Below the pieces are notes generated by a model that saw nothing but the letters and a program-made list of their open reading frames with translations, was not told the origin of the DNA and ran no database searches. Of a DNA stretch of 51,610 nt, positions 1 to 51,610 are shown one piece after another. The translations under genes were made by a program, and so were the position numbers. How positions within the stretch are numbered: position 1 is the first letter of the stretch; every line of letters starts with the position of its first letter. Source of the stretch: an uncultured Clostridia bacterium (GTDB taxonomy: Bacteria > Bacillota > Clostridia > Oscillospirales > Ruminococcaceae); the NCBI GenBank assembly GCA_945923775.1, contig CAMELR010000019.1:1-51610 (forward strand), read 5' to 3'.

Positions 1-1831
1 TGCCGTCCTCGTACTGCACGGTGGAAAGTCCGCGCCAGTGGCCGCGGCGGTAGTACAGCCTCTTTGCGCCCTCAAGGGAGATCTTCTTCTTTCTCAGCGG
101 AACTAACGTTGCGTTCTCGTTGTGGCTTCCGCTGCAATAAAGTCCGAGCTTCAGCACGACCTTTTCCTTCAGCGCGGGCTCCTTTTCAAGCATTGCGGTG
201 AACGCTCTCATCTGGCACGGAACGAGTACTACGGCAAGCTTTCCGTTGAACTCACGGAGCATGTCAACATGCTTCATCAGCGGCATGTACATGTATACCG
301 ACGAGGAGCTTTCCATCAGTTCCTCCCTGGTTGTTGCGATGAACGTCTTGTATCCGAGCTTTCCGTCCTTTATTTCGCTTCTTGTGACCCACGCGCCGTC
401 TATCTCTCCCTTTTCGAGCATATGGCACAGCAGAGCCGTCACCATGCCGCCGGAAGCCGCATTCGCACGGATATTCTCGTCAGCGGCGTAGCCCATTCTT
501 GCGCAAATGTGTTCGCCCATGTAAAACTCCGGGCGGTTGAAATCAAGCAGCTTGACCTTTTTCGGCTTGGCGTAGACCTTGTCTATCTCCTCGCTGATGA
601 AGCGGATATTGTCACGGCTGCTTTCCAGCACGGCGGGAAGGTTCTCCTTTATCTTCTCGCGTATATTCTGGCTCTCAGAGATGAACCCCATGAACTTTGT
701 TTTCAGGGAGTCAAGCTCCAGCGCGGAGAAATCCACCGCATACTCGCCAAGCCCGAACATATCGAGGACTTCCTTGTACTTGTGGCTCCAGCCGATGAGC
801 AGCACCGGGGTACACTTTTCCAGAGCGCCTATCATTGCATGGAACCGGGAAGCCACCAGTACTTCGCAGCGTGCCAGAAGCTCGCGTATCTCCTCGGGAG
901 CCATTTCCCGCGGCTCCCACATTACCTTTGTCTTGTCCCGGACTGCATTGTAGACCTCGGTGCAGATGATGAGGTCGTTGTTGCGGGGCTTCTCGCTGCC
1001 TTCGCGGGCGGCGTTGGCTATCAGTAGCACGTTGTAGTCCTGCTCGTTGAGCCAGTTGATGAACTGGATCATGCAGCCGCGGTAGTCCCTGCCCATTTTC
1101 TCGCACTTTCCCTGGACTACGCTGCTTATCGACAGCGCGACAACTCTATTGCGGAAGAACGGGCTGTCCTCGCAGAGTTTCTGCACTTTTTCGGCATAAA
1201 ATTCGCTGTCGGGCATGGAGAATGCTCCGTCGGCGCAGAGCTTCACGTTTTCTGTGATGCCTATTCCGGCAAGGTTGTCCTGGGTGATTTTTCCGCGTGC
1301 GCAGATGAGCTTTATCTTCGGAAGTATCCACTTTGCCAGGAACTTATTCCAGCCGTTCTTGAACGTACCGAGCGCCTGGGAGTACTTAACGACGGGAACT
1401 CCGCAAAGCATGGGAACCGCTGCGCATACGAACGCGTAAGTATTCATGATGAAGCCGCGGCTGTCCACGAAGGAGATTCCGGCCTCGTCGATAACTATGT
1501 TGCACTGGGAGTACGCCTTGATTATCTTATCCATTTGCAGGAGCTTCCGGAACGGCGGAATGAACCGCAGGAAGCTGTAAAGTATGGAGAGCGGGAACGC
1601 CAGGAACAGAAGGCGCTCCGGCTTTGCGTTGACTACTTTTATAAAGTCGTATTTCTCGGGCATTTCAGCAATGAGCTTACGGTCTGCACCGGGGTATGTG
1701 GACATCAGGAATATATTGAGTTTTTCGCCGTAGCGCTCCTTGAGCTGCTTTATGGAGCTCTGAAGCATGGCTGCGGCTCCCTTGTTTCCGCTGAAGCAGG
1801 CGGCGGTTATAGCGATGTTTATTGGTTTCAT
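1..1831 (-). CDS. Polysaccharide pyruvyl transferase / F420 hydrogenase beta-subunit fusion (3' end outside window)
   Basis: An uninterrupted frame of 610 codons begins at ATG 1831 and runs off the left edge without a stop. The start has an AAAGGAAG ribosome site about 8 nt upstream. Residues about 1-390 resemble CsaB-like polysaccharide pyruvyl transferases: an N-terminal glycosyltransferase-like fold (NIAITACFSGNKGAAAM) and a SRFHAMIG block near residue 328. From about residue 435 the sequence changes to the coenzyme F420 hydrogenase/dehydrogenase beta-subunit type (NAASGGMVTALL, then VLVPCQM). Proteins of the two families often sit side by side in surface-polysaccharide loci, so the expected role is redox-linked pyruvylation or a related modification of a cell-surface glycan in the cytoplasm. 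The substrate cannot be told from sequence. The C-terminal iron-sulfur part, if present, lies outside the window. Confidence 0.8.
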   Translation of the reverse strand, partial: MKPINIAITAACFSGNKGAAAMLQSSIKQLKERYGEKLNIFLMSTYPGADRKLIAEMPEKYDFIKVVNAKPERLLFLAFPLSILYSFLRFIPPFRKLLQMDKIIKAYSQCNIVIDEAGISFVDSRGFIMNTYAFVCAAVPMLCGVPVVKYSQALGTFKNGWNKFLAKWILPKIKLICARGKITQDNLAGIGITENVKLCADGAFSMPDSEFYAEKVQKLCEDSPFFRNRVVALSISSVVQGKCEKMGRDYRGCMIQFINWLNEQDYNVLLIANAAREGSEKPRNNDLIICTEVYNAVRDKTKVMWEPREMAPEEIRELLARCEVLVASRFHAMIGALEKCTPVLLIGWSHKYKEVLDMFGLGEYAVDFSALELDSLKTKFMGFISESQNIREKIKENLPAVLESSRDNIRFISEEIDKVYAKPKKVKLLDFNRPEFYMGEHICARMGYAADENIRANAASGGMVTALLCHMLEKGEIDGAWVTRSEIKDGKLGYKTFIATTREELMESSSSVYMYMPLMKHVDMLREFNGKLAVVLVPCQMRAFTAMLEKEPALKEKVVLKLGLYCSGSHNENATLVPLRKKKISLEGAKRLYYRRGHWRGLSTVQYEDG

Positions 1832-1879
1832 CTATGTGCGCTTCCTTTACTTTTCGATTTTGCATAGCAATACAATTAT

Positions 1880-1908
1880 ATTGTATCACATAAGTGCTTA
1901 TTTGTCAA
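1880..1908 (-). promoter_or_regulatory. Promoter of the pyruvyl transferase fusion gene
   Basis: On the minus strand TTGACA (1908-1903) is followed after 17 nt by TACAAT (1885-1880), giving a 5' UTR of roughly 40 nt. A short perfect palindrome (ATACAAT/ATTGTAT, 1870-1886) overlaps the -10 box and could bind a regulator. Confidence 0.75.
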
Positions 1909-1937
1909 AAGAAAAGTTTGTGAAAAGATTGCTGGAA

Positions 1938-2316
1938 TGATAAACTATAATTTAGCGGCTAGTGTTCCATTTACTGCAACCCTTAATCGGGAGTCAAGGG
2001 GGTGTCTCCCCCAGTGGGGGAGGTGGCGCGAAGCGCCAGAGGGGTTGACCGACAGACCTAGTCCCCCTTGCGAGTCGAGGGCAGCGCCCTCGTCGCCGCC
2101 AGGCGAAACCTCCGCACGAAGTGCGGTTACTCTGCAGCTGGCGCGCAGTTACTCCGTGCGGAAGCACGGCTAAACGAAAAAGAGCGCTAAAGGGGCGTGG
2201 GGGAAAACAAGAGTTTTCCCCCACAAGCGACACATTGTCTTTGTTGAGTCCGTCCTCCGAAACAGTCCGGTGGACTGTTTCGGACGTGTCATTAACCTCT
2301 AAACAACAATTTATCA
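1938..2316 (+). repeat. Hairpin-rich dispersed repeat, copy 1 (MITE-like)
   Basis: This 379-bp noncoding element is nearly the same as 46777-47181. Its ends are imperfect inverted repeats: TGATAAACTATAATTTAG at 1938-1955 and its partner at 2299-2316, with 13-14 of 18 positions pairing. Inside it holds a series of short hairpins with 3-nt loops: 2008-2020, 2025-2037, 2077-2091, 2114-2126 and the perfect 12-bp stem 2257-2268/2272-2283. It lies between the end of one minus-strand gene and the promoter of the next. No target-site duplication is obvious, and the short frames across it look like chance. A nonautonomous mobile element or a structured RNA are both possible. Confidence 0.75.
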
Positions 2317-2344
2317 CTCGCAAAATGTTCGATACAATCCACCT

Positions 2345-3121
2345 TTATCTCGTAAAAACAGTACTGCGATACCTGAAGTATATAAAATTAAACACAGATA
2401 CCACAGCAAGAAACGCAACATATACAATAACGTCCCATTCCGCCGACCCTATAACACTGCACCAGCGCGATATGTAAACTACCTCAGCCAGGAACCCGGC
2501 AAGCGGTATCGCAAAGCAAAGCCACAGCGACCGCCTTCTGAGCTCCGAAATGCTTATCCAGAGGAACACCTTGGCTCCCGCAGAAATCGTCAGGAATATC
2601 CCCATAACCGTATCCATCGTGAACACCTGCGGGAATACCTCGTAGACCCGCGACGCGGCTCCGCCATACCTAAGCCCGCTGAAAAACAGCACCGCGCGTA
2701 TTGCGTCCATCGCGGCCCATGCAAACAGCAGAAAATACATGTTGATCTTCAGCCATTTAATAGTGCAGAACCGTCCGTTAGCTCCGATTATGTGACCCAT
2801 GCGGCTTATTTCCGGCCAGCTCGTTCCGTTCATGTACTCGTCCTCGTAATCCGGGACAAATGTAGTCTGAGTACGGTTATGCTCCGGTATCAGATCTATC
2901 TGCGGGTTCTCCTGGCGGTTCACGTTATAAAGCGGCGGAGCTTCCCTGCCAGTCTGCTCGAATGGTTCACTGTACCCCGGTAGAGTCTCGGCGGGTTCGT
3001 CGGTTTTGCCAGGGTCTGTGATCTGCGAGGATTCCGCCGGCTGGTTTCCGGTGGAGGCTCCGCAGTAGGTGCAGAATGCAGTGAAGTCGCCTATCTCCCT
3101 GCCGCAGTTGTGACATTTCAT
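2345..3121 (-). CDS. Zinc-ribbon multi-pass membrane protein, unknown function
   Basis: This 258-residue protein starts at ATG 3121, where AAGGGGGA lies about 6 nt upstream; an ATG 24 nt further up lacks such a site. The first 25 residues carry a zinc ribbon of two CxxC pairs (CHNC and CTYC), typical of zinc-ribbon proteins in Firmicutes. A proline- and glutamate-rich linker follows to about residue 110. The second half has about four hydrophobic segments (near residues 125-150, 170-195, 205-225 and 235-252), with the charged stretch SELRRRSLW between two of them. The layout predicts a cytoplasmic zinc ribbon tethered to the membrane. No enzyme motif is visible. It stands alone with its own promoter, divergent from the SGNH esterase gene. 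Confidence 0.75.
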   Translation of the reverse strand: MKCHNCGREIGDFTAFCTYCGASTGNQPAESSQITDPGKTDEPAETLPGYSEPFEQTGREAPPLYNVNRQENPQIDLIPEHNRTQTTFVPDYEDEYMNGTSWPEISRMGHIIGANGRFCTIKWLKINMYFLLFAWAAMDAIRAVLFFSGLRYGGAASRVYEVFPQVFTMDTVMGIFLTISAGAKVFLWISISELRRRSLWLCFAIPLAGFLAEVVYISRWCSVIGSAEWDVIVYVAFLAVVSVFNFIYFRYRSTVFTR

Positions 3122-3157
3122 GGTGTATCCCCCTTTTCCATACAATTACCCTATAAT

Positions 3158-3186
3158 ATTATAGCATACGAATTTAAATTAGGCAA
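3158..3186 (-). promoter_or_regulatory. Promoter of the zinc-ribbon membrane protein gene
   Basis: On the minus strand TTGCCT (3186-3181), a 17-nt spacer and TGC-TATAAT (3163-3158) give an extended -10 promoter about 37 nt upstream of the ATG. Confidence 0.6.
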
Positions 3187-3225
3187 GTATATTCGACTTT
3201 TTTCTTGCCGTGTAACCGATTACTC

Positions 3226-3254
3226 TTGACATCTCAGCGGATTTTCTGTATAAT
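3226..3254 (+). promoter_or_regulatory. Promoter of the SGNH esterase gene
   Basis: TTGACA (3226-3231), a 17-nt spacer and TATAAT (3249-3254) match the sigma-A consensus and lie about 50 nt upstream of ATG 3307. Confidence 0.85.
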
Positions 3255-3306
3255 TGAAACAGCGGGCTTTTTGCCCGGTATTTTTTGTTTTCAAGGAGAA
3301 ATCACA

Positions 3307-4611
3307 ATGAAAAAGTTCCTTTCGATTTTTACGGCGGCTTCAATGCTGCTCGCTATGACCGCATGCAGCTCCCCCGCTGACTCGTCGGCTTCCGACAGTT
3401 CCTCTGCGGCTGACAGCTCCGCTTCTGCGGCGCAGACTGCGGAAAGCTCCCAGCCCGGTCAGCAGGAAAGCTCCGAAGCAGGTGAAAGCTCTGCGGCTCC
3501 CACGGCGGAAGCAGACGACGCCCGCACCGACTACGAGAAGATGGTAGACCGCTCGCTGCTTTCCGTTGGCGACATGACCAGAATGGCCGATGTGTTCCAG
3601 AAGGCGCAGAACGGCGATGACATCACCGTCGCTTACATAGGCGGCTCCATAACCGAGGGCTACAACGCGGGAACCACAGAGTTCTACGCAAAGACCTGCA
3701 CCGACCTGCTTCAGGGCTACTTCCCGGATATCACTGTCACAGGCGTTAACGCAGGCATCAGCGGAACTCCCTCGCTGCTGGGCAACCTGCGCCTCGAGCG
3801 CGACGTGCTTTCCGCTGACCCGGACATCGTTTTCGTGGAATTCGCGGTAAACGACGGCCAGGAGGCTGACTACAAGAACGCATACGAGAGCCTTGTGCGC
3901 ACCCTGCTCACCCAGGAAAAGGACATCGCGGTAGTTCTGCTGTTCACCGTACTCGACAGCGGATATACCTGCCAGGAGCACATGTCGAAAATAGGCGCGA
4001 ACTATGACCTTCCGATGATAAGCGTACACGACAGCGTTTACGAGGAGATAGAAGCGGGAAGAATGACATGGCAGGATTACTCCAACGACCAGTCCCACCC
4101 GAACGCTTACGGTCACAAGTGCATCACCGACTTCGTTGACAACTACTATCAGAAGGTGCTCCCCGTTGTTTCCGAGAATGTCGGCGAGGTCAGCAAGGAG
4201 CTTCCCGACCCGGTATTCAGCGCTAAGTATATGAACATGCACTACATGGACAGCGCAACGATGGACGGCGTGGAGCTTGACGGCTTCGAGCAGTACGACA
4301 CCCACGGCAGCTTCCACAACGGCTGGATGTACCGCGGCACCGACGGCGGCTCGATGAAGTTCACCGTTGACTGCAGCGTGCTCGAGATGGTGTTCAAGGC
4401 AAACAACAGCGACAAGTATGGCACAGCCGATATCTATGTTGACGGCGAAAAGGTAAAGTCCGTGGTTTCTAACATGTCCGACGGCTGGAACAACCCCGTT
4501 ACCGCTTATCTCATCGACAACGATTCCTCTGCGGAGCATACCGTTGAGATACGCATGGAGGGCGGCGTTACACAGGCGTTCTTCGTGATGGCGTTCGGTT
4601 ACTGCGACTGA
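3307..4611 (+). CDS. SGNH/GDSL-family hydrolase lipoprotein (probable carbohydrate esterase)
   Basis: This 434-residue exported enzyme starts at ATG 3307, after the ribosome site AAGGAG. A signal peptide with lipobox LAMTAC (Cys about 18) predicts an outer-surface lipoprotein, followed by a Ser/Ala/Glu-rich linker to about residue 78. The SGNH blocks are visible: GGSITEG with nucleophile Ser114, FAVND with Asn182, and DQSHPN with Asp261 and His264. The family hydrolyses esters, commonly acetyl groups on xylan, mannan or other glycans. Residues about 300-434 look like a C-terminal beta-sandwich that may bind carbohydrate. It is a single-gene transcription unit between a consensus promoter and a terminator. 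The actual ester substrate is inferred only from the glycan-degrading context. Confidence 0.85.
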   Translation: MKKFLSIFTAASMLLAMTACSSPADSSASDSSSAADSSASAAQTAESSQPGQQESSEAGESSAAPTAEADDARTDYEKMVDRSLLSVGDMTRMADVFQKAQNGDDITVAYIGGSITEGYNAGTTEFYAKTCTDLLQGYFPDITVTGVNAGISGTPSLLGNLRLERDVLSADPDIVFVEFAVNDGQEADYKNAYESLVRTLLTQEKDIAVVLLFTVLDSGYTCQEHMSKIGANYDLPMISVHDSVYEEIEAGRMTWQDYSNDQSHPNAYGHKCITDFVDNYYQKVLPVVSENVGEVSKELPDPVFSAKYMNMHYMDSATMDGVELDGFEQYDTHGSFHNGWMYRGTDGGSMKFTVDCSVLEMVFKANNSDKYGTADIYVDGEKVKSVVSNMSDGWNNPVTAYLIDNDSSAEHTVEIRMEGGVTQAFFVMAFGYCD

Positions 4612-4630
4612 GCTGAAATCTGAATATCAA

Positions 4631-4664
4631 AACCTCCCGTGGTATAAACCGCGGGAGGTTTTTT
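4631..4664 (+). terminator. Rho-independent terminator after the SGNH esterase
   Basis: A 9-bp GC-rich stem (AACCTCCCG at 4631-4639 with CGGGAGGTT at 4652-4660) is followed by TTTT. Confidence 0.85.
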
Positions 4665-4736
4665 GCAGTTACATGCAGTAAAACAGGTGTTAATCTTTTC
4701 TCAGGGCAGAACGCTGCCGGAAGGGAGGGACATATA

Positions 4737-4970
4737 ATGGACAGCAGCATTATCACAGCGATGATCTCGCTTATAGGGACGCTCGGCGGCTCACTGGGCG
4801 GCATACTGGTCAGCTCAAAGCTGACGGCATATCGTCTGGAGCAGCTTGAAGCCCGGGTAGCCGAGCACAACAACTTTGCAAGAAGAATGCCGGTGATAGA
4901 GGAACAGATAAAGGTAATAAATCATCGGCTCGCTGACATTGAAGAGGAGGAAAAGCACCATGAAAATTGA
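4737..4970 (+). CDS. Phage-like lysis-cassette membrane protein (holin-associated)
   Basis: This 77-residue protein has a strong AGGGAGGG ribosome site. One hydrophobic N-terminal segment (residues about 5-26, glycine-rich) is followed by a charged coiled coil (YRLEQLEARVAEHNNFARR onward to the EEEE tail). That layout is known from short proteins directly upstream of holin and endolysin genes in Firmicutes phages, such as XhlA/BhlA-like proteins. It overlaps the next gene by 11 nt, so the two are probably translationally coupled. It probably helps position or regulate the holin in the membrane. No phage structural genes are nearby and no clear promoter was found in 4665-4736. Confidence 0.75.
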   Translation: MDSSIITAMISLIGTLGGSLGGILVSSKLTAYRLEQLEARVAEHNNFARRMPVIEEQIKVINHRLADIEEEEKHHEN

Positions 4971-5184
4971 CTGGAAACGCAAGCTCACAAGCCGCAAGCT
5001 CTGGATAGCTGTCGCAGGATTCGCGGCGGGACTTATCGTAGCCTTCGGCGGTAGCTCCGAGACGGCTGAGACCGTATCCGGCTGCATTCTGAGCGGAGCC
5101 GCAGTCGTAGGGTACGTTATCGGAGAAGGTCTTGCCGACAGCGGCAGAGGAAACGGAGGCAGCGACGATGGCGATAACTTTTGA
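4960..5184 (+). CDS. Small holin-like membrane protein
   Basis: The protein has 74 residues, starting at ATG 4960 after AGAGGAGG; an upstream in-frame ATG lies inside the previous gene and has no site of its own. A positively charged N-terminus (MKIDWKRKLTSRK) is followed by two hydrophobic segments (about 15-33 and 42-60) and a Gly/Asp-rich tail. This matches small phage holins, which make membrane lesions that let an endolysin reach the wall. It overlaps both neighbours (11 nt upstream, 17 nt downstream). The assignment rests on size, topology and position between an XhlA-like protein and an amidase. Confidence 0.75.
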   Translation: MKIDWKRKLTSRKLWIAVAGFAAGLIVAFGGSSETAETVSGCILSGAAVVGYVIGEGLADSGRGNGGSDDGDNF

Positions 5185-5845
5185 AGCCTACGCCCGCAGT
5201 AACGAAGCATTCAAGACCCCGCGCCCCATGCCGCAGGGAAGCCCGGCGGGAATCATAATCCACTCCACCGGCGCGGACAATCCGAACCTGAAACGCTACG
5301 TGAATGCGCCGGAAATATGCGGCGCGAATACCTACAAGAACTACTTCGACCGCCCGGACAGCAATGTCTGCCCGCACGCGGTCATAGGAAAGGATAAAAA
5401 CGGAGAGGTCAGGGCGGCTAAGCTGCTCCCCTGGAACGTCTGCTGCTGGGGCTGCGGGAATGGCTCCAAAGGAAGCTACAACTACGCTCCGGCGTATATC
5501 CAGATAGAAATAGCCGAGGACGCGCTGAACGACCGCACCTACTTCGAGGAGGCCTTCGGGCTTGCCGTACAGCTCTGCCAGCGCCTCATGAAGAACTATC
5601 CCGCGATACTCCCCGAAAACGTGATAAGCCACAAGGAGGCTCATGCGCGCGGGTACGCTTCCAACCACGGAGACCCGGAGCACTGGCTCGCCAGGTTCGG
5701 CAAGGATATGAACTGGTTCAGAAGCAGACTTGAAAGCTCCCGGGTCAGGGTGAACGCTGAAAAGGTCGTGCCGCGTGGAGCTGCGGCAGAAGTTATATCT
5801 CAGCTAAAGGCGCTTGGATTCGCTGCGGCTGTTGAAGAACTGTAA
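5168..5845 (+). CDS. N-acetylmuramoyl-L-alanine amidase (endolysin)
   Basis: This 225-residue amidase starts at ATG 5168 after GGAGG; an upstream ATG at 5132 lies within the holin gene. It has the Amidase_2/PGRP-type fold: IIIHSTGADN with zinc-ligand candidate His32, CPHAVIG, and a C-terminal SHKEAHARG/GDPEHW block. It should cleave the N-acetylmuramoyl-L-alanine bond of peptidoglycan. There is no signal peptide, which fits export through the holin encoded just upstream. Residues about 190-225 form a small alpha/beta tail (RGAAAEVISQLKALGF) of a kind often seen at the end of phage amidases. The gene is complete and closes the three-gene cassette. Confidence 0.88.
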   Translation: MAITFEAYARSNEAFKTPRPMPQGSPAGIIIHSTGADNPNLKRYVNAPEICGANTYKNYFDRPDSNVCPHAVIGKDKNGEVRAAKLLPWNVCCWGCGNGSKGSYNYAPAYIQIEIAEDALNDRTYFEEAFGLAVQLCQRLMKNYPAILPENVISHKEAHARGYASNHGDPEHWLARFGKDMNWFRSRLESSRVRVNAEKVVPRGAAAEVISQLKALGFAAAVEEL

Positions 5846-5848
5846 ATT

Positions 5849-5881
5849 AAAATGGGCTGTATCCGATATACAGCCCATTTT
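5849..5881. terminator. Bidirectional terminator between amidase and pullulanase operons
   Basis: A perfect 14-bp inverted repeat (AAAATGGGCTGTAT, 5849-5862, with 5868-5881) with A-rich and T-rich flanks sits between converging transcription units. Confidence 0.88.
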
Positions 5882-5894
5882 ATTTATGAAATCT

Positions 5895-5990
5895 CTATTT
5901 TGAATTGCCGGAGCTTTTCTGGACCATTATCCTTACCGCGCCGACCCGCAGGTTGAACTTTCCCTCCGGCGTTTTGAATGTGCAGTCCAT
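5895..5990 (-). pseudogene. 31-codon Nudix-like N-terminal remnant or small protein
   Basis: Nine nt after the pullulanase stop, a GGAGGG ribosome site precedes ATG 5990 and a 31-codon frame ending in TAG at 5897-5895. The product begins MDCTFKTPEGKFNLRVGAV, which resembles the first strand region of Nudix hydrolases (typically DCTFxTxxGxFNYRVGAI). It then stops before any Nudix box. It may be the stub of a lost Nudix gene or a genuine small protein kept at the operon end. Confidence 0.55.
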
Positions 5991-5999
5991 ATTCCCTCC

Positions 6000-7886
6000 T
6001 CATCGGTACTCCGCAAGAATGATGCCCCGCGGAGCCACGCTCACCGCGCCGTCAGCAATGAACAGCGGACGAGTTCCGGCGGTAATATGGTCGGCGTATA
6101 CCATCATGCGCCTTCCGTTTTCGTACCTCAGCGGGTGAGCCGCCGGATTCACTATCAGCAGCAGGCCGCCAAAATCCGCAGCGACCGCGCCGCCCTCCAG
6201 CGTTTCAAAGCGTATCTTGCTAATGCTCTCGGCGTCCCTCATGCGGAACTGCGGAAAATACTTCCTCACTGCTATCAAGCCGCGGTAGTACTCCATCACG
6301 CCGCGGCGCAGTGTGACGTCGTTCCACTTTATGGAGTTCACGCTGTCCGGGGAATTATAGCTGTCGTGGACAAAGCTGCCGTCCGGAGCGGTCTTGCTGC
6401 GCAGTATTTCCTGCCCCGCCTGAATGAACGGAACTCCCTGCGACAGGAATACTATCGCCGCCGCCAGTTTATCCGCCGCGATTATTTCCGCGCCGGAAGC
6501 CTCCGGCATGGAGCTCCTCAGCTTATCGTAAAGCGTGAGGTTGTCGTGAGCCTCAACGTAATTCACCGACTGCTGCGGCTTATCCGTCCAGCACTCCGCG
6601 GAAGCCCTGCCGACGTCCTCGCGCCATATGCCGCCTGACATCACCGACTTTATAAGCTCCGCGCGCTCGGCGGCTTTGCCGTTGACGTAGCCGCAGTCGG
6701 GGTCGTAGAAAACAGAGCCTTTCACGCCGTCGCGCAGGTCGTCGGAGAACATCGCGAAATCCGGAAGCTCCCGGGCGTTATTCTTCATTGCGCGCAGCTC
6801 CTCGGGAAGCGGGCAGGAGCCTCCCGTCCAGCCCTCGCCGTAGAGTATCACGGAGGGGTTCTCCGCACGGAGTTCCGCCGCGGCGCGGTTCAGCGATGAA
6901 ATATCCAGAAGCCCCATCAGGTCGAACCGGAAGCCGTCAATGTGGTACTCCCGCGCCCAGTAGAGAAGGCTGTCGGCGATGAATCGTCCCGCCATCGCAC
7001 GCTCGCTCGCGAACTCATTTCCGCATGCGGAGCCGTTCGAAAGGCTGCCGTCCGCGTTGTGGCGGTAATAGTACCCCGGGTACGTCTTATTGAACGGAGA
7101 GTCCTCCGTAGCGTAGGTGTGGTTGTAAACCACGTCCATTATAATGCCTATGCCCCGCTCATGTGCCGCCTGGATAAGCTGCTTGAACTCCCTTACCCTT
7201 ACCTCGCCGTGGTGCGGGTCGGTGGAATAGCTGCCCTCGGGAATGTTGTAGTTAAGCGGGTCGTAACCCCAGTTGAAGCCCGCGTCAGGGTCGCTTTCGT
7301 CCACCGACTGATAGTCGAACACCGGCAGCAGGTGGATATGAGTTACCCCCAGCTTCTTTATGTAGTCAAGACCGATTGCCTCTCCGAAGCCGTTGACCGC
7401 CTTCTCGCAGAACGCCCCGAACTTCCCGCGCAGCGTGAATTTCCCGCTCTCGTCGGAGGAAAAATCCCTGACATGCAGTTCGTATATCACCGCGTCGGTG
7501 TAGTCGCCGAGGGTGACACGCTTGTCGCGCTCCCAGCCCTCCGGGTCGGTGGTACGGAGATCAAGAACCATTCCGCGCCTGCCGTTTACACCGGCGCTTC
7601 TCGCGTATATGTCGATAGTTTCAGCGGTGTTTCCATTTCTGGTGAACGCATACGTGTAATACACCCCGCTGAGATCGCCGGAAACCTCCGCCTTCCACAC
7701 GCCGTTCTCGCTGTGCATTTCTTCGGTGCGGAACGGATCAGGCTCGGAGTCGTCATGGTACAGCCGGAGTTCCGCGCTCTCAGCCTCCGGCGACCACACC
7801 GCGAACCTGGTCGCTTCGGGAGACCAGACCGCGCCAAGCTCGCCGTCGTATGCGTATTCACTGTCGATATTATCAAAGTTGTTCAT
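6000..7886 (-). CDS. pulA: Type I pullulanase (GH13 debranching enzyme)
   Basis: The protein has 628 residues, starting at ATG 7886 with GGAG 9 nt upstream; an ATG at 7904 overlaps the previous stop but has no ribosome site. An N-terminal CBM48-like beta-sandwich (residues about 10-100) precedes the GH13 barrel. The pullulanase signature NWGYDPLNYNIPEGSYS is present, together with DVVYNH, the nucleophile block GFRFDLMG, the acid block YGEGW and VEAHDN. It cleaves alpha-1,6 branches of pullulan, amylopectin limit dextrins or glycogen. The lack of a signal peptide indicates a cytoplasmic enzyme acting on imported branched maltodextrins. It is the last full gene of the malEFG-malR-amylase operon. 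Confidence 0.92.
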   Translation of the reverse strand: MNNFDNIDSEYAYDGELGAVWSPEATRFAVWSPEAESAELRLYHDDSEPDPFRTEEMHSENGVWKAEVSGDLSGVYYTYAFTRNGNTAETIDIYARSAGVNGRRGMVLDLRTTDPEGWERDKRVTLGDYTDAVIYELHVRDFSSDESGKFTLRGKFGAFCEKAVNGFGEAIGLDYIKKLGVTHIHLLPVFDYQSVDESDPDAGFNWGYDPLNYNIPEGSYSTDPHHGEVRVREFKQLIQAAHERGIGIIMDVVYNHTYATEDSPFNKTYPGYYYRHNADGSLSNGSACGNEFASERAMAGRFIADSLLYWAREYHIDGFRFDLMGLLDISSLNRAAAELRAENPSVILYGEGWTGGSCPLPEELRAMKNNARELPDFAMFSDDLRDGVKGSVFYDPDCGYVNGKAAERAELIKSVMSGGIWREDVGRASAECWTDKPQQSVNYVEAHDNLTLYDKLRSSMPEASGAEIIAADKLAAAIVFLSQGVPFIQAGQEILRSKTAPDGSFVHDSYNSPDSVNSIKWNDVTLRRGVMEYYRGLIAVRKYFPQFRMRDAESISKIRFETLEGGAVAADFGGLLLIVNPAAHPLRYENGRRMMVYADHITAGTRPLFIADGAVSVAPRGIILAEYR

Positions 7887-7900
7887 ACTTACACTCCAAA

Positions 7901-9562
7901 TCATTTCAAGAATACTATGCTGTGCGGCGGGATCTCCAGCTCCCCGGAAAGCGAAGGCTCATCGCCGGACGATACCGCCAGATATCCGCGTATACTCCGG
8001 CTGTCGAGTTCCAGAGCCGCGTCAGAAAGCGCCGCCGCTTCATCGGTGAGATTGTAGACTATCAGGATACTGCTGCCGTTCCAGGTGCGCTTTACCGCCG
8101 CGATATCGCCTCCGGAGTTCCCGGAAAGCTCCAGCACCTCGGTAGTACCCCTTGCGATCTCCGGATTTTCATTGCGGATACGCAGTGCGCGCTTGTAATA
8201 ATTCAGTATCGAATCCGGATCGGAGAGCTGCTTTTCCACGCTCTCGAAACGGTTTTCCTGCCGTTCCATATCCGGAGGACCGTAGGTCAGCCCGGAACCG
8301 TTGTCGTCCCATATCATCGGAGCGCGCTTGTTCTCGTCCCGCCCGCTGCCGGAAAGTCCGATCTCGTCGCCGTAATACATGAACGGCGAGCCGCTCATCG
8401 TCAGCAGCAGCCCGGCGGCTTCCTTTATCCTCGCCGGGTCGTAGCGCAGTATTCCTGCGGCGCGGTCGGTGTCGTGGTTGCCGATGAACGGCGCGTCGAT
8501 ACCGCGTTCGCTGTAACCAGCGATCGTCTGCTCTACCGTTGCCATAGCCTGCGCGAACGACTCCGCAGAGTTCGTCTTTCCGCTGAGGTTCACGGTCTTT
8601 GCTATCTTGCCGTCAGACTCCGCCATCGTGAAGCCGAAAACGCTGTCTATCGAAGAAGCGTAGTACTTCGTGTAGGTGGTGAAGCTCTCCCACACCTCGC
8701 CGACGATATAACAGTCTGGATTTACGCTGTGGCAGTAATCACAGAACCAGTTCAGCACCTCAACGTTCTTGTCGGGGTTTCCGGTGAAATACTCCTTTAC
8801 GGCGTCCAGCCGGAATCCGCCTATCCCCTTATCCAGCCAGAATTTCGCTATCTGCTCGAATTCCTCCCGGACGTCCGGGTTGTCGAGCTGTAACTCCGGC
8901 ATATTTTCGGAGAACACCGCCTGGTACCACTTATTTCCCGTGGGATACCACGCGGCGCTCCCGGCGGGCTTTTCGTCCTCGAAATAATAGTAGCCAACGT
9001 ACTTATTGTGGACCGGGCAGGGCGTTTCGGAAAGGCAATCTTCCTCCGCAGGCGCGCCGCACGGTTCCTGACGAAGGCTCTGGGAAGCCGATTCGAACCA
9101 GGGGTGATAACGCGAGCTGTGGTTCATCACAAGGTCGATGAGCAGGCTTATGCCGCGCTTTTCGCACTCTGCGGAAAGGTTCTCGAAATCCTCCATCGTG
9201 CCGAACTGCGGATCTATGCTGTAGTAGTCCTCCACGCTGTACTTATGATAGGAGCGCGAGGGCATTATCGGCGTGAGCCAGATCCCGTTGAAGCACATGT
9301 CCCGGATATAATCCAGCTTTGAAGTGATGCCGTTCAGGTCGCCGATACCATCGCCGTTGCTGTCGCAGAACGAACCTACGAATATCTGATAGTAGTTCCG
9401 GTAATTGTCGTCGATGATGTTCAGTTCCTGCTCGTATTTGTAGCTGTTCAAACTTGTCATATCTGATGTCTCCGGCGAACTGCACCCGGAAACCAGCACA
9501 GCCGCCGCAGTAAAAACTGTAGCGGCTGTGCGTTTAATGGTGGTTATCCATGAAGATGTCAT
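7901..9562 (-). CDS. GH13 alpha-amylase lipoprotein
   Basis: This 553-residue exported amylase starts at ATG 9562 (site AAGGAG) and overlaps the upstream regulator by ATGA. The signal peptide ends in VLVSGC, so the enzyme should be lipid-anchored outside the membrane. GH13 blocks are present: YQIFVGSF, the calcium loop SNGDGIGD, DLVMNHSS, nucleophile block GFRLDAVK, acid block IVGEVWE and IGNHDTD. It cuts alpha-1,4 links in starch or larger maltodextrins, generating substrates for the MalEFG importer from the same operon. The C-terminal beta domain follows from about residue 470. Subfamily assignment is uncertain; a neopullulanase or maltogenic specificity is possible. Confidence 0.9.
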   Translation of the reverse strand: MTSSWITTIKRTAATVFTAAAVLVSGCSSPETSDMTSLNSYKYEQELNIIDDNYRNYYQIFVGSFCDSNGDGIGDLNGITSKLDYIRDMCFNGIWLTPIMPSRSYHKYSVEDYYSIDPQFGTMEDFENLSAECEKRGISLLIDLVMNHSSRYHPWFESASQSLRQEPCGAPAEEDCLSETPCPVHNKYVGYYYFEDEKPAGSAAWYPTGNKWYQAVFSENMPELQLDNPDVREEFEQIAKFWLDKGIGGFRLDAVKEYFTGNPDKNVEVLNWFCDYCHSVNPDCYIVGEVWESFTTYTKYYASSIDSVFGFTMAESDGKIAKTVNLSGKTNSAESFAQAMATVEQTIAGYSERGIDAPFIGNHDTDRAAGILRYDPARIKEAAGLLLTMSGSPFMYYGDEIGLSGSGRDENKRAPMIWDDNGSGLTYGPPDMERQENRFESVEKQLSDPDSILNYYKRALRIRNENPEIARGTTEVLELSGNSGGDIAAVKRTWNGSSILIVYNLTDEAAALSDAALELDSRSIRGYLAVSSGDEPSLSGELEIPPHSIVFLK

Positions 9563-10590
9563 TCTTTCTCCTTCGGAAGCTCCCGGGAGCATATCTCCCT
9601 GACGGATTCGCGCTCGATAAGCTCCGGGCGCAGCATTACGGACTTGATATGTATTCCGTTTTTCATCTGCTGAAGCATGAAGAACGCCGTCTTTCCGATG
9701 TGTATGCGGTTCTGGCTGAGCGTAGTTATCGGGGGCTGCGAATACTCGGACGGCGGAAGGTTGTCGTAGCCGGTGACGCTGATGTCCCCAGGAACGCTGT
9801 ACCCGGCGTGTATAAGCTCCTTTACCGCCGTGCAAGCGAGAAGGTCGCTTATGCAGACCACTGCGGTGACTCCAGTCTCGGCGATCTCCAGGATACGTTT
9901 TTTCGTGCCCTTCGCCGAGAAATATCCGTACTTCACAGCGGCGGGATCCTCCTCCAGACCAAGCTCTGCCAGGGCGTCGGAATACGCCTGCTTGCGCTCG
10001 ATGGTGACGATGCTGTCAGGCTCGCCGCCGAGGAACCCTATCCGGTCATGCCCCTTCGACCAGAGGTAGCGCACAGCCTGGCGGATACCCTCTGCGCTGT
10101 CGCAGCCGACCCTGGCCACAAGCGGGGAATCAACGTAATTATCCAGCACCACCATCGGGATATTGAAGCTCTTGATGTGCTCAACGAACACCGGGTGCGG
10201 CTTGAATCCGAGGAACACGCTGCCCTCGTAATTACCGCCGGACATGATGGAATAGTAGCTGCCGGTTTTCAGCTCCTCGTCGTTTATCGCAACGATGTTC
10301 ACGCCTATTCCCTGCTCAGCCGCCGCAGCCTGTATTCCCAGGATTATCTCATATCCGAACTGATCTACCTTGTCGTAGTGTATGCTTCCATAGATGAACA
10401 CGATGAGATTGCGGGAATACGCCGTGCGTCCGGTCTTTACCTGGTAGCCCATTTCGCTTGCGCAGCCAAGAATGCGCTCCCGGGTCTTTTCGCTGATGTC
10501 GGTGCCTCCCGAAAGAGCCTTCGACACCGTGCTTTTCGCCATTCCCAGACGGTCGGCTATATCCTGGATAGTTACGTTCTTTCCTGCCAT
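9559..10590 (-). CDS. malR: LacI-family transcriptional regulator of the maltodextrin operon
   Basis: This 343-residue repressor starts at ATG 10590 (site AAGGAG). The N-terminal helix-turn-helix (TIQDIADRLGMAKSTVSKAL) with hinge helix is followed by a periplasmic-binding-protein-like effector domain (about 60-330). Members of the family bind palindromic operators and release them on binding a sugar, often maltose or maltodextrin for genes in this context. It lies inside the operon between the permease and amylase genes. The TTTCGAAA palindromes at the malE promoter are the likely targets, giving autoregulation. The name is an inference from context. Confidence 0.9.
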   Translation of the reverse strand: MAGKNVTIQDIADRLGMAKSTVSKALSGGTDISEKTRERILGCASEMGYQVKTGRTAYSRNLIVFIYGSIHYDKVDQFGYEIILGIQAAAAEQGIGVNIVAINDEELKTGSYYSIMSGGNYEGSVFLGFKPHPVFVEHIKSFNIPMVVLDNYVDSPLVARVGCDSAEGIRQAVRYLWSKGHDRIGFLGGEPDSIVTIERKQAYSDALAELGLEEDPAAVKYGYFSAKGTKKRILEIAETGVTAVVCISDLLACTAVKELIHAGYSVPGDISVTGYDNLPPSEYSQPPITTLSQNRIHIGKTAFFMLQQMKNGIHIKSVMLRPELIERESVREICSRELPKEKE

Positions 10591-10602
10591 GCGTTTTTCT
10601 CC

Positions 10603-11478
10603 TTAACCCTTTACTGCGCCGCCTGTTACGCCTCCTACGTAATACTTCTGCATTACGATGAACAGCGCGCCTATCGGGATAGATACCAGCACGGCTCCTG
10701 CCGCGAACTGGGTGTAGTATGCGCCGATGAACTCACGCTCCAGCATTTTGAACATGCCTAGCGCAACGGTGTAGCTGTCATAGTTCGCGCCGCAGATCAT
10801 GCTCGGGAAGATGTAATCCACCCAAGGAGCCATGAACGTTGTCAGCACGGTGTACACGATTATCGGCTTTGAAAGCGGTACGGTTATCTTGAAGAACACC
10901 TGGGATCTTGTCGCACCGTCAAGGTAGGCGGATTCGTCAAGGGATTTCGGTATCGTATCGAAGAATCCCTTCGCGATATAGTATGTCAGTCCCGAACCGG
11001 AAATGTACACCAGCGTGAGGCATACCAGCGGATTCTCAGTGAGACCCAGACCCTTTAATATGTAGTATATAGCTACCATCGACATGAATCCGGGGAACAT
11101 TCCGAGGATAAGCGCAATGTTCATCATCGGCTTTCTCATCTTGAAGCGGAGGCGGCTGAGCGCGTAGGACACCGCCAGCACGATGAATGTCGAACCGATG
11201 CAGGATACTACAGCCACGATGAACGTGTTGAGAAACCACTGCGAGAACTTGAACTGCTGATCTTCAAACAGCAGGCGCGTATAGTTGTCAAGGGTGAAGC
11301 CCTTCGGCCAGAAGTAGCTTGTGTAGGAGCCGGGCTCCGCACGGAACGATGTCAGGATAATCCACATCAGCGGGAGTATCCAGATGATACCGAGCACCAG
11401 AAGCACTATCTGGATAACGATGTTGACGGTCTTCTGCTGCCTTGAATAGGAGCGGGAATAGAATCTGTCCTCTTTCAT
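10603..11478 (-). CDS. malG: Maltodextrin ABC transporter permease (MalG type)
   Basis: This 291-residue inner membrane protein has about six transmembrane segments and the EAA loop ESAYLDGATRSQVFFKI that contacts the ATPase. The N-terminus (KEDRFYSRSYSRQQK) is cytoplasmic and basic. Its ATG shares a base with the malF stop codon (TAATG), so the two are likely translationally coupled. Together with MalF it forms the channel for maltodextrins delivered by MalE. No ATPase gene follows; Firmicutes sugar importers of this class commonly borrow a shared MsmX/MsmK-like ATPase. Confidence 0.93.
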   Translation of the reverse strand: MKEDRFYSRSYSRQQKTVNIVIQIVLLVLGIIWILPLMWIILTSFRAEPGSYTSYFWPKGFTLDNYTRLLFEDQQFKFSQWFLNTFIVAVVSCIGSTFIVLAVSYALSRLRFKMRKPMMNIALILGMFPGFMSMVAIYYILKGLGLTENPLVCLTLVYISGSGLTYYIAKGFFDTIPKSLDESAYLDGATRSQVFFKITVPLSKPIIVYTVLTTFMAPWVDYIFPSMICGANYDSYTVALGMFKMLEREFIGAYYTQFAAGAVLVSIPIGALFIVMQKYYVGGVTGGAVKG

Positions 11479-12971
11479 TACTGGAACGCCTCCTCATTCT
11501 TGTAAGATGCCGATCTGCGGAACGTGATGAGCGACAGCAGCGAGCAGATGATGAATACCAGAATGCCGATCGTCGCAGCGTAGCTGTAGTCGCGGGAGTT
11601 GACGGTCAGCTTGTACAGCCATGTTACCAGCAGGTCGGTCTTGCCCGCCTGGTAGTAATCCAGCGTTGCCGGAGTTCCTCCGGTAAGGAAGTAGATGACG
11701 TTGAAGTTGTTGATGTTGCCGACAAGCTGGGTGATAAGGTACGGAGTGGTAACGAACAGCACATACGGCATCGTGATCTTGGTGAACATTACGAACGGGG
11801 AAGCTCCGTCAATTCTTGCGGCTTCGTAGAGATCCTCCGGAATGTTCATCAGGATACCGGAAACTATCAGCATTGTGTACGGAATACCTATCCACAGGTC
11901 AACTATGATTACCGTCACGCGCGCCCAGGTGGGGTCGGTGAAGAACGGAAGCGGCGAGCTTATCCAGCCAAGCTCCTGGAGCAGGACGTTAACGGGGCCT
12001 GCCTCTGCGAGGACGTTCTTCATTACCAGCAGCGAAACGAACTGCGGAACTGCGATGGCGAGAACGAAAAGCGTACGGTAGAAAGCCTTGAAGCGAATGC
12101 CCTTCTTATTGATGAGCATTGCAAGAATGATTCCGAGCAGATAGTTAAGGAACGTCGCAAATACCGCCCAGACCAGCGTCCACGCGAGGACCGGCCAGAA
12201 TGTATGTCCGATGGTGGAATCGCTTCCGAGAATGACCTTGAAGTTGTCAAGACCTATCCAGGTGAACAGGTTCGCAGGCACCTGGTGATCCTTATCGTAG
12301 TTGGTGAACGCGAGGGAGATCATGTATACCAGCGGAACTATCGTGAATACGACAACGCCGGTAACAGGGATAAACAGCAGCGTCTTGTGGAACTGCTCGT
12401 CAAGCAGGGACTTGATGTCGTCAACGAAGCCCGGGAGCTTCTTGCCCGCCTTTTTCAGGCGTTCCGCGGTGTCCGCGGAGTGAATGCTCTGAACCCACAG
12501 GAACAGGAACACCACCGTAATGAACAGCGCGAAGATACCGTAGAGAAGTATCAGCATGGAGTTGTCGCCGTCCTGGAGCACGTCAATGCCGAGGGACTCG
12601 TCGAAGTGCCAGCCGCGCTGAACGGTACCGAGGTTCCGCAGCCCTGCGAGGAACCCGAATCCGGTGTCTATCATGAAGCCGAAGTAAGCCACCTCAGCCG
12701 CGAGGTACATCAGACCTTTTATGATCTGTCCGCGGAACAGGCTGCCCGCGCCCATCACGATGTACGACAGCTTGGTAAGGATACCGCCGTGTACGAACGT
12801 ACGTCCGAGCCACGCGAAGCCTCCGCCTATCTTCTTGAAGAACTTGGCGAGCGCGCCTGGGATACTCATGAAGAAATGAGCAATGCCCATGCCGAGCGCC
12901 TTGAAGAATTCCGTCACACGGAACAATACTTTTTTGTACCATGGGAGTACGAAGTAATCAATTCTTGTCAT
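11478..12971 (-). CDS. malF: Maltodextrin ABC transporter permease (MalF type, long N-terminus)
   Basis: This 497-residue permease starts at ATG 12971 after a consensus AGGAGG. The C-terminal 290 residues hold the usual permease domain with the EAA loop EDLYEAARIDGASPFVMF. The first about 200 residues are an extension with several extra hydrophobic stretches (near 55-100 and 140-165) and a charged amphipathic segment, longer than in many family members. It pairs with MalG in the membrane. The first gene of the operon, malE, is separated from it by 266 nt carrying a hairpin and a short tandem repeat. Confidence 0.92.
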   Translation of the reverse strand: MTRIDYFVLPWYKKVLFRVTEFFKALGMGIAHFFMSIPGALAKFFKKIGGGFAWLGRTFVHGGILTKLSYIVMGAGSLFRGQIIKGLMYLAAEVAYFGFMIDTGFGFLAGLRNLGTVQRGWHFDESLGIDVLQDGDNSMLILLYGIFALFITVVFLFLWVQSIHSADTAERLKKAGKKLPGFVDDIKSLLDEQFHKTLLFIPVTGVVVFTIVPLVYMISLAFTNYDKDHQVPANLFTWIGLDNFKVILGSDSTIGHTFWPVLAWTLVWAVFATFLNYLLGIILAMLINKKGIRFKAFYRTLFVLAIAVPQFVSLLVMKNVLAEAGPVNVLLQELGWISSPLPFFTDPTWARVTVIIVDLWIGIPYTMLIVSGILMNIPEDLYEAARIDGASPFVMFTKITMPYVLFVTTPYLITQLVGNINNFNVIYFLTGGTPATLDYYQAGKTDLLVTWLYKLTVNSRDYSYAATIGILVFIICSLLSLITFRRSASYKNEEAFQ

Positions 12972-13133
12972 TGCATTTACCTCCTGAAATATATCGGCGC
13001 TTTGTGCAGTTTCAGTGCGGCTTTTCAGGAGACATACAGTTTATTATATCACCATAACAGCCGACTGTCAATACGGGCAAAATAGGGATCAAAGCGGCAT
13101 TGAAACTGCATAAAGCAGATATTTTCCATTTCT

Positions 13134-13160
13134 GCGGGCGGCTTTGGGAGATCCGCCCGC
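13134..13160 (-). terminator. Intercistronic hairpin between malE and malF
   Basis: GCGGGCGG (13134-13141) pairs perfectly with CCGCCCGC (13153-13160). There is no U-tract on the minus strand, so it is more likely an mRNA-stabilising or attenuating structure that keeps malE expression above malFG. The remainder of 12972-13237 holds only the malF ribosome site and the tandem repeat. Confidence 0.5.
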
Positions 13161-13206
13161 ATTATGGAAAGGGGAGAAACCTATTTATTTAGGATTGGAT
13201 ATCTTA

Positions 13207-13235
13207 GTTACGTGGTTACGTGGTTACGCGGTTAC
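13207..13235. repeat. 8-bp tandem repeat directly after the malE stop
   Basis: Three consecutive units of GTTACGTG (the third reads GTTACGCG) plus a partial GTTAC lie 2 nt beyond the malE stop codon at 13240-13238. Confidence 0.8.
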
Positions 13236-13237
13236 TA

Positions 13238-14551
13238 TCAGCCGAGGGTGGCCAGAACGGAGTTAACGTAAGCGTCGAGCTTCTCCTGGAGGTTATCCTT
13301 GGTGCAGGTGCCTGCGATGATCTCCTGACCGAATGCTTCCGCAGGAGTCCAGAAGTTCTGTACCTGGGGAATGGAGGTCTGAACGGTTGCGTACTGAGCC
13401 TGCTGTGCAAGCGCTGCAACTGCGATGTTGGAGGAAAGCGCCTCGGTGTCGTTGGAAAGCTCGATGTTGGTAGGAGCTAAGGAACGATTCTCAAATCTGT
13501 ACTTCTGGTTTTCCTTGTTGGTGAGCCATTCTGCAAGCTCCATAGCCTCGACCGGGTGCTTGGTCTCGGAGTTTACGCCCATGATCTTGAAGTTTGCCAT
13601 GCTGCCCATCTGAACGGTCTCGCCGTTGGAGAGGGTGAAGGTCGGGAGCTTGGTTGCTGCGTAGTTATCGCCGAGGGAAGCCTGGATATCGCCTGCGTTC
13701 CATGTGCCGGTAACTGCCGCTGCGATGGTGCCGTCTGCGAAACCTGCTCTGATGAGGGAGTCGTCGAAGTTAGCGCCGTACTTGGGGTTGTTTACGAGGT
13801 CGATGAGGTACTCGCCTACCATGTAGCCGCGCTCATTGTTGAAGTCGCACTGTGTGGGATCGGTTCCGTCCGGACCGAACAGTGTGCAGCCTGCGCCGAA
13901 GAAGAACGCTGTCTGATACCAGCCGTTGTCGGTGTCGAACGCGAAGTTGGTGGTAACGCCTTCGATATCCTTGCTCATGATCGCCTCAAGGGACTGCACG
14001 TCCTCCTCGGTGAGCTTGGACTTGTCGTAATACATGAAGTATGTATCGGAGATGTGAGGATATCCGTACAGCTCGCCGTCAATGGAAGCTGCTGCGATGG
14101 AAGCCTCGGTATTCTCGGCTACGATCTGATCCTTGTTTCTGGTTACTCTGTAGAGCGCGCCTGCTTCAACGAGAGTAGCGGTCTGGTCGGAAGCGAATGC
14201 GAAAACGTCAGCCGCTGCGGAAACGTCCTTGAGGACTTCCTTCTGTGCGTCAGCCTCGCTGACTACACCGTAGGTGAATTCGAACTTCTTGTCGGGGTTT
14301 GCTGCTGCGAACGCGTCGCACATTGCCTTGGTGGATTCCTGACCCTCCTGGGAAGCCCACACGGTGAGGTTGATCACCTCATCGGAAGCTGCGCCGCCAT
14401 CGTTCGCTGCGGAGCTGCTGTTGTTCGCTGCGGAGCTGCCGTCCGCGCTGCTTCCTGCGGAAGAGCCTCCGTTGCTGCTGGAGCAGCCGGCGAACATTAC
14501 GCCTGCCATTGCTGCGGCTGTGATGGCTGTCATGATCTTTCTGATCTTCAT
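13238..14551 (-). CDS. malE: Maltodextrin-binding lipoprotein
   Basis: This 437-residue extracellular solute-binding protein starts at ATG 14551 (site AGGAGG). The signal peptide ends in the lipobox VMFAGC (Cys about 23). A Ser/Gly/Ala/Asn-rich linker runs to about residue 55, then the family 1 binding fold starts at INLTVWASQEGQE. It should capture maltodextrins at the cell surface and pass them to MalFG. The operon has a consensus promoter and several palindromes upstream, consistent with substrate-regulated, high-level expression. Specificity for maltodextrins is inferred from the amylase, pullulanase, MalQ and phosphorylase neighbours. Confidence 0.92.
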   Translation of the reverse strand: MKIRKIMTAITAAAMAGVMFAGCSSSNGGSSAGSSADGSSAANNSSSAANDGGAASDEVINLTVWASQEGQESTKAMCDAFAAANPDKKFEFTYGVVSEADAQKEVLKDVSAAADVFAFASDQTATLVEAGALYRVTRNKDQIVAENTEASIAAASIDGELYGYPHISDTYFMYYDKSKLTEEDVQSLEAIMSKDIEGVTTNFAFDTDNGWYQTAFFFGAGCTLFGPDGTDPTQCDFNNERGYMVGEYLIDLVNNPKYGANFDDSLIRAGFADGTIAAAVTGTWNAGDIQASLGDNYAATKLPTFTLSNGETVQMGSMANFKIMGVNSETKHPVEAMELAEWLTNKENQKYRFENRSLAPTNIELSNDTEALSSNIAVAALAQQAQYATVQTSIPQVQNFWTPAEAFGQEIIAGTCTKDNLQEKLDAYVNSVLATLG

Positions 14552-14587
14552 AATAAATTCCTCCTGAACGTTTCGTTCGTATTGTTC

Positions 14588-14705
14588 ATTTCGAAACTTG
14601 TATTTTGTTTCGAAACAAAGTTTCCGAAATATTCACTCGCAGCATTTGCATGACTGCGAGCGAACCTTACGGCGTGTTTCGAAATCTTTTTGTTTGATTC
14701 GAAAT
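14588..14705 (-). promoter_or_regulatory. Cluster of LacI-type operators in the malE leader
   Basis: Several TTTCGAAA-type palindromes lie between the -10 box and the malE start: TTTCGAAAC near 14590, a perfect 16-bp palindrome TTTGTTTCGAAACAAA at 14604-14619, GTTTCGAAAT at 14677-14686 and ATTCGAAAT at 14697-14705. The position downstream of the promoter suits repression, and the repressor encoded at 9559-10590 is the obvious candidate. Confidence 0.7.
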
Positions 14706-14714
14706 CTTGATTTT

Positions 14715-14742
14715 ATTATAACAGAAAAAACTGTTTTGTCAA
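14715..14742 (-). promoter_or_regulatory. Promoter of the malE operon
   Basis: On the minus strand TTGACA (14742-14737), a 16-nt spacer and TATAAT (14720-14715). The leader to the ATG is about 157 nt and contains the operator cluster. Confidence 0.82.
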
Positions 14743-14837
14743 GCGATTTTGCACAAAAAAATCTCACAATCGCCAAAACTATTGTAAATTCGGCACGATA
14801 AACAAATCACACCATAGTGTATTTGTGAATTATGGCA

Positions 14838-14855
14838 ACGTTTCCGCTGAAACGT
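14838..14855 (-). terminator. Hairpin after glgP
   Basis: ACGTTTC (14838-14844) pairs with GAAACGT (14849-14855) around a 4-nt loop, about 20 nt beyond the glgP stop. No U-tract follows, so termination is uncertain. The rest of 14743-14873 shows nothing recognisable. Confidence 0.3.
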
Positions 14856-14873
14856 ACGTTACACCGCATTTTA

Positions 14874-17240
14874 TTACAGGGAAACCTTTCCGATATGCCA
14901 GATATCGTCCGCATATTCGGCGATGGTGCGGTCTGAGCTGAACTTTCCTGCGCTGCATATGTTCAGCCAGCACTTCTTTGCGAAGGCAAGGCTGTCGCGG
15001 TAGTCGCGGTTAGCGGCGAGCTTGGCGTCAACGTAGCTCCTGAGGTCGCCGAGCAGGTAGTAGTGATCCGGAACATGCCAGCTTGCGCCCTCCATGAGCG
15101 CGTAATACAGTTCGCGGAACGCTCCGGTGCCGCCGTCGGAAACGGTACCGTCGATAAGGGAGCTTACGACGCGCTTTATCTTCGGGTCGGATTCGGCGAT
15201 ATCGCGGGGAATGTAGTTCGGCATAATGCGCTCGAGCTCCTCGACGGTCGCGCCGAAGATGTACTCGTTCTCTGCACCGGCTTCCTCTGCTATCTCGACG
15301 TTTGCGCCGTCAAGCGTGCCGAGAGTTACCGCGCCGTTGAGCATGAACTTCATGTTGCCGGTGCCGGAAGCCTCGGTTCCCGCCGTGGATATCTGCTCGG
15401 AAATATCAGCCGCAGCGACCAGCTTCTCCGCATAGGATACGCGGTAGTTGCTTACGAATATGACGTTCAGCAGATCCTTTGTCGCCGGGTCGGAATTGAC
15501 CAGCTTTGCGACCTCGTTGATGTACTTGATGATGCCCTTCGCGCGGTAATATCCCGGCGCGGACTTTGCGCCGAAGATGAACGTAGTCGGTGTGAAATCC
15601 TTTATGTTGCCGTCCTTGATCTCATAGTAGAGGTAGAGTATCGAGAACGCGTTGAGAAGCTGACGCTTGTACTCGTGCAGGCGCTTTATCTGGATATCGA
15701 AGATGTGACCGGGGTCAACCTTCACGCCGTCCGACTTCTCGATGAACTCCGCGAGCTGCTGCTTCTTGGTTTTCTTTATTTCCATGAAGCGGCGGAGCAC
15801 GCTCTCATCGTCTGCGTACTTCTTCAGCTCCTTGAGCCTGTCGAGGTCAGTCACCCAACCCTCGTCCCCGAGAAGCTCGGTGATGAGCGCGGAGAGCTCG
15901 CGGTTGCAGAGAGCCAGCCAGCGGCGCTGTGTGATACCGTTAGTCTTGTTCTGGAAGCGCTCCGGATACAGCTCATACCACTCCTTGAGCACAGTCGTGC
16001 GGAGAAGATCGGTGTGGATAGCCGCAACGCCGTTGACATACGAAGAACCGAACACCGCGATATTCGCCATGTGAACGGTGCCGTTCTTTATCAGGCGCAT
16101 AACAGCGCGCTTTTCCTGCGGAACTCCACGGCGGTGCATTTCGGATTCGAACGCCTCGCTGAGCATGATAATTACATTGTACACCTCGGGGAGTATCTTC
16201 TCGATGAGGCGGCTGTCCCACTTCTCGAGAGCCTCCTGCATGATGGTGTGGTTGGTGTAGTTGAACACGCGCTGCGCCGCGCTGAAAGCCTTGTCGAAGC
16301 TCCAGCCCTCGTCGCGCATTACAACGCGGATAAACTCCGGAAGCGCAATAACTGGGTGGGTGTCGTTCATCTGAATGCAGTTGTAGTCCGCGAAATTCTC
16401 CATCGTGCCGAACTGCTTCTTGTGCTTTCTGATGAGGTCAGCGACCGCGGCTGCGGAGAAGAAATACTCCTGCTTTAAGCGGAGAAGCTTTCCTGCCTCG
16501 GTCTCGTCGTTCGGGTAGAGCACGCGGGAGATGTCCTCGGCTGCGCGCTTCTTCTCGCCGGCTTCGGTGTACCTGCTCTGGTTGAACAGGTCAAAATCGA
16601 ACTCGTCGTCGGTCTCAGCCTGCCAGAGGCGCAGCGTGCCGACATTCTCGGTGCCGTAACCGATGACCGGATAGTCATACGGAACTGCGTTCACATCGCC
16701 GTCAGCAAAGTGGACAACAACTTTCTCCTGATCGCGGCGAATGCTCCACGGGTCGCCCTGGCGCTGCCAGTTGTCGGCGGTCTCCGTCTGGAATCCGTCC
16801 TTGATACCCTGCTTGAACAGTCCGTACTTGTAGCGTATTCCGTAGCCGTCAAGCGGAAGGTCGAGCGCCGCGGCGCTGTCCAGGAAGCACGCTGCAAGTC
16901 TGCCCAGGCCGCCGTTGCCGAGCGCCGCGTCCTCTATCTCCTCGAACTCGTTTATATCCGCGCCGAGCTCCTTCAGACCTTCAGCGGTGCTGTCCAGCAG
17001 ACCGAGACACAGCAGGTTATTGTACACCGCTCTGCCCACCAGGAACTCCATTGAAAGGTAGCTTGCCTTGCGCGCCCTGTCATGAGCCGCGCGGCTTTTC
17101 TCCCACGCCGGGGAAAGCTCCTCCATAACAAGCCCGGAAACCGCGCAGTGGAGCTGCTCCGGAGTAAGCTCCTTCGGCTGTGCGTGGTACTCCTTCTCGC
17201 AGCGGGCGGTCAGTTTTTCCTTGAAATTCTCGATTTTCAT
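14874..17240 (-). CDS. glgP: Glycogen/maltodextrin phosphorylase
   Basis: This 788-residue GT35 phosphorylase starts at ATG 17240 (site AAAGGAG). The length is usual for bacterial members. The active-site region TEASGTGNMKFMLNGAV contains the lysine that binds pyridoxal phosphate, and GTLDGANVEI follows. The early block YLSMEFLVGR and GNGGLGRLAACF are typical. It releases glucose 1-phosphate from the non-reducing ends of alpha-1,4-glucans in the cytoplasm. The gene lies 16 nt after malQ, a classic pairing: MalQ rebuilds chains long enough for the phosphorylase to use. Confidence 0.95.
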   Translation of the reverse strand: MKIENFKEKLTARCEKEYHAQPKELTPEQLHCAVSGLVMEELSPAWEKSRAAHDRARKASYLSMEFLVGRAVYNNLLCLGLLDSTAEGLKELGADINEFEEIEDAALGNGGLGRLAACFLDSAAALDLPLDGYGIRYKYGLFKQGIKDGFQTETADNWQRQGDPWSIRRDQEKVVVHFADGDVNAVPYDYPVIGYGTENVGTLRLWQAETDDEFDFDLFNQSRYTEAGEKKRAAEDISRVLYPNDETEAGKLLRLKQEYFFSAAAVADLIRKHKKQFGTMENFADYNCIQMNDTHPVIALPEFIRVVMRDEGWSFDKAFSAAQRVFNYTNHTIMQEALEKWDSRLIEKILPEVYNVIIMLSEAFESEMHRRGVPQEKRAVMRLIKNGTVHMANIAVFGSSYVNGVAAIHTDLLRTTVLKEWYELYPERFQNKTNGITQRRWLALCNRELSALITELLGDEGWVTDLDRLKELKKYADDESVLRRFMEIKKTKKQQLAEFIEKSDGVKVDPGHIFDIQIKRLHEYKRQLLNAFSILYLYYEIKDGNIKDFTPTTFIFGAKSAPGYYRAKGIIKYINEVAKLVNSDPATKDLLNVIFVSNYRVSYAEKLVAAADISEQISTAGTEASGTGNMKFMLNGAVTLGTLDGANVEIAEEAGAENEYIFGATVEELERIMPNYIPRDIAESDPKIKRVVSSLIDGTVSDGGTGAFRELYYALMEGASWHVPDHYYLLGDLRSYVDAKLAANRDYRDSLAFAKKCWLNICSAGKFSSDRTIAEYADDIWHIGKVSL

Positions 17241-17256
17241 GTGATGGCTCCTTTCG

Positions 17257-18771
17257 TTACTTCTTATTCTTACGCTTTACGGGCGGTTTTCTGTTGGTTA
17301 TTTCGGTCAGGCGGTTCAGGTACTCGGCGTTTTCGTCGGTGAAGTCCTCTTTGAGAGTTCTCCAGCGCCAGTTATTGCCTACCGTGGAGGGTACGTTGAT
17401 ACGCGCCTCCGTTCCGAATCCCTGAAGCTCCTGGATAGTCGTCATGGCGATGTCCGCAGTGCTCTTCCATGCGATGTCGATGAACGCGCGGGGAAGCTCC
17501 GCCGTTTTTCTGATCCCGAGGTACTCCTTTACGAAGCGCTTTGTATTGCGGTCGAGGTCGTTGAACCAGCCTGCCGCAGTGTCGCTGTCGTGGGTGGAGG
17601 TGTACACCGCGCAGTTCTGCGATTTATAGTTCTGCGGAAGATACTCGCTGTCGCCGGAGGGGTCGAACGCGAACTGGAGCACCTTCATTCCCGGATACGC
17701 CGCCTGTCTGAGCAGCTTACGCACCGACGGAGTGATGATACCAAGGTCCTCCGCGATAATGCCGCCGTTTCCTGTCTCCTGCTTTATCACGCGGAACAGA
17801 TCGTACTTCGGACCTTCGCACCACTTGCCGCCGTGGGCGGTCTTGCTTCCGAACGGTATCGCGTAGTAGCTGTTGAAGCCGATGAAGTGGTCGATGCGCA
17901 CGATGTCGTATATCTTCTTTGCAAAGCCTATTCTGCCGACCCACCAGCGGTAATTGTCCTGCTTCATTCTGTCCCAGTCGTAGATAGGATTTCCCCAGAG
18001 CTGACCGTCAGCCGAGAATGCGTCCGGCGGGAATCCCGCTACCACAGTCGGAACTCTGTCGCTGTCAAGCTGGAACAGCTCCGGCTGACACCAGACGTCC
18101 GCGCTGTCAAGGGCGCAGTATATCGGGATATCGCCGATTATCTCAATGCCGTTGTCGTTGGCGTATTTCTTGAGCTTATGCCACTGCTGGAAGAACTTGA
18201 ACTGCAGGAAGATGTAGAAATCCATCTCGGCTGCGTATTTCTTCTCCGCAGACTTCACCGCAGATGGCTCGCGAAGGCGCAGGGGATTTTCCCACTCGCT
18301 CCACGCCTTACCGCCATTGGCATCCTTGAGAGCCATGAACAGCGCGTAATCGTGGAGCCACTTGTTCTCCTCCAGGAACGCGCGGTATTCTTCGGAAACG
18401 TTACCATTCTTCTGCGAAGAAAAGCGTTTGTAAGCGTGCTTCATCACCTTGTAGAACTGCTCGTACATCGTGGCATAGTCTATGTAGCGCGGGTCCTCGG
18501 ACCACTTGATGTTCTCGTACTCGCTCTTTTTAAGCAGACCTTCCTCGGCAAGCACGTCAAGGCTGATGAAATAAGGGTTCCCGGCGTATATCGAGAAGCT
18601 CTGATACGGGGAATCGCCGTAGCTGGTCTGGGAAAGCGGCAGTATCTGCCATATGCTCTGCCCGGATTTTTTCAGGTAGTCTACAAAATCGTATGCCTCC
18701 CTGCCCATGGAGCCTATGCCGTAATCATTCGGCAGCGACGCTATGTGCAGGAGTATCCCGCTTTTTCTCAT
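17257..18771 (-). CDS. malQ: 4-alpha-glucanotransferase (amylomaltase)
   Basis: This 504-residue GH77 enzyme starts at ATG 18771 (GGAGG 7 nt upstream) and overlaps the regulator gene before it by ATGA. Conserved features include the N-terminal GILLHIASLP, the GDSPYQSFS loop, the catalytic blocks VRIDHFIGF and IIAEDLGIIT, and STHDSDTAAGW. It transfers maltosyl or longer units between maltodextrins, disproportionating short oligosaccharides in the cytoplasm. The C-terminus ends in a basic tail (RKPPVKRKNKK). It is co-transcribed with glgP under the LacI-type regulator. Confidence 0.95.
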   Translation of the reverse strand: MRKSGILLHIASLPNDYGIGSMGREAYDFVDYLKKSGQSIWQILPLSQTSYGDSPYQSFSIYAGNPYFISLDVLAEEGLLKKSEYENIKWSEDPRYIDYATMYEQFYKVMKHAYKRFSSQKNGNVSEEYRAFLEENKWLHDYALFMALKDANGGKAWSEWENPLRLREPSAVKSAEKKYAAEMDFYIFLQFKFFQQWHKLKKYANDNGIEIIGDIPIYCALDSADVWCQPELFQLDSDRVPTVVAGFPPDAFSADGQLWGNPIYDWDRMKQDNYRWWVGRIGFAKKIYDIVRIDHFIGFNSYYAIPFGSKTAHGGKWCEGPKYDLFRVIKQETGNGGIIAEDLGIITPSVRKLLRQAAYPGMKVLQFAFDPSGDSEYLPQNYKSQNCAVYTSTHDSDTAAGWFNDLDRNTKRFVKEYLGIRKTAELPRAFIDIAWKSTADIAMTTIQELQGFGTEARINVPSTVGNNWRWRTLKEDFTDENAEYLNRLTEITNRKPPVKRKNKK

Positions 18772-19778
18772 TCGTTTACCTCCGTTCGTTTCATGCAGAC
18801 GGAATCCCCCGCCTTATACTGTGCGCGAAGCGTCACGTGACTTGCTTCGGCGCTGTTTTCGATCATGTTCACCAGCATTCTCACCGAAAGGCTCGAAATC
18901 TGGTGTATCGGCTGTGAAAATGTAGCTATTCTCGGGTTGGTGAAATCCGCGATATCAATGCCGTCGAATCCAACGACCGAGATATCCTGCGGCACCCGCT
19001 TCCCCATATCAAGGAACGCCCTGACGGCTCCGACTGCGATGATATCAGACATCGCGAACACCGCGGACATATCCTTGCAGCGGTGGAACAGCGCGATAGC
19101 CGCCTCGTAGGCCGAGGAGAACGTGTAGCTGCACTGCTCGCACACCGGAGCCTCCACTCCGTGCTCCGCGCATGTCCGGGCGAATCCGGAGTAGCGCAGC
19201 CCCGAGGGTCCGGAATCCAGATCGCCGCCGAGAATTCCGATGCTGCGGTGACCCAGCCGGAGAAGCTCCTCAGCGGCTGTCCTGCCGCCGTCGAAGTCGT
19301 CGACGCTCACCGATGAGAGGTTCGCGAAGCCAAGCTCCTTTGCGCTTGCGGTGCTGAGCACGCAGGGAACGCTTATCCCGGCAAAGCTCCTGCGGAAGTT
19401 CCTGATATCGCCGCCCAGGAAGATTATCCCGGCGGGCTTCTGCTCAACGCAGAGCTGCGCGGCGGTCTGGACCTCGTCCTCCTGCTCGTCGATGTAGTTG
19501 ACTACAAGCTGCAGTCCCGCGCTTTCCGCTGCGGTCTGTATCTGCTCGATAAGCGGAGAGAAGAACAGGTTGCTGCTTCCATTAACGATGAGCAGCACCG
19601 AATTCGGAGCGGTCTGGCGCATTCTCCGCGCGTTCCCGTTCGGGGTGTAGTTGTACTTCTGTATCACCTCGTTGATACGTGCGCGGGTTGCCTCGCTTAT
19701 CTCGCTGCTGCCGTTGAGCGCCCTTGATACCGTGCTGACTCCGCAGCCTGCGAGCCTTGCTATGTCCTTTATCGTCAT
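18768..19778 (-). CDS. LacI-family transcriptional regulator of malQ-glgP
   Basis: This 336-residue protein starts at ATG 19778 (site CAGGGTGA), where the helix-turn-helix begins directly (TIKDIARLAGCGVSTVSRAL); longer frames upstream are not supported. The effector domain spans about residues 60-330. It is the first gene of the malQ-glgP unit. A 16-bp near-palindrome in its own promoter region suggests autoregulation. It differs clearly from the regulator at 9559-10590, so the locus carries two LacI proteins. The effector is unknown; a maltodextrin or glucose-derived signal is likely. Confidence 0.9.
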   Translation of the reverse strand: MTIKDIARLAGCGVSTVSRALNGSSEISEATRARINEVIQKYNYTPNGNARRMRQTAPNSVLLIVNGSSNLFFSPLIEQIQTAAESAGLQLVVNYIDEQEDEVQTAAQLCVEQKPAGIIFLGGDIRNFRRSFAGISVPCVLSTASAKELGFANLSSVSVDDFDGGRTAAEELLRLGHRSIGILGGDLDSGPSGLRYSGFARTCAEHGVEAPVCEQCSYTFSSAYEAAIALFHRCKDMSAVFAMSDIIAVGAVRAFLDMGKRVPQDISVVGFDGIDIADFTNPRIATFSQPIHQISSLSVRMLVNMIENSAEASHVTLRAQYKAGDSVCMKRTEVNE

Positions 19779-19803
19779 GCTGTCACCCTGTTTTACTGAT
19801 TTA

Positions 19804-19819
19804 CCGAAAACGTTTCCGG
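19804..19819 (-). promoter_or_regulatory. LacI-type operator upstream of the second lacI gene
   Basis: CCGAAAACGTTTCCGG is palindromic at 14 of 16 positions with the ACGT centre usual for LacI/CcpA-type operators. It sits just downstream of the -10 box, where binding would block transcription. Confidence 0.65.
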
Positions 19820-19827
19820 CGATTCTG

Positions 19828-19856
19828 ATTTTAACACATAATTTCAGATTTTTCAA
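19828..19856 (-). promoter_or_regulatory. Promoter of lacI2-malQ-glgP
   Basis: On the minus strand TTGAAA (19856-19851), a 17-nt spacer and TAAAAT (19833-19828). The sequence from 19857 to the terminator at 20029 shows nothing else recognisable. Confidence 0.65.
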
Positions 19857-20028
19857 GCCCTTCTGCGAAATTCCCTTTATTGCACAAAGTTTCGCTGCAT
19901 GTTTCGGCAACCCTCACAATACGCCGCAGGAACTGTTTTTTCTCTATAGCGGCTCCGGACAGCTCCAACGCAGCTGGCGTACGGAAACATTACCGGAGCG
20001 CGCTCCCAGCTATCACAGGACGCAGAAA

Positions 20029-20056
20029 AATCGGGTCTGCACCTGCAAACCCGATT
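20029..20056 (-). terminator. Terminator of the GH3-def-GNAT-esterase operon
   Basis: AATCGGGT/ACCCGATT (20029-20036 and 20049-20056) form the stem, extended by TGCA pairing inside the loop, and a T-run follows on the minus strand. Confidence 0.8.
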
Positions 20057-20063
20057 CCGTATT

Positions 20064-20720
20064 TTATTTGATTATCCCGGTGATCCAGTTGATTCCCCTT
20101 GCAATGCGCTGCGGAACCTTACTGAAATGCCCGCCGGATTCGTGAACGAAAACCGCCTGCGTGACCTCCGGGGAACGCTCCGCCAGCCGTTTGACTTCCA
20201 TAGTGGTCTGCTCGACCTGAGCCATCAGCGGGTCGGGGGAGTTCTTCTCCTTTCCGCCCAGGCTGAGGAATATCCTGCCCCTGAGCGGGTGCAGCCGCTG
20301 GAATTCCAGCCAGCCCGGAAACCATGTCGACCCCGAGCAGCTTGCGGCGCCGCAGAGCCGCGGTTCGTCCCAGAGCGCGTCCGCGTAAAGCGCGAACAGA
20401 CCTCCCAGTGAATAGCCGCAGAGATACACGCTGCTGAACCTCCCGAATCGCTTTTCAAGCTCCGCCGTGAAATCCGGCAGGAACGCCAGCAGACGTTCAG
20501 CACCGCCGCTGAAACGCCGCCCGCCGGAGCCTGCCTCCCATGGGGAATAATCCCTGTCCCAGTCTATCTCTCCAAACTCTGCGAGAACGCACCGGCAGTC
20601 CTGAACAAGCCCGCAGACCTCGCGGAAAAGCTGCTCGTCAAATCCGCTGAACAGCATTACCAGTACGTCTCCGATGCCCTCCGCGCGGCAGGAGAAGCCA
20701 TCAAGCTCGAATTCCGTCAT
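20064..20720 (-). CDS. Alpha/beta-hydrolase, esterase-like
   Basis: This 218-residue protein overlaps the GNAT gene upstream by ATGA. The nucleophile elbow GYSLGG (Ser104) lies in the expected place after a strand (SSVYLC), and a C-terminal HESGGHF gives a candidate catalytic histidine. The family hydrolyses esters or related bonds; the substrate cannot be predicted. There is no signal peptide, so it should be cytoplasmic. It is the last gene of the operon before a terminator. Confidence 0.75.
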   Translation of the reverse strand: MTEFELDGFSCRAEGIGDVLVMLFSGFDEQLFREVCGLVQDCRCVLAEFGEIDWDRDYSPWEAGSGGRRFSGGAERLLAFLPDFTAELEKRFGRFSSVYLCGYSLGGLFALYADALWDEPRLCGAASCSGSTWFPGWLEFQRLHPLRGRIFLSLGGKEKNSPDPLMAQVEQTTMEVKRLAERSPEVTQAVFVHESGGHFSKVPQRIARGINWITGIIK

Positions 20721-21172
20721 ACCCTGTGGACGTACATTCTCGACGGCTCATCGTCGCCTTCCTGAGTCACCGGGCAGAGGTACTCCCAGCCGTAGCGCTC
20801 ATAGAACGAATCGTGGCTTGTCAGGAGGTACAGCGTGTCTATCCCCCTGGATTTCATATCCTCGGCAACGAACCCGAGCAGCCTCCCCGCCAGACCCTGA
20901 CAGCGGAAATCAGGCTCTGTGAATACTGCGCACACATTCGGCGTGAGGTCGGTGCGGTCGTGGAAATCGTTAGCGATAACGCCCATTCCCGCCACGATAC
21001 GGTCTCCGTAAAGCGCGAGGTACCACTGCGGCACTGCGCTTTTTCCGGACATCGCTTCCTCCATGCTCTCGAGATACGCTTCATACGGAATGCCCCATTT
21101 TTCGTGGAACCACTCCGCTGCGGCTTCTTTCAGCTCCGGGCGCTCTGTAATGCGGATAATGTCGAAATTCAT
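20717..21172 (-). CDS. GNAT-family N-acetyltransferase
   Basis: This 151-residue protein starts at ATG 21172 (AAGGA 8 nt upstream), overlapping the deformylase stop by ATGA. It shows the GNAT core: WYLALYGDRIVAGMGV, PNVCAVFTEPDFRCQGLAGRLL (acetyl-CoA-binding motif A, with the variant RCQGLA for RxxGxG/A) and YERYGWEYLC near the C-terminus. It should transfer an acetyl group to an amine. The acceptor is unknown. Its position after peptide deformylase could hint at N-terminal protein modification, but this is speculation. Confidence 0.8.
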   Translation of the reverse strand: MNFDIIRITERPELKEAAAEWFHEKWGIPYEAYLESMEEAMSGKSAVPQWYLALYGDRIVAGMGVIANDFHDRTDLTPNVCAVFTEPDFRCQGLAGRLLGFVAEDMKSRGIDTLYLLTSHDSFYERYGWEYLCPVTQEGDDEPSRMYVHRV

Positions 21173-21582
21173 ACCAGTATTCCTTCAAGGTGGTCAAGCT
21201 CGTGCTGGATTATCTCGGCGGTTATCCCGTCGTACTTCCGGCGGCATTTGTTCATGCGGAGATCCTGGAACTCCACCTCGATCGCCGCATGGCGCGTGAC
21301 GTCCTGAGCGCCCTCGTGGCACAGGCAGCCCTCCTTGATGGTGTAGGTCTCGGGGCTTGCCCATTTGACCTCCGGGTTCAGCATAACAACGTATTTGTTG
21401 CCGTCCTGGAATACGATAATACGCTTGAGCACTCCTATCATATTCGCCGCCATGCCTACGCATTCCTCGGCGTGGGCGGCTATGGTCTCTACCATGTCCT
21501 GCGCCGTGGGGAGGTCGCTGCGGTCAGCCGGCGCGGATTTCTGGCTGAGCAGGAACTTATCCTTTACTATCGGATGTACCAT
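21169..21582 (-). CDS. def: Peptide deformylase
   Basis: The protein has 137 residues, starting at ATG 21582, one nt beyond the GH3 stop, with AGGTGG inside the preceding gene. The three deformylase motifs are GMAANMIG (43-50), EGCLC (84-88) and HELDH (127-131). Metal ligands would be Cys86, His127 and His131, with Glu128 as the catalytic base. It removes the formyl group from the N-terminal methionine of new proteins. The AANMIG form and short length mark the clostridial-type branch, which may be a second, non-housekeeping copy. The final residue of motif II is Cys where Ser is usual. Confidence 0.88.
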   Translation of the reverse strand: MVHPIVKDKFLLSQKSAPADRSDLPTAQDMVETIAAHAEECVGMAANMIGVLKRIIVFQDGNKYVVMLNPEVKWASPETYTIKEGCLCHEGAQDVTRHAAIEVEFQDLRMNKCRRKYDGITAEIIQHELDHLEGILV

Positions 21583-21583
21583 A

Positions 21584-24313
21584 TCATGTCCACCTTTCCT
21601 TGAGTTCAAATCTAATGCTCTGGGTTTTAAGCCCGCTTCCGCCGAAATACAGGCGTATCGACATAAAGTTTGACAGGCACTTCACGTCCTTTGTCTGGGA
21701 AACTGCAGCTCCGCCGGTTCCGTTGAACGTGAACGTACCGCAGGGACTTCCAAGCGCGAATATGGACACGGAGGTCTGCGCAAGCTCGGAAAGCGTGCTG
21801 GACGCGGTCAGCGTTACCTTGTAGGTGCCGGGCTTCGACACATTCAGACCAAACGCGTAGCTGCTGCCCTTTTCAGTGGTGATCCCAGTGAGATCAATGG
21901 TGAGATCCTCGTCGATATCGTGGAACTCGATATCCGTGGAATCAACGTCGCCTGCGTCAGCGGGACGGTTGATTATCTCGGTCTCGTCGTCGCAGCCCAT
22001 TACGCGCTTCATCGCGTGGGTAGTCGTCAGGAAACGCAGAATATTCATCGCATTGCGCTGAAGCTCCCCGCGGGTAAGTTCGCCGGATTTCAGGCTGTCC
22101 AGGGTGTTGTCATTGCATGCGGCGCCGTCCGCAGTTACCATGTACACATCGTTCTGAGCCATCGCCATTGCCGCAAAATCCGACTTGTCAGGAGCCTTGC
22201 CGCGGCGGTTGATGTTAGCCCACCAGTCGGTCATTGTGAATCCGTCGAAGCCCCAGTCATCGCGCAGTATTCCGGTCACGAGGTCGTAGTTTCCGGCGGT
22301 CCACACGCCGTTCACCTGACCGTAGGTCGTCATGACGGACTTCGCGCCGCCCTTCTTTATCGCCTTTTCGAATCCGCGCAGGTATATCTCCCGGAGCGCA
22401 CGCTCGGAGATAACGCTGTCGAGGAAGTGACGGCGGGTCTCACGGTTGTTGCCGCAGAAGTGCTTGATCGTGCCCTCAACTCCGGTGGAGTGCAAACCTG
22501 CAAGCTCTGCGGAAGCCATCTCGCCGGTGAGGTACGGGTCCTCCGAGAAGTACTCGAAGTTCCTGCCGTTGAGCGGGTGGCGGTGGATATTCATGCCCGG
22601 ACCGAGCAGGCAGTCCACCTGATTTGTGTGCATCTCAAGACCCATGAATGTAAACAGCTCGGTCATGAGCGGGCGGTCAAACGTGGAGGCAAGCAGAGTT
22701 CCGTTAGGCAGGCTGAACGCCTTCGTGCCGCAGTCGAGCCGCATTCCGGAAGGACCGTCGTCGCAGCAGGCGCAGGGGATACCGAGCACGGTCAGCGTAT
22801 CGGAAACGCCGCCGAATGCCGCCGCTGTTCCCGCAGTGACCTTCGGGGAGCCCATGCCCTCGCCGCGGATAATGCAGGAGAGGTCGTAATCAGTGAGCTG
22901 AGCGGTGAATTCCTCAAGCGTGTTCTTTCCGTTCACTACGTCGGCAAGGCGTATTCCCCTGTCGCCGGTCTGTGGAATTTCGGCGGGGAGCTTAGCGTGG
23001 TCGTGCGGGAATGCTTCTCCAGTGAGCGGAACATCTTCAAATTCCGGCTTTCCGTTGGAGTTCACCATGCGTTTGAACGCGGTAAGCGGCCCCAACGCGG
23101 ACTTGCACTGCCTTACGACGGTTTCAGGAAGCGTCAGGCTGTACGCCTCGGAAGCGCTGCGGACGTCGGTGCCCGCGTAGAAAACATAGTCGCCCTGTTC
23201 GAGTATCCACGCGGATTTGTGACCGGTAACTCCGGAATCATCGTAGGAAGCTGCGCTCTCAAGCGGTATCTCAAAGCTGAGGGTCTGGCTCTCGCCGGGG
23301 TTCAGGGTGCGCGTCTTATCGAATCCGCAGAGCACCCTTGCGGGCTTTCCAAGCTTCCCCTGCGGCGCGGAGCAGTATATCTGCACGACTTCCCTGCCGG
23401 GGACGTTTCCGGTGTTCTTTACGTTTACGTTTCCGGTGACATTATCGCCGTCAAGCTTGAAATAGGAAGCGGTGATATCAAAACTTGTGTATGACATTCC
23501 GAATCCGAACGGGAAGCGCACCCTGTCCTTCGCGAATGTTTCGAAATAGCGGTAGCCTACGTAGATATCCTCGCCGTAGCAGTCCATATCGCCGCTACCG
23601 AAGAACTTATCCGAGGGGTAGTCAGAAATTTCGTATGCGATGGTGTCCGGGAGCTTTCCGCTCGGGGAAACCTCGCCGGTAAGGACCGCCGCGGTTCCGG
23701 TGCCGCCGACCATTCCCCCCTGCCATACGTACATTACCGCGGAAACCGGGTACCTGTCCATGAAGCTCATGTCGATAAGCCCGCCCGTGTTCAGCAGGAC
23801 AACTGTCTTGTCGAACGCGGAGGTCACGCGCCGGAGCATGTCCTCCTCCAGGTCGGAGAGCAGGAACGCGCCTTTCTCAAGCTTGTTGTCCATCTCCTCG
23901 CCGGCGGTGCGCCCGATGATGACTATTGCAGCGTCGGCACGGGAAGCCGCGCCGCTCACCAGCTCGTCGGTAAGGGGCATTTCCTTCTGAGACCACGGCT
24001 CTCCACCCCAGCCCTCGCCGTAATCGAACGGGTTCTGTTCGTCCCATTCGCGGTAGGCGTTCAGAAGCTGCTCGTCAAGCTTGTAGCCCGCGTCGAGCAG
24101 TCCGTCGGTTATCCCGATCACCTTTGAAACGTTTACCATGCCGCCGCTGCCGGTTCCGCTCTTGTAGTAATGGAGCTGTATTCTGCCGAATACCGCCGCA
24201 GTTCCGCCCTTCTTCAGCGGCAGAACTCCGTCGTTCTTCAGCATTACGATACCGCCGGAGACCGCTCTGGCGGACGCTTCAAGGTACTTATCCCAATCAA
24301 GTGTTCTTTTCAT
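21584..24313 (-). CDS. GH3 beta-glucosidase with permuted domain order
   Basis: The protein has 909 residues, starting at ATG 24313 (site AAGGAG). The domain order is reversed relative to most GH3 enzymes. The alpha/beta C-domain comes first (about 10-250, AVFGRIQLHYYKSGTGSGG), then a fibronectin-like domain (about 290-410), and then the TIM barrel (about 470-770) containing GPGMNIHRHP, GTIKHFCGNN and the nucleophile block GFTMTDWW with Asp696. A beta-sandwich of about 130 residues ends the protein and may bind carbohydrate. This permutation is known for rumen GH3 enzymes of Butyrivibrio and Ruminococcus. It has no signal peptide, so cytoplasmic hydrolysis of imported beta-glucosides is likely. 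Confidence 0.9.
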   Translation of the reverse strand: MKRTLDWDKYLEASARAVSGGIVMLKNDGVLPLKKGGTAAVFGRIQLHYYKSGTGSGGMVNVSKVIGITDGLLDAGYKLDEQLLNAYREWDEQNPFDYGEGWGGEPWSQKEMPLTDELVSGAASRADAAIVIIGRTAGEEMDNKLEKGAFLLSDLEEDMLRRVTSAFDKTVVLLNTGGLIDMSFMDRYPVSAVMYVWQGGMVGGTGTAAVLTGEVSPSGKLPDTIAYEISDYPSDKFFGSGDMDCYGEDIYVGYRYFETFAKDRVRFPFGFGMSYTSFDITASYFKLDGDNVTGNVNVKNTGNVPGREVVQIYCSAPQGKLGKPARVLCGFDKTRTLNPGESQTLSFEIPLESAASYDDSGVTGHKSAWILEQGDYVFYAGTDVRSASEAYSLTLPETVVRQCKSALGPLTAFKRMVNSNGKPEFEDVPLTGEAFPHDHAKLPAEIPQTGDRGIRLADVVNGKNTLEEFTAQLTDYDLSCIIRGEGMGSPKVTAGTAAAFGGVSDTLTVLGIPCACCDDGPSGMRLDCGTKAFSLPNGTLLASTFDRPLMTELFTFMGLEMHTNQVDCLLGPGMNIHRHPLNGRNFEYFSEDPYLTGEMASAELAGLHSTGVEGTIKHFCGNNRETRRHFLDSVISERALREIYLRGFEKAIKKGGAKSVMTTYGQVNGVWTAGNYDLVTGILRDDWGFDGFTMTDWWANINRRGKAPDKSDFAAMAMAQNDVYMVTADGAACNDNTLDSLKSGELTRGELQRNAMNILRFLTTTHAMKRVMGCDDETEIINRPADAGDVDSTDIEFHDIDEDLTIDLTGITTEKGSSYAFGLNVSKPGTYKVTLTASSTLSELAQTSVSIFALGSPCGTFTFNGTGGAAVSQTKDVKCLSNFMSIRLYFGGSGLKTQSIRFELKERWT

Positions 24314-24332
24314 GTTGCCGCTCCTTAAAATA

Positions 24333-24560
24333 TCATCTGCCGCCGAAAAGTCCGCCAAGCGCACCTAGTTTTCCCTTGAGCTCGTCGACGTTCACCTTAG
24401 CCTTAACGCCGTCGACTATCTGCTTTATAACGTCATCGGGAAGGTCTACGCCGAGGATACCCTCAATGGTCTTTATCGGGTCCTTCTGGAACTTTGAAGC
24501 GATGTCCGGGTCGCTCTTTACCTTGCTTACTATTTCGTCGATTTTTGCCTTGATATCCAT
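24333..24560 (-). CDS. Small helical protein of unknown function
   Basis: The product has 75 residues, starting at ATG 24560 with GAGGTAA upstream. It is almost wholly helical and charged (KIDEIVSKVKSDPDIASKF, then DPIKTIEGILGVDLPDDVI) and ends in the glycine-rich GALGGLFGGR. It is the first gene of the GH3-deformylase operon, 19 nt before the GH3 start. The SDPDIASKFQKDP stretch is faintly like Nif11-type leader peptides, but no modification enzymes are nearby. I do not recognise a function. Confidence 0.65.
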   Translation of the reverse strand: MDIKAKIDEIVSKVKSDPDIASKFQKDPIKTIEGILGVDLPDDVIKQIVDGVKAKVNVDELKGKLGALGGLFGGR

Positions 24561-24609
24561 TTCGATTACCTCGTTTTCGTCATTACTGCCGCTGTGCGGT
24601 GTTGATTTC

Positions 24610-24638
24610 AGTATAGCATAACTTCGACAAAATATCAA
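24610..24638 (-). promoter_or_regulatory. Promoter of the small protein-GH3 operon
   Basis: On the minus strand TTGATA (24638-24633), a 17-nt spacer and TATACT (24615-24610), about 50 nt before ATG 24560. It is divergent from the cdaA promoter. Confidence 0.7.
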
Positions 24639-24685
24639 GAGGTATGCATTAATGAAACACCGCAGGATTTTTTGGGGAAAATCAC

Positions 24686-24714
24686 TTGCAATTGTGCGCA
24701 TATCTTGTTATAAT
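24686..24714 (+). promoter_or_regulatory. Promoter of the cdaA operon
   Basis: TTGCAA (24686-24691), a 17-nt spacer and TATAAT (24709-24714), about 36 nt upstream of the cdaA start. Confidence 0.75.
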
Positions 24715-24750
24715 AAGAATAATAGTATTTTTCAGAAAAGAGGAATGACT

Positions 24751-25656
24751 TTGGATATTTTGGACATGATAGCGGCCGCTCCGCGGGTATTTATGTCGAT
24801 AACCATACCGGACGTTATAGATATAATCCTGCTGACCCTCCTGATCATCGCAGTCATAAGGTTCATGAGCGAGACCCGCGCCACTCAGCTCCTTAAAGGA
24901 ATCGGGCTGATAGCGCTGCTTTATCTGCTGGTATGGCTGGGTCAGCTCAAGGTCATGACCTACCTGTTTCAGAACTTCTTCCTGCAATGGGGTCTGGTCG
25001 CGATAGTCGTGGTATTCCAGCCTGAGATACGCCGCCTGCTTGAAAAGGTCGGCACAACCGCAAAGGTCAGGATACCGTTCCTTGCGTACTTCGAGAAGGC
25101 TGACGCGCAGAAGGTCATCGAGCGCGACACGGCTATAACCGCGATCTCAGACGCATGCGAAAGGCTCAGCCGCACCAAGACCGGCGCGCTCATAGTTATC
25201 GAGCGCCAGACGAAGCTCCAGAACATAATCGAAAAATCCACGATCGTGGACGCAAAGCCCTCCCCGGAGCTTTTCTGCAACCTGTTCTTCAACAAATCTC
25301 CGCTTCACGACGGTGCGATAATAATCCGAAACAACAGGATATACGCGGCTGGATGCTTCCTGCCGCTGCCGGAGCAGCAGGGCCGCGAGTACATCGACCC
25401 GGAGCTTGGCTCCCGTCACCGCGCGGCGATAGGCATGTCTGAGAACTCCGACGCGGTGGTCATCATCGTATCCGAGGAGACCGGAGTCGTTTCCGTGGCA
25501 AAATCGGGACAGATAATCCGTTCGATCAACGAATACAACCCCAAGGAATGGCTGCTGAAGATCCTGCGCGACGAAATGCCGCTCCCTGCGCCGTCAAAGT
25601 CAAAGGGCAGGAAGAAAAAGCAGTCCGACAGCAATGAGAGCGAGGTGGAAGAATGA
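24751..25656 (+). CDS. cdaA: Diadenylate cyclase CdaA
   Basis: This protein of 301 residues makes the second messenger c-di-AMP from two ATP. Three hydrophobic segments (about 15-95) anchor it in the membrane. The DAC domain (about 100-260) shows the motif SPLHDGAIII and the block GSRHRAAIGMSE. The C-terminus is a basic Lys/Ser-rich tail. I chose the TTG at 24751 because AGAGGA lies 6 nt upstream; an in-frame ATG at 24745 would leave almost no spacing and is the alternative. The gene overlaps cdaR by ATGA, the usual regulator partnership in Firmicutes. Confidence 0.92.
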   Translation: MDILDMIAAAPRVFMSITIPDVIDIILLTLLIIAVIRFMSETRATQLLKGIGLIALLYLLVWLGQLKVMTYLFQNFFLQWGLVAIVVVFQPEIRRLLEKVGTTAKVRIPFLAYFEKADAQKVIERDTAITAISDACERLSRTKTGALIVIERQTKLQNIIEKSTIVDAKPSPELFCNLFFNKSPLHDGAIIIRNNRIYAAGCFLPLPEQQGREYIDPELGSRHRAAIGMSENSDAVVIIVSEETGVVSVAKSGQIIRSINEYNPKEWLLKILRDEMPLPAPSKSKGRKKKQSDSNESEVEE

Positions 25657-27005
25657 GCAGCATAAACGACAGCAACGATACTCAGGAGGAGCTTTCCGCT
25701 GAGAAAAAGAAAAAATTCCACCTGGTAGGGCTTCTGAAGGGGCTTGCGAAATTCTTCTTCGGAAACGTCTGGATAGTGCTGATAAGCGTTATCCTGGCAT
25801 TCGTGGCATGGTTCGCTATCTCCGTAAACGAGTTCCCCGAGATAGACAAGAGCCTTATCGGTATCCCGATAGAAGCCGAGCCCACCGACTTCATGAAGTC
25901 AAACAATCTCCAGATAATCGGCGACTACACCGGCACCACGGATATCCGCATAAGCGGCAAGCGCTACGAAATATCCGACCTGAAAGCCGAGGACTTCACC
26001 GCCGCGCTCGACCTCACGAACGTCCGCCGCGCAGGCACCTACGACCTTTCGGTAACGATAGCCTGTAAGAAGGACAAGGTGGAATACAGCCTTGTCGAAA
26101 ACACGCAGATGGCGGTGACGATAACCGTCGACGAGATAGCTACACGGGAATTCCCGATAACCGCAAGCGCGCCTGACATCAGCCTGCCGGAGGGCTACTA
26201 CGTGGACGAGATAACCTCCAACCCGCCGACAGTCACGATAACCGGCTCGGTTTCCGTGCTTGACGAGATAAGCCGCGTTGAGGCGAACGCTTCCTACGAC
26301 GGCTCCACGCTTGAAAGCCACGAGGTCAAGACCGATCTCACCATCTATAAGAGCAACGGTTCGCGCCTTGACAACTCCACCGTTAAACTCAGCACCGACA
26401 ATGTCCTTGTGAACATTCCGATACTGATACAGAAGGAGCTTCCGCTGAAATTCCGGTTCACCGGCGTTCCGCAGAACTTCGACATTGACACCCTGAAATA
26501 CACCATGCAGCCTGAATCCATCATGGTCGCGGCTCCCGACGGAAGCATAAACAACCTCAGCGAGCTTGAGCTTGAGGATCCGATAAACCTCACGGACATC
26601 AGGATCAACCAGACCGTTTCCACCGTTCCGATAAAGCTGCCCGATGGCTACAAGAACCTCTCCGGAATGAACAGCGTCCGCATTACATGGGATATCGCTG
26701 ATTACAGCAAGCTGGACTTCCCGGTAAGCAACATCACCATCGTGAACGAACCGGACAACATGGACGTCAGCGTGATAACCAGGGAGCTGACCCTTACGGT
26801 TATCGGCCCCTCCGAGGATATCAGCGCGCTGTCCTCCGCGGACTTCTACGTTACCGCAAACCTGCTGTCAACGTCGCTGCACGACGGTTCGCAGGACGTT
26901 CCGGTATCCATCATAATCAGCGGTTCCAGCGGAAAGACCTGCTGGGCTGTCGGAAGCTACAAGATAACCGTCAGCGCAGTCACCACATCAGTTAACGAGG
27001 AATAA
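25653..27005 (+). CDS. cdaR: CdaA regulator CdaR (YbbR-domain protein)
   Basis: This 450-residue protein has one transmembrane helix near the N-terminus (about 29-50, WIVLISVILAFVAWFAI), which leaves the rest outside the membrane. About four YbbR repeats of 80-90 residues follow, each with the pattern of a strand pair and a xxITGxxxxI motif. CdaR binds CdaA and modulates c-di-AMP synthesis. It overlaps cdaA by ATGA. The glmM gene that often follows is absent; an FAD oxidoreductase gene is there instead. Confidence 0.9.
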   Translation: MSSINDSNDTQEELSAEKKKKFHLVGLLKGLAKFFFGNVWIVLISVILAFVAWFAISVNEFPEIDKSLIGIPIEAEPTDFMKSNNLQIIGDYTGTTDIRISGKRYEISDLKAEDFTAALDLTNVRRAGTYDLSVTIACKKDKVEYSLVENTQMAVTITVDEIATREFPITASAPDISLPEGYYVDEITSNPPTVTITGSVSVLDEISRVEANASYDGSTLESHEVKTDLTIYKSNGSRLDNSTVKLSTDNVLVNIPILIQKELPLKFRFTGVPQNFDIDTLKYTMQPESIMVAAPDGSINNLSELELEDPINLTDIRINQTVSTVPIKLPDGYKNLSGMNSVRITWDIADYSKLDFPVSNITIVNEPDNMDVSVITRELTLTVIGPSEDISALSSADFYVTANLLSTSLHDGSQDVPVSIIISGSSGKTCWAVGSYKITVSAVTTSVNEE

Positions 27006-28595
27006 ATGGCAATAATCATCTCACAGATAAAGACCACCCTTGACGAGCCGAAGGACAATGCCGTCGCAAAGGCATTGTCCCTGCTGCGCCTGAGCCGCGC
27101 CGAGACCGCGTCCGCGAAGCTCTACAAATCCTCCGTGGACGCACGGCGGGACATCTGCTTCGTGAACTCGGTTTACATCGCGCTGAAAGACCCCGCAAAG
27201 GAACGCAGGCTCGCAGAAAAGCACCAGAACGTCCGGCTGTACGAGCCGGGAGAGCTGTCGTTCACCCGGGGAAAGGAGCGGCTTCAGGGGGACGTCTATG
27301 TTGCGGGCTTCGGCCCTGCGGGAATGTTCTGTGCGCTGACCCTGTGCGAATTCGGCTACAAGCCGGTCGTGCTGGAGCGCGGCGCTGATATGGACAGCCG
27401 TATCCGGGCTGTGGAGGGCTTCTGGGCAGGCGGAGCGCTCGACCCGTCCACCAACGTGCAGTTCGGCGAGGGCGGCGCGGGGACGTTTTCCGACGGAAAG
27501 CTCACCACCCGAATCGGGGACCCGCTATGCTCCCGGGTGCTGGAACGTCTCGTGGAATTCGGCGCGCCAGAGGATATACTGACCCAGGCAAAGCCGCACA
27601 TCGGCACGGATAAGCTCCGCGGAGTTGTAAAGAACCTGCGCAGCCGCGTGCTGGAACTGGGCGGCGAGGTGCGTTTCCTCTCGCCGCTTGAAAGCCTGGA
27701 GCTGCATTCGGGCAGAGTTGACAGCATACGCGTCAATGGCGCAGATATCCCCTGCGGAGCGCTGGCTCTGGCGGTGGGGCATTCGGCGCACGATACGTTC
27801 AGAATGCTGCACGGAAAAGGCGTAACGCTCGTGCCAAAGCCGTTTTCGGTGGGCGCGCGTATCGAGCATCTACAGGCGGACATCGACCGTGCGCTCTATG
27901 GAAAATACGCCGGGCACCCGGCGCTCCCGCCCGGGGAATATCAGCTCTCCTACCACGATAACGGTCGCGGAGTTTACACGTTCTGCATGTGCCCTGGCGG
28001 TTACGTCGTGGCTTCGGCGAGCGAGCCGGGCACGGTAGTCACCAACGGCATGAGCTACTTCGACCGCGCGGGTAAAAACGCAAACAGCGCCGTGCTGGTC
28101 TCCGTGGCTCCGGAGGATTTCGGCGGAGGTCCGCTCGGCGGCGCGGAGTTCATTCACCGGCTGGAGGAAAAAGCGTACCAGCTCGGGCGCGGCGGAAAAG
28201 CTCCGGCGGCGCTCACCCGGGAGTTCGTCTCCGGCGGAAACAGCTTCACGCTCGGCAGAGTCGACCCGACCTACTCCCTCGGCGTAGAGCCTGCGGATTT
28301 AAACGAGCTGTTCCCGGAGTACGTCAGCCAGCCGATGAAAAACGGGCTGAGGTACTTCGACCGGCGCATACCCGGATTCTCCGACAGCGACAGCGTGCTG
28401 ACTGCGATAGAGACGCGCAGCAGCTCCCCGGTAAGGCTTCCGAGGAACGAAGCCGGTTCAGCGGAATGCGCGGACAATCTGTTCCCGTGCGGCGAGGGCT
28501 GCGGCTATGCCGGAGGTATCATGTCAGCGGCGGTGGACGGAATAAAGACCGCCGTGCGGATAATGGAAAGATTCGCTCCGGGACAGTCTGAATAA
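27006..28595 (+). CDS. NAD(P)/FAD-dependent oxidoreductase (COG2509-like)
   Basis: This 529-residue flavoprotein starts directly after the cdaR stop; GAGG lies 8 nt upstream. A small N-terminal domain of about 85 residues (IIISQIKTTLDEPKDNAV onward, ferredoxin-like in this family) precedes the FAD-binding Rossmann fold with dinucleotide motif GFGPAGMFCAL. The block FGEGGAGTFSDGKLTTR and the late GEGCGYAGGIMSAAVDG are characteristic of COG2509 dehydrogenases. The substrate is unknown for the family; the architecture resembles geranylgeranyl-reductase-type flavoproteins. Co-transcription with cdaAR is clear from the spacing, but a link to c-di-AMP is unproven. Confidence 0.85.
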   Translation: MAIIISQIKTTLDEPKDNAVAKALSLLRLSRAETASAKLYKSSVDARRDICFVNSVYIALKDPAKERRLAEKHQNVRLYEPGELSFTRGKERLQGDVYVAGFGPAGMFCALTLCEFGYKPVVLERGADMDSRIRAVEGFWAGGALDPSTNVQFGEGGAGTFSDGKLTTRIGDPLCSRVLERLVEFGAPEDILTQAKPHIGTDKLRGVVKNLRSRVLELGGEVRFLSPLESLELHSGRVDSIRVNGADIPCGALALAVGHSAHDTFRMLHGKGVTLVPKPFSVGARIEHLQADIDRALYGKYAGHPALPPGEYQLSYHDNGRGVYTFCMCPGGYVVASASEPGTVVTNGMSYFDRAGKNANSAVLVSVAPEDFGGGPLGGAEFIHRLEEKAYQLGRGGKAPAALTREFVSGGNSFTLGRVDPTYSLGVEPADLNELFPEYVSQPMKNGLRYFDRRIPGFSDSDSVLTAIETRSSSPVRLPRNEAGSAECADNLFPCGEGCGYAGGIMSAAVDGIKTAVRIMERFAPGQSE

Positions 28596-28618
28596 TTCCC
28601 GCAGATAAACGTAAAATA

Positions 28619-28649
28619 ACCCCCGAAAGGTCGTTTCGGGGGTGTTTTT
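28619..28649 (+). terminator. Terminator after the cdaA operon, abutting the next start codon
   Basis: A perfect 10-bp stem (ACCCCCGAAA, 28619-28628, with TTTCGGGGGT, 28634-28643) is followed by GTTTTT, and the next gene's ATG begins at 28650. Confidence 0.85.
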
Positions 28650-29069
28650 ATGGGCGGATATATCATAGTGGTCGGCGGGGAGACGCTACCGGAAGGCTTC
28701 CAGGGCGTTCAGGCTTCCCGGGTGGAACTTATCGACTGCGCCGAGGGCGTAGTTATAGTGTGCGACGGTGCCGAGGTCCCGCGCGTAGTCCGTGCGGCGG
28801 GAGTTATGATAAACGGCGACAGCGCCGCAGTACCTTCGGAGCGCGTCAGCGGAGTGCAGCTTATAACCTGCGGGCGCGGCGTAAAAAACACGGTCAGCAT
28901 CACCTCCGACGACGGAGAAACGCTGACCCTCGCGCTCAACCGCGCCGTAGAAACGCTGTCCGGCGTTTGTGAGCCTATGGAGCTTCCGGTGCGGCGGCGC
29001 GGCAGGTCGGATTTCATGTGCATGGCTGAATTCGCCGCCGCGATACTTATGGACGAAATCGGTCAGTGA
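28650..29069 (+). CDS. Hypothetical protein
   Basis: This 139-residue soluble protein is rich in Val and Gly (GGYIIVVGGETLPEGFQGVQ), with predicted beta structure and a C-terminal helix (FMCMAEFAAAILMDEIG). No family is recognised. It sits between two strong terminators. The only possible ribosome site (GGGGGTG) is part of the upstream terminator stem, so translation would require readthrough and opening of the hairpin, or the real start is an internal one such as ATG 28806. Codon use resembles its neighbours, which supports a real gene. Confidence 0.6.
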   Translation: MGGYIIVVGGETLPEGFQGVQASRVELIDCAEGVVIVCDGAEVPRVVRAAGVMINGDSAAVPSERVSGVQLITCGRGVKNTVSITSDDGETLTLALNRAVETLSGVCEPMELPVRRRGRSDFMCMAEFAAAILMDEIGQ

Positions 29070-29070
29070 C

Positions 29071-29107
29071 AAAACACAGGGTACGGAAATTCCGCACCCT
29101 GTGTTTT
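29071..29107. terminator. Bidirectional terminator
   Basis: AAAACACAGGGT (29071-29082) pairs with ACCCTGTGTTTT (29096-29107), with inner CGGAA/TTCCG pairing, between converging genes. Confidence 0.88.
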
Positions 29108-30281
29108 ATTCGTTTTCCCTGAGTTCGCCAAGCTCCCCGCGTATCGGAACAAACATGAACTTCTTGTTCTCCGCCTGCGCCTCAAGCTCGGAGTGCGCCC
29201 CCATGCTGAGCCACACCAGTGCAACCTCCCCGTGGAAGTACTCTGCGGCAGTCTCCGCGGCAAATATGTTGTCCTCGGTGAGACGGCAGGTTATGAACAG
29301 CACTGCGGCTGTTCCGCTCCGGCATGCCGCACGGAGCGTTTCGGCGATGTCCTGCACCTCCAGCCGCGCCGGGAATACCGACATCATATCGTAGAAGCTC
29401 TCGAAATCACCCATATCGCGTATAACGCGCCGGAATTCCGGCTGGCATGCGCCGAAATCCACAAGAGCGCCGTCTCCGGACTTCACCGCCGCCATAGCAA
29501 ACGCAATAGCCGCCTCGATCACTGCGTCCGCCTGCTTCATCACGGCTCCGGGGGTCGCGCCGTCAAAGCTGTAGTCGCACACTACCGCGGTCTTGTGCTC
29601 GGTCGCTTCGTCGTACTGCTTTATCATCAGGTCGTCGAGCTTGGCGGTGAGCTTCCAGTGAACAAGCTGCATTATATCGCCCGGACGGTATTCGCGAACG
29701 TGGGAGAAGTCCTCGCGCTCGCCCTGAAGCAGCGGAGCAGGGTTCGAGCTGTTCTCGCTGTGGGCCTCCGCCGGGAGTTCCCCGATATCCACCCTTCTCG
29801 GCAGGAATATCAGCGTTTCTTCGCTGGATATCTTCCTTGAGATACATATTATCCTGAGCGGGTCGAAAACCGATATCCGGCTTATCTCTGCGGCGTACGA
29901 GCCGCGATAGCGGTGCATTCCGGAAACTGAAATGCGGCACTTCCCGAACGGCGGGACCGCCGCGTAAACGCGCTTTGCGCAGAACAGACCGGTGTCGCGG
30001 TCAGGGAGATTGCACTGCAGCTCCACCGGAGCCAGCGGAAGAATGAAGCGGCTGCGGACGTACAGCCATATCTCGATGTCCGTTTCCTTGGGGTGAACCT
30101 CGCGCTGCTCGATGAATCCCGCCTCGGCGGTGCGGCTCGCGATGAACGCCGCCAGAGCCGCCAGCAAGGGATAAACCGCGGCAGCAATGAGCAGCACCGC
30201 CGAAATGCGGCTCTGATAGGCTATCGAGAACACCAGGAACGCCAGCGCCATTATAATATACAGTATCCTGTTTCTTCGCAT
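29106..30281 (-). CDS. DUF58 domain protein
   Basis: This 391-residue protein starts at ATG 30281 (site GAGGAA), 12 nt after moxR. Two transmembrane segments (about 6-22 and 26-48) precede a beta-rich region and the DUF58 core (about 195-280) with the signature FSHVREYRPGDIMQLVHWK, followed by a von Willebrand A-like fold. DUF58 proteins occur almost always next to MoxR ATPases and are thought to work as membrane-associated assembly partners or chaperones of secreted or cell-wall proteins. The transglutaminase gene often found third in this cluster is missing here; a terminator follows directly. Confidence 0.88.
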   Translation of the reverse strand: MRRNRILYIIMALAFLVFSIAYQSRISAVLLIAAAVYPLLAALAAFIASRTAEAGFIEQREVHPKETDIEIWLYVRSRFILPLAPVELQCNLPDRDTGLFCAKRVYAAVPPFGKCRISVSGMHRYRGSYAAEISRISVFDPLRIICISRKISSEETLIFLPRRVDIGELPAEAHSENSSNPAPLLQGEREDFSHVREYRPGDIMQLVHWKLTAKLDDLMIKQYDEATEHKTAVVCDYSFDGATPGAVMKQADAVIEAAIAFAMAAVKSGDGALVDFGACQPEFRRVIRDMGDFESFYDMMSVFPARLEVQDIAETLRAACRSGTAAVLFITCRLTEDNIFAAETAAEYFHGEVALVWLSMGAHSELEAQAENKKFMFVPIRGELGELRENE

Positions 30282-30293
30282 GTGAGTTCCTCG

Positions 30294-31250
30294 TTAAAGG
30301 CTGCGCCTTACGGGAGGGGTAACGGCGGAAACCGCGTCCTGAAGCACTGCCGTGACGTCCATGCGGCGCATTTTCATTTCCTGCCTGAGAACTATCCTGT
30401 GGCTGAAAACCGGGATCATAAGCCTTACGATATCCTCCGGCACCACGTAGTCCCTGCCGTCAAGGTACGCATATGCGCGGCTCGCCTGCATTATCGCGAG
30501 GGAGGCTCTCGGGCTTACGCCCAGCTCCACGCCGCCGTGCGCCCTTGTCGCAGCGGAAAGCTCCGCGACATAGCGGCACAGGCTCTCCGCAAAATTAACC
30601 TGCTGGACATCCGCGATGCACGCCGAAAGCTGCTCGGCGGTCATTACGGGTCTGACCTCGTTCACTGGATTCTCGCCGAGGCGGTCAAGCAGGATACCTG
30701 TCTCCTCCTCCACGGTGGGGTAGCCCATGCTTATCTTGATCATAAAGCGGTCAAGCTGAGCCTCCGGCAGCGGGAATGTCCCGACATACCCCTGGGAATT
30801 CTGCGTTGCAATAACGATGAACGGCTCGGGAAGCTGGTGAACCACGCCGTCGACGGTGACGCGCTTCTCCTCCATTGCTTCAAGCAGCGCCGACTGGGTC
30901 TTCGGCGAGGTGCGGTTTATCTCATCGGCAAGCAGTATATTCGTCATAACGAGACCCGAGCGGTACTCAAAGCGGTTCTCCTCGCGGTTGAACATCGTAA
31001 ATCCCGTGATGTCGGAAGCCATCACGTCCGGCGTAAACTGCGCCCTGCGGAATGAAAGTCCAGTTGCCTTACCCAGAGCCATCGCAAGGGTGGTCTTGCC
31101 CACGCCCGGGACGTCCTCTATCAGGACATGCCCCTGCGCCAGCAGAGCCGTGAGTATAAGCTGCACAGCCTCGCCCTTTCCCTTTATTACTTTGGATATC
31201 TCTCCGGACAGCTTCTGCATGAGCTGCTGATTTTCGTTTGTGTAAGCCAT
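30294..31250 (-). CDS. MoxR-family AAA+ ATPase
   Basis: This 318-residue ATPase starts at ATG 31250 (site AAGGAG). Walker A is PGVGKTT (48-54), Walker B is LLADEINR, and sensor 1 lies in IVIATQNSQG. The block PLPEAQLDRFM is typical of the MoxR branch. It is thought to drive maturation or assembly of partner complexes with DUF58/VWA proteins, and the gene just downstream encodes such a partner. The lipoprotein gene 49 nt upstream probably shares the transcript. Confidence 0.93.
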   Translation of the reverse strand: MAYTNENQQLMQKLSGEISKVIKGKGEAVQLILTALLAQGHVLIEDVPGVGKTTLAMALGKATGLSFRRAQFTPDVMASDITGFTMFNREENRFEYRSGLVMTNILLADEINRTSPKTQSALLEAMEEKRVTVDGVVHQLPEPFIVIATQNSQGYVGTFPLPEAQLDRFMIKISMGYPTVEEETGILLDRLGENPVNEVRPVMTAEQLSACIADVQQVNFAESLCRYVAELSAATRAHGGVELGVSPRASLAIMQASRAYAYLDGRDYVVPEDIVRLMIPVFSHRIVLRQEMKMRRMDVTAVLQDAVSAVTPPVRRSL

Positions 31251-31299
31251 TTATAGCTCCTTGATCTTTATTTGACCATTCTCTCCCCCGCTTTCCGTA

Positions 31300-31917
31300 T
31301 CAGAGCGCGAATACGTCGTCAGGGACGTTGCAGCTCATCGGAAGCGCTATCATGCACAGCAGGTTTCCGCTGCGCTCTACCCTTGCATGGGCCTGCCATA
31401 CTTCTGCGACCTCAGGGTAGGTGGTGTCGTCTGCGCCTGTCTTTATGCGGGCCTTCATTATTGCTTCTGCCTTGTCGGCGTTTTCACTGTCGGCGGCTTC
31501 CACAAGAAGTATCTCGCAGGCGTTTCCGGTAACCGGAGGCATGTAGAGCAGCTTCTGCTTAATGTCCAGATCTAAAAGACCGCTGTAAAAGCCGTTGAAA
31601 TAATCCTCTGAGGTCTCCGGGAACATGATTATATCGTCCGGGTTGTCCTGCGCGGCGATTATCTTGTCGTAAATTGCCTGGAGGTCAGCGCCGCTCTCCG
31701 GTGCTGATTCCGAACCTGACTTGTTATCATCGGGCGTTTCCGCCGCGGAAGTCTCGGCAGTGGCCGCCGAACTCCCGGAGTCAGGCTCCGCGGCAGAGCT
31801 TGACGAACCTGACGCGCTTGATGAACCTGACGAACTTACTGTATTCGCGCTGCAAGCGGAAGCAGATATCATCATTACAACAGCAAGCGCTGCTATTGCG
31901 TACTTTTTCATACTCAT
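31300..31917 (-). CDS. Lipoprotein, DUF4358-like
   Basis: This 205-residue protein starts at ATG 31917, where AAGGAG is 8 nt upstream; ATG 31911 is an alternative. The signal peptide ends in the lipobox SASAC, and a linker of Ser, Ala, Gly and Glu runs to about residue 78. The C-terminal 125 residues (QAIYDKIIAAQDNPDD onward) look like DUF4358: a small secreted alpha/beta domain with an acidic-rich first helix and a segment ending in EAEIMKAR-like helix. Function is unknown. It is first in the operon with moxR and the DUF58 gene. Confidence 0.75.
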   Translation of the reverse strand: MSMKKYAIAALAVVMMISASACSANTVSSSGSSSASGSSSSAAEPDSGSSAATAETSAAETPDDNKSGSESAPESGADLQAIYDKIIAAQDNPDDIIMFPETSEDYFNGFYSGLLDLDIKQKLLYMPPVTGNACEILLVEAADSENADKAEAIMKARIKTGADDTTYPEVAEVWQAHARVERSGNLLCMIALPMSCNVPDDVFAL

Positions 31918-31948
31918 ATGAACATCTCCTTAAAAGCGCTTTGGATTT

Positions 31949-31977
31949 ATTATAACACAGTTTTTATTCTAATTCAA
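31949..31977 (-). promoter_or_regulatory. Promoter of the lipoprotein-moxR-DUF58 operon
   Basis: On the minus strand TTGAAT (31977-31972), a 17-nt spacer and TATAAT (31954-31949), about 32 nt before the start codon. Confidence 0.8.
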
Positions 31978-32009
31978 CTACTTTTCCCGAATTTTGTATA
32001 AAAACTATA

Positions 32010-33533
32010 TCAATTGTTTTCACTTATTCCCCGAACCAGCCTTGCCATCGGGGTCGTATAGAAGTAATTCTCCCGGAACATCTCCTCCGGAGCGGCCTCG
32101 TTCAGTATCTCGCCGTTGAACAGCATTCCGCACACATCGGCGCAGTCTTCGGCAAGCTCGGTGTCGTGGGTCACCAGCAGAACCGCGCAGCCGTCCGCCG
32201 CAATCCCCCGCAGGAGCCCTGAAAGCTCCTGCTTTGAAGCGGCGTCCATGCCCTTGGTCGGCTCGTCCAGAAGCAGCAGCTCAGGTTTCCCCGCCAGCAG
32301 CTTCGCCAGAGCCAGCCGCTGGCACTCGCCGCCGGAAAGATCCAGCGGATCCCGCCCGGAAAGCTCCGCCAGCCCGAAGCGCTCCAGGTATTCCGCCGGA
32401 GCCTCCTGACCTACGGTATCCTGCGTGAACAGCATGCACGGATTCTGCGGAAGGTACGCCGGAACAAGCCCGCGCCGAAGCTTTACCCTGCCGGAAGTCT
32501 GCCGGAGCATTCCGCAGATCACCTTGAGCAGCGTGGATTTACCGCTGCCGTTGCCGCCGATGACCGCGTATATCTCCCCGGGGAATATCCGCAGCGACGC
32601 TCCCCGAAGCACTTCCGGAGCGTTCCTGCCCCAGCCGGCGCACAGCTCCTTAACGGAAACAAGCGGCTCCCCGGAGGGCGCATACTGCTTACCGGCTTTC
32701 TGCGCATGCTCCGTGAGATACTCACGGCAGACCGCGCTGCTCCGTCCCTCACGGACGGATACCGGGGAAGCTCCCCTGCCGCCCGCCGCCCGGAATACAC
32801 GCTGCGAAGCGGTGAGCGCCATCTCCATCGGGTGACCTTCGGGAAGGCTGTCCGCGAGAAGCGCCGGAGCGCAGTCCGCGATGATCCTTCCCCCGTCCAT
32901 TACAACTGCCCTGTCGGATATCGGAAGAAGCTCCTCAAGGCGGTGCTCGGCGGCTATGACGGTCACGCCAAAATCGCGGTTCAGCCTGCGCACGGCGTCG
33001 ATGAAGCCCTGTGCGGCTATCGGGTCGAGCTGAGACGTCGGCTCGTCCAGAAGCAGCAGCTCCGGGTGGAGCACCGCCGCCGAAGCCAGGCAGAGGAGCT
33101 GCTTCTGACCGCCGGAAAGCGTGTCGGTCGGCTTGTCGAAAAGCTCCTCAAGCCCGAAGTACCCCGCCATTTCCCCGACCCTGCGGCGTATCTCGCTCTG
33201 CTCCATTCCCACGCTCTCGCAGGAGAACGCCAGTTCGTGCCACACCTTGTCGGTGACGGTCTGAGCCTCCGGGTCCTGCATTACAAAGCCGATTTTCGCG
33301 GCGGTGTCACGATCCGGCTCGCTGGTCAGCTTTCTGCCGAGGAACCTCACGTCCCCGGAAAGCTCCCCGCGCGGGAAAAGCCCCGGCTTCATCAGCCGAA
33401 GCAGCGTCGATTTCCCGCAGCCTGAAAGTCCACACAGCGTGACGAACTCCCCGGGCTTCACCGAAAGGCTGACCCCGCGCAGAGCCGCAGAGCCGTCCGG
33501 GTAGCTGAATTTAAGGTCGTTTATCTGTATCAT
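32010..33533 (-). CDS. ecfA: ECF transporter double ATPase (EcfA-EcfA' fusion)
   Basis: This 507-residue protein holds two complete ABC ATPase domains. The first (about 1-235) has Walker A GLSGCGKST, signature LSGGQKQ and Walker B LLLLDEPTSQLDP. The second (about 285-495) has GGNGSGKST, LSGGECQ and LLLLDEPTKGMD. Start ATG 33533 overlaps the cytidine deaminase stop by ATGA, with GGTGGA just upstream. It powers vitamin or metabolite uptake together with EcfT. The fused arrangement is known, for example YkoD of the thiamine-related ECF system. No substrate-binding S component is encoded here. Confidence 0.9.
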   Translation of the reverse strand: MIQINDLKFSYPDGSAALRGVSLSVKPGEFVTLCGLSGCGKSTLLRLMKPGLFPRGELSGDVRFLGRKLTSEPDRDTAAKIGFVMQDPEAQTVTDKVWHELAFSCESVGMEQSEIRRRVGEMAGYFGLEELFDKPTDTLSGGQKQLLCLASAAVLHPELLLLDEPTSQLDPIAAQGFIDAVRRLNRDFGVTVIAAEHRLEELLPISDRAVVMDGGRIIADCAPALLADSLPEGHPMEMALTASQRVFRAAGGRGASPVSVREGRSSAVCREYLTEHAQKAGKQYAPSGEPLVSVKELCAGWGRNAPEVLRGASLRIFPGEIYAVIGGNGSGKSTLLKVICGMLRQTSGRVKLRRGLVPAYLPQNPCMLFTQDTVGQEAPAEYLERFGLAELSGRDPLDLSGGECQRLALAKLLAGKPELLLLDEPTKGMDAASKQELSGLLRGIAADGCAVLLVTHDTELAEDCADVCGMLFNGEILNEAAPEEMFRENYFYTTPMARLVRGISENN

Positions 33534-33922
33534 ATCCACCATTCCGGGGTAAGCTCCCCGAGCATCTTTACTTTGCCGGCACTGTAGTCCATCATTATTT
33601 CTATGTTCTTGTAGTCCTCCGGCATAAGCTGAGTCATCAGCTCCCGGCAGGAGCCGCAGGGAGCGCCGCTGTTTCCGTCCGGCATTATCGCTATGACCTT
33701 GCTTATCCGGTGTTCGCCGTTGGTTATCATATTGAATATCGCGTTTCGCTCGGCGCAGATTCCCAGTGTGCACGCCGTATCAATGCAGACTCCGGTGTAT
33801 ATCTTCCCGGAATCTGAAAGCACAGCCGCGGCAACTCCGCCGGCTTCGACGTATTCTGATATCTGGCGGCCGCCCTGGACTGCCCTTGCCGCGTTATAAA
33901 GTTCTTCCCATATCTTATACAT
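33530..33922 (-). CDS. cdd: Cytidine deaminase
   Basis: This 130-residue enzyme starts at ATG 33922 (site AAAGGAG), overlapping the ecfT end by 8 nt. The zinc site is complete: Cys56 with catalytic Glu58 in CAERN, and Cys89 and Cys92 in PCGSCRE. It converts cytidine or deoxycytidine to the uridine form. Its place between two ECF transporter genes suggests that the transporter carries a pyrimidine-related compound, or that the gene merely shares the promoter. Length is normal for the homotetrameric class. Confidence 0.93.
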   Translation of the reverse strand: MYKIWEELYNAARAVQGGRQISEYVEAGGVAAAVLSDSGKIYTGVCIDTACTLGICAERNAIFNMITNGEHRISKVIAIMPDGNSGAPCGSCRELMTQLMPEDYKNIEIMMDYSAGKVKMLGELTPEWWI

Positions 33923-34781
33923 TGTTATTCTCCTTTGAAAGAGCGCCGTAATTATTCCGGAAGTTCCAGGTCAAATTTCGGTATATTATCACTGCGGAGG
34001 GCAGCAGGCACAGCGCCGCAAACGCGCAGTACATCACGATATCCGCCGCGCTGCACGGAATATCCGAAAGCGCAGGGTAAAAGTAGAATTCCCCGGCGCC
34101 GGAAACTCTGAGGGCAAGCGAAATTCCGGCGGCAGCAATCACTGCCGTCATGGAAACCGCAGCGTATTCCGTGAAGCGGTAAATCGAGAAGCTGGTGCGC
34201 GGAGAAGTCCCGTAGCCCCGCGCTTTCATCGACAGCGCAGAATCCATCGCGCGTTCCGCAGAATATCCCACGGAAGCCGAAAACGCACGCAGCCGTCCGC
34301 GGAGGGTCTGCGCGTTCTGAACCGCGGCGAACTCCCGGGAGGTGCGAATAAACATCGGCAGGAACCGTATAGCGCAGGACAGCACCAGCCCGGCGGCGGG
34401 AAATATCCTCCCGAAGAGCCAGATGTACTTATCGCTTGTGACGAACCGCACAGCGCAGGCTCCCCACAGGCAGACCGCCGCCAGCATACCCCCGACGAAC
34501 GCCCCGTAGCAGAGCGCCTCCAGCGTGAACGCCCGGTCCCCGACGAAAAACAGCGCGGTCTCGCCGTTGTGGACGAACAGGAAGTTCGCCAGCGCCCCGG
34601 TGACCGCGACCGCTCCGAACCAGCCCGCCCCCTTCAGACCGCCGGAAAGCGCCGCAAGCATCACCGAACCGCCCAGCGAGATCAGTATAGTTACAGGCTC
34701 CCGGGCGAATGCAGTAAGCCCGAGCACCGCCAGGAGGTACAAAAAGCACACCGCCGGGTGCATTTTTTCGAGCGTCCTCAA
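33915..34781 (-). CDS. ecfT: ECF transporter transmembrane component (EcfT)
   Basis: This 288-residue membrane protein has about five to six hydrophobic segments. Typical EcfT coupling motifs are present: AVQNAQTLRGR and MDSALSMKARGYG. I chose TTG 34781, which overlaps the phosphatase stop as TTGA and has GGGAG 7 nt upstream; ATG 34763 is the alternative but its nearest site is 12 nt away. It links the ATPases to an S component. The S component must be encoded elsewhere, as in group II ECF systems where one module serves several. Confidence 0.85.
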   Translation of the reverse strand: MRTLEKMHPAVCFLYLLAVLGLTAFAREPVTILISLGGSVMLAALSGGLKGAGWFGAVAVTGALANFLFVHNGETALFFVGDRAFTLEALCYGAFVGGMLAAVCLWGACAVRFVTSDKYIWLFGRIFPAAGLVLSCAIRFLPMFIRTSREFAAVQNAQTLRGRLRAFSASVGYSAERAMDSALSMKARGYGTSPRTSFSIYRFTEYAAVSMTAVIAAAGISLALRVSGAGEFYFYPALSDIPCSAADIVMYCAFAALCLLPSAVIIYRNLTWNFRNNYGALSKENNNV

Positions 34782-35236
34782 AGCTTTTTCTCCCGGCTGA
34801 GCCAGTTTATAAGTCCCTCGCAGCCCTCGCATACGTCGCGGTAGGTGGTCTCGAACTCGCCGGTGTACCACGGGTCGGCGATGTCGCTCTCTGCCCTGCG
34901 GTCGGTGAAATCGAGCAGGCGGCGTATCTTCCCGGAATATTTCTCCCCGGCTATGCGGGTCATGTTGCGGATATTCGCGCCGTCCATGCCGACCAGCAGG
35001 TCGTATTCCTCCGCGTCGGAGCGGGTCATCTGCCGGGCGCGCTTAGCTGAGAAGTCTATCCCGAGCCTCCGCAGTATCGAGGCTGTGCCGTAATGTACGG
35101 GGTTTCCTATCTCCTCGGTGGAGGTCGCCGCGGTCACTCCGGTGATTCCGCGCTTTTTCAGCATGTCGAGAAATATGAATTCCGCCATCGGCGAACGGCA
35201 TATGTTGCCGTGGCAGGCGAATAGTATCTTGTACAT
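34778..35236 (-). CDS. Low-molecular-weight protein tyrosine phosphatase
   Basis: This 152-residue phosphatase starts at ATG 35236 (AAAGGA 9 nt upstream). The P-loop CHGNICRSP gives nucleophile Cys8 and Arg14; the general acid is in DPWYTG. The family dephosphorylates tyrosine (or arginine) residues of proteins in the cytoplasm. It is the first gene of the operon with ecfT, cdd and ecfA. Its promoter region holds the left 33-bp repeat of the AT-rich insert. Confidence 0.92.
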   Translation of the reverse strand: MYKILFACHGNICRSPMAEFIFLDMLKKRGITGVTAATSTEEIGNPVHYGTASILRRLGIDFSAKRARQMTRSDAEEYDLLVGMDGANIRNMTRIAGEKYSGKIRRLLDFTDRRAESDIADPWYTGEFETTYRDVCEGCEGLINWLSREKKL

Positions 35237-35407
35237 CTGTGTGGTTCCTTTCAGAAGGTTTTTTGTTGCGTTATTTTCCGCATTTTGCGTGCTGGCAGGT
35301 TCTACGGATTTCCGGTTAATTTCACAGGAACCCGGCAAATTGTGGAAAACTGCGGGCGCGTGCAGTAGTCAAATAATAGTAAAAAGTCAGGATTTGCAGA
35401 TGATTTT

Positions 35408-35440
35408 ATTATAGCACAGAATTGCATATTTGCATAGTAC
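35408..35440. repeat. Left 33-bp direct repeat bounding the AT-rich insert, with embedded promoter
   Basis: The repeat matches 38478-38510 at 30 of 33 positions: a shared 16-nt block (ATTATAGCACAGAATT), five variable positions and a shared 12-nt block (TTTGCATAGTAC). On the minus strand it contains TGC-TATAAT (35413-35408), an extended -10 that could serve the phosphatase operon about 170 nt downstream. The stretch 35237-35407 otherwise shows nothing recognisable. Confidence 0.75.
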
Positions 35441-35452
35441 CCAAATGAAAAC

Positions 35453-35471
35453 GCCCTGCAAAGCGCAGGGC
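35453..35471 (-). terminator. Terminator at the left edge of the insert
   Basis: GCCCTGC (35453-35459) pairs with GCAGGGC (35465-35471), and GTTTTC follows on the minus strand, downstream of the insert genes. Confidence 0.6.
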
Positions 35472-35487
35472 AAAATCTTATAGTGTG

Positions 35488-35622
35488 TTATCCCGTCACT
35501 CTAAACATCTCCTGCGTTTTCTCACCGCCGAGTTTGCCTATTTCCTTGCTGGCGTTCTCAATTTCTGCAATTCTGCCTAGCTCCTCCTGAACGTCATTAA
35601 AGCCCGATATGAGTATAAATAT
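35488..35622 (-). pseudogene. 3' coding remnant, unidentified
   Basis: A 44-codon open frame without a start codon ends in TAA at 35490-35488. The predicted peptide (FNDVQEELGRIAEIENASK, then EIGKLGGEKTQEMFRVTG) looks like a helical C-terminus, and in-frame stops precede it at 35623-35625. It may be the tail of a gene broken when the insert formed. I cannot name its family. Confidence 0.4.
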
Positions 35623-35653
35623 TCAAAGCTAGATACTATTATCTTCCTGAAAA

Positions 35654-36346
35654 TTACACATAAAATTCTTCGAACGTATCAAGGCACAGGCACGCTAGCC
35701 GCCCTTTCGGGTAGCACGCGCCGCAGTCTATGAAGATATTCCTGCCGTTCTTGTAGATTTCGGGCTTTCCCGAGAAATACGGCGTAGGAGTATGTCCCAT
35801 GACTGTAAATATGCTCTTGTCGTCAAAATACTGCTCCGATGGGTCGGGTCGGCAGGAAAGTAAGTCGTCGTCCGTGTATTCGCTTAATTTCTTTCCAGGC
35901 TTGTAATTTCCAAGCCCCGCGTGAACAAGCACAAAAGATTTATCTCCGACATCGACTGTTTCCAACAATGTGAATTCTTTCAGATAATCAATAACTTTTC
36001 CTCTCTGACGGGAGTCGAGTTTGCAAAAATCTGAAAGCGTTGTCTTTCCGGTGCCACTGATCCACATCTGAAGCGCCTGTGAAAGTTTGTCACCAAGCCC
36101 ACCGCCTTCCGCAAGTGCCTTATCTACTTTCGGAAGCAGTTCCAGAGCTATTAAGTCATGATTCCCCATAAGAGGGTACACATTTGGGCGGCTCATCATG
36201 TCAAGCAATACCTTCATAGGCGCTTCTCCACGATCCACTACATCGCCTATCACATAAAGGGCATCGCTTTCTTTAAAGTCAATTTTACGAAGAATTTCTG
36301 CATATTTATCGTACATTCCGTGAATATCGCTCATAACGTATGTCAC
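35654..36346 (-). CDS. PPP-type metallophosphoesterase (PrpE/ApaH-like)
   Basis: This 230-residue protein starts at GTG 36346 with AAGGAGG 9 nt upstream. All metal-binding motifs of the phosphoprotein phosphatase superfamily are visible: SDIHG (6-10), GDVVDRG (34-40), GNHD (61-64), VHAGLG and MGHTPT. Members hydrolyse phosphoserine/threonine, diadenosine tetraphosphate or RNA 5' caps. It is the last gene of the insert's operon, 21 nt after a second, related metallophosphoesterase. Base composition is lower in GC than the surrounding genes. Substrate is undetermined. Confidence 0.88.
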   Translation of the reverse strand: MTYVMSDIHGMYDKYAEILRKIDFKESDALYVIGDVVDRGEAPMKVLLDMMSRPNVYPLMGNHDLIALELLPKVDKALAEGGGLGDKLSQALQMWISGTGKTTLSDFCKLDSRQRGKVIDYLKEFTLLETVDVGDKSFVLVHAGLGNYKPGKKLSEYTDDDLLSCRPDPSEQYFDDKSIFTVMGHTPTPYFSGKPEIYKNGRNIFIDCGACYPKGRLACLCLDTFEEFYV

Positions 36347-36367
36347 AAGAAAATCCTCCTTCGTTTA

Positions 36368-37063
36368 TTATTTGTAAGGCTCAATCAGACGTTTTCCAGA
36401 GGCAGTAACCTGATAATATTTGTCATTTTCCGTATCAACCATAAGTACCGGAATAACTCCGCTCTCAATAACAGTTCCGTCTATGTAATAGTGAGATTCT
36501 CCATCAAAATAGATATCGTGAAATGACTTGTCGCCGGATATCACGGCAGTGCCGACATGACCTGCGACTACTTTCATATCAAGTCCCTCGATTTTGCCGG
36601 TTTCAGCGGGATATTTTGAGGTGAATATTTCTTCTGATGTTCCCCATTCCCACATATCACCCGCTTCTTCATCAATACCGGCGTGAACGAAAATCGTATT
36701 CCCCTCGACATGATATCGCGGAAGGGCAGAGAGCCAGCCTATGTACTTATCGTCATCGCTGTCGCTGTCATCTTCACACTCCTCTGCACGGGCATATACA
36801 GAATTGTTGTGTATGGTTGCCTCTCCGTTGAGCACCATTTCATCGTGATTTCCGAGCAGGGCGATGATCCTGTCTGTGCCGAATTGATTCTGAAGATCAA
36901 TAATTCTGTCAAGCACTTTCGCATTACCCCTGCCGCCGTGAACATAATCTCCCAAAAGGACAAGCTTTGCTCTGCCGTTGCTGATATCATCAAGAATGAG
37001 CGAGAGCGCATTTTCAAACTCGTCTATACACCCATGTATGTCTGCCATGCTGTAAATTTTCAC
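36368..37063 (-). CDS. Variant metallophosphoesterase
   Basis: This 231-residue protein starts at GTG 37063 (AGAGG 7 nt upstream); an ATG at 37111 lacks a ribosome site. It resembles its neighbour but with a variant second motif: ADIHG (7-11), GDYVHGG (38-44) where the family has GDxxDRG, GNHDEM (71-76) and FVHAGID. The Asp-to-His and Arg-to-Gly changes could alter phosphate binding or specificity. An acidic loop of about 14 residues (ECEDDSDSDDD) lies near residue 95. The two enzymes may act on different forms of one substrate or form a heteromer. Confidence 0.8.
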   Translation of the reverse strand: MKIYSMADIHGCIDEFENALSLILDDISNGRAKLVLLGDYVHGGRGNAKVLDRIIDLQNQFGTDRIIALLGNHDEMVLNGEATIHNNSVYARAEECEDDSDSDDDKYIGWLSALPRYHVEGNTIFVHAGIDEEAGDMWEWGTSEEIFTSKYPAETGKIEGLDMKVVAGHVGTAVISGDKSFHDIYFDGESHYYIDGTVIESGVIPVLMVDTENDKYYQVTASGKRLIEPYK

Positions 37064-37123
37064 TTCAAACCTCTTTCTTTGCAGCTTTCCAGGCGCTGAT
37101 ATCGTCTGCATTCTTTATAGCCT

Positions 37124-37618
37124 TTAGGTGATATTATCACAATGATTTTTCAGATATGGCATAACGGCTTCATGTCTTTTAACCCTCGGAATGCACCTGT
37201 CAGTACCATTTGCCTTCTGAAGAATAGGCTTTAATGTAGAAATATAGTGTGCCTCGGCTTCTTTTCTTGCTTTGTTTTTGACGATCCCTGTTTCAAGCAG
37301 AGAAACTGATATGCTGTTGTCCCCCAGCGTGGCGTCCAGACCGAAAAGCTCCGGAGAATGGCAAATATTACAGGCATGTACAACCAGACGCCGTACAGTT
37401 CTTATGCTCTCGCCTATGTACAGGGGCTTGCCGTTGAGGCTTATGCAGTACACCCCGAAGAGGTTATCTTCATAATGCTTGAGCATAAGGCCTTTTAATG
37501 TCGGGATATTCTCGCTTATCCAGGCCGAGCCTTCTTCGGACAGCGCCCAATCCTGCGCAGGTCCAAAGAGGTCTTTCAGATAACGCTGAAAAGCAGCATT
37601 GTTTGATTTTGTATTCAT
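37124..37618 (-). CDS. GIY-YIG domain protein (possible nuclease)
   Basis: This 164-residue protein starts at ATG 37618 (site AAAGGAG). A GIY-YIG fold is indicated by FGVYCIS (GVY 55-57), LYIGES (YIG 67-69), an arginine at 73 and a candidate metal-binding glutamate at 122 (EAEAHYISTLKP). The N-terminal 50 residues form helices of unknown role. GIY-YIG proteins include repair nucleases, homing endonucleases and restriction enzymes. The gene precedes two metallophosphoesterase genes in one AT-rich operon. A -10-like TATAAT lies at 37672-37667, with no good -35. Confidence 0.72.
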   Translation of the reverse strand: MNTKSNNAAFQRYLKDLFGPAQDWALSEEGSAWISENIPTLKGLMLKHYEDNLFGVYCISLNGKPLYIGESIRTVRRLVVHACNICHSPELFGLDATLGDNSISVSLLETGIVKNKARKEAEAHYISTLKPILQKANGTDRCIPRVKRHEAVMPYLKNHCDNIT

Positions 37619-37723
37619 GTTTGAATACTCCTTTGATAATGATTTCGGTTATTGTGCCGTTGAGTCCATTATACCTGAAATAGCCGCGAGCCGATAAACC
37701 TGGTAAGGTTTTGTTGAATCTAA

Positions 37724-38401
37724 CTATTTTGACTGTCTGTTTTTCATGTATTCTACACAACCCTTGATACTTAATTTATATAAAATGTTCTCATTATGGG
37801 CAGATATTTCTTCTCTTGAAACCTGCTCTGCCTCATATTGACTTTCACTTCTTTCAACGACTTTGAAAGCTTCGACTAGTCCCACATCAAGCAGCACTTT
37901 CAGCCCATTCACAATGCCGGACTTGGTGTAGTTTGCATTCAGAGTTTTTCCAAACTCATACAGCATGTCCAAACTAACAGTACGTCCCGGCAAATAATTA
38001 ACATAGTTATTTACCTTTAAAACACCTGTCATGTATTTTGCAAGCGGAGTATCCATAGTGTCTTTGGTAAGGCAAAACTTAAACTCATCGTCGCCGGAAA
38101 CAAGCATATTAAAAACTCTTTTGGCATTTGATGTGGAATTATCAAGGTTTACTGTATCACAAAGTGTATTAACATCTGTAAACAATGCAATATATGCTAT
38201 TTTTCTTTTATTCAAAGCGTTTATTCTTTCCTGACTAAGTTTGTTTTTTACAAGATGCCTCCAATTGTTTATGGCAGGAACTGATGCAGTACTGCCATGG
38301 GTTTCAACAGTGGTTTCATTCTGGATCGTTTCATTAGATCTGCTGTTCAAATATTTCAGTAACTCTTCGCAGTCATAGATATATGTATTTTTTTCACTCA
38401 T
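37724..38401 (-). CDS. Hypothetical protein, possible winged-helix regulator
   Basis: This 225-residue protein starts at ATG 38401 with GGAGG 6 nt upstream. The N-terminal half is polar and helix-rich with a Thr/Ser/Asn linker (residues about 20-45). The C-terminal part (TKSGIVNGLKVLLDVGLVE, then LYKLSIKGCVEYMKN) has the rhythm of a winged-helix DNA-binding domain. Codon use is strongly AT-biased: one sampled 60-nt row (38101-38160) has 19 G/C, while a row in galT (38701-38760) has 33. It could regulate the insert. No family is recognised. Confidence 0.65.
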   Translation of the reverse strand: MSEKNTYIYDCEELLKYLNSRSNETIQNETTVETHGSTASVPAINNWRHLVKNKLSQERINALNKRKIAYIALFTDVNTLCDTVNLDNSTSNAKRVFNMLVSGDDEFKFCLTKDTMDTPLAKYMTGVLKVNNYVNYLPGRTVSLDMLYEFGKTLNANYTKSGIVNGLKVLLDVGLVEAFKVVERSESQYEAEQVSREEISAHNENILYKLSIKGCVEYMKNRQSK

Positions 38402-38477
38402 AGTTTCCTCCACTTTAATAGGTAAGTTCAGTTTCACTTCGGCTGATGTATAATCAATAAACGCTTTACGTTTATTG

Positions 38478-38510
38478 ATTATAGCACAGAATTTTAAATT
38501 TGCATAGTAC
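38478..38510. repeat. Right 33-bp direct repeat bounding the AT-rich insert
   Basis: Same orientation as 35408-35440, 30 of 33 identical. On the minus strand it carries TGC-TATAAT (38483-38478), suited to driving the gene that starts at 38401. Confidence 0.75.
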
Positions 38511-38545
38511 AATAGCGTAAACAGGAACTTTTTTCAGAAACGATA

Positions 38546-38574
38546 TTGACTTGTGAGCCGATGTGGAATATAAT
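38546..38574 (+). promoter_or_regulatory. Promoter of galT
   Basis: TTGACT (38546-38551), a 17-nt spacer and TATAAT (38569-38574), about 40 nt before ATG 38621. Confidence 0.8.
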
Positions 38575-38620
38575 ATTATCAGGTGCTAAGTGCACATTAT
38601 TACAAAGTGAGGAATCAACA

Positions 38621-40111
38621 ATGATCTACGAAAGTATTCAGAAGCTCATTAAATATGCAGAAAGAAACGGACTCATAACCGCAGACGACGAGTATGTAGC
38701 GCGCAATCAGCTCATGGAAATACTCCAGCTCAGCGACTGGGAGGAAAACAACGCCGACGACAGGAGCGCGTCAGTGGAGGCTCTGCTGGAGCCGATCATT
38801 TCCTACGCCGTCGAAAAGGGACTGATCCAGGACACCGCAGTTTACAGAGATCTTTTCGATACAAGGATCATGGGAGTGTTCACGCCGTTCCCGCACGAGG
38901 TCAACGCGGAGTTCCAGCGCCGCATGGCGGTAAGCCCGAAGGAGGCTACCGACTGGTACTACGATTTCAGCAAGAAGCTGAACTACGTCCGCGCTGAGCG
39001 TATCGCCAGGGACATGAAGTGGACGTACGATTCCAAATACGGCGTGCTCGACATCACTATCAACCGCTCCAAGCCCGAGAAGGATCCCCGGGATATCGCC
39101 GCCGCCAAGACTCAGAAGGCTTCCAAGTACCCCAAGTGCCAGCTCTGCGCTGAGAATATGGGCTTCGCAGGCCATCTGACCCACCCGGCGCGCCAGAACC
39201 TCCGCCCCGTAAGGGTCGAGATGAACGGCTCTGAGTGGTTCCTCCAGTATTCCCCCTACGGATATTACAACGAACACTGCATAGTATTCAACAAGAACCA
39301 CGTCCCCATGGTGATCGACGACAGCGTTTTCGACAAGCTGTTTGATTTTATCGAGCAGTTCCCGCACTATATGCTGGGCTCCAACGCCGACCTTCCGATC
39401 GTCGGCGGTTCTATACTCACCCACGAGCACTTCCAGGGCGGACACTACACCTTCCCGATGGCGAGGGCTTCCGTTGAAAAGCCGTTCCTGCTGAGCAATC
39501 ACCCTGATGTCAGCGCTGGCATCGTCAAGTGGCCGATGTCCGTTATCAGGCTGTCGTCCTATAACCGTGCTTCCCTTTCCGCAGCGTGCGCAGAGGTGCT
39601 TAAAAAGTGGAGAGCCTACACCGACGAGCAGGCCGGTATATTCGCACAGACCGACGGAGTTCCCCACAACACGATAACTCCTATCGCGAGAATGAACGGC
39701 TCCCAGTATGAATGCGACCTCGTTCTCCGCAACAACATAACCTCCGAGGACCGCCCGCTCGGTATTTTTCACCCGGCTCCTGCGCTCCACCACATCAAGA
39801 AGGAGAACATCGGCCTCATCGAGGTAATGGGTCTGGCGGTGCTTCCCGCAAGACTTGCGACCGAGCTTTCCATACTCAGGGACGCTATGCTCTCCGGCGC
39901 GGATATCGCGGCTGACGAGCGTATCGCCTCCCACGCCGACTGGGCGAATGAAGTCCTCGCGGCGCACCCCGAATTCAACACTGACAACGCAATGGACATC
40001 ATTCACGCCGAGGTCGGAAAGGTATTCGGCCAGGTGCTTGAGGACGCTGGTGTGTTCAAGCGCACCGAAAGCGGCAAGGAAGCGTTCAGGCGCTTCGTTT
40101 CCACGCTCTGA
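38621..40111 (+). CDS. galT: UDP-glucose-hexose-1-phosphate uridylyltransferase (type 2)
   Basis: This 496-residue enzyme starts at ATG 38621 (GAGG 8 nt upstream). It belongs to the long Firmicutes GalT branch, as shown by YPKCQLCAENMGF, the substrate-binding GSNADLPIVGGSILTHEHF and the active-site HEHFQGGHYTF. It exchanges the UMP group between UDP-glucose and galactose 1-phosphate in the Leloir pathway. galK and galE are not adjacent. Its own promoter and terminator indicate a single-gene unit. Galactose released from galactomannan could be one source, matching the mannan genes further right. Confidence 0.93.
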   Translation: MIYESIQKLIKYAERNGLITADDEYVARNQLMEILQLSDWEENNADDRSASVEALLEPIISYAVEKGLIQDTAVYRDLFDTRIMGVFTPFPHEVNAEFQRRMAVSPKEATDWYYDFSKKLNYVRAERIARDMKWTYDSKYGVLDITINRSKPEKDPRDIAAAKTQKASKYPKCQLCAENMGFAGHLTHPARQNLRPVRVEMNGSEWFLQYSPYGYYNEHCIVFNKNHVPMVIDDSVFDKLFDFIEQFPHYMLGSNADLPIVGGSILTHEHFQGGHYTFPMARASVEKPFLLSNHPDVSAGIVKWPMSVIRLSSYNRASLSAACAEVLKKWRAYTDEQAGIFAQTDGVPHNTITPIARMNGSQYECDLVLRNNITSEDRPLGIFHPAPALHHIKKENIGLIEVMGLAVLPARLATELSILRDAMLSGADIAADERIASHADWANEVLAAHPEFNTDNAMDIIHAEVGKVFGQVLEDAGVFKRTESGKEAFRRFVSTL

Positions 40112-40124
40112 TAAATATTGCAGG

Positions 40125-40158
40125 ACTCCCCCCGGCGCCGGCTGAGGGGAGTTTTCTT
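40125..40158 (+). terminator. Terminator of galT
   Basis: ACTCCCC (40125-40131) pairs with GGGGAGT (40146-40152), with an inner CCGGCGCCGG palindrome and a TTTTCTT tail. Confidence 0.8.
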
Positions 40159-40161
40159 ATT

Positions 40162-40353
40162 TCAGCGCTTTTCCCCCGGCTCAGGCGGGAGAAATCCGTA
40201 CAGCTCCGCGTAGCTGTCGAGTTCCTCGCCGTCCTCGGGCATTGAGGGTATAAGCCCGGTGCAGTCCCCGGCGCTGCCGGAGTTCATAAGCGGGTCCTGA
40301 AGCTGCTGCGCCTGCTCCGGGTCGGTCTCGGGAGGATAGGGATAGTTTTCCAC
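40162..40353 (-). CDS. Small acidic proline-rich protein, unknown function
   Basis: The product has 63 residues, starting at GTG 40353 with AAAGGAAG 7-8 nt upstream. It is rich in Pro, Glu and Asp (YPYPPETDPEQAQQLQDP, MPEDGEELDSYAELYGF) with little predicted order. It lies convergent to galT and divergent from secA. No family is recognised; the good ribosome site and neighbour-like codon use support a gene, but confidence is moderate. Confidence 0.5.
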   Translation of the reverse strand: MENYPYPPETDPEQAQQLQDPLMNSGSAGDCTGLIPSMPEDGEELDSYAELYGFLPPEPGEKR

Positions 40354-40455
40354 ATTAACACTTCCTTTCGCTGATATTATCTGCTTTTCTGAACGAAAAA
40401 TTAACGGAAAATGCTGCAAAGGACATCTTCAGCATGTTTTCTTTAAAGTTTTCAG

Positions 40456-40484
40456 TTGACAAATCCGCAGGGATATTGTATAAT
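40456..40484 (+). promoter_or_regulatory. Promoter of secA
   Basis: TTGACA (40456-40461), a 17-nt spacer and TATAAT (40479-40484). The leader to ATG 40544 is about 52 nt. Confidence 0.88.
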
Positions 40485-40543
40485 ATAAGATGAGTTTTTA
40501 TATTCAGCAATGAACTTTTTTACAGAAGGGAATATACAATAAA

Positions 40544-43269
<2,726 letters not shown>

Positions 43270-43270
<1 letters not shown>

Positions 43271-43376
43271 AATTAAAGCGATAAGCGCCTATCTGCGTCG
43301 TCACGATGACATGGGCAGGCTTTAAGCCTAGCCCATGTCATCGTTCCTAGCATCTAGGCACTTCTCGCTTTAATTT
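43270..43376. repeat. 107-bp palindromic element at the secA 3' end
   Basis: Outer arms AAATTAAAGCGA (43270-43281) and its complement (43365-43376) pair perfectly. The inner hairpin 43303-43344 pairs ACGATGACATGGGC with its complement and has the palindromic centre AGGCTTTAAGCCT; a less matched middle lies between. It may end secA transcription despite lacking a T-tract, or be a small nonautonomous mobile element. Confidence 0.75.
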
Positions 43377-43397
43377 CGGGTGTCTGAATTTTGAAGC

Positions 43398-43456
43398 AAT
43401 TTAAGGCACCAGCTAATTTAAAAACAGGCGGAGCGCACCTTAAATTCGCGCTCTGC
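43398..43456. repeat. Nested palindromes upstream of the epimerase gene
   Basis: AATTTAAGG (43398-43406) and CCTTAAATT (43438-43446) are perfect inverted repeats; GCGGAGCGC (43428-43436) and GCGCTCTGC (43448-43456) form a second, alternative stem with one wobble. TTGACA at 43457-43462 follows, but no good -10 was found. Mutually exclusive folding suggests a regulatory leader or remnants of a repeat. Confidence 0.45.
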
Positions 43457-43516
43457 TTGACATAGTATAGGAATTTGATGGGTAGAACATTAAATCAAGA
43501 TAAGAGGTACAAGAGC

Positions 43517-44701
43517 ATGAAAAGAGAAGAATTTGTACAGGAACTGACCGGACACATAATCCCGTTCTGGAACAAGCTCCGCGATGATGAGAACGGCGGT
43601 TTCACCGGCTTCATGGACAGCGCGCTTAATGTCGACAAGAAGGGCGAAAAGGGCGTTATCCTGCACTCCCGCATTCTGTGGTTCTATTCCAACGCGTATA
43701 TGGAGCTGAAGGATCCCGCGCTGCTGGATATGGCTAAGCACGCGTATGAGTTCCTGACCGAAAAGTGCGTCGACAAGGAATACGGCGGCGTTTACTGGAG
43801 CATGAACTACGACGGCACCGTAAAGGACGATTTCAAGCACAGCTACTGCCAGGCATTCTTTATATATGCGCTTTCCAGCTACTACCGCGCAAGCGGCGAC
43901 AAAAACGCGCTGAAGCTCGCATACGAGATCATGGATCTTGTCGAGAAGTACGCTACAGATGACGTTGCTTACCTCGAAACGATGGCACGCGACTGGAAGA
44001 GCGAGCTCCAGAACGATGAGCTTTCCGAGAATGGTCTGATGGCTGACAAGACCATGAACACCACCCTCCACCTGATGGAAGCTTACACCGAGCTGTACCT
44101 CGCAGACCACAGCCCGAAGGTCCTCGACCGCCTCAAGTTCCAGCTTGACCTTACATACGACAAGATCTACGACAAGGAAGGCCACAAGCTGCTGGTATTC
44201 TTCGACAGAAACATGGACGTTATCGGCGATATCCACTCCTACGGCCACGACATCGAAGCTACCTGGCTCATCGACCGCGCATGCGAAGTTATCGGCGACC
44301 CGGCTATAACCGCGAAGTTCGCTGAGATGAACAAGGCTATCGTTAAGAACATCGCTGATATCGCATACGATAAGGCTTCCGGCTCCCTGCTCAACGAGCG
44401 CGACAAGGACAAGATCAACACCTGGCGTATCTGGTGGGTACAGGCAGAGACTGTTATCGGCTTCATGAACGCTTACCAGAAGCACTACGGCGGCAAGGAT
44501 TATTTCGAGATCTCCTCCAACGTGTGGAAGTTCATTCAGGAGCACATCATCGACAAGCGCCCGGGCGGCGAGTGGCATTCCCAGATAGACGACAACTGGA
44601 AGCCCGCTGATTTCAAGCCGATGGTAGATCCGTGGAAGTGCCCCTATCACAACGGCAGAATGTGCATGGAAATGATGCGCAGACTCGCAGAAAACGCTTA
44701 A
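43517..44701 (+). CDS. Cellobiose 2-epimerase (mannobiose 2-epimerase)
   Basis: This 394-residue enzyme starts at ATG 43517 (AGAGG upstream); an in-frame ATG 42 nt earlier lacks a site. It has the alpha/alpha-barrel of the N-acylglucosamine 2-epimerase family with blocks RILWFYSNAYM, GGVYWSMNYDG, SYGHDIEATWL and WWVQAET that carry the active-site histidines. Its sequence closely resembles Ruminococcus albus cellobiose 2-epimerase. It interconverts glucose and mannose at the reducing end of beta-1,4-disaccharides, turning mannobiose into mannosylglucose for the phosphorylase at 50630. It is cytoplasmic. Confidence 0.93.
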   Translation: MKREEFVQELTGHIIPFWNKLRDDENGGFTGFMDSALNVDKKGEKGVILHSRILWFYSNAYMELKDPALLDMAKHAYEFLTEKCVDKEYGGVYWSMNYDGTVKDDFKHSYCQAFFIYALSSYYRASGDKNALKLAYEIMDLVEKYATDDVAYLETMARDWKSELQNDELSENGLMADKTMNTTLHLMEAYTELYLADHSPKVLDRLKFQLDLTYDKIYDKEGHKLLVFFDRNMDVIGDIHSYGHDIEATWLIDRACEVIGDPAITAKFAEMNKAIVKNIADIAYDKASGSLLNERDKDKINTWRIWWVQAETVIGFMNAYQKHYGGKDYFEISSNVWKFIQEHIIDKRPGGEWHSQIDDNWKPADFKPMVDPWKCPYHNGRMCMEMMRRLAENA

Positions 44702-44721
44702 AATGCTGAGAGCGCAAACGG

Positions 44722-44757
44722 CTGACGAACTGACGACCTGACGAACTGATTACCTGA
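44722..44757. repeat. 8-bp tandem repeat after the epimerase stop
   Basis: Four consecutive 8-nt units (CTGACGAA, CTGACGAC, CTGACGAA, CTGATTAC) plus a partial CTGA begin 20 nt beyond the stop codon, in the gap before the adaptor lipoprotein gene. Confidence 0.75.
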
Positions 44758-44767
44758 GAGGTTCCCT

Positions 44768-45823
44768 ATGAAAAAGACTGCTGCGGCACTGCTTGCTGCA
44801 ATAACACTGTTAACAGGCTGCTCCCGCGGAGGCGCCAGCGGCGAGATACAGCTACCGATATACGGGGCTTCGGCGGTACAGTATGAAATAGCTGAAGCCA
44901 AATACATGGATCTGTCCGAAACGCAGAGCATCGGCGTTACTATCGGATATCCGTATGCGGTTTATCTTACATACCCGGGTGACGCGCTGGTGAAGTCGTT
45001 CAACGCGCTCAAGGGCAGAACAGTGGCAAAGGGCGAGGTACTGGCGGAGCTTGATTCCTCTGACCTAGACTACGATATCAGCAATCAGCAGACTATAGTC
45101 AATGCGGCATACCAGTCATCACTGTCGGGGAGCCGCGCTGATCAGCTCCAGTACGAGATAGAGCAGCTAAAGCTCGACAAAATGCTCGAAAAAAAGGAAT
45201 CCTACACGATAAAGGCTCCATTTGACGGGATAATCACCCTTACAAAGGCGGCAACCGAGGGCTCCACGGTGACTGAGGGCGCGGTCTGCTGCGCAGTTTC
45301 TGAGATCAGCAAGACCGAGGTCTATCTCGACGGCGGCGGAGCTTCTCAGTTCCGGTTCGGTCAGAAGGTTCAGGTCAGGATAGACACCACTATGTATGAC
45401 GCGACGGTCGTGCAGGCTCCGGACGCCGCACCGTCCGAGGCGTCCGGAAGCGCTGCCAAGCGTACGGTTTTCCAGCTTGACAACAACGCAATGGAGCAGG
45501 TCCTGACAGACTCGGCTATGGCGGTTTCGGCGGGCTGGGCTACGGTGTTCGTGACTTCCGAGCGGAAGAACGTGCTTGCTGTCCCCGATTCAGCGATCAA
45601 ATCATCGGGTACCGAGAATTATGTCACGCTGGTAGACGGCGAGGAGCGTTTCAAGCTGAAAGTTACTGTAGGCGCAAGCCTCGGCGGCTACACTGAAATA
45701 CTCGACGGTATCTCCGCCGGAGATATTGTAATGGCGGAGGGCAGCGGCGAATTCACAGACGCTGAAAAATCTCCGGACGGTCAGGAGTTCAATGGTGAAC
45801 CTCCGAAGGAATGGGGAGCCTGA
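44768..45823 (+). CDS. Efflux adaptor-like lipoprotein (membrane fusion protein family)
   Basis: This 351-residue protein starts at ATG 44768 (site GAGAGG). The lipobox TLLTGC anchors it outside the membrane. A split biotinyl/lipoyl-like domain (ALVKSFNALKGRTVAKGEVLAELDSSDL, then SYTIKAPFDGIITL) flanks a short helical hairpin, followed by beta-barrel and membrane-proximal domains, the layout of HlyD/MacA-type adaptors. Such proteins normally partner with an ABC exporter encoded next to them, but none follows here. It lies 66 nt after the epimerase gene and may share its transcript. Its cargo is unknown. Confidence 0.85.
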   Translation: MKKTAAALLAAITLLTGCSRGGASGEIQLPIYGASAVQYEIAEAKYMDLSETQSIGVTIGYPYAVYLTYPGDALVKSFNALKGRTVAKGEVLAELDSSDLDYDISNQQTIVNAAYQSSLSGSRADQLQYEIEQLKLDKMLEKKESYTIKAPFDGIITLTKAATEGSTVTEGAVCCAVSEISKTEVYLDGGGASQFRFGQKVQVRIDTTMYDATVVQAPDAAPSEASGSAAKRTVFQLDNNAMEQVLTDSAMAVSAGWATVFVTSERKNVLAVPDSAIKSSGTENYVTLVDGEERFKLKVTVGASLGGYTEILDGISAGDIVMAEGSGEFTDAEKSPDGQEFNGEPPKEWGA

Positions 45824-45827
45824 ACGC

Positions 45828-45856
45828 TTGACAAATCGGCAATCGTGTGATATAAT
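45828..45856 (+). promoter_or_regulatory. Promoter of pnuC and its leader
   Basis: TTGACA (45828-45833), a 17-nt spacer and TATAAT (45851-45856). Confidence 0.85.
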
Positions 45857-45862
45857 CGTATC

Positions 45863-45956
45863 GAAATAAATCAAATCTGCCACCGGGTAGAGAATGCAAT
45901 TATGAAGCATTCGCGCGTATCGTTAGGTCTTTGAAGATACGCACGGGTGCTTTTTT
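45863..45956 (+). ncRNA. Structured 5' leader of pnuC with terminator (candidate riboswitch)
   Basis: Two hairpins are visible: GAATGC/GCATTC (45892-45897 and 45907-45912) and GCGTATC/GATACGC (45915-45921 and 45936-45942). GCCACC (45879-45884) can pair across them with GGTGC (45946-45950), directly before TTTTTT (45951-45956). That is a closed junction ending in a U-tract, as in transcription-terminating riboswitches. It does not match consensus elements I can recall, including TPP, preQ1, THF and ZTP. A nicotinamide- or NAD-related ligand is guessed from the downstream gene. Confidence 0.55.
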
Positions 45957-45977
45957 GTTTGGAGGACCTGGGAAACT

Positions 45978-46676
45978 ATGAAATACCTTGTAAATTACTT
46001 TTCAAAAGGCGAGCTTGCACTGTGGGCAGGCTCGGTGGCTGCAGTGCTGGCGGCGTTCCTGATGTTCGACCGCAGCAGTTGGATAACGCTCCTGGCTTCG
46101 CTGATCGGGGTAACGTCGCTGATATTTGCGGCTAAAGGACACCCGGCGGCTCAGGCGATGGCGATAGTTTTCGCGCTGCTGTACGGCGCGATCTCCTGGG
46201 GATTCGCGTATTACGGCGAGATGATAACCTACCTCGGAATGTCAATGCCGATGGCGGCGTTTTCGCTGGTATCCTGGCTGAGACACCCCTCCGACAAGAA
46301 GGACGAGGTGAAGGTCAATCACCTCAAGGCTCCGGAATTCGTGTTCATGGCATTTTTGACTATAGCGGTCACGATAGCGTTCTACTTTATCCTGAAGTAT
46401 TTCAATACCGCAAACCTGATCCCAAGCACGATTTCAGTAACTACCAGCTTTGCGGCGGTATATTTTGTATTCCGGCGCAGCCAGCTCTATGCTGTGGCTT
46501 ACGCGGCAAACGACGTTGTTCTTGTGGTACTCTGGCTGATGGCTGCGGCTGACGATATTAAGTATATTTCGGTGGCGGTGTGCTTCATGGCGTTCCTTGT
46601 CAACGACATTTACGGGTTTATCAATTGGCGAAAAATGGCGAAGGCTCAGGCTGAACGGCAGGCAGGTTCATGTTGA
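45978..46676 (+). CDS. pnuC: Nicotinamide riboside transporter PnuC
   Basis: This 232-residue membrane protein starts at ATG 45978 (GGAGG 13 nt upstream, a slightly long spacing). About seven hydrophobic segments cover most of the length. PnuC features are present: an N-terminal SLIGVTSLIFAAKGH, WGFAYYGEMITYLGMSMP, and the C-terminal VAYAANDVVLVVLWLMAA and NDIYGFINW. It takes up nicotinamide riboside, the precursor of NAD, by facilitated diffusion. It is the only gene behind the structured leader and ends in a clear terminator. Confidence 0.92.
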   Translation: MKYLVNYFSKGELALWAGSVAAVLAAFLMFDRSSWITLLASLIGVTSLIFAAKGHPAAQAMAIVFALLYGAISWGFAYYGEMITYLGMSMPMAAFSLVSWLRHPSDKKDEVKVNHLKAPEFVFMAFLTIAVTIAFYFILKYFNTANLIPSTISVTTSFAAVYFVFRRSQLYAVAYAANDVVLVVLWLMAAADDIKYISVAVCFMAFLVNDIYGFINWRKMAKAQAERQAGSC

Positions 46677-46684
46677 ATATTTGT

Positions 46685-46711
46685 GTGGCTGTATTTTACA
46701 GCCACTTTTTT
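46685..46711 (+). terminator. Terminator of pnuC
   Basis: GTGGCTGTA (46685-46693) pairs with TACAGCCAC (46697-46705) around TTT, followed by TTTTTTA. Confidence 0.9.
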
Positions 46712-46776
46712 ATTCAATCCCGCCTTTGGCAGCCAGTTAAGATGGACTGAGTATGAACTTGTCGTGTTTTTTGGGA

Positions 46777-47181
46777 TTATAAACTATAATTTAGCGACGA
46801 GTGTTCCGCTTACTGTAACCCTTAATCGGGAGTCAAGGGGGTGTCTCCCCCAGTGGGGGAGGTGGCGCGAAGCGCCAGAGGGGTTGACCGACAGACCTAG
46901 TCCCCCTTGCGAGTCGAGGGCAGCGCCCTCGTCGCCGTCAGGCGAAACCTCCGCACGAAGTGCGGTAACTCTGCGCTGGCGCGCAGTTACTCCGTGCGTA
47001 AGCACGGCTAAACGCAAAAAAGCGCTAAAGGGGTGTGGGTTGGAGAGACAAACGAAGTTTGTCTGAGAAACGTAAGAGTTTCCCCCACAAGCAACATATA
47101 AAATCTAATTGTGCCTATCCTCCGAAACAGTCCGGTGGACTGTTTCGGAAGCGTACTGCACCTATAAACAACAATTTATTA
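46777..47181 (+). repeat. Hairpin-rich dispersed repeat, copy 2 (MITE-like)
   Basis: Same orientation as copy 1 at 1938-2316 and very similar over the first about 230 bp and the last about 60 bp. It is 26 bp longer because of a different segment around 47040-47090. The perfect terminal hairpin is at 47122-47148. The ends are TTATAAACTATAATTTAG and an imperfect inverted counterpart at 47164-47181. It lies in the 620-nt gap between pnuC and the GntR gene; the rest of that gap holds the pnuC terminator and the GntR promoter. Confidence 0.75.
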
Positions 47182-47230
47182 CTCATACAAAAAACTGCAC
47201 ATTATTCTCATAGAAAAAGTAAAATACCCC

Positions 47231-47259
47231 TTGACAAACAGGCAAAATCAGTATATACT
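47231..47259 (+). promoter_or_regulatory. Promoter and probable operator of the YtrA-type operon
   Basis: TTGACA (47231-47236), a 17-nt spacer and TATACT (47254-47259). The GTATATACTGTATATATAAC stretch over the -10 is a GTATA-rich dyad of the sort bound by YtrA-type GntR repressors, suggesting autorepression. Confidence 0.72.
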
Positions 47260-47299
47260 GTATATATAACATATAAACACACGGGGAGGAGGTCATAAC

Positions 47300-47668
47300 T
47301 TGAAGATAATGCAGAATTCCGATGTTCCGATATATCGACAGATAGCGTCGCAGTTCAAGGACGATATAATGAACGGACGCATAGGCGAAGGAGAGTACCT
47401 CCCGTCGATACGCGGACTTGCAAAAGATCTGAAAATCAGTGTAATAACCACGATGAAGGCATACGAGCTTCTGACACAGGAGGGAATGATAGCTCCGGTG
47501 CAGGGCAAGGGCTACATTGTGAACCCGCAGGACCGCGAGATGGTAAGGGAGCAGCAGCTCCGCCTTCTGGAACAGCACCTGCAAAACGCAATGGAGGCAG
47601 CCAAACTCGCCGGAGTATCCCGTGAGGAACTGGTGGAAATGCTGAAAGTACTATACGATACAGACTGA
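47300..47668 (+). CDS. GntR-family regulator, YtrA type
   Basis: This 122-residue protein starts at TTG 47300, 7 nt after a consensus AGGAGG; the ATG at 47309 would be 16 nt away. A winged helix (VPIYRQIASQFKDDIMNGRI, PSIRGLAKDLKISVITTMKAY, GMIAPVQGKGYIV) is followed by a short helical tail of about 45 residues, with no effector-binding domain. This short form is the YtrA subfamily, whose members repress adjacent ABC exporter genes, often responding to cell-wall-active compounds. It is first in an operon of five genes. Confidence 0.9.
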   Translation: MKIMQNSDVPIYRQIASQFKDDIMNGRIGEGEYLPSIRGLAKDLKISVITTMKAYELLTQEGMIAPVQGKGYIVNPQDREMVREQQLRLLEQHLQNAMEAAKLAGVSREELVEMLKVLYDTD

Positions 47669-47681
47669 GGAGAGTGGCAAT

Positions 47682-47912
47682 ATGCTGATATACTCACAAA
47701 GCAGGAAGAAAATAGCCGACTGCGCTGCAATTTCCGTTGAAAGGAACTTAGGCGGCGGAAAAGAAGGCAAGTACGCACTGGTAGGTTCCGCAGGCTTCGG
47801 AACTATGTGCGATGGAATACTCGCTGTTTACCCTGACGAAAAAACCGCCGTGGACGAGCTGGAAAAGATATTTGCAGCCTTCGAAAGCGGTTCTAAATCA
47901 TATCGGCTGTAA
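47682..47912 (+). CDS. Small conserved-looking protein, unknown function
   Basis: This 76-residue protein starts at ATG 47682 (GAGGAG 9 nt upstream), 13 nt after the regulator. The sequence (MLIYSQSRKKIADCAAISV, GKYALVGSAGFGTMCDGILAVYPDEKTAVDELEKIF) suggests an alpha/beta fold with an N-terminal strand, two further strands and a final helix. Similar short proteins beginning with IYSQ occur in many Firmicutes without known function. Its place between regulator and ABC ATPase suggests a role in the same response. Confidence 0.65.
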   Translation: MLIYSQSRKKIADCAAISVERNLGGGKEGKYALVGSAGFGTMCDGILAVYPDEKTAVDELEKIFAAFESGSKSYRL

Positions 47913-47960
47913 GCAAACAGCGCTCTTTTGAGGAACACAGGCATTGAGGGAGTAATTATT

Positions 47961-48851
47961 ATGGAAAACAACTACTGCGTAAGAACAAGAGGTCTTACGA
48001 AAAAATACAGCAAATTCACGCTGGGAGCGCTCGACATGGATATCCCGGAGGGATTCTCCACCGCGCTCATCGGCGCAAACGGAGCGGGTAAAACCACGCT
48101 CATTGACATACTCTGCGGAGTTACCAACCGTACAGACGGCGAGGTAACGTACTTCGGAGACAGCAGGGATATTTCCGACCCGGATCTGCGGGAGCGCATA
48201 GGCTACTGCGCCAGCAGCGCGTTTTTCCCGCTGGGATTCACTGCAAAGGACATCGCGGTGTCGATGGAGATAGCCTACAAGAGCTTCGACCGGGCGAAAT
48301 TCGCCGATCTGTGCGAGAAATTCGAGGTGGACAGCGAAAACACGAAAAAGCCCCGCCCCATGCATAAGCAGTCCGACGGAAACCGCATGCGAACATGCCT
48401 GGCTTCGGTGTTCGCCCGCAGCACTGAGCTGCTGGTGCTCGACGAGCCGGGAAGCTCCCTCGACCCGCTCATGCGCGACAGGCTCTGCGACCGCATGCGC
48501 GAGTACCTCGACGACGGCGACGGAAGAAAGTCGATAATCTTCTCCACTCACAACATCGCCGACATGGAAAACGCTGCGGACTACGCCGTTTTCATGGATA
48601 AGGGGCATGTCATCGAGCAGGGATTCATCGAGGAACTCAAGGAAAAATACATAGTGGTAAGCGGCGACGCGGAAAACTGGGAACAGGCGAAGTCCCTCCT
48701 CATGAGCGGAAGCCACAACCGCACAACGTTTGACGGACTGGCCCTTTCTGAAAACTCAGAAGCGCTCGCCACTCTGAATGTTGAAACCGCAGCCCCTACC
48801 CTTCAGCAGCTCAGCGTTGGTCTGCTGAAATACGCGGAGGAACACAGATGA
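47961..48851 (+). CDS. ABC transporter ATP-binding protein (YtrB-like), variant signature
   Basis: This 296-residue ATPase starts at ATG 47961 (GGGAG about 9 nt upstream). Walker A is GANGAGKTT, Walker B is LLVLDEPGSSLDP, and the H-loop is in IIFSTHNIADME. The signature expected as LSGGQ reads HKQSDGNRM, a departure at most positions seen in YtrB-type proteins. A C-terminal regulatory stretch of about 80 residues follows. It overlaps the first permease gene by ATGA. With the two small permeases it probably forms an exporter or a stress-sensing complex. Confidence 0.88.
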   Translation: MENNYCVRTRGLTKKYSKFTLGALDMDIPEGFSTALIGANGAGKTTLIDILCGVTNRTDGEVTYFGDSRDISDPDLRERIGYCASSAFFPLGFTAKDIAVSMEIAYKSFDRAKFADLCEKFEVDSENTKKPRPMHKQSDGNRMRTCLASVFARSTELLVLDEPGSSLDPLMRDRLCDRMREYLDDGDGRKSIIFSTHNIADMENAADYAVFMDKGHVIEQGFIEELKEKYIVVSGDAENWEQAKSLLMSGSHNRTTFDGLALSENSEALATLNVETAAPTLQQLSVGLLKYAEEHR

Positions 48852-49540
48852 AAAAGTACATACAGTCGTTCAGGCTGTTTTTCGGGAACTGTCAGATACG
48901 GTCGATAGTGTTGTTTGCGGCGGTTATCTCAGGACTGACAGTACTGTGCGGGATAATAGGCTGCTTCCCTATGAATGAATTCCTCACCGGACTGGCTGAG
49001 GGCGTACCCACAATGCTGAGCAGCCTGAGTGCAGTTTTCGGGCTGATATTCATGAATGCGCTGTATCAGTACCTTTCGCCGGTGACGCCCGGGCATAAAT
49101 ACTACGCTTCCCTGCCGGACGGAGCAGCCCATTTCCGGCGCGCCATAGCCGCGGGAAATCTTTTCGGAATAGTCTCCGGACTGGTGCTTCTCGCCCTGAT
49201 AAATGCGGCGTACAAGCTCATCGGCATTGATAACAATTTCGTATTTTTCGGGGTGATGCTGCTTTTCATCGCCGCCGGAGTATGTAATTTCACGGGGTTC
49301 ATCAGGAACAATTCGGCGCGCATTATAGTTATGATGGGCGTGTTTTGCGGGTTCGGGTTCCTGGCAGGATTCTTCGGCTTCCTGGCAGACGCAGAAGACG
49401 CCGGAACGACCCGGCTGGATCCCCTGTTCAGCAGCGCCGGAATAACCGTGACCGCCGGATTGGTTTCGGTGGCAGTATTTGCAGCGGGGCTTATTTACGC
49501 GCTTATGGTCGCGGAAAAGAAATGGGGTGAATCACTGTGA
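48848..49540 (+). CDS. ABC transporter permease subunit
   Basis: This 230-residue membrane protein has about six hydrophobic segments (starting near residues 18, 55, 100, 130, 155 and 200). It begins in the last codons of the ATPase gene (ATGA overlap) and the next gene begins in its stop (GTGA). Topology and context match the permease halves of YtrABC-like systems. No conserved substrate motif is visible. Confidence 0.8.
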   Translation: MKKYIQSFRLFFGNCQIRSIVLFAAVISGLTVLCGIIGCFPMNEFLTGLAEGVPTMLSSLSAVFGLIFMNALYQYLSPVTPGHKYYASLPDGAAHFRRAIAAGNLFGIVSGLVLLALINAAYKLIGIDNNFVFFGVMLLFIAAGVCNFTGFIRNNSARIIVMMGVFCGFGFLAGFFGFLADAEDAGTTRLDPLFSSAGITVTAGLVSVAVFAAGLIYALMVAEKKWGESL

Positions 49541-50211
49541 CAGGTCTGAAGCTGCTTTTTTCACGGTATTTCTCGCATAAGAGGATACTTCTCGGAGTGT
49601 CGGCGTTCTTCCTGCTGATGATGGCCGCGGTAATGCTGTTTCATGAGGACCCCGGCGGCGACCCTGCCGACTTCATTATGTGCAAGTTCAGCGCGCTGAT
49701 GCCGATGTTGATGGCGGTGTGCCTGCCTGTTATCTTCATGGTTCAGGACACTATAGGGAACCGTTTTATGCGCTCCGTCCCTTGCGCCGGGGAGCTCTAC
49801 ACGCGCGGCATACCGCTGTTTTCAATGCTCGTGCCGCTCGGCTGGAGCGTGCTTTCAAATGTAGTCTATGCGGCGTTTATCCTGCTCACCGGACGTGATG
49901 TCAGCAATATTTCCGACATGCTGGTGATGACTGCATTGTTCGGCGGGTTATTCGCGCTGGGCAGCTGTATCTTAATGTGCATACGGTTCGGCGCGGCATT
50001 TTTCATGGTGTTCTATGCGCCGTTTTTTCTGGTGATGATAACCGTCAGTTCGTCTGCAAGCGAATACGGCTACGGACTTCCGTTGTGGACGTCGGCGCTG
50101 ATATGCTGCGGGAGCTTCCTTGCGGCATTCGTTATCGGATTTATTATATCCACCATCGCCTACAAAAAGGGTAATTTCCGGGAAATTCCCGCGACTCGGG
50201 CAAGCGTTTGA
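49537..50211 (+). CDS. ABC transporter permease subunit
   Basis: This 224-residue membrane protein starts at GTG 49537, overlapping the preceding stop as GTGA. It has about six hydrophobic segments and a basic N-terminus (SRYFSHKRILLG). It is not clearly homologous in sequence to the previous permease, but the two probably form a heterodimer with the ATPase. It is the last gene of the operon. Confidence 0.78.
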   Translation: MTGLKLLFSRYFSHKRILLGVSAFFLLMMAAVMLFHEDPGGDPADFIMCKFSALMPMLMAVCLPVIFMVQDTIGNRFMRSVPCAGELYTRGIPLFSMLVPLGWSVLSNVVYAAFILLTGRDVSNISDMLVMTALFGGLFALGSCILMCIRFGAAFFMVFYAPFFLVMITVSSSASEYGYGLPLWTSALICCGSFLAAFVIGFIISTIAYKKGNFREIPATRASV

Positions 50212-50371
50212 TGTTAACCTGTGGCGAATGCGAAACATTCACACAATTTTCACAAATGCCACATCATAAATTCACTCATAACGGATACACTTAATATTAC
50301 GGAAACGGAACCGAGGTTCTGTTCCATGAATACGACACCGTTCATTTTCATATAATTACCAACCAAACCAG

Positions 50372-50410
50372 CACCAAACCCCTGTGAGAGATCACAGGGG
50401 TTTGGTGTTT
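50372..50410. terminator. Strong terminator after the YtrA-type operon
   Basis: A perfect 16-bp stem (50372-50387 with 50392-50407, CACCAAACCCCTGTGA arm) with a GAGA loop is followed by TTT. It lies 160 nt after the last permease gene; nothing recognisable was seen in 50212-50371. Confidence 0.85.
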
Positions 50411-50467
50411 CCGGAAGATATTCCGGTTTTCGGAGTGCAGAATTCTTCTCAAAAACGGCATTTCTGA

Positions 50468-50500
50468 TTTTAAGTAAAAAAATAAGAATTTTTAAGTAAA
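50468..50500 (+). promoter_or_regulatory. Direct repeat upstream of the GH130 promoter (possible activator site)
   Basis: TTTTAAGTAAA occurs at 50468-50478 and again at 50490-50500, 22 bp apart, which is two helical turns. The pair ends about 40 bp before the -35 box, a usual place for an activator dimer. Confidence 0.45.
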
Positions 50501-50541
50501 CATGCACATGATAAACTCGAAAGATTTAGTCAAAAACACTA

Positions 50542-50570
50542 TTGAATTCTACGCGGATATTTGATATACT
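50542..50570 (+). promoter_or_regulatory. Promoter of the GH130 phosphorylase gene
   Basis: TTGAAT (50542-50547), a 17-nt spacer and TATACT (50565-50570). A palindrome GCGGAA/TTCCGC (50585-50597) lies in the leader just after the expected start point. Confidence 0.75.
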
Positions 50571-50629
50571 AGTAATCAATGAGGGCGGAATTTCCGCACC
50601 GGTAAATAAAATAACAGAGAGGTACACAC

Positions 50630-51610
50630 ATGAGCTTAGAAATCTTTGGTCAGAGCATTCCTAACATGCCCTGGCAGGACAGACCCGAGGGCTGCAAGGA
50701 CGTTATCTGGCGTTACAACGCTAACCCGATCATTCCCCGCGACCTGCTTCCCACCAGCAACTCCATCTTCAACTCCGCAGTAGTTCCCTTCGAGAGCGAC
50801 AAGGGCCACTTCGCAGGCGTATTCCGTGTTGACGACAAGGAAAGAAACATGGCTATCCACGCTGGTTTCTCCGAGGACGGCATTCACTGGAACATCAACC
50901 CTGAGAAGGTTGAGTGGATCAACGACGATCCCGAGACCGCAGAGGCTAATCCGTGGCAGTACGGCTACGATCCCCGCTGCGTATGGATCGAGGACAGATT
51001 CTGGATCACCTGGTGCAACGCATACGGCTGGAAGCCCACTATCGGCGTGGGCTGGACCAAGGACTTCAAGGAATTCCACCAGATGGAGAACGCATACCTG
51101 CCCTTCAACAGAAACGGCGTTCTGTTCCCGAGAAAGATCAACGGCGAGTATGTAATGTTCTCCCGTCCTTCTGACTCAGGCCACACTCCTTTCGGCGACA
51201 TGTATCTGTCCCACTCCAAGGATATGACATACTGGGGCAAGCACAGACACGTTATGGCTCCTGACCGCGGCTGGGAGTCCAAGAAGATCGGCGCAGGTCC
51301 TATCCCGATCGAGACTAGCGAAGGCTGGCTGGTATTCTACCACGGCGTTCTCGAGAGCTGCAACGGCTTCGTTTACAGCTTCGGCGCCTGCATTCTCGAC
51401 AAGGATCAGCCCTGGAAGGTTAAGTACCGCTGCCGTGAGTACCTCATCAACCCGCGCGAGATCTACGAGACCGTCGGCGACGTTCAGAACGTTACATTCC
51501 CCTGCGCAGCTCTCTGCGACAAGGACACCGGACGTATCGCTATCTACTACGGCTGCGCTGATACCTGCGTAAGCATGGCATTCTGCTACGCTGAGGAAGT
51601 TGTTGAGTAC
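50630..51610 (+). CDS. 4-O-beta-D-mannosyl-D-glucose phosphorylase, GH130 (3' end outside window)
   Basis: This open frame of 327 codons from ATG 50630 (AGAGAGG about 7 nt upstream) reaches the window edge; the family is usually near 390 residues. GH130 features include [16 protein letters not shown], the catalytic-acid block YGYDPRCV and [18 protein letters not shown] with the phosphate-binding region. The sequence matches the RaMP1 type of Ruminococcus albus. It splits mannosyl-beta-1,4-glucose with phosphate into mannose 1-phosphate and glucose. With the epimerase at 43517 it completes the cytoplasmic mannobiose route. Confidence 0.93.

Follow-up and report, generated by a model that had tools for sequence, protein, structure and literature searches.

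Probable relic of an integrative element at the 5′ end of a tyrosine phosphatase gene in an uncultured Clostridia bacterium

Integrative elements with site-specific tyrosine integrases are known from the 5′ end of the housekeeping genes ftsK, rbgA and ebfC, and Tn916 is described as an element of low target specificity (PMC4701971). The elements considered here resemble the former in carrying a tyrosine integrase gene at the target-side end and in a crossover within the 5′ end of a conserved gene. They differ in their target, the gene of a low-molecular-weight tyrosine phosphatase (LMWP), in a break inside the active-site codons and in that the copy analysed here is probably a relic. In contrast to Tn916, the relatives studied sit at one gene. 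In PMC4701971 the word "phosphatase" occurs 0 times and LMWP is not mentioned as a target; among open-licence papers we found no report of LMWP as an integration target. The integrase of the related genome G054 shares with Tn916 the Pfam domains Integrase_DNA (tn916) and Phage_integrase. It is 40.7% identical to an integrase in Streptococcus phage IPP61, which we take to be that of Tn916. The same integrase family occurs on phage-like contigs of IMG/VR (e.g. L273, L293, L294, L297-L299, L302, L305, L307), where the integrase gene is followed by an LMWP start that is broken at the same place or continues into LMWP; unlike these contigs, the locus described here is a small cargo island.

The window, a stretch of 51,610 nucleotides from an uncultured member of the Ruminococcaceae, contains the features listed in the table. 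The original prediction had reported a 33-nt direct repeat with 30 of 33 identical positions in the same orientation, bracketing DNA of low GC content whose genes all point the same way. These observations were reproduced, and the repeat extends to 36 nt with 32 identities. This is the best 36-nt direct match within positions 34500-39500; 20 Markov-1 resamples reached 23-26 identities, which rules out a chance origin. A pattern built on both copies, with four spacer positions left free and ≤3 mismatches allowed, matched no other place in the 2.97-Mb genome. The GC content between the repeats is 42.4%, compared with 54.5% for the window, 56.5% for galT and 61.0% for positions 32010-35236, and is equalled or undercut in 11 of 972 sliding 3034-bp windows, the insert's own counted. 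All four main reading frames of the insert lie on the minus strand.

Features of the LMWP locus and the DNA between the repeats
Feature	Position	Strand	Remarks
LMWP gene, target	34778..35236	-	open frame of 153 codons including stop; Pfam PF01451, E=6.5e-32
Putative attachment core GCCTGCCACGGCAA	35205..35218	-	LMWP codons 7-11; CHGN of active-site loop
Element right end	35219..35388	-	arm repeats, ribosome site, LMWP start; upstream limit approximate
Arm pair TTTTACTAT-n2-TTTGACTAC	35364..35384	-	11-nt register
Repeat copy 1, predicted LMWP promoter	35405..35440	-	GTAC-TATGCA-17 nt-TATAAT; TGn before -10 box
Intrinsic-terminator-like hairpin	35451..35472	-	integrase remnant to copy 1; z -4.0
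3′ remnant of Tn916-type integrase gene	35488..35610	-	40 codons + stop
Predicted metallophosphatase (NinI-like)	35654..36346	-	PF00149, E=1.8e-15; phrog_246, E=2e-39
Second predicted metallophosphatase	36368..37111	-	start codon uncertain; PF00149, E=7.4e-13; phrog_246, E=1.3e-26
Small GIY-YIG-like protein	37124..37618	-	PF01541, E=2.4e-4, 21.8 bits (cut-off 22.6)
Orphan protein, 225 aa	37724..38401	-	first gene past copy 2
Perfect 15-nt inverted repeat	38449..38483	-	over -10 box of copy 2; candidate operator or 5′ mRNA hairpin; z -9.2
Repeat copy 2, second LMWP promoter copy	38475..38510	-	upstream of cargo genes
galT	38621..40111	+	divergent flank

Judged by its sequence, the repeat is a promoter of LMWP, which agrees with its earlier reading as a duplicated promoter and assigns that promoter to a gene. 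The reading frame of LMWP in the window was verified. The gene has matches in 32 of the 42 other genus genomes, and the promoter precedes LMWP at 9 of 31 loci, the window included (31 of the 33 LMWP loci were examined for this count). In relatives, promoters of the same type also precede genes other than LMWP, which we read as TIR-like, macrodomain-like and indolepyruvate-oxidoreductase-like genes. A promoter common to many genes, which would have spoken against an insertion, was not seen in this genome: a looser promoter pattern occurs at 8 places, 3 of them exact (both copies and a site on contig C47) and 5 with 3 mismatches. The idea that C47 is a contaminant from a G021-like genome is disfavoured because another part of this contig is only 82% identical to G021. 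The exact promoter pattern gave 0 matches in viral contigs, and a search of positions 34000-40500 against Rfam returned zero families at gathering score. The terminator-like hairpin is weak on its own because the region has 3 such sites where 3.1 are expected.

Most of the LMWP leader, from copy 1 to the start codon, is by its sequence the right end of an element. Positions 35219..35388 are 71-77% identical to sequences of G004, G003 and G050 and to a stub without LMWP (G011, contig C62), and align more loosely with other right ends. The paired arm repeats presumably resemble those of Tn916. They are absent from five other promoter-bearing loci, in which the promoter lies 50-71 nt from the CxGN motif of LMWP, while this distance is 192-217 nt in the four loci with the arm pair, the window among these. 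Arms, ribosome site and LMWP start are all found at 35205-35388, as expected for an LMWP rebuilt at the core from an element-borne 5′ end. The window contains neither a second core (≤1 mismatch) nor a second arm pair, and a left end with a native LMWP start and inverted arms was not found in it; comparison of the copy 2 flank with left ends gave no convincing match (best 21 nt, E=0.066).

Comparison with relatives revealed a recurrent break in LMWP. Five genomes of the genus, the present one among them, have LMWP cut at the same place, directly after CTGCCACGGCA in codon 11. Seven LMWP-start fragments lying apart from the gene (one each in G000, G044 and G054, two each in G011 and G057) break at CTGCCACGGCA; LMWP fragments elsewhere break at most a base or two from the core point. 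Both halves are present in G054, where contig C35 carries an LMWP start joined to sequence with arm-like repeats and contig C38 carries integrase, right end and LMWP. Among viral-contig loci with a related integrase, an LMWP fragment with this cut lies downstream in 14 of 39, or in 14 of 29 if only loci with 500 bp or more of downstream sequence are counted, the other 15 of these 29 being without one; none was found upstream or on the other strand in 199,669 bases. In the three named phages examined (of 23 records found), LMWP fragments are absent within 4 kb. One phage right end, identical over 400 of 400 bases, is followed by LMWP in L299 and by different sequence in L297 and L298. The recurrent cut, together with a right end that occurs both joined to LMWP and without it, suggests that elements attach at the LMWP start and that the window holds a relic; the 5′ end of LMWP appears to be a repeated landing site for related mobile elements. 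Two of the LMWP fragments have restriction genes as neighbours, in G057 those of a type I system, in G054 a methylase-specificity fusion.

The original prediction had stated that no integrase is encoded, and thereby overlooked the 3′ remnant at 35488-35610. This remnant is 51% similar over 37 aa to the integrase C-termini in L272 and L273, and its score of 37.7 bits compares with at most 27.3 in 300 shuffles. Its profile match, a short one, had E=0.009 among the segments of the window and did not appear at E≤0.05 when a larger set was searched. Searches with the 40 residues gave one match among phage records (E=9) and none among plasmid records. By the right end, the integrase is represented by this 40-codon remnant only, which lies beyond the promoter, as seen from the right end, and inside the bracketed DNA.

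The orphan and the GIY-YIG gene gave zero matches among 42 other genomes of the genus, and relatives of both proteins were absent from phage records and from viral contigs, where close relatives only were searched. The orphan had zero matches in Pfam, NCBIfam and PADLOC, only weak ones in PHROG, and lacked relatives in plasmid records, while the GIY-YIG-like protein has a 41.5% relative on a Sporosarcina plasmid. Of 42 other genomes, 9 also have the second metallophosphatase; relatives of the G054 integrase were not found around six of its genomic copies (4-8.5 kb examined each). PADLOC identified no known defence protein among the four proteins (one weak match, E=0.014), and the family searches run matched none of the relic's genes to a conjugation family. 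The proposal of an acquired cassette stands in part: the unmatched orphan and GIY-YIG genes, the low GC content and the integrase remnant inside do make the DNA look acquired. An empty site with a single promoter copy was not found among the galT and LMWP loci of genus relatives. The two genes lie on separate contigs in all 8 other genomes in which both were found, and none of 38 loci (23 galT loci and 15 LMWP regions) showed them adjacent.

We consider it likely that the region is what remains, after decay, of an integrative element whose Tn916-type integrase family targets the 5′ end of LMWP. Such integrases would break LMWP in codon 11; the right end would bring arm repeats, a ribosome site and its own LMWP codons 1-10, and LMWP would be rebuilt when the element integrates. 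The integrase gene of the window would have shrunk to its last 40 codons and the left end would have been lost, four cargo genes remaining. The integrase remnant and the cargo would have belonged to one element. The LMWP promoter now occurs twice: copy 1, before LMWP, would be the native promoter joined to the element right end, and copy 2, before the cargo, may drive it. The duplication could have arisen by integration and subsequent deletion or recombination. The promoter has the remnant upstream and the arms downstream, an order that a single clean integration could not produce, so that more than one event is needed. This order speaks against the reading, as do the missing left end and empty site, the shortness of the remnant, the occurrence of the second metallophosphatase in other genomes and the viral loci and named phages that lack an LMWP fragment.

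The 33-bp repeats are read as a duplicated promoter and are at most candidate crossover sites. Movement by recombination between them, as proposed originally, found no support: related elements break in codon 11 of LMWP, some 200 nt downstream of where copy 1 stands, and the stretch from copy 1 to LMWP is for the most part element-like in its own right. A rather unlikely reading makes the repeats of 33-36 bp attachment sites nonetheless, with copy 2 as attL and copy 1 as attR; an integrase of the same family, or a variant of it, would have used the LMWP promoter for recombination, and the leader's right end would be a separate, older scar. It would explain the observed order in fewer steps and the sharp edges of the repeat, and would place the integrase 3′ end, 47 bp from copy 1, in the usual position of an integrase gene. 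A similar short remnant in G003 (14 residues, ending KTREMFRVTG) lies about 30 bp upstream of the LMWP promoter there, and streptococcal elements with site-specific tyrosine integrases have direct repeats of 12-54 bp (PMC4701971). Against it, the breaks in relatives and phage-like contigs fall in codon 11 and not in the promoter, even after the L273 integrase with its similar tail; the second promoter-like copy of G003 precedes an unrelated TIR-like gene, and another element between two promoter copies was not found. That the very lineage that cuts codon 11 recombined here at the LMWP promoter, duplicating it so that host gene and cargo each received a copy, seems unlikely to us; if true, the attachment site would also serve as a promoter donor.

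It is also improbable that the cargo arrived by ordinary recombination or belongs to an old neighbourhood, copy 2 having evolved independently as a promoter of this type. The promoters before TIR-like, macrodomain-like and indolepyruvate-oxidoreductase-like genes in relatives would fit this, as would the fact that, outside the fixed positions, only 7 of 10 spacer bases agree between copies 1 and 2; yet the copies share 30 of 33 positions with each other and at most 26 of 33 with eight relatives, and among the seven exact matches to the looser pattern listed, five precede LMWP, one lies on a broken LMWP start (C47) and the remaining one is copy 2. An insertion sequence or transposon with a long target duplication would likewise leave direct repeats at both ends, but we regard this origin as extremely improbable: terminal inverted repeats are absent among the pairs listed, the cargo has no transposase match, and target duplications as long as 36 bp are not known to us.

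The 5′ end of LMWP as a recurrent landing site would be common to genomic islands of the genus and to phage-like contigs. Since the site appears to be shared and restriction genes adjoin two of the fragments, it may be a practical spot to seek new mobile cargo. Each integration would swap the leader and about 10 codons, among them that of the catalytic cysteine. The locus may offer a way to study how a host gene remains functional despite repeated replacement of its start.

The direct repeat of the original prediction held up: its two copies agree at 32 of 36 positions, compared with a best of 26 of 36 in 20 resamples, and the bracketed DNA is, as claimed, poorer in GC (42.4% versus 54.5% for the window). 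Read on the minus strand, both copies carry GTAC-TATGCA-17 nt-TATAAT with TGn preceding the −10 box, and by their sequence would be sigma-A-type promoters. A plain consensus promoter scan does not report the repeat; its weak −35 box, TATGCA, presumably explains this. Genome-wide, copies 1 and 2 were the sole matches to a two-copy pattern allowing up to three mismatches; a looser promoter pattern gave eight matches, three of them exact. The copies match each other at 30 of 33 positions and each matches eight relatives at no more than 26 of 33, which suggests that they share recent common ancestry. A perfect 15-nt inverted repeat at copy 2, spanning its −10 box and its start region, may act as an operator.

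The repeat is the promoter of the low-molecular-weight protein tyrosine phosphatase gene (LMWP). Counting matches with up to three mismatches, the pattern GTACTATGCAAA-N12-TGN-TATAAT precedes the LMWP motif by no more than 300 bp in nine of 31 loci of the genus (30 from the LMWP search plus that of G011; the loci of G009 and G058 were left out). Among the seven exact matches listed, five precede LMWP, one lies on a broken LMWP start (C47) and one is copy 2. Promoters of this type are not confined to LMWP, since similar ones precede unrelated genes in relatives.

Features of the window and of related genomes (G, genome of the genus, G000 being that of the window; C, contig; L, locus)
Feature	Location	Position	Remark
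LMWP	window	34778-35236 (-)	
Direct repeat, copy 1	window	35405-35440	LMWP side
Direct repeat, copy 2	window	38475-38510	
Inverted repeat at copy 2	window	38449-38483	
Integrase remnant, open frame	window	35491-35610	ends ...GEKTQEMFRVTG
Two metallophosphatases	window, cargo		PF00149, NinI-like
Small GIY-YIG-like protein	window, cargo		below Pfam cut-off
Orphan protein	window, cargo		225 aa
Separate LMWP-start fragments	G000:C47, G011:C62, G011:C146, G044:C151, G054:C35, G057:C18, G057:C22		
Promoter before TIR-like gene	G003, L314	1797-1829	gene name our own reading
Promoter before macrodomain-like gene	G018, L315	460-492	gene name our own reading
Promoter before indolepyruvate-oxidoreductase-like gene	G044, L317	3952-3984	gene name our own reading
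HsdM, HsdS and HsdR genes	G057:C22 (L260)	518-7585	type I restriction-modification
Two successive LMWP-start fragments	G044:C151 (L256)	~3385-3860	integrase tail in between

Comparison of the loci indicates that the leader from copy 1 to LMWP is mostly element-derived. The distance from promoter to CxGN motif is 50–71 nt in five promoter-bearing loci and 192–217 nt in four (window, G004, G003 and G050), and among these nine only the latter four carry an arm-type repeat pair, 11 nt apart. Further arm pairs in G054, G044 and G011 make seven of 31 loci, with that of G017 below the cut-off; for each locus, no more than 1 of 200 simple shuffles contained such a pair. The LMWP-free stub G011:C62 aligns to the window leader at 74%, so leader sequence exists without LMWP. 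Directly 3′ of the promoter, the bases of G003 and G050 look by eye like arm-free leaders (this stretch is uninformative in the window and G004), from which we infer that at copy 1 the native promoter was joined to the right end of an element.

LMWP codon 11 is, as read from the breakpoints, an attachment site, the break lying about 200 nt from copy 1. A search for LMWP starts in 43 genomes gave seven fragments separate from LMWP (a two-mismatch match in G001 was left out), all broken at ...CTGCCACGGCA, give or take one base. After the fragment on G054:C35 come a sequence bearing arm-like repeats in inverted orientation and a methylase-specificity fusion gene; the one on G057:C22 is directly followed by restriction-modification genes. 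On G054:C38 lie an integrase, a Fic-like gene, a right end and LMWP. The Fic-like gene shares 93% identity with a G017 gene that has a Pfam Fic match, and the G054 integrase has the Pfam domains Integrase_DNA and Phage_integrase.

Two of these contigs have further features. The double fragment of G044:C151 suggests tandem elements. On G000:C47 (L200), a stretch of 691 bp (91-781) is 98.4% identical to G021:C81:1071-1758, although the two genomes share only about 74% identity in the LMWP region itself. This stretch, possibly a recently transferred piece, contains the LMWP promoter, the start of LMWP with its break at the attachment core, and a small membrane-protein-like gene. Positions 1-90 of L200 recur in parts of G000 contigs C49, C45, C17, C9, C8, C48 and C83, at the first bases in four of them, and are possibly an insertion-sequence end.

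Related integrases are encoded at 39 loci of IMG/VR viral contigs. An LMWP fragment (up to three mismatches) lies downstream in 14 of them; none of the 39 has one upstream or on the opposite strand, and ten of the 25 fragment-free loci have less than 500 bp of downstream DNA. Four of 13 inspected loci (L291, L299, L302 and L307) reach a complete LMWP. The right ends of L297 and L298 equal that of L299 over 400 of 400 bases, beyond which different DNA follows; such a difference would be expected between integrated forms and free or tandem ones. Within 4 kb, no LMWP fragment was seen in three named phages whose integrases are of this kind (out of 23 records).

Just inside copy 1, the integrase remnant is 51% identical over 37 residues to the integrase C-termini of L272 and L273 and 36–37% to the G054 integrase. 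The remnant match scored 37.7 bits, against at most 27.3 among 300 shuffles. With an integrase profile, the remnant topped 1086 window segments (E = 0.009), and it fell short of E = 0.05 in a larger six-frame set. A shorter similar trace lies about 30 bp before the LMWP promoter of G003, and another on G015:C33, the LMWP of G015 being on C1. As for the cargo, the GIY-YIG-like and orphan proteins had no match in 42 other genomes of the genus; the second phosphatase was matched in nine of the 42, in some weakly, and G015 carries relatives of both phosphatases (63% and 67%) in one cluster. A role of the cargo in defence is possible but unsupported.

Most of the genomes compared are fragmented, and no further strain of the species turned up. 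A public genome collection was scanned with galT, the flank on the other side, and 80 loci were kept; galT stood beside LMWP in none of the 23 of these and the 15 LMWP regions compared with the window genes. At G019:C34:15450-16710 lies another galT-like copy, split into three pieces, one of which contains three stop codons.

Were the promoter itself the attachment site, the bracket would be explained with fewer steps, but no second example of such a site was found. At least two events are needed to account for the order integrase remnant, promoter, arms; a solo right end of old date, common to G000, G004, G003 and G050, and a later element would be one example. In the proposed history, an element of the LMWP-targeting, Tn916-type integrase family would have entered at the LMWP start and then decayed until the left end and most of the integrase were gone, leaving four genes between two promoter copies.
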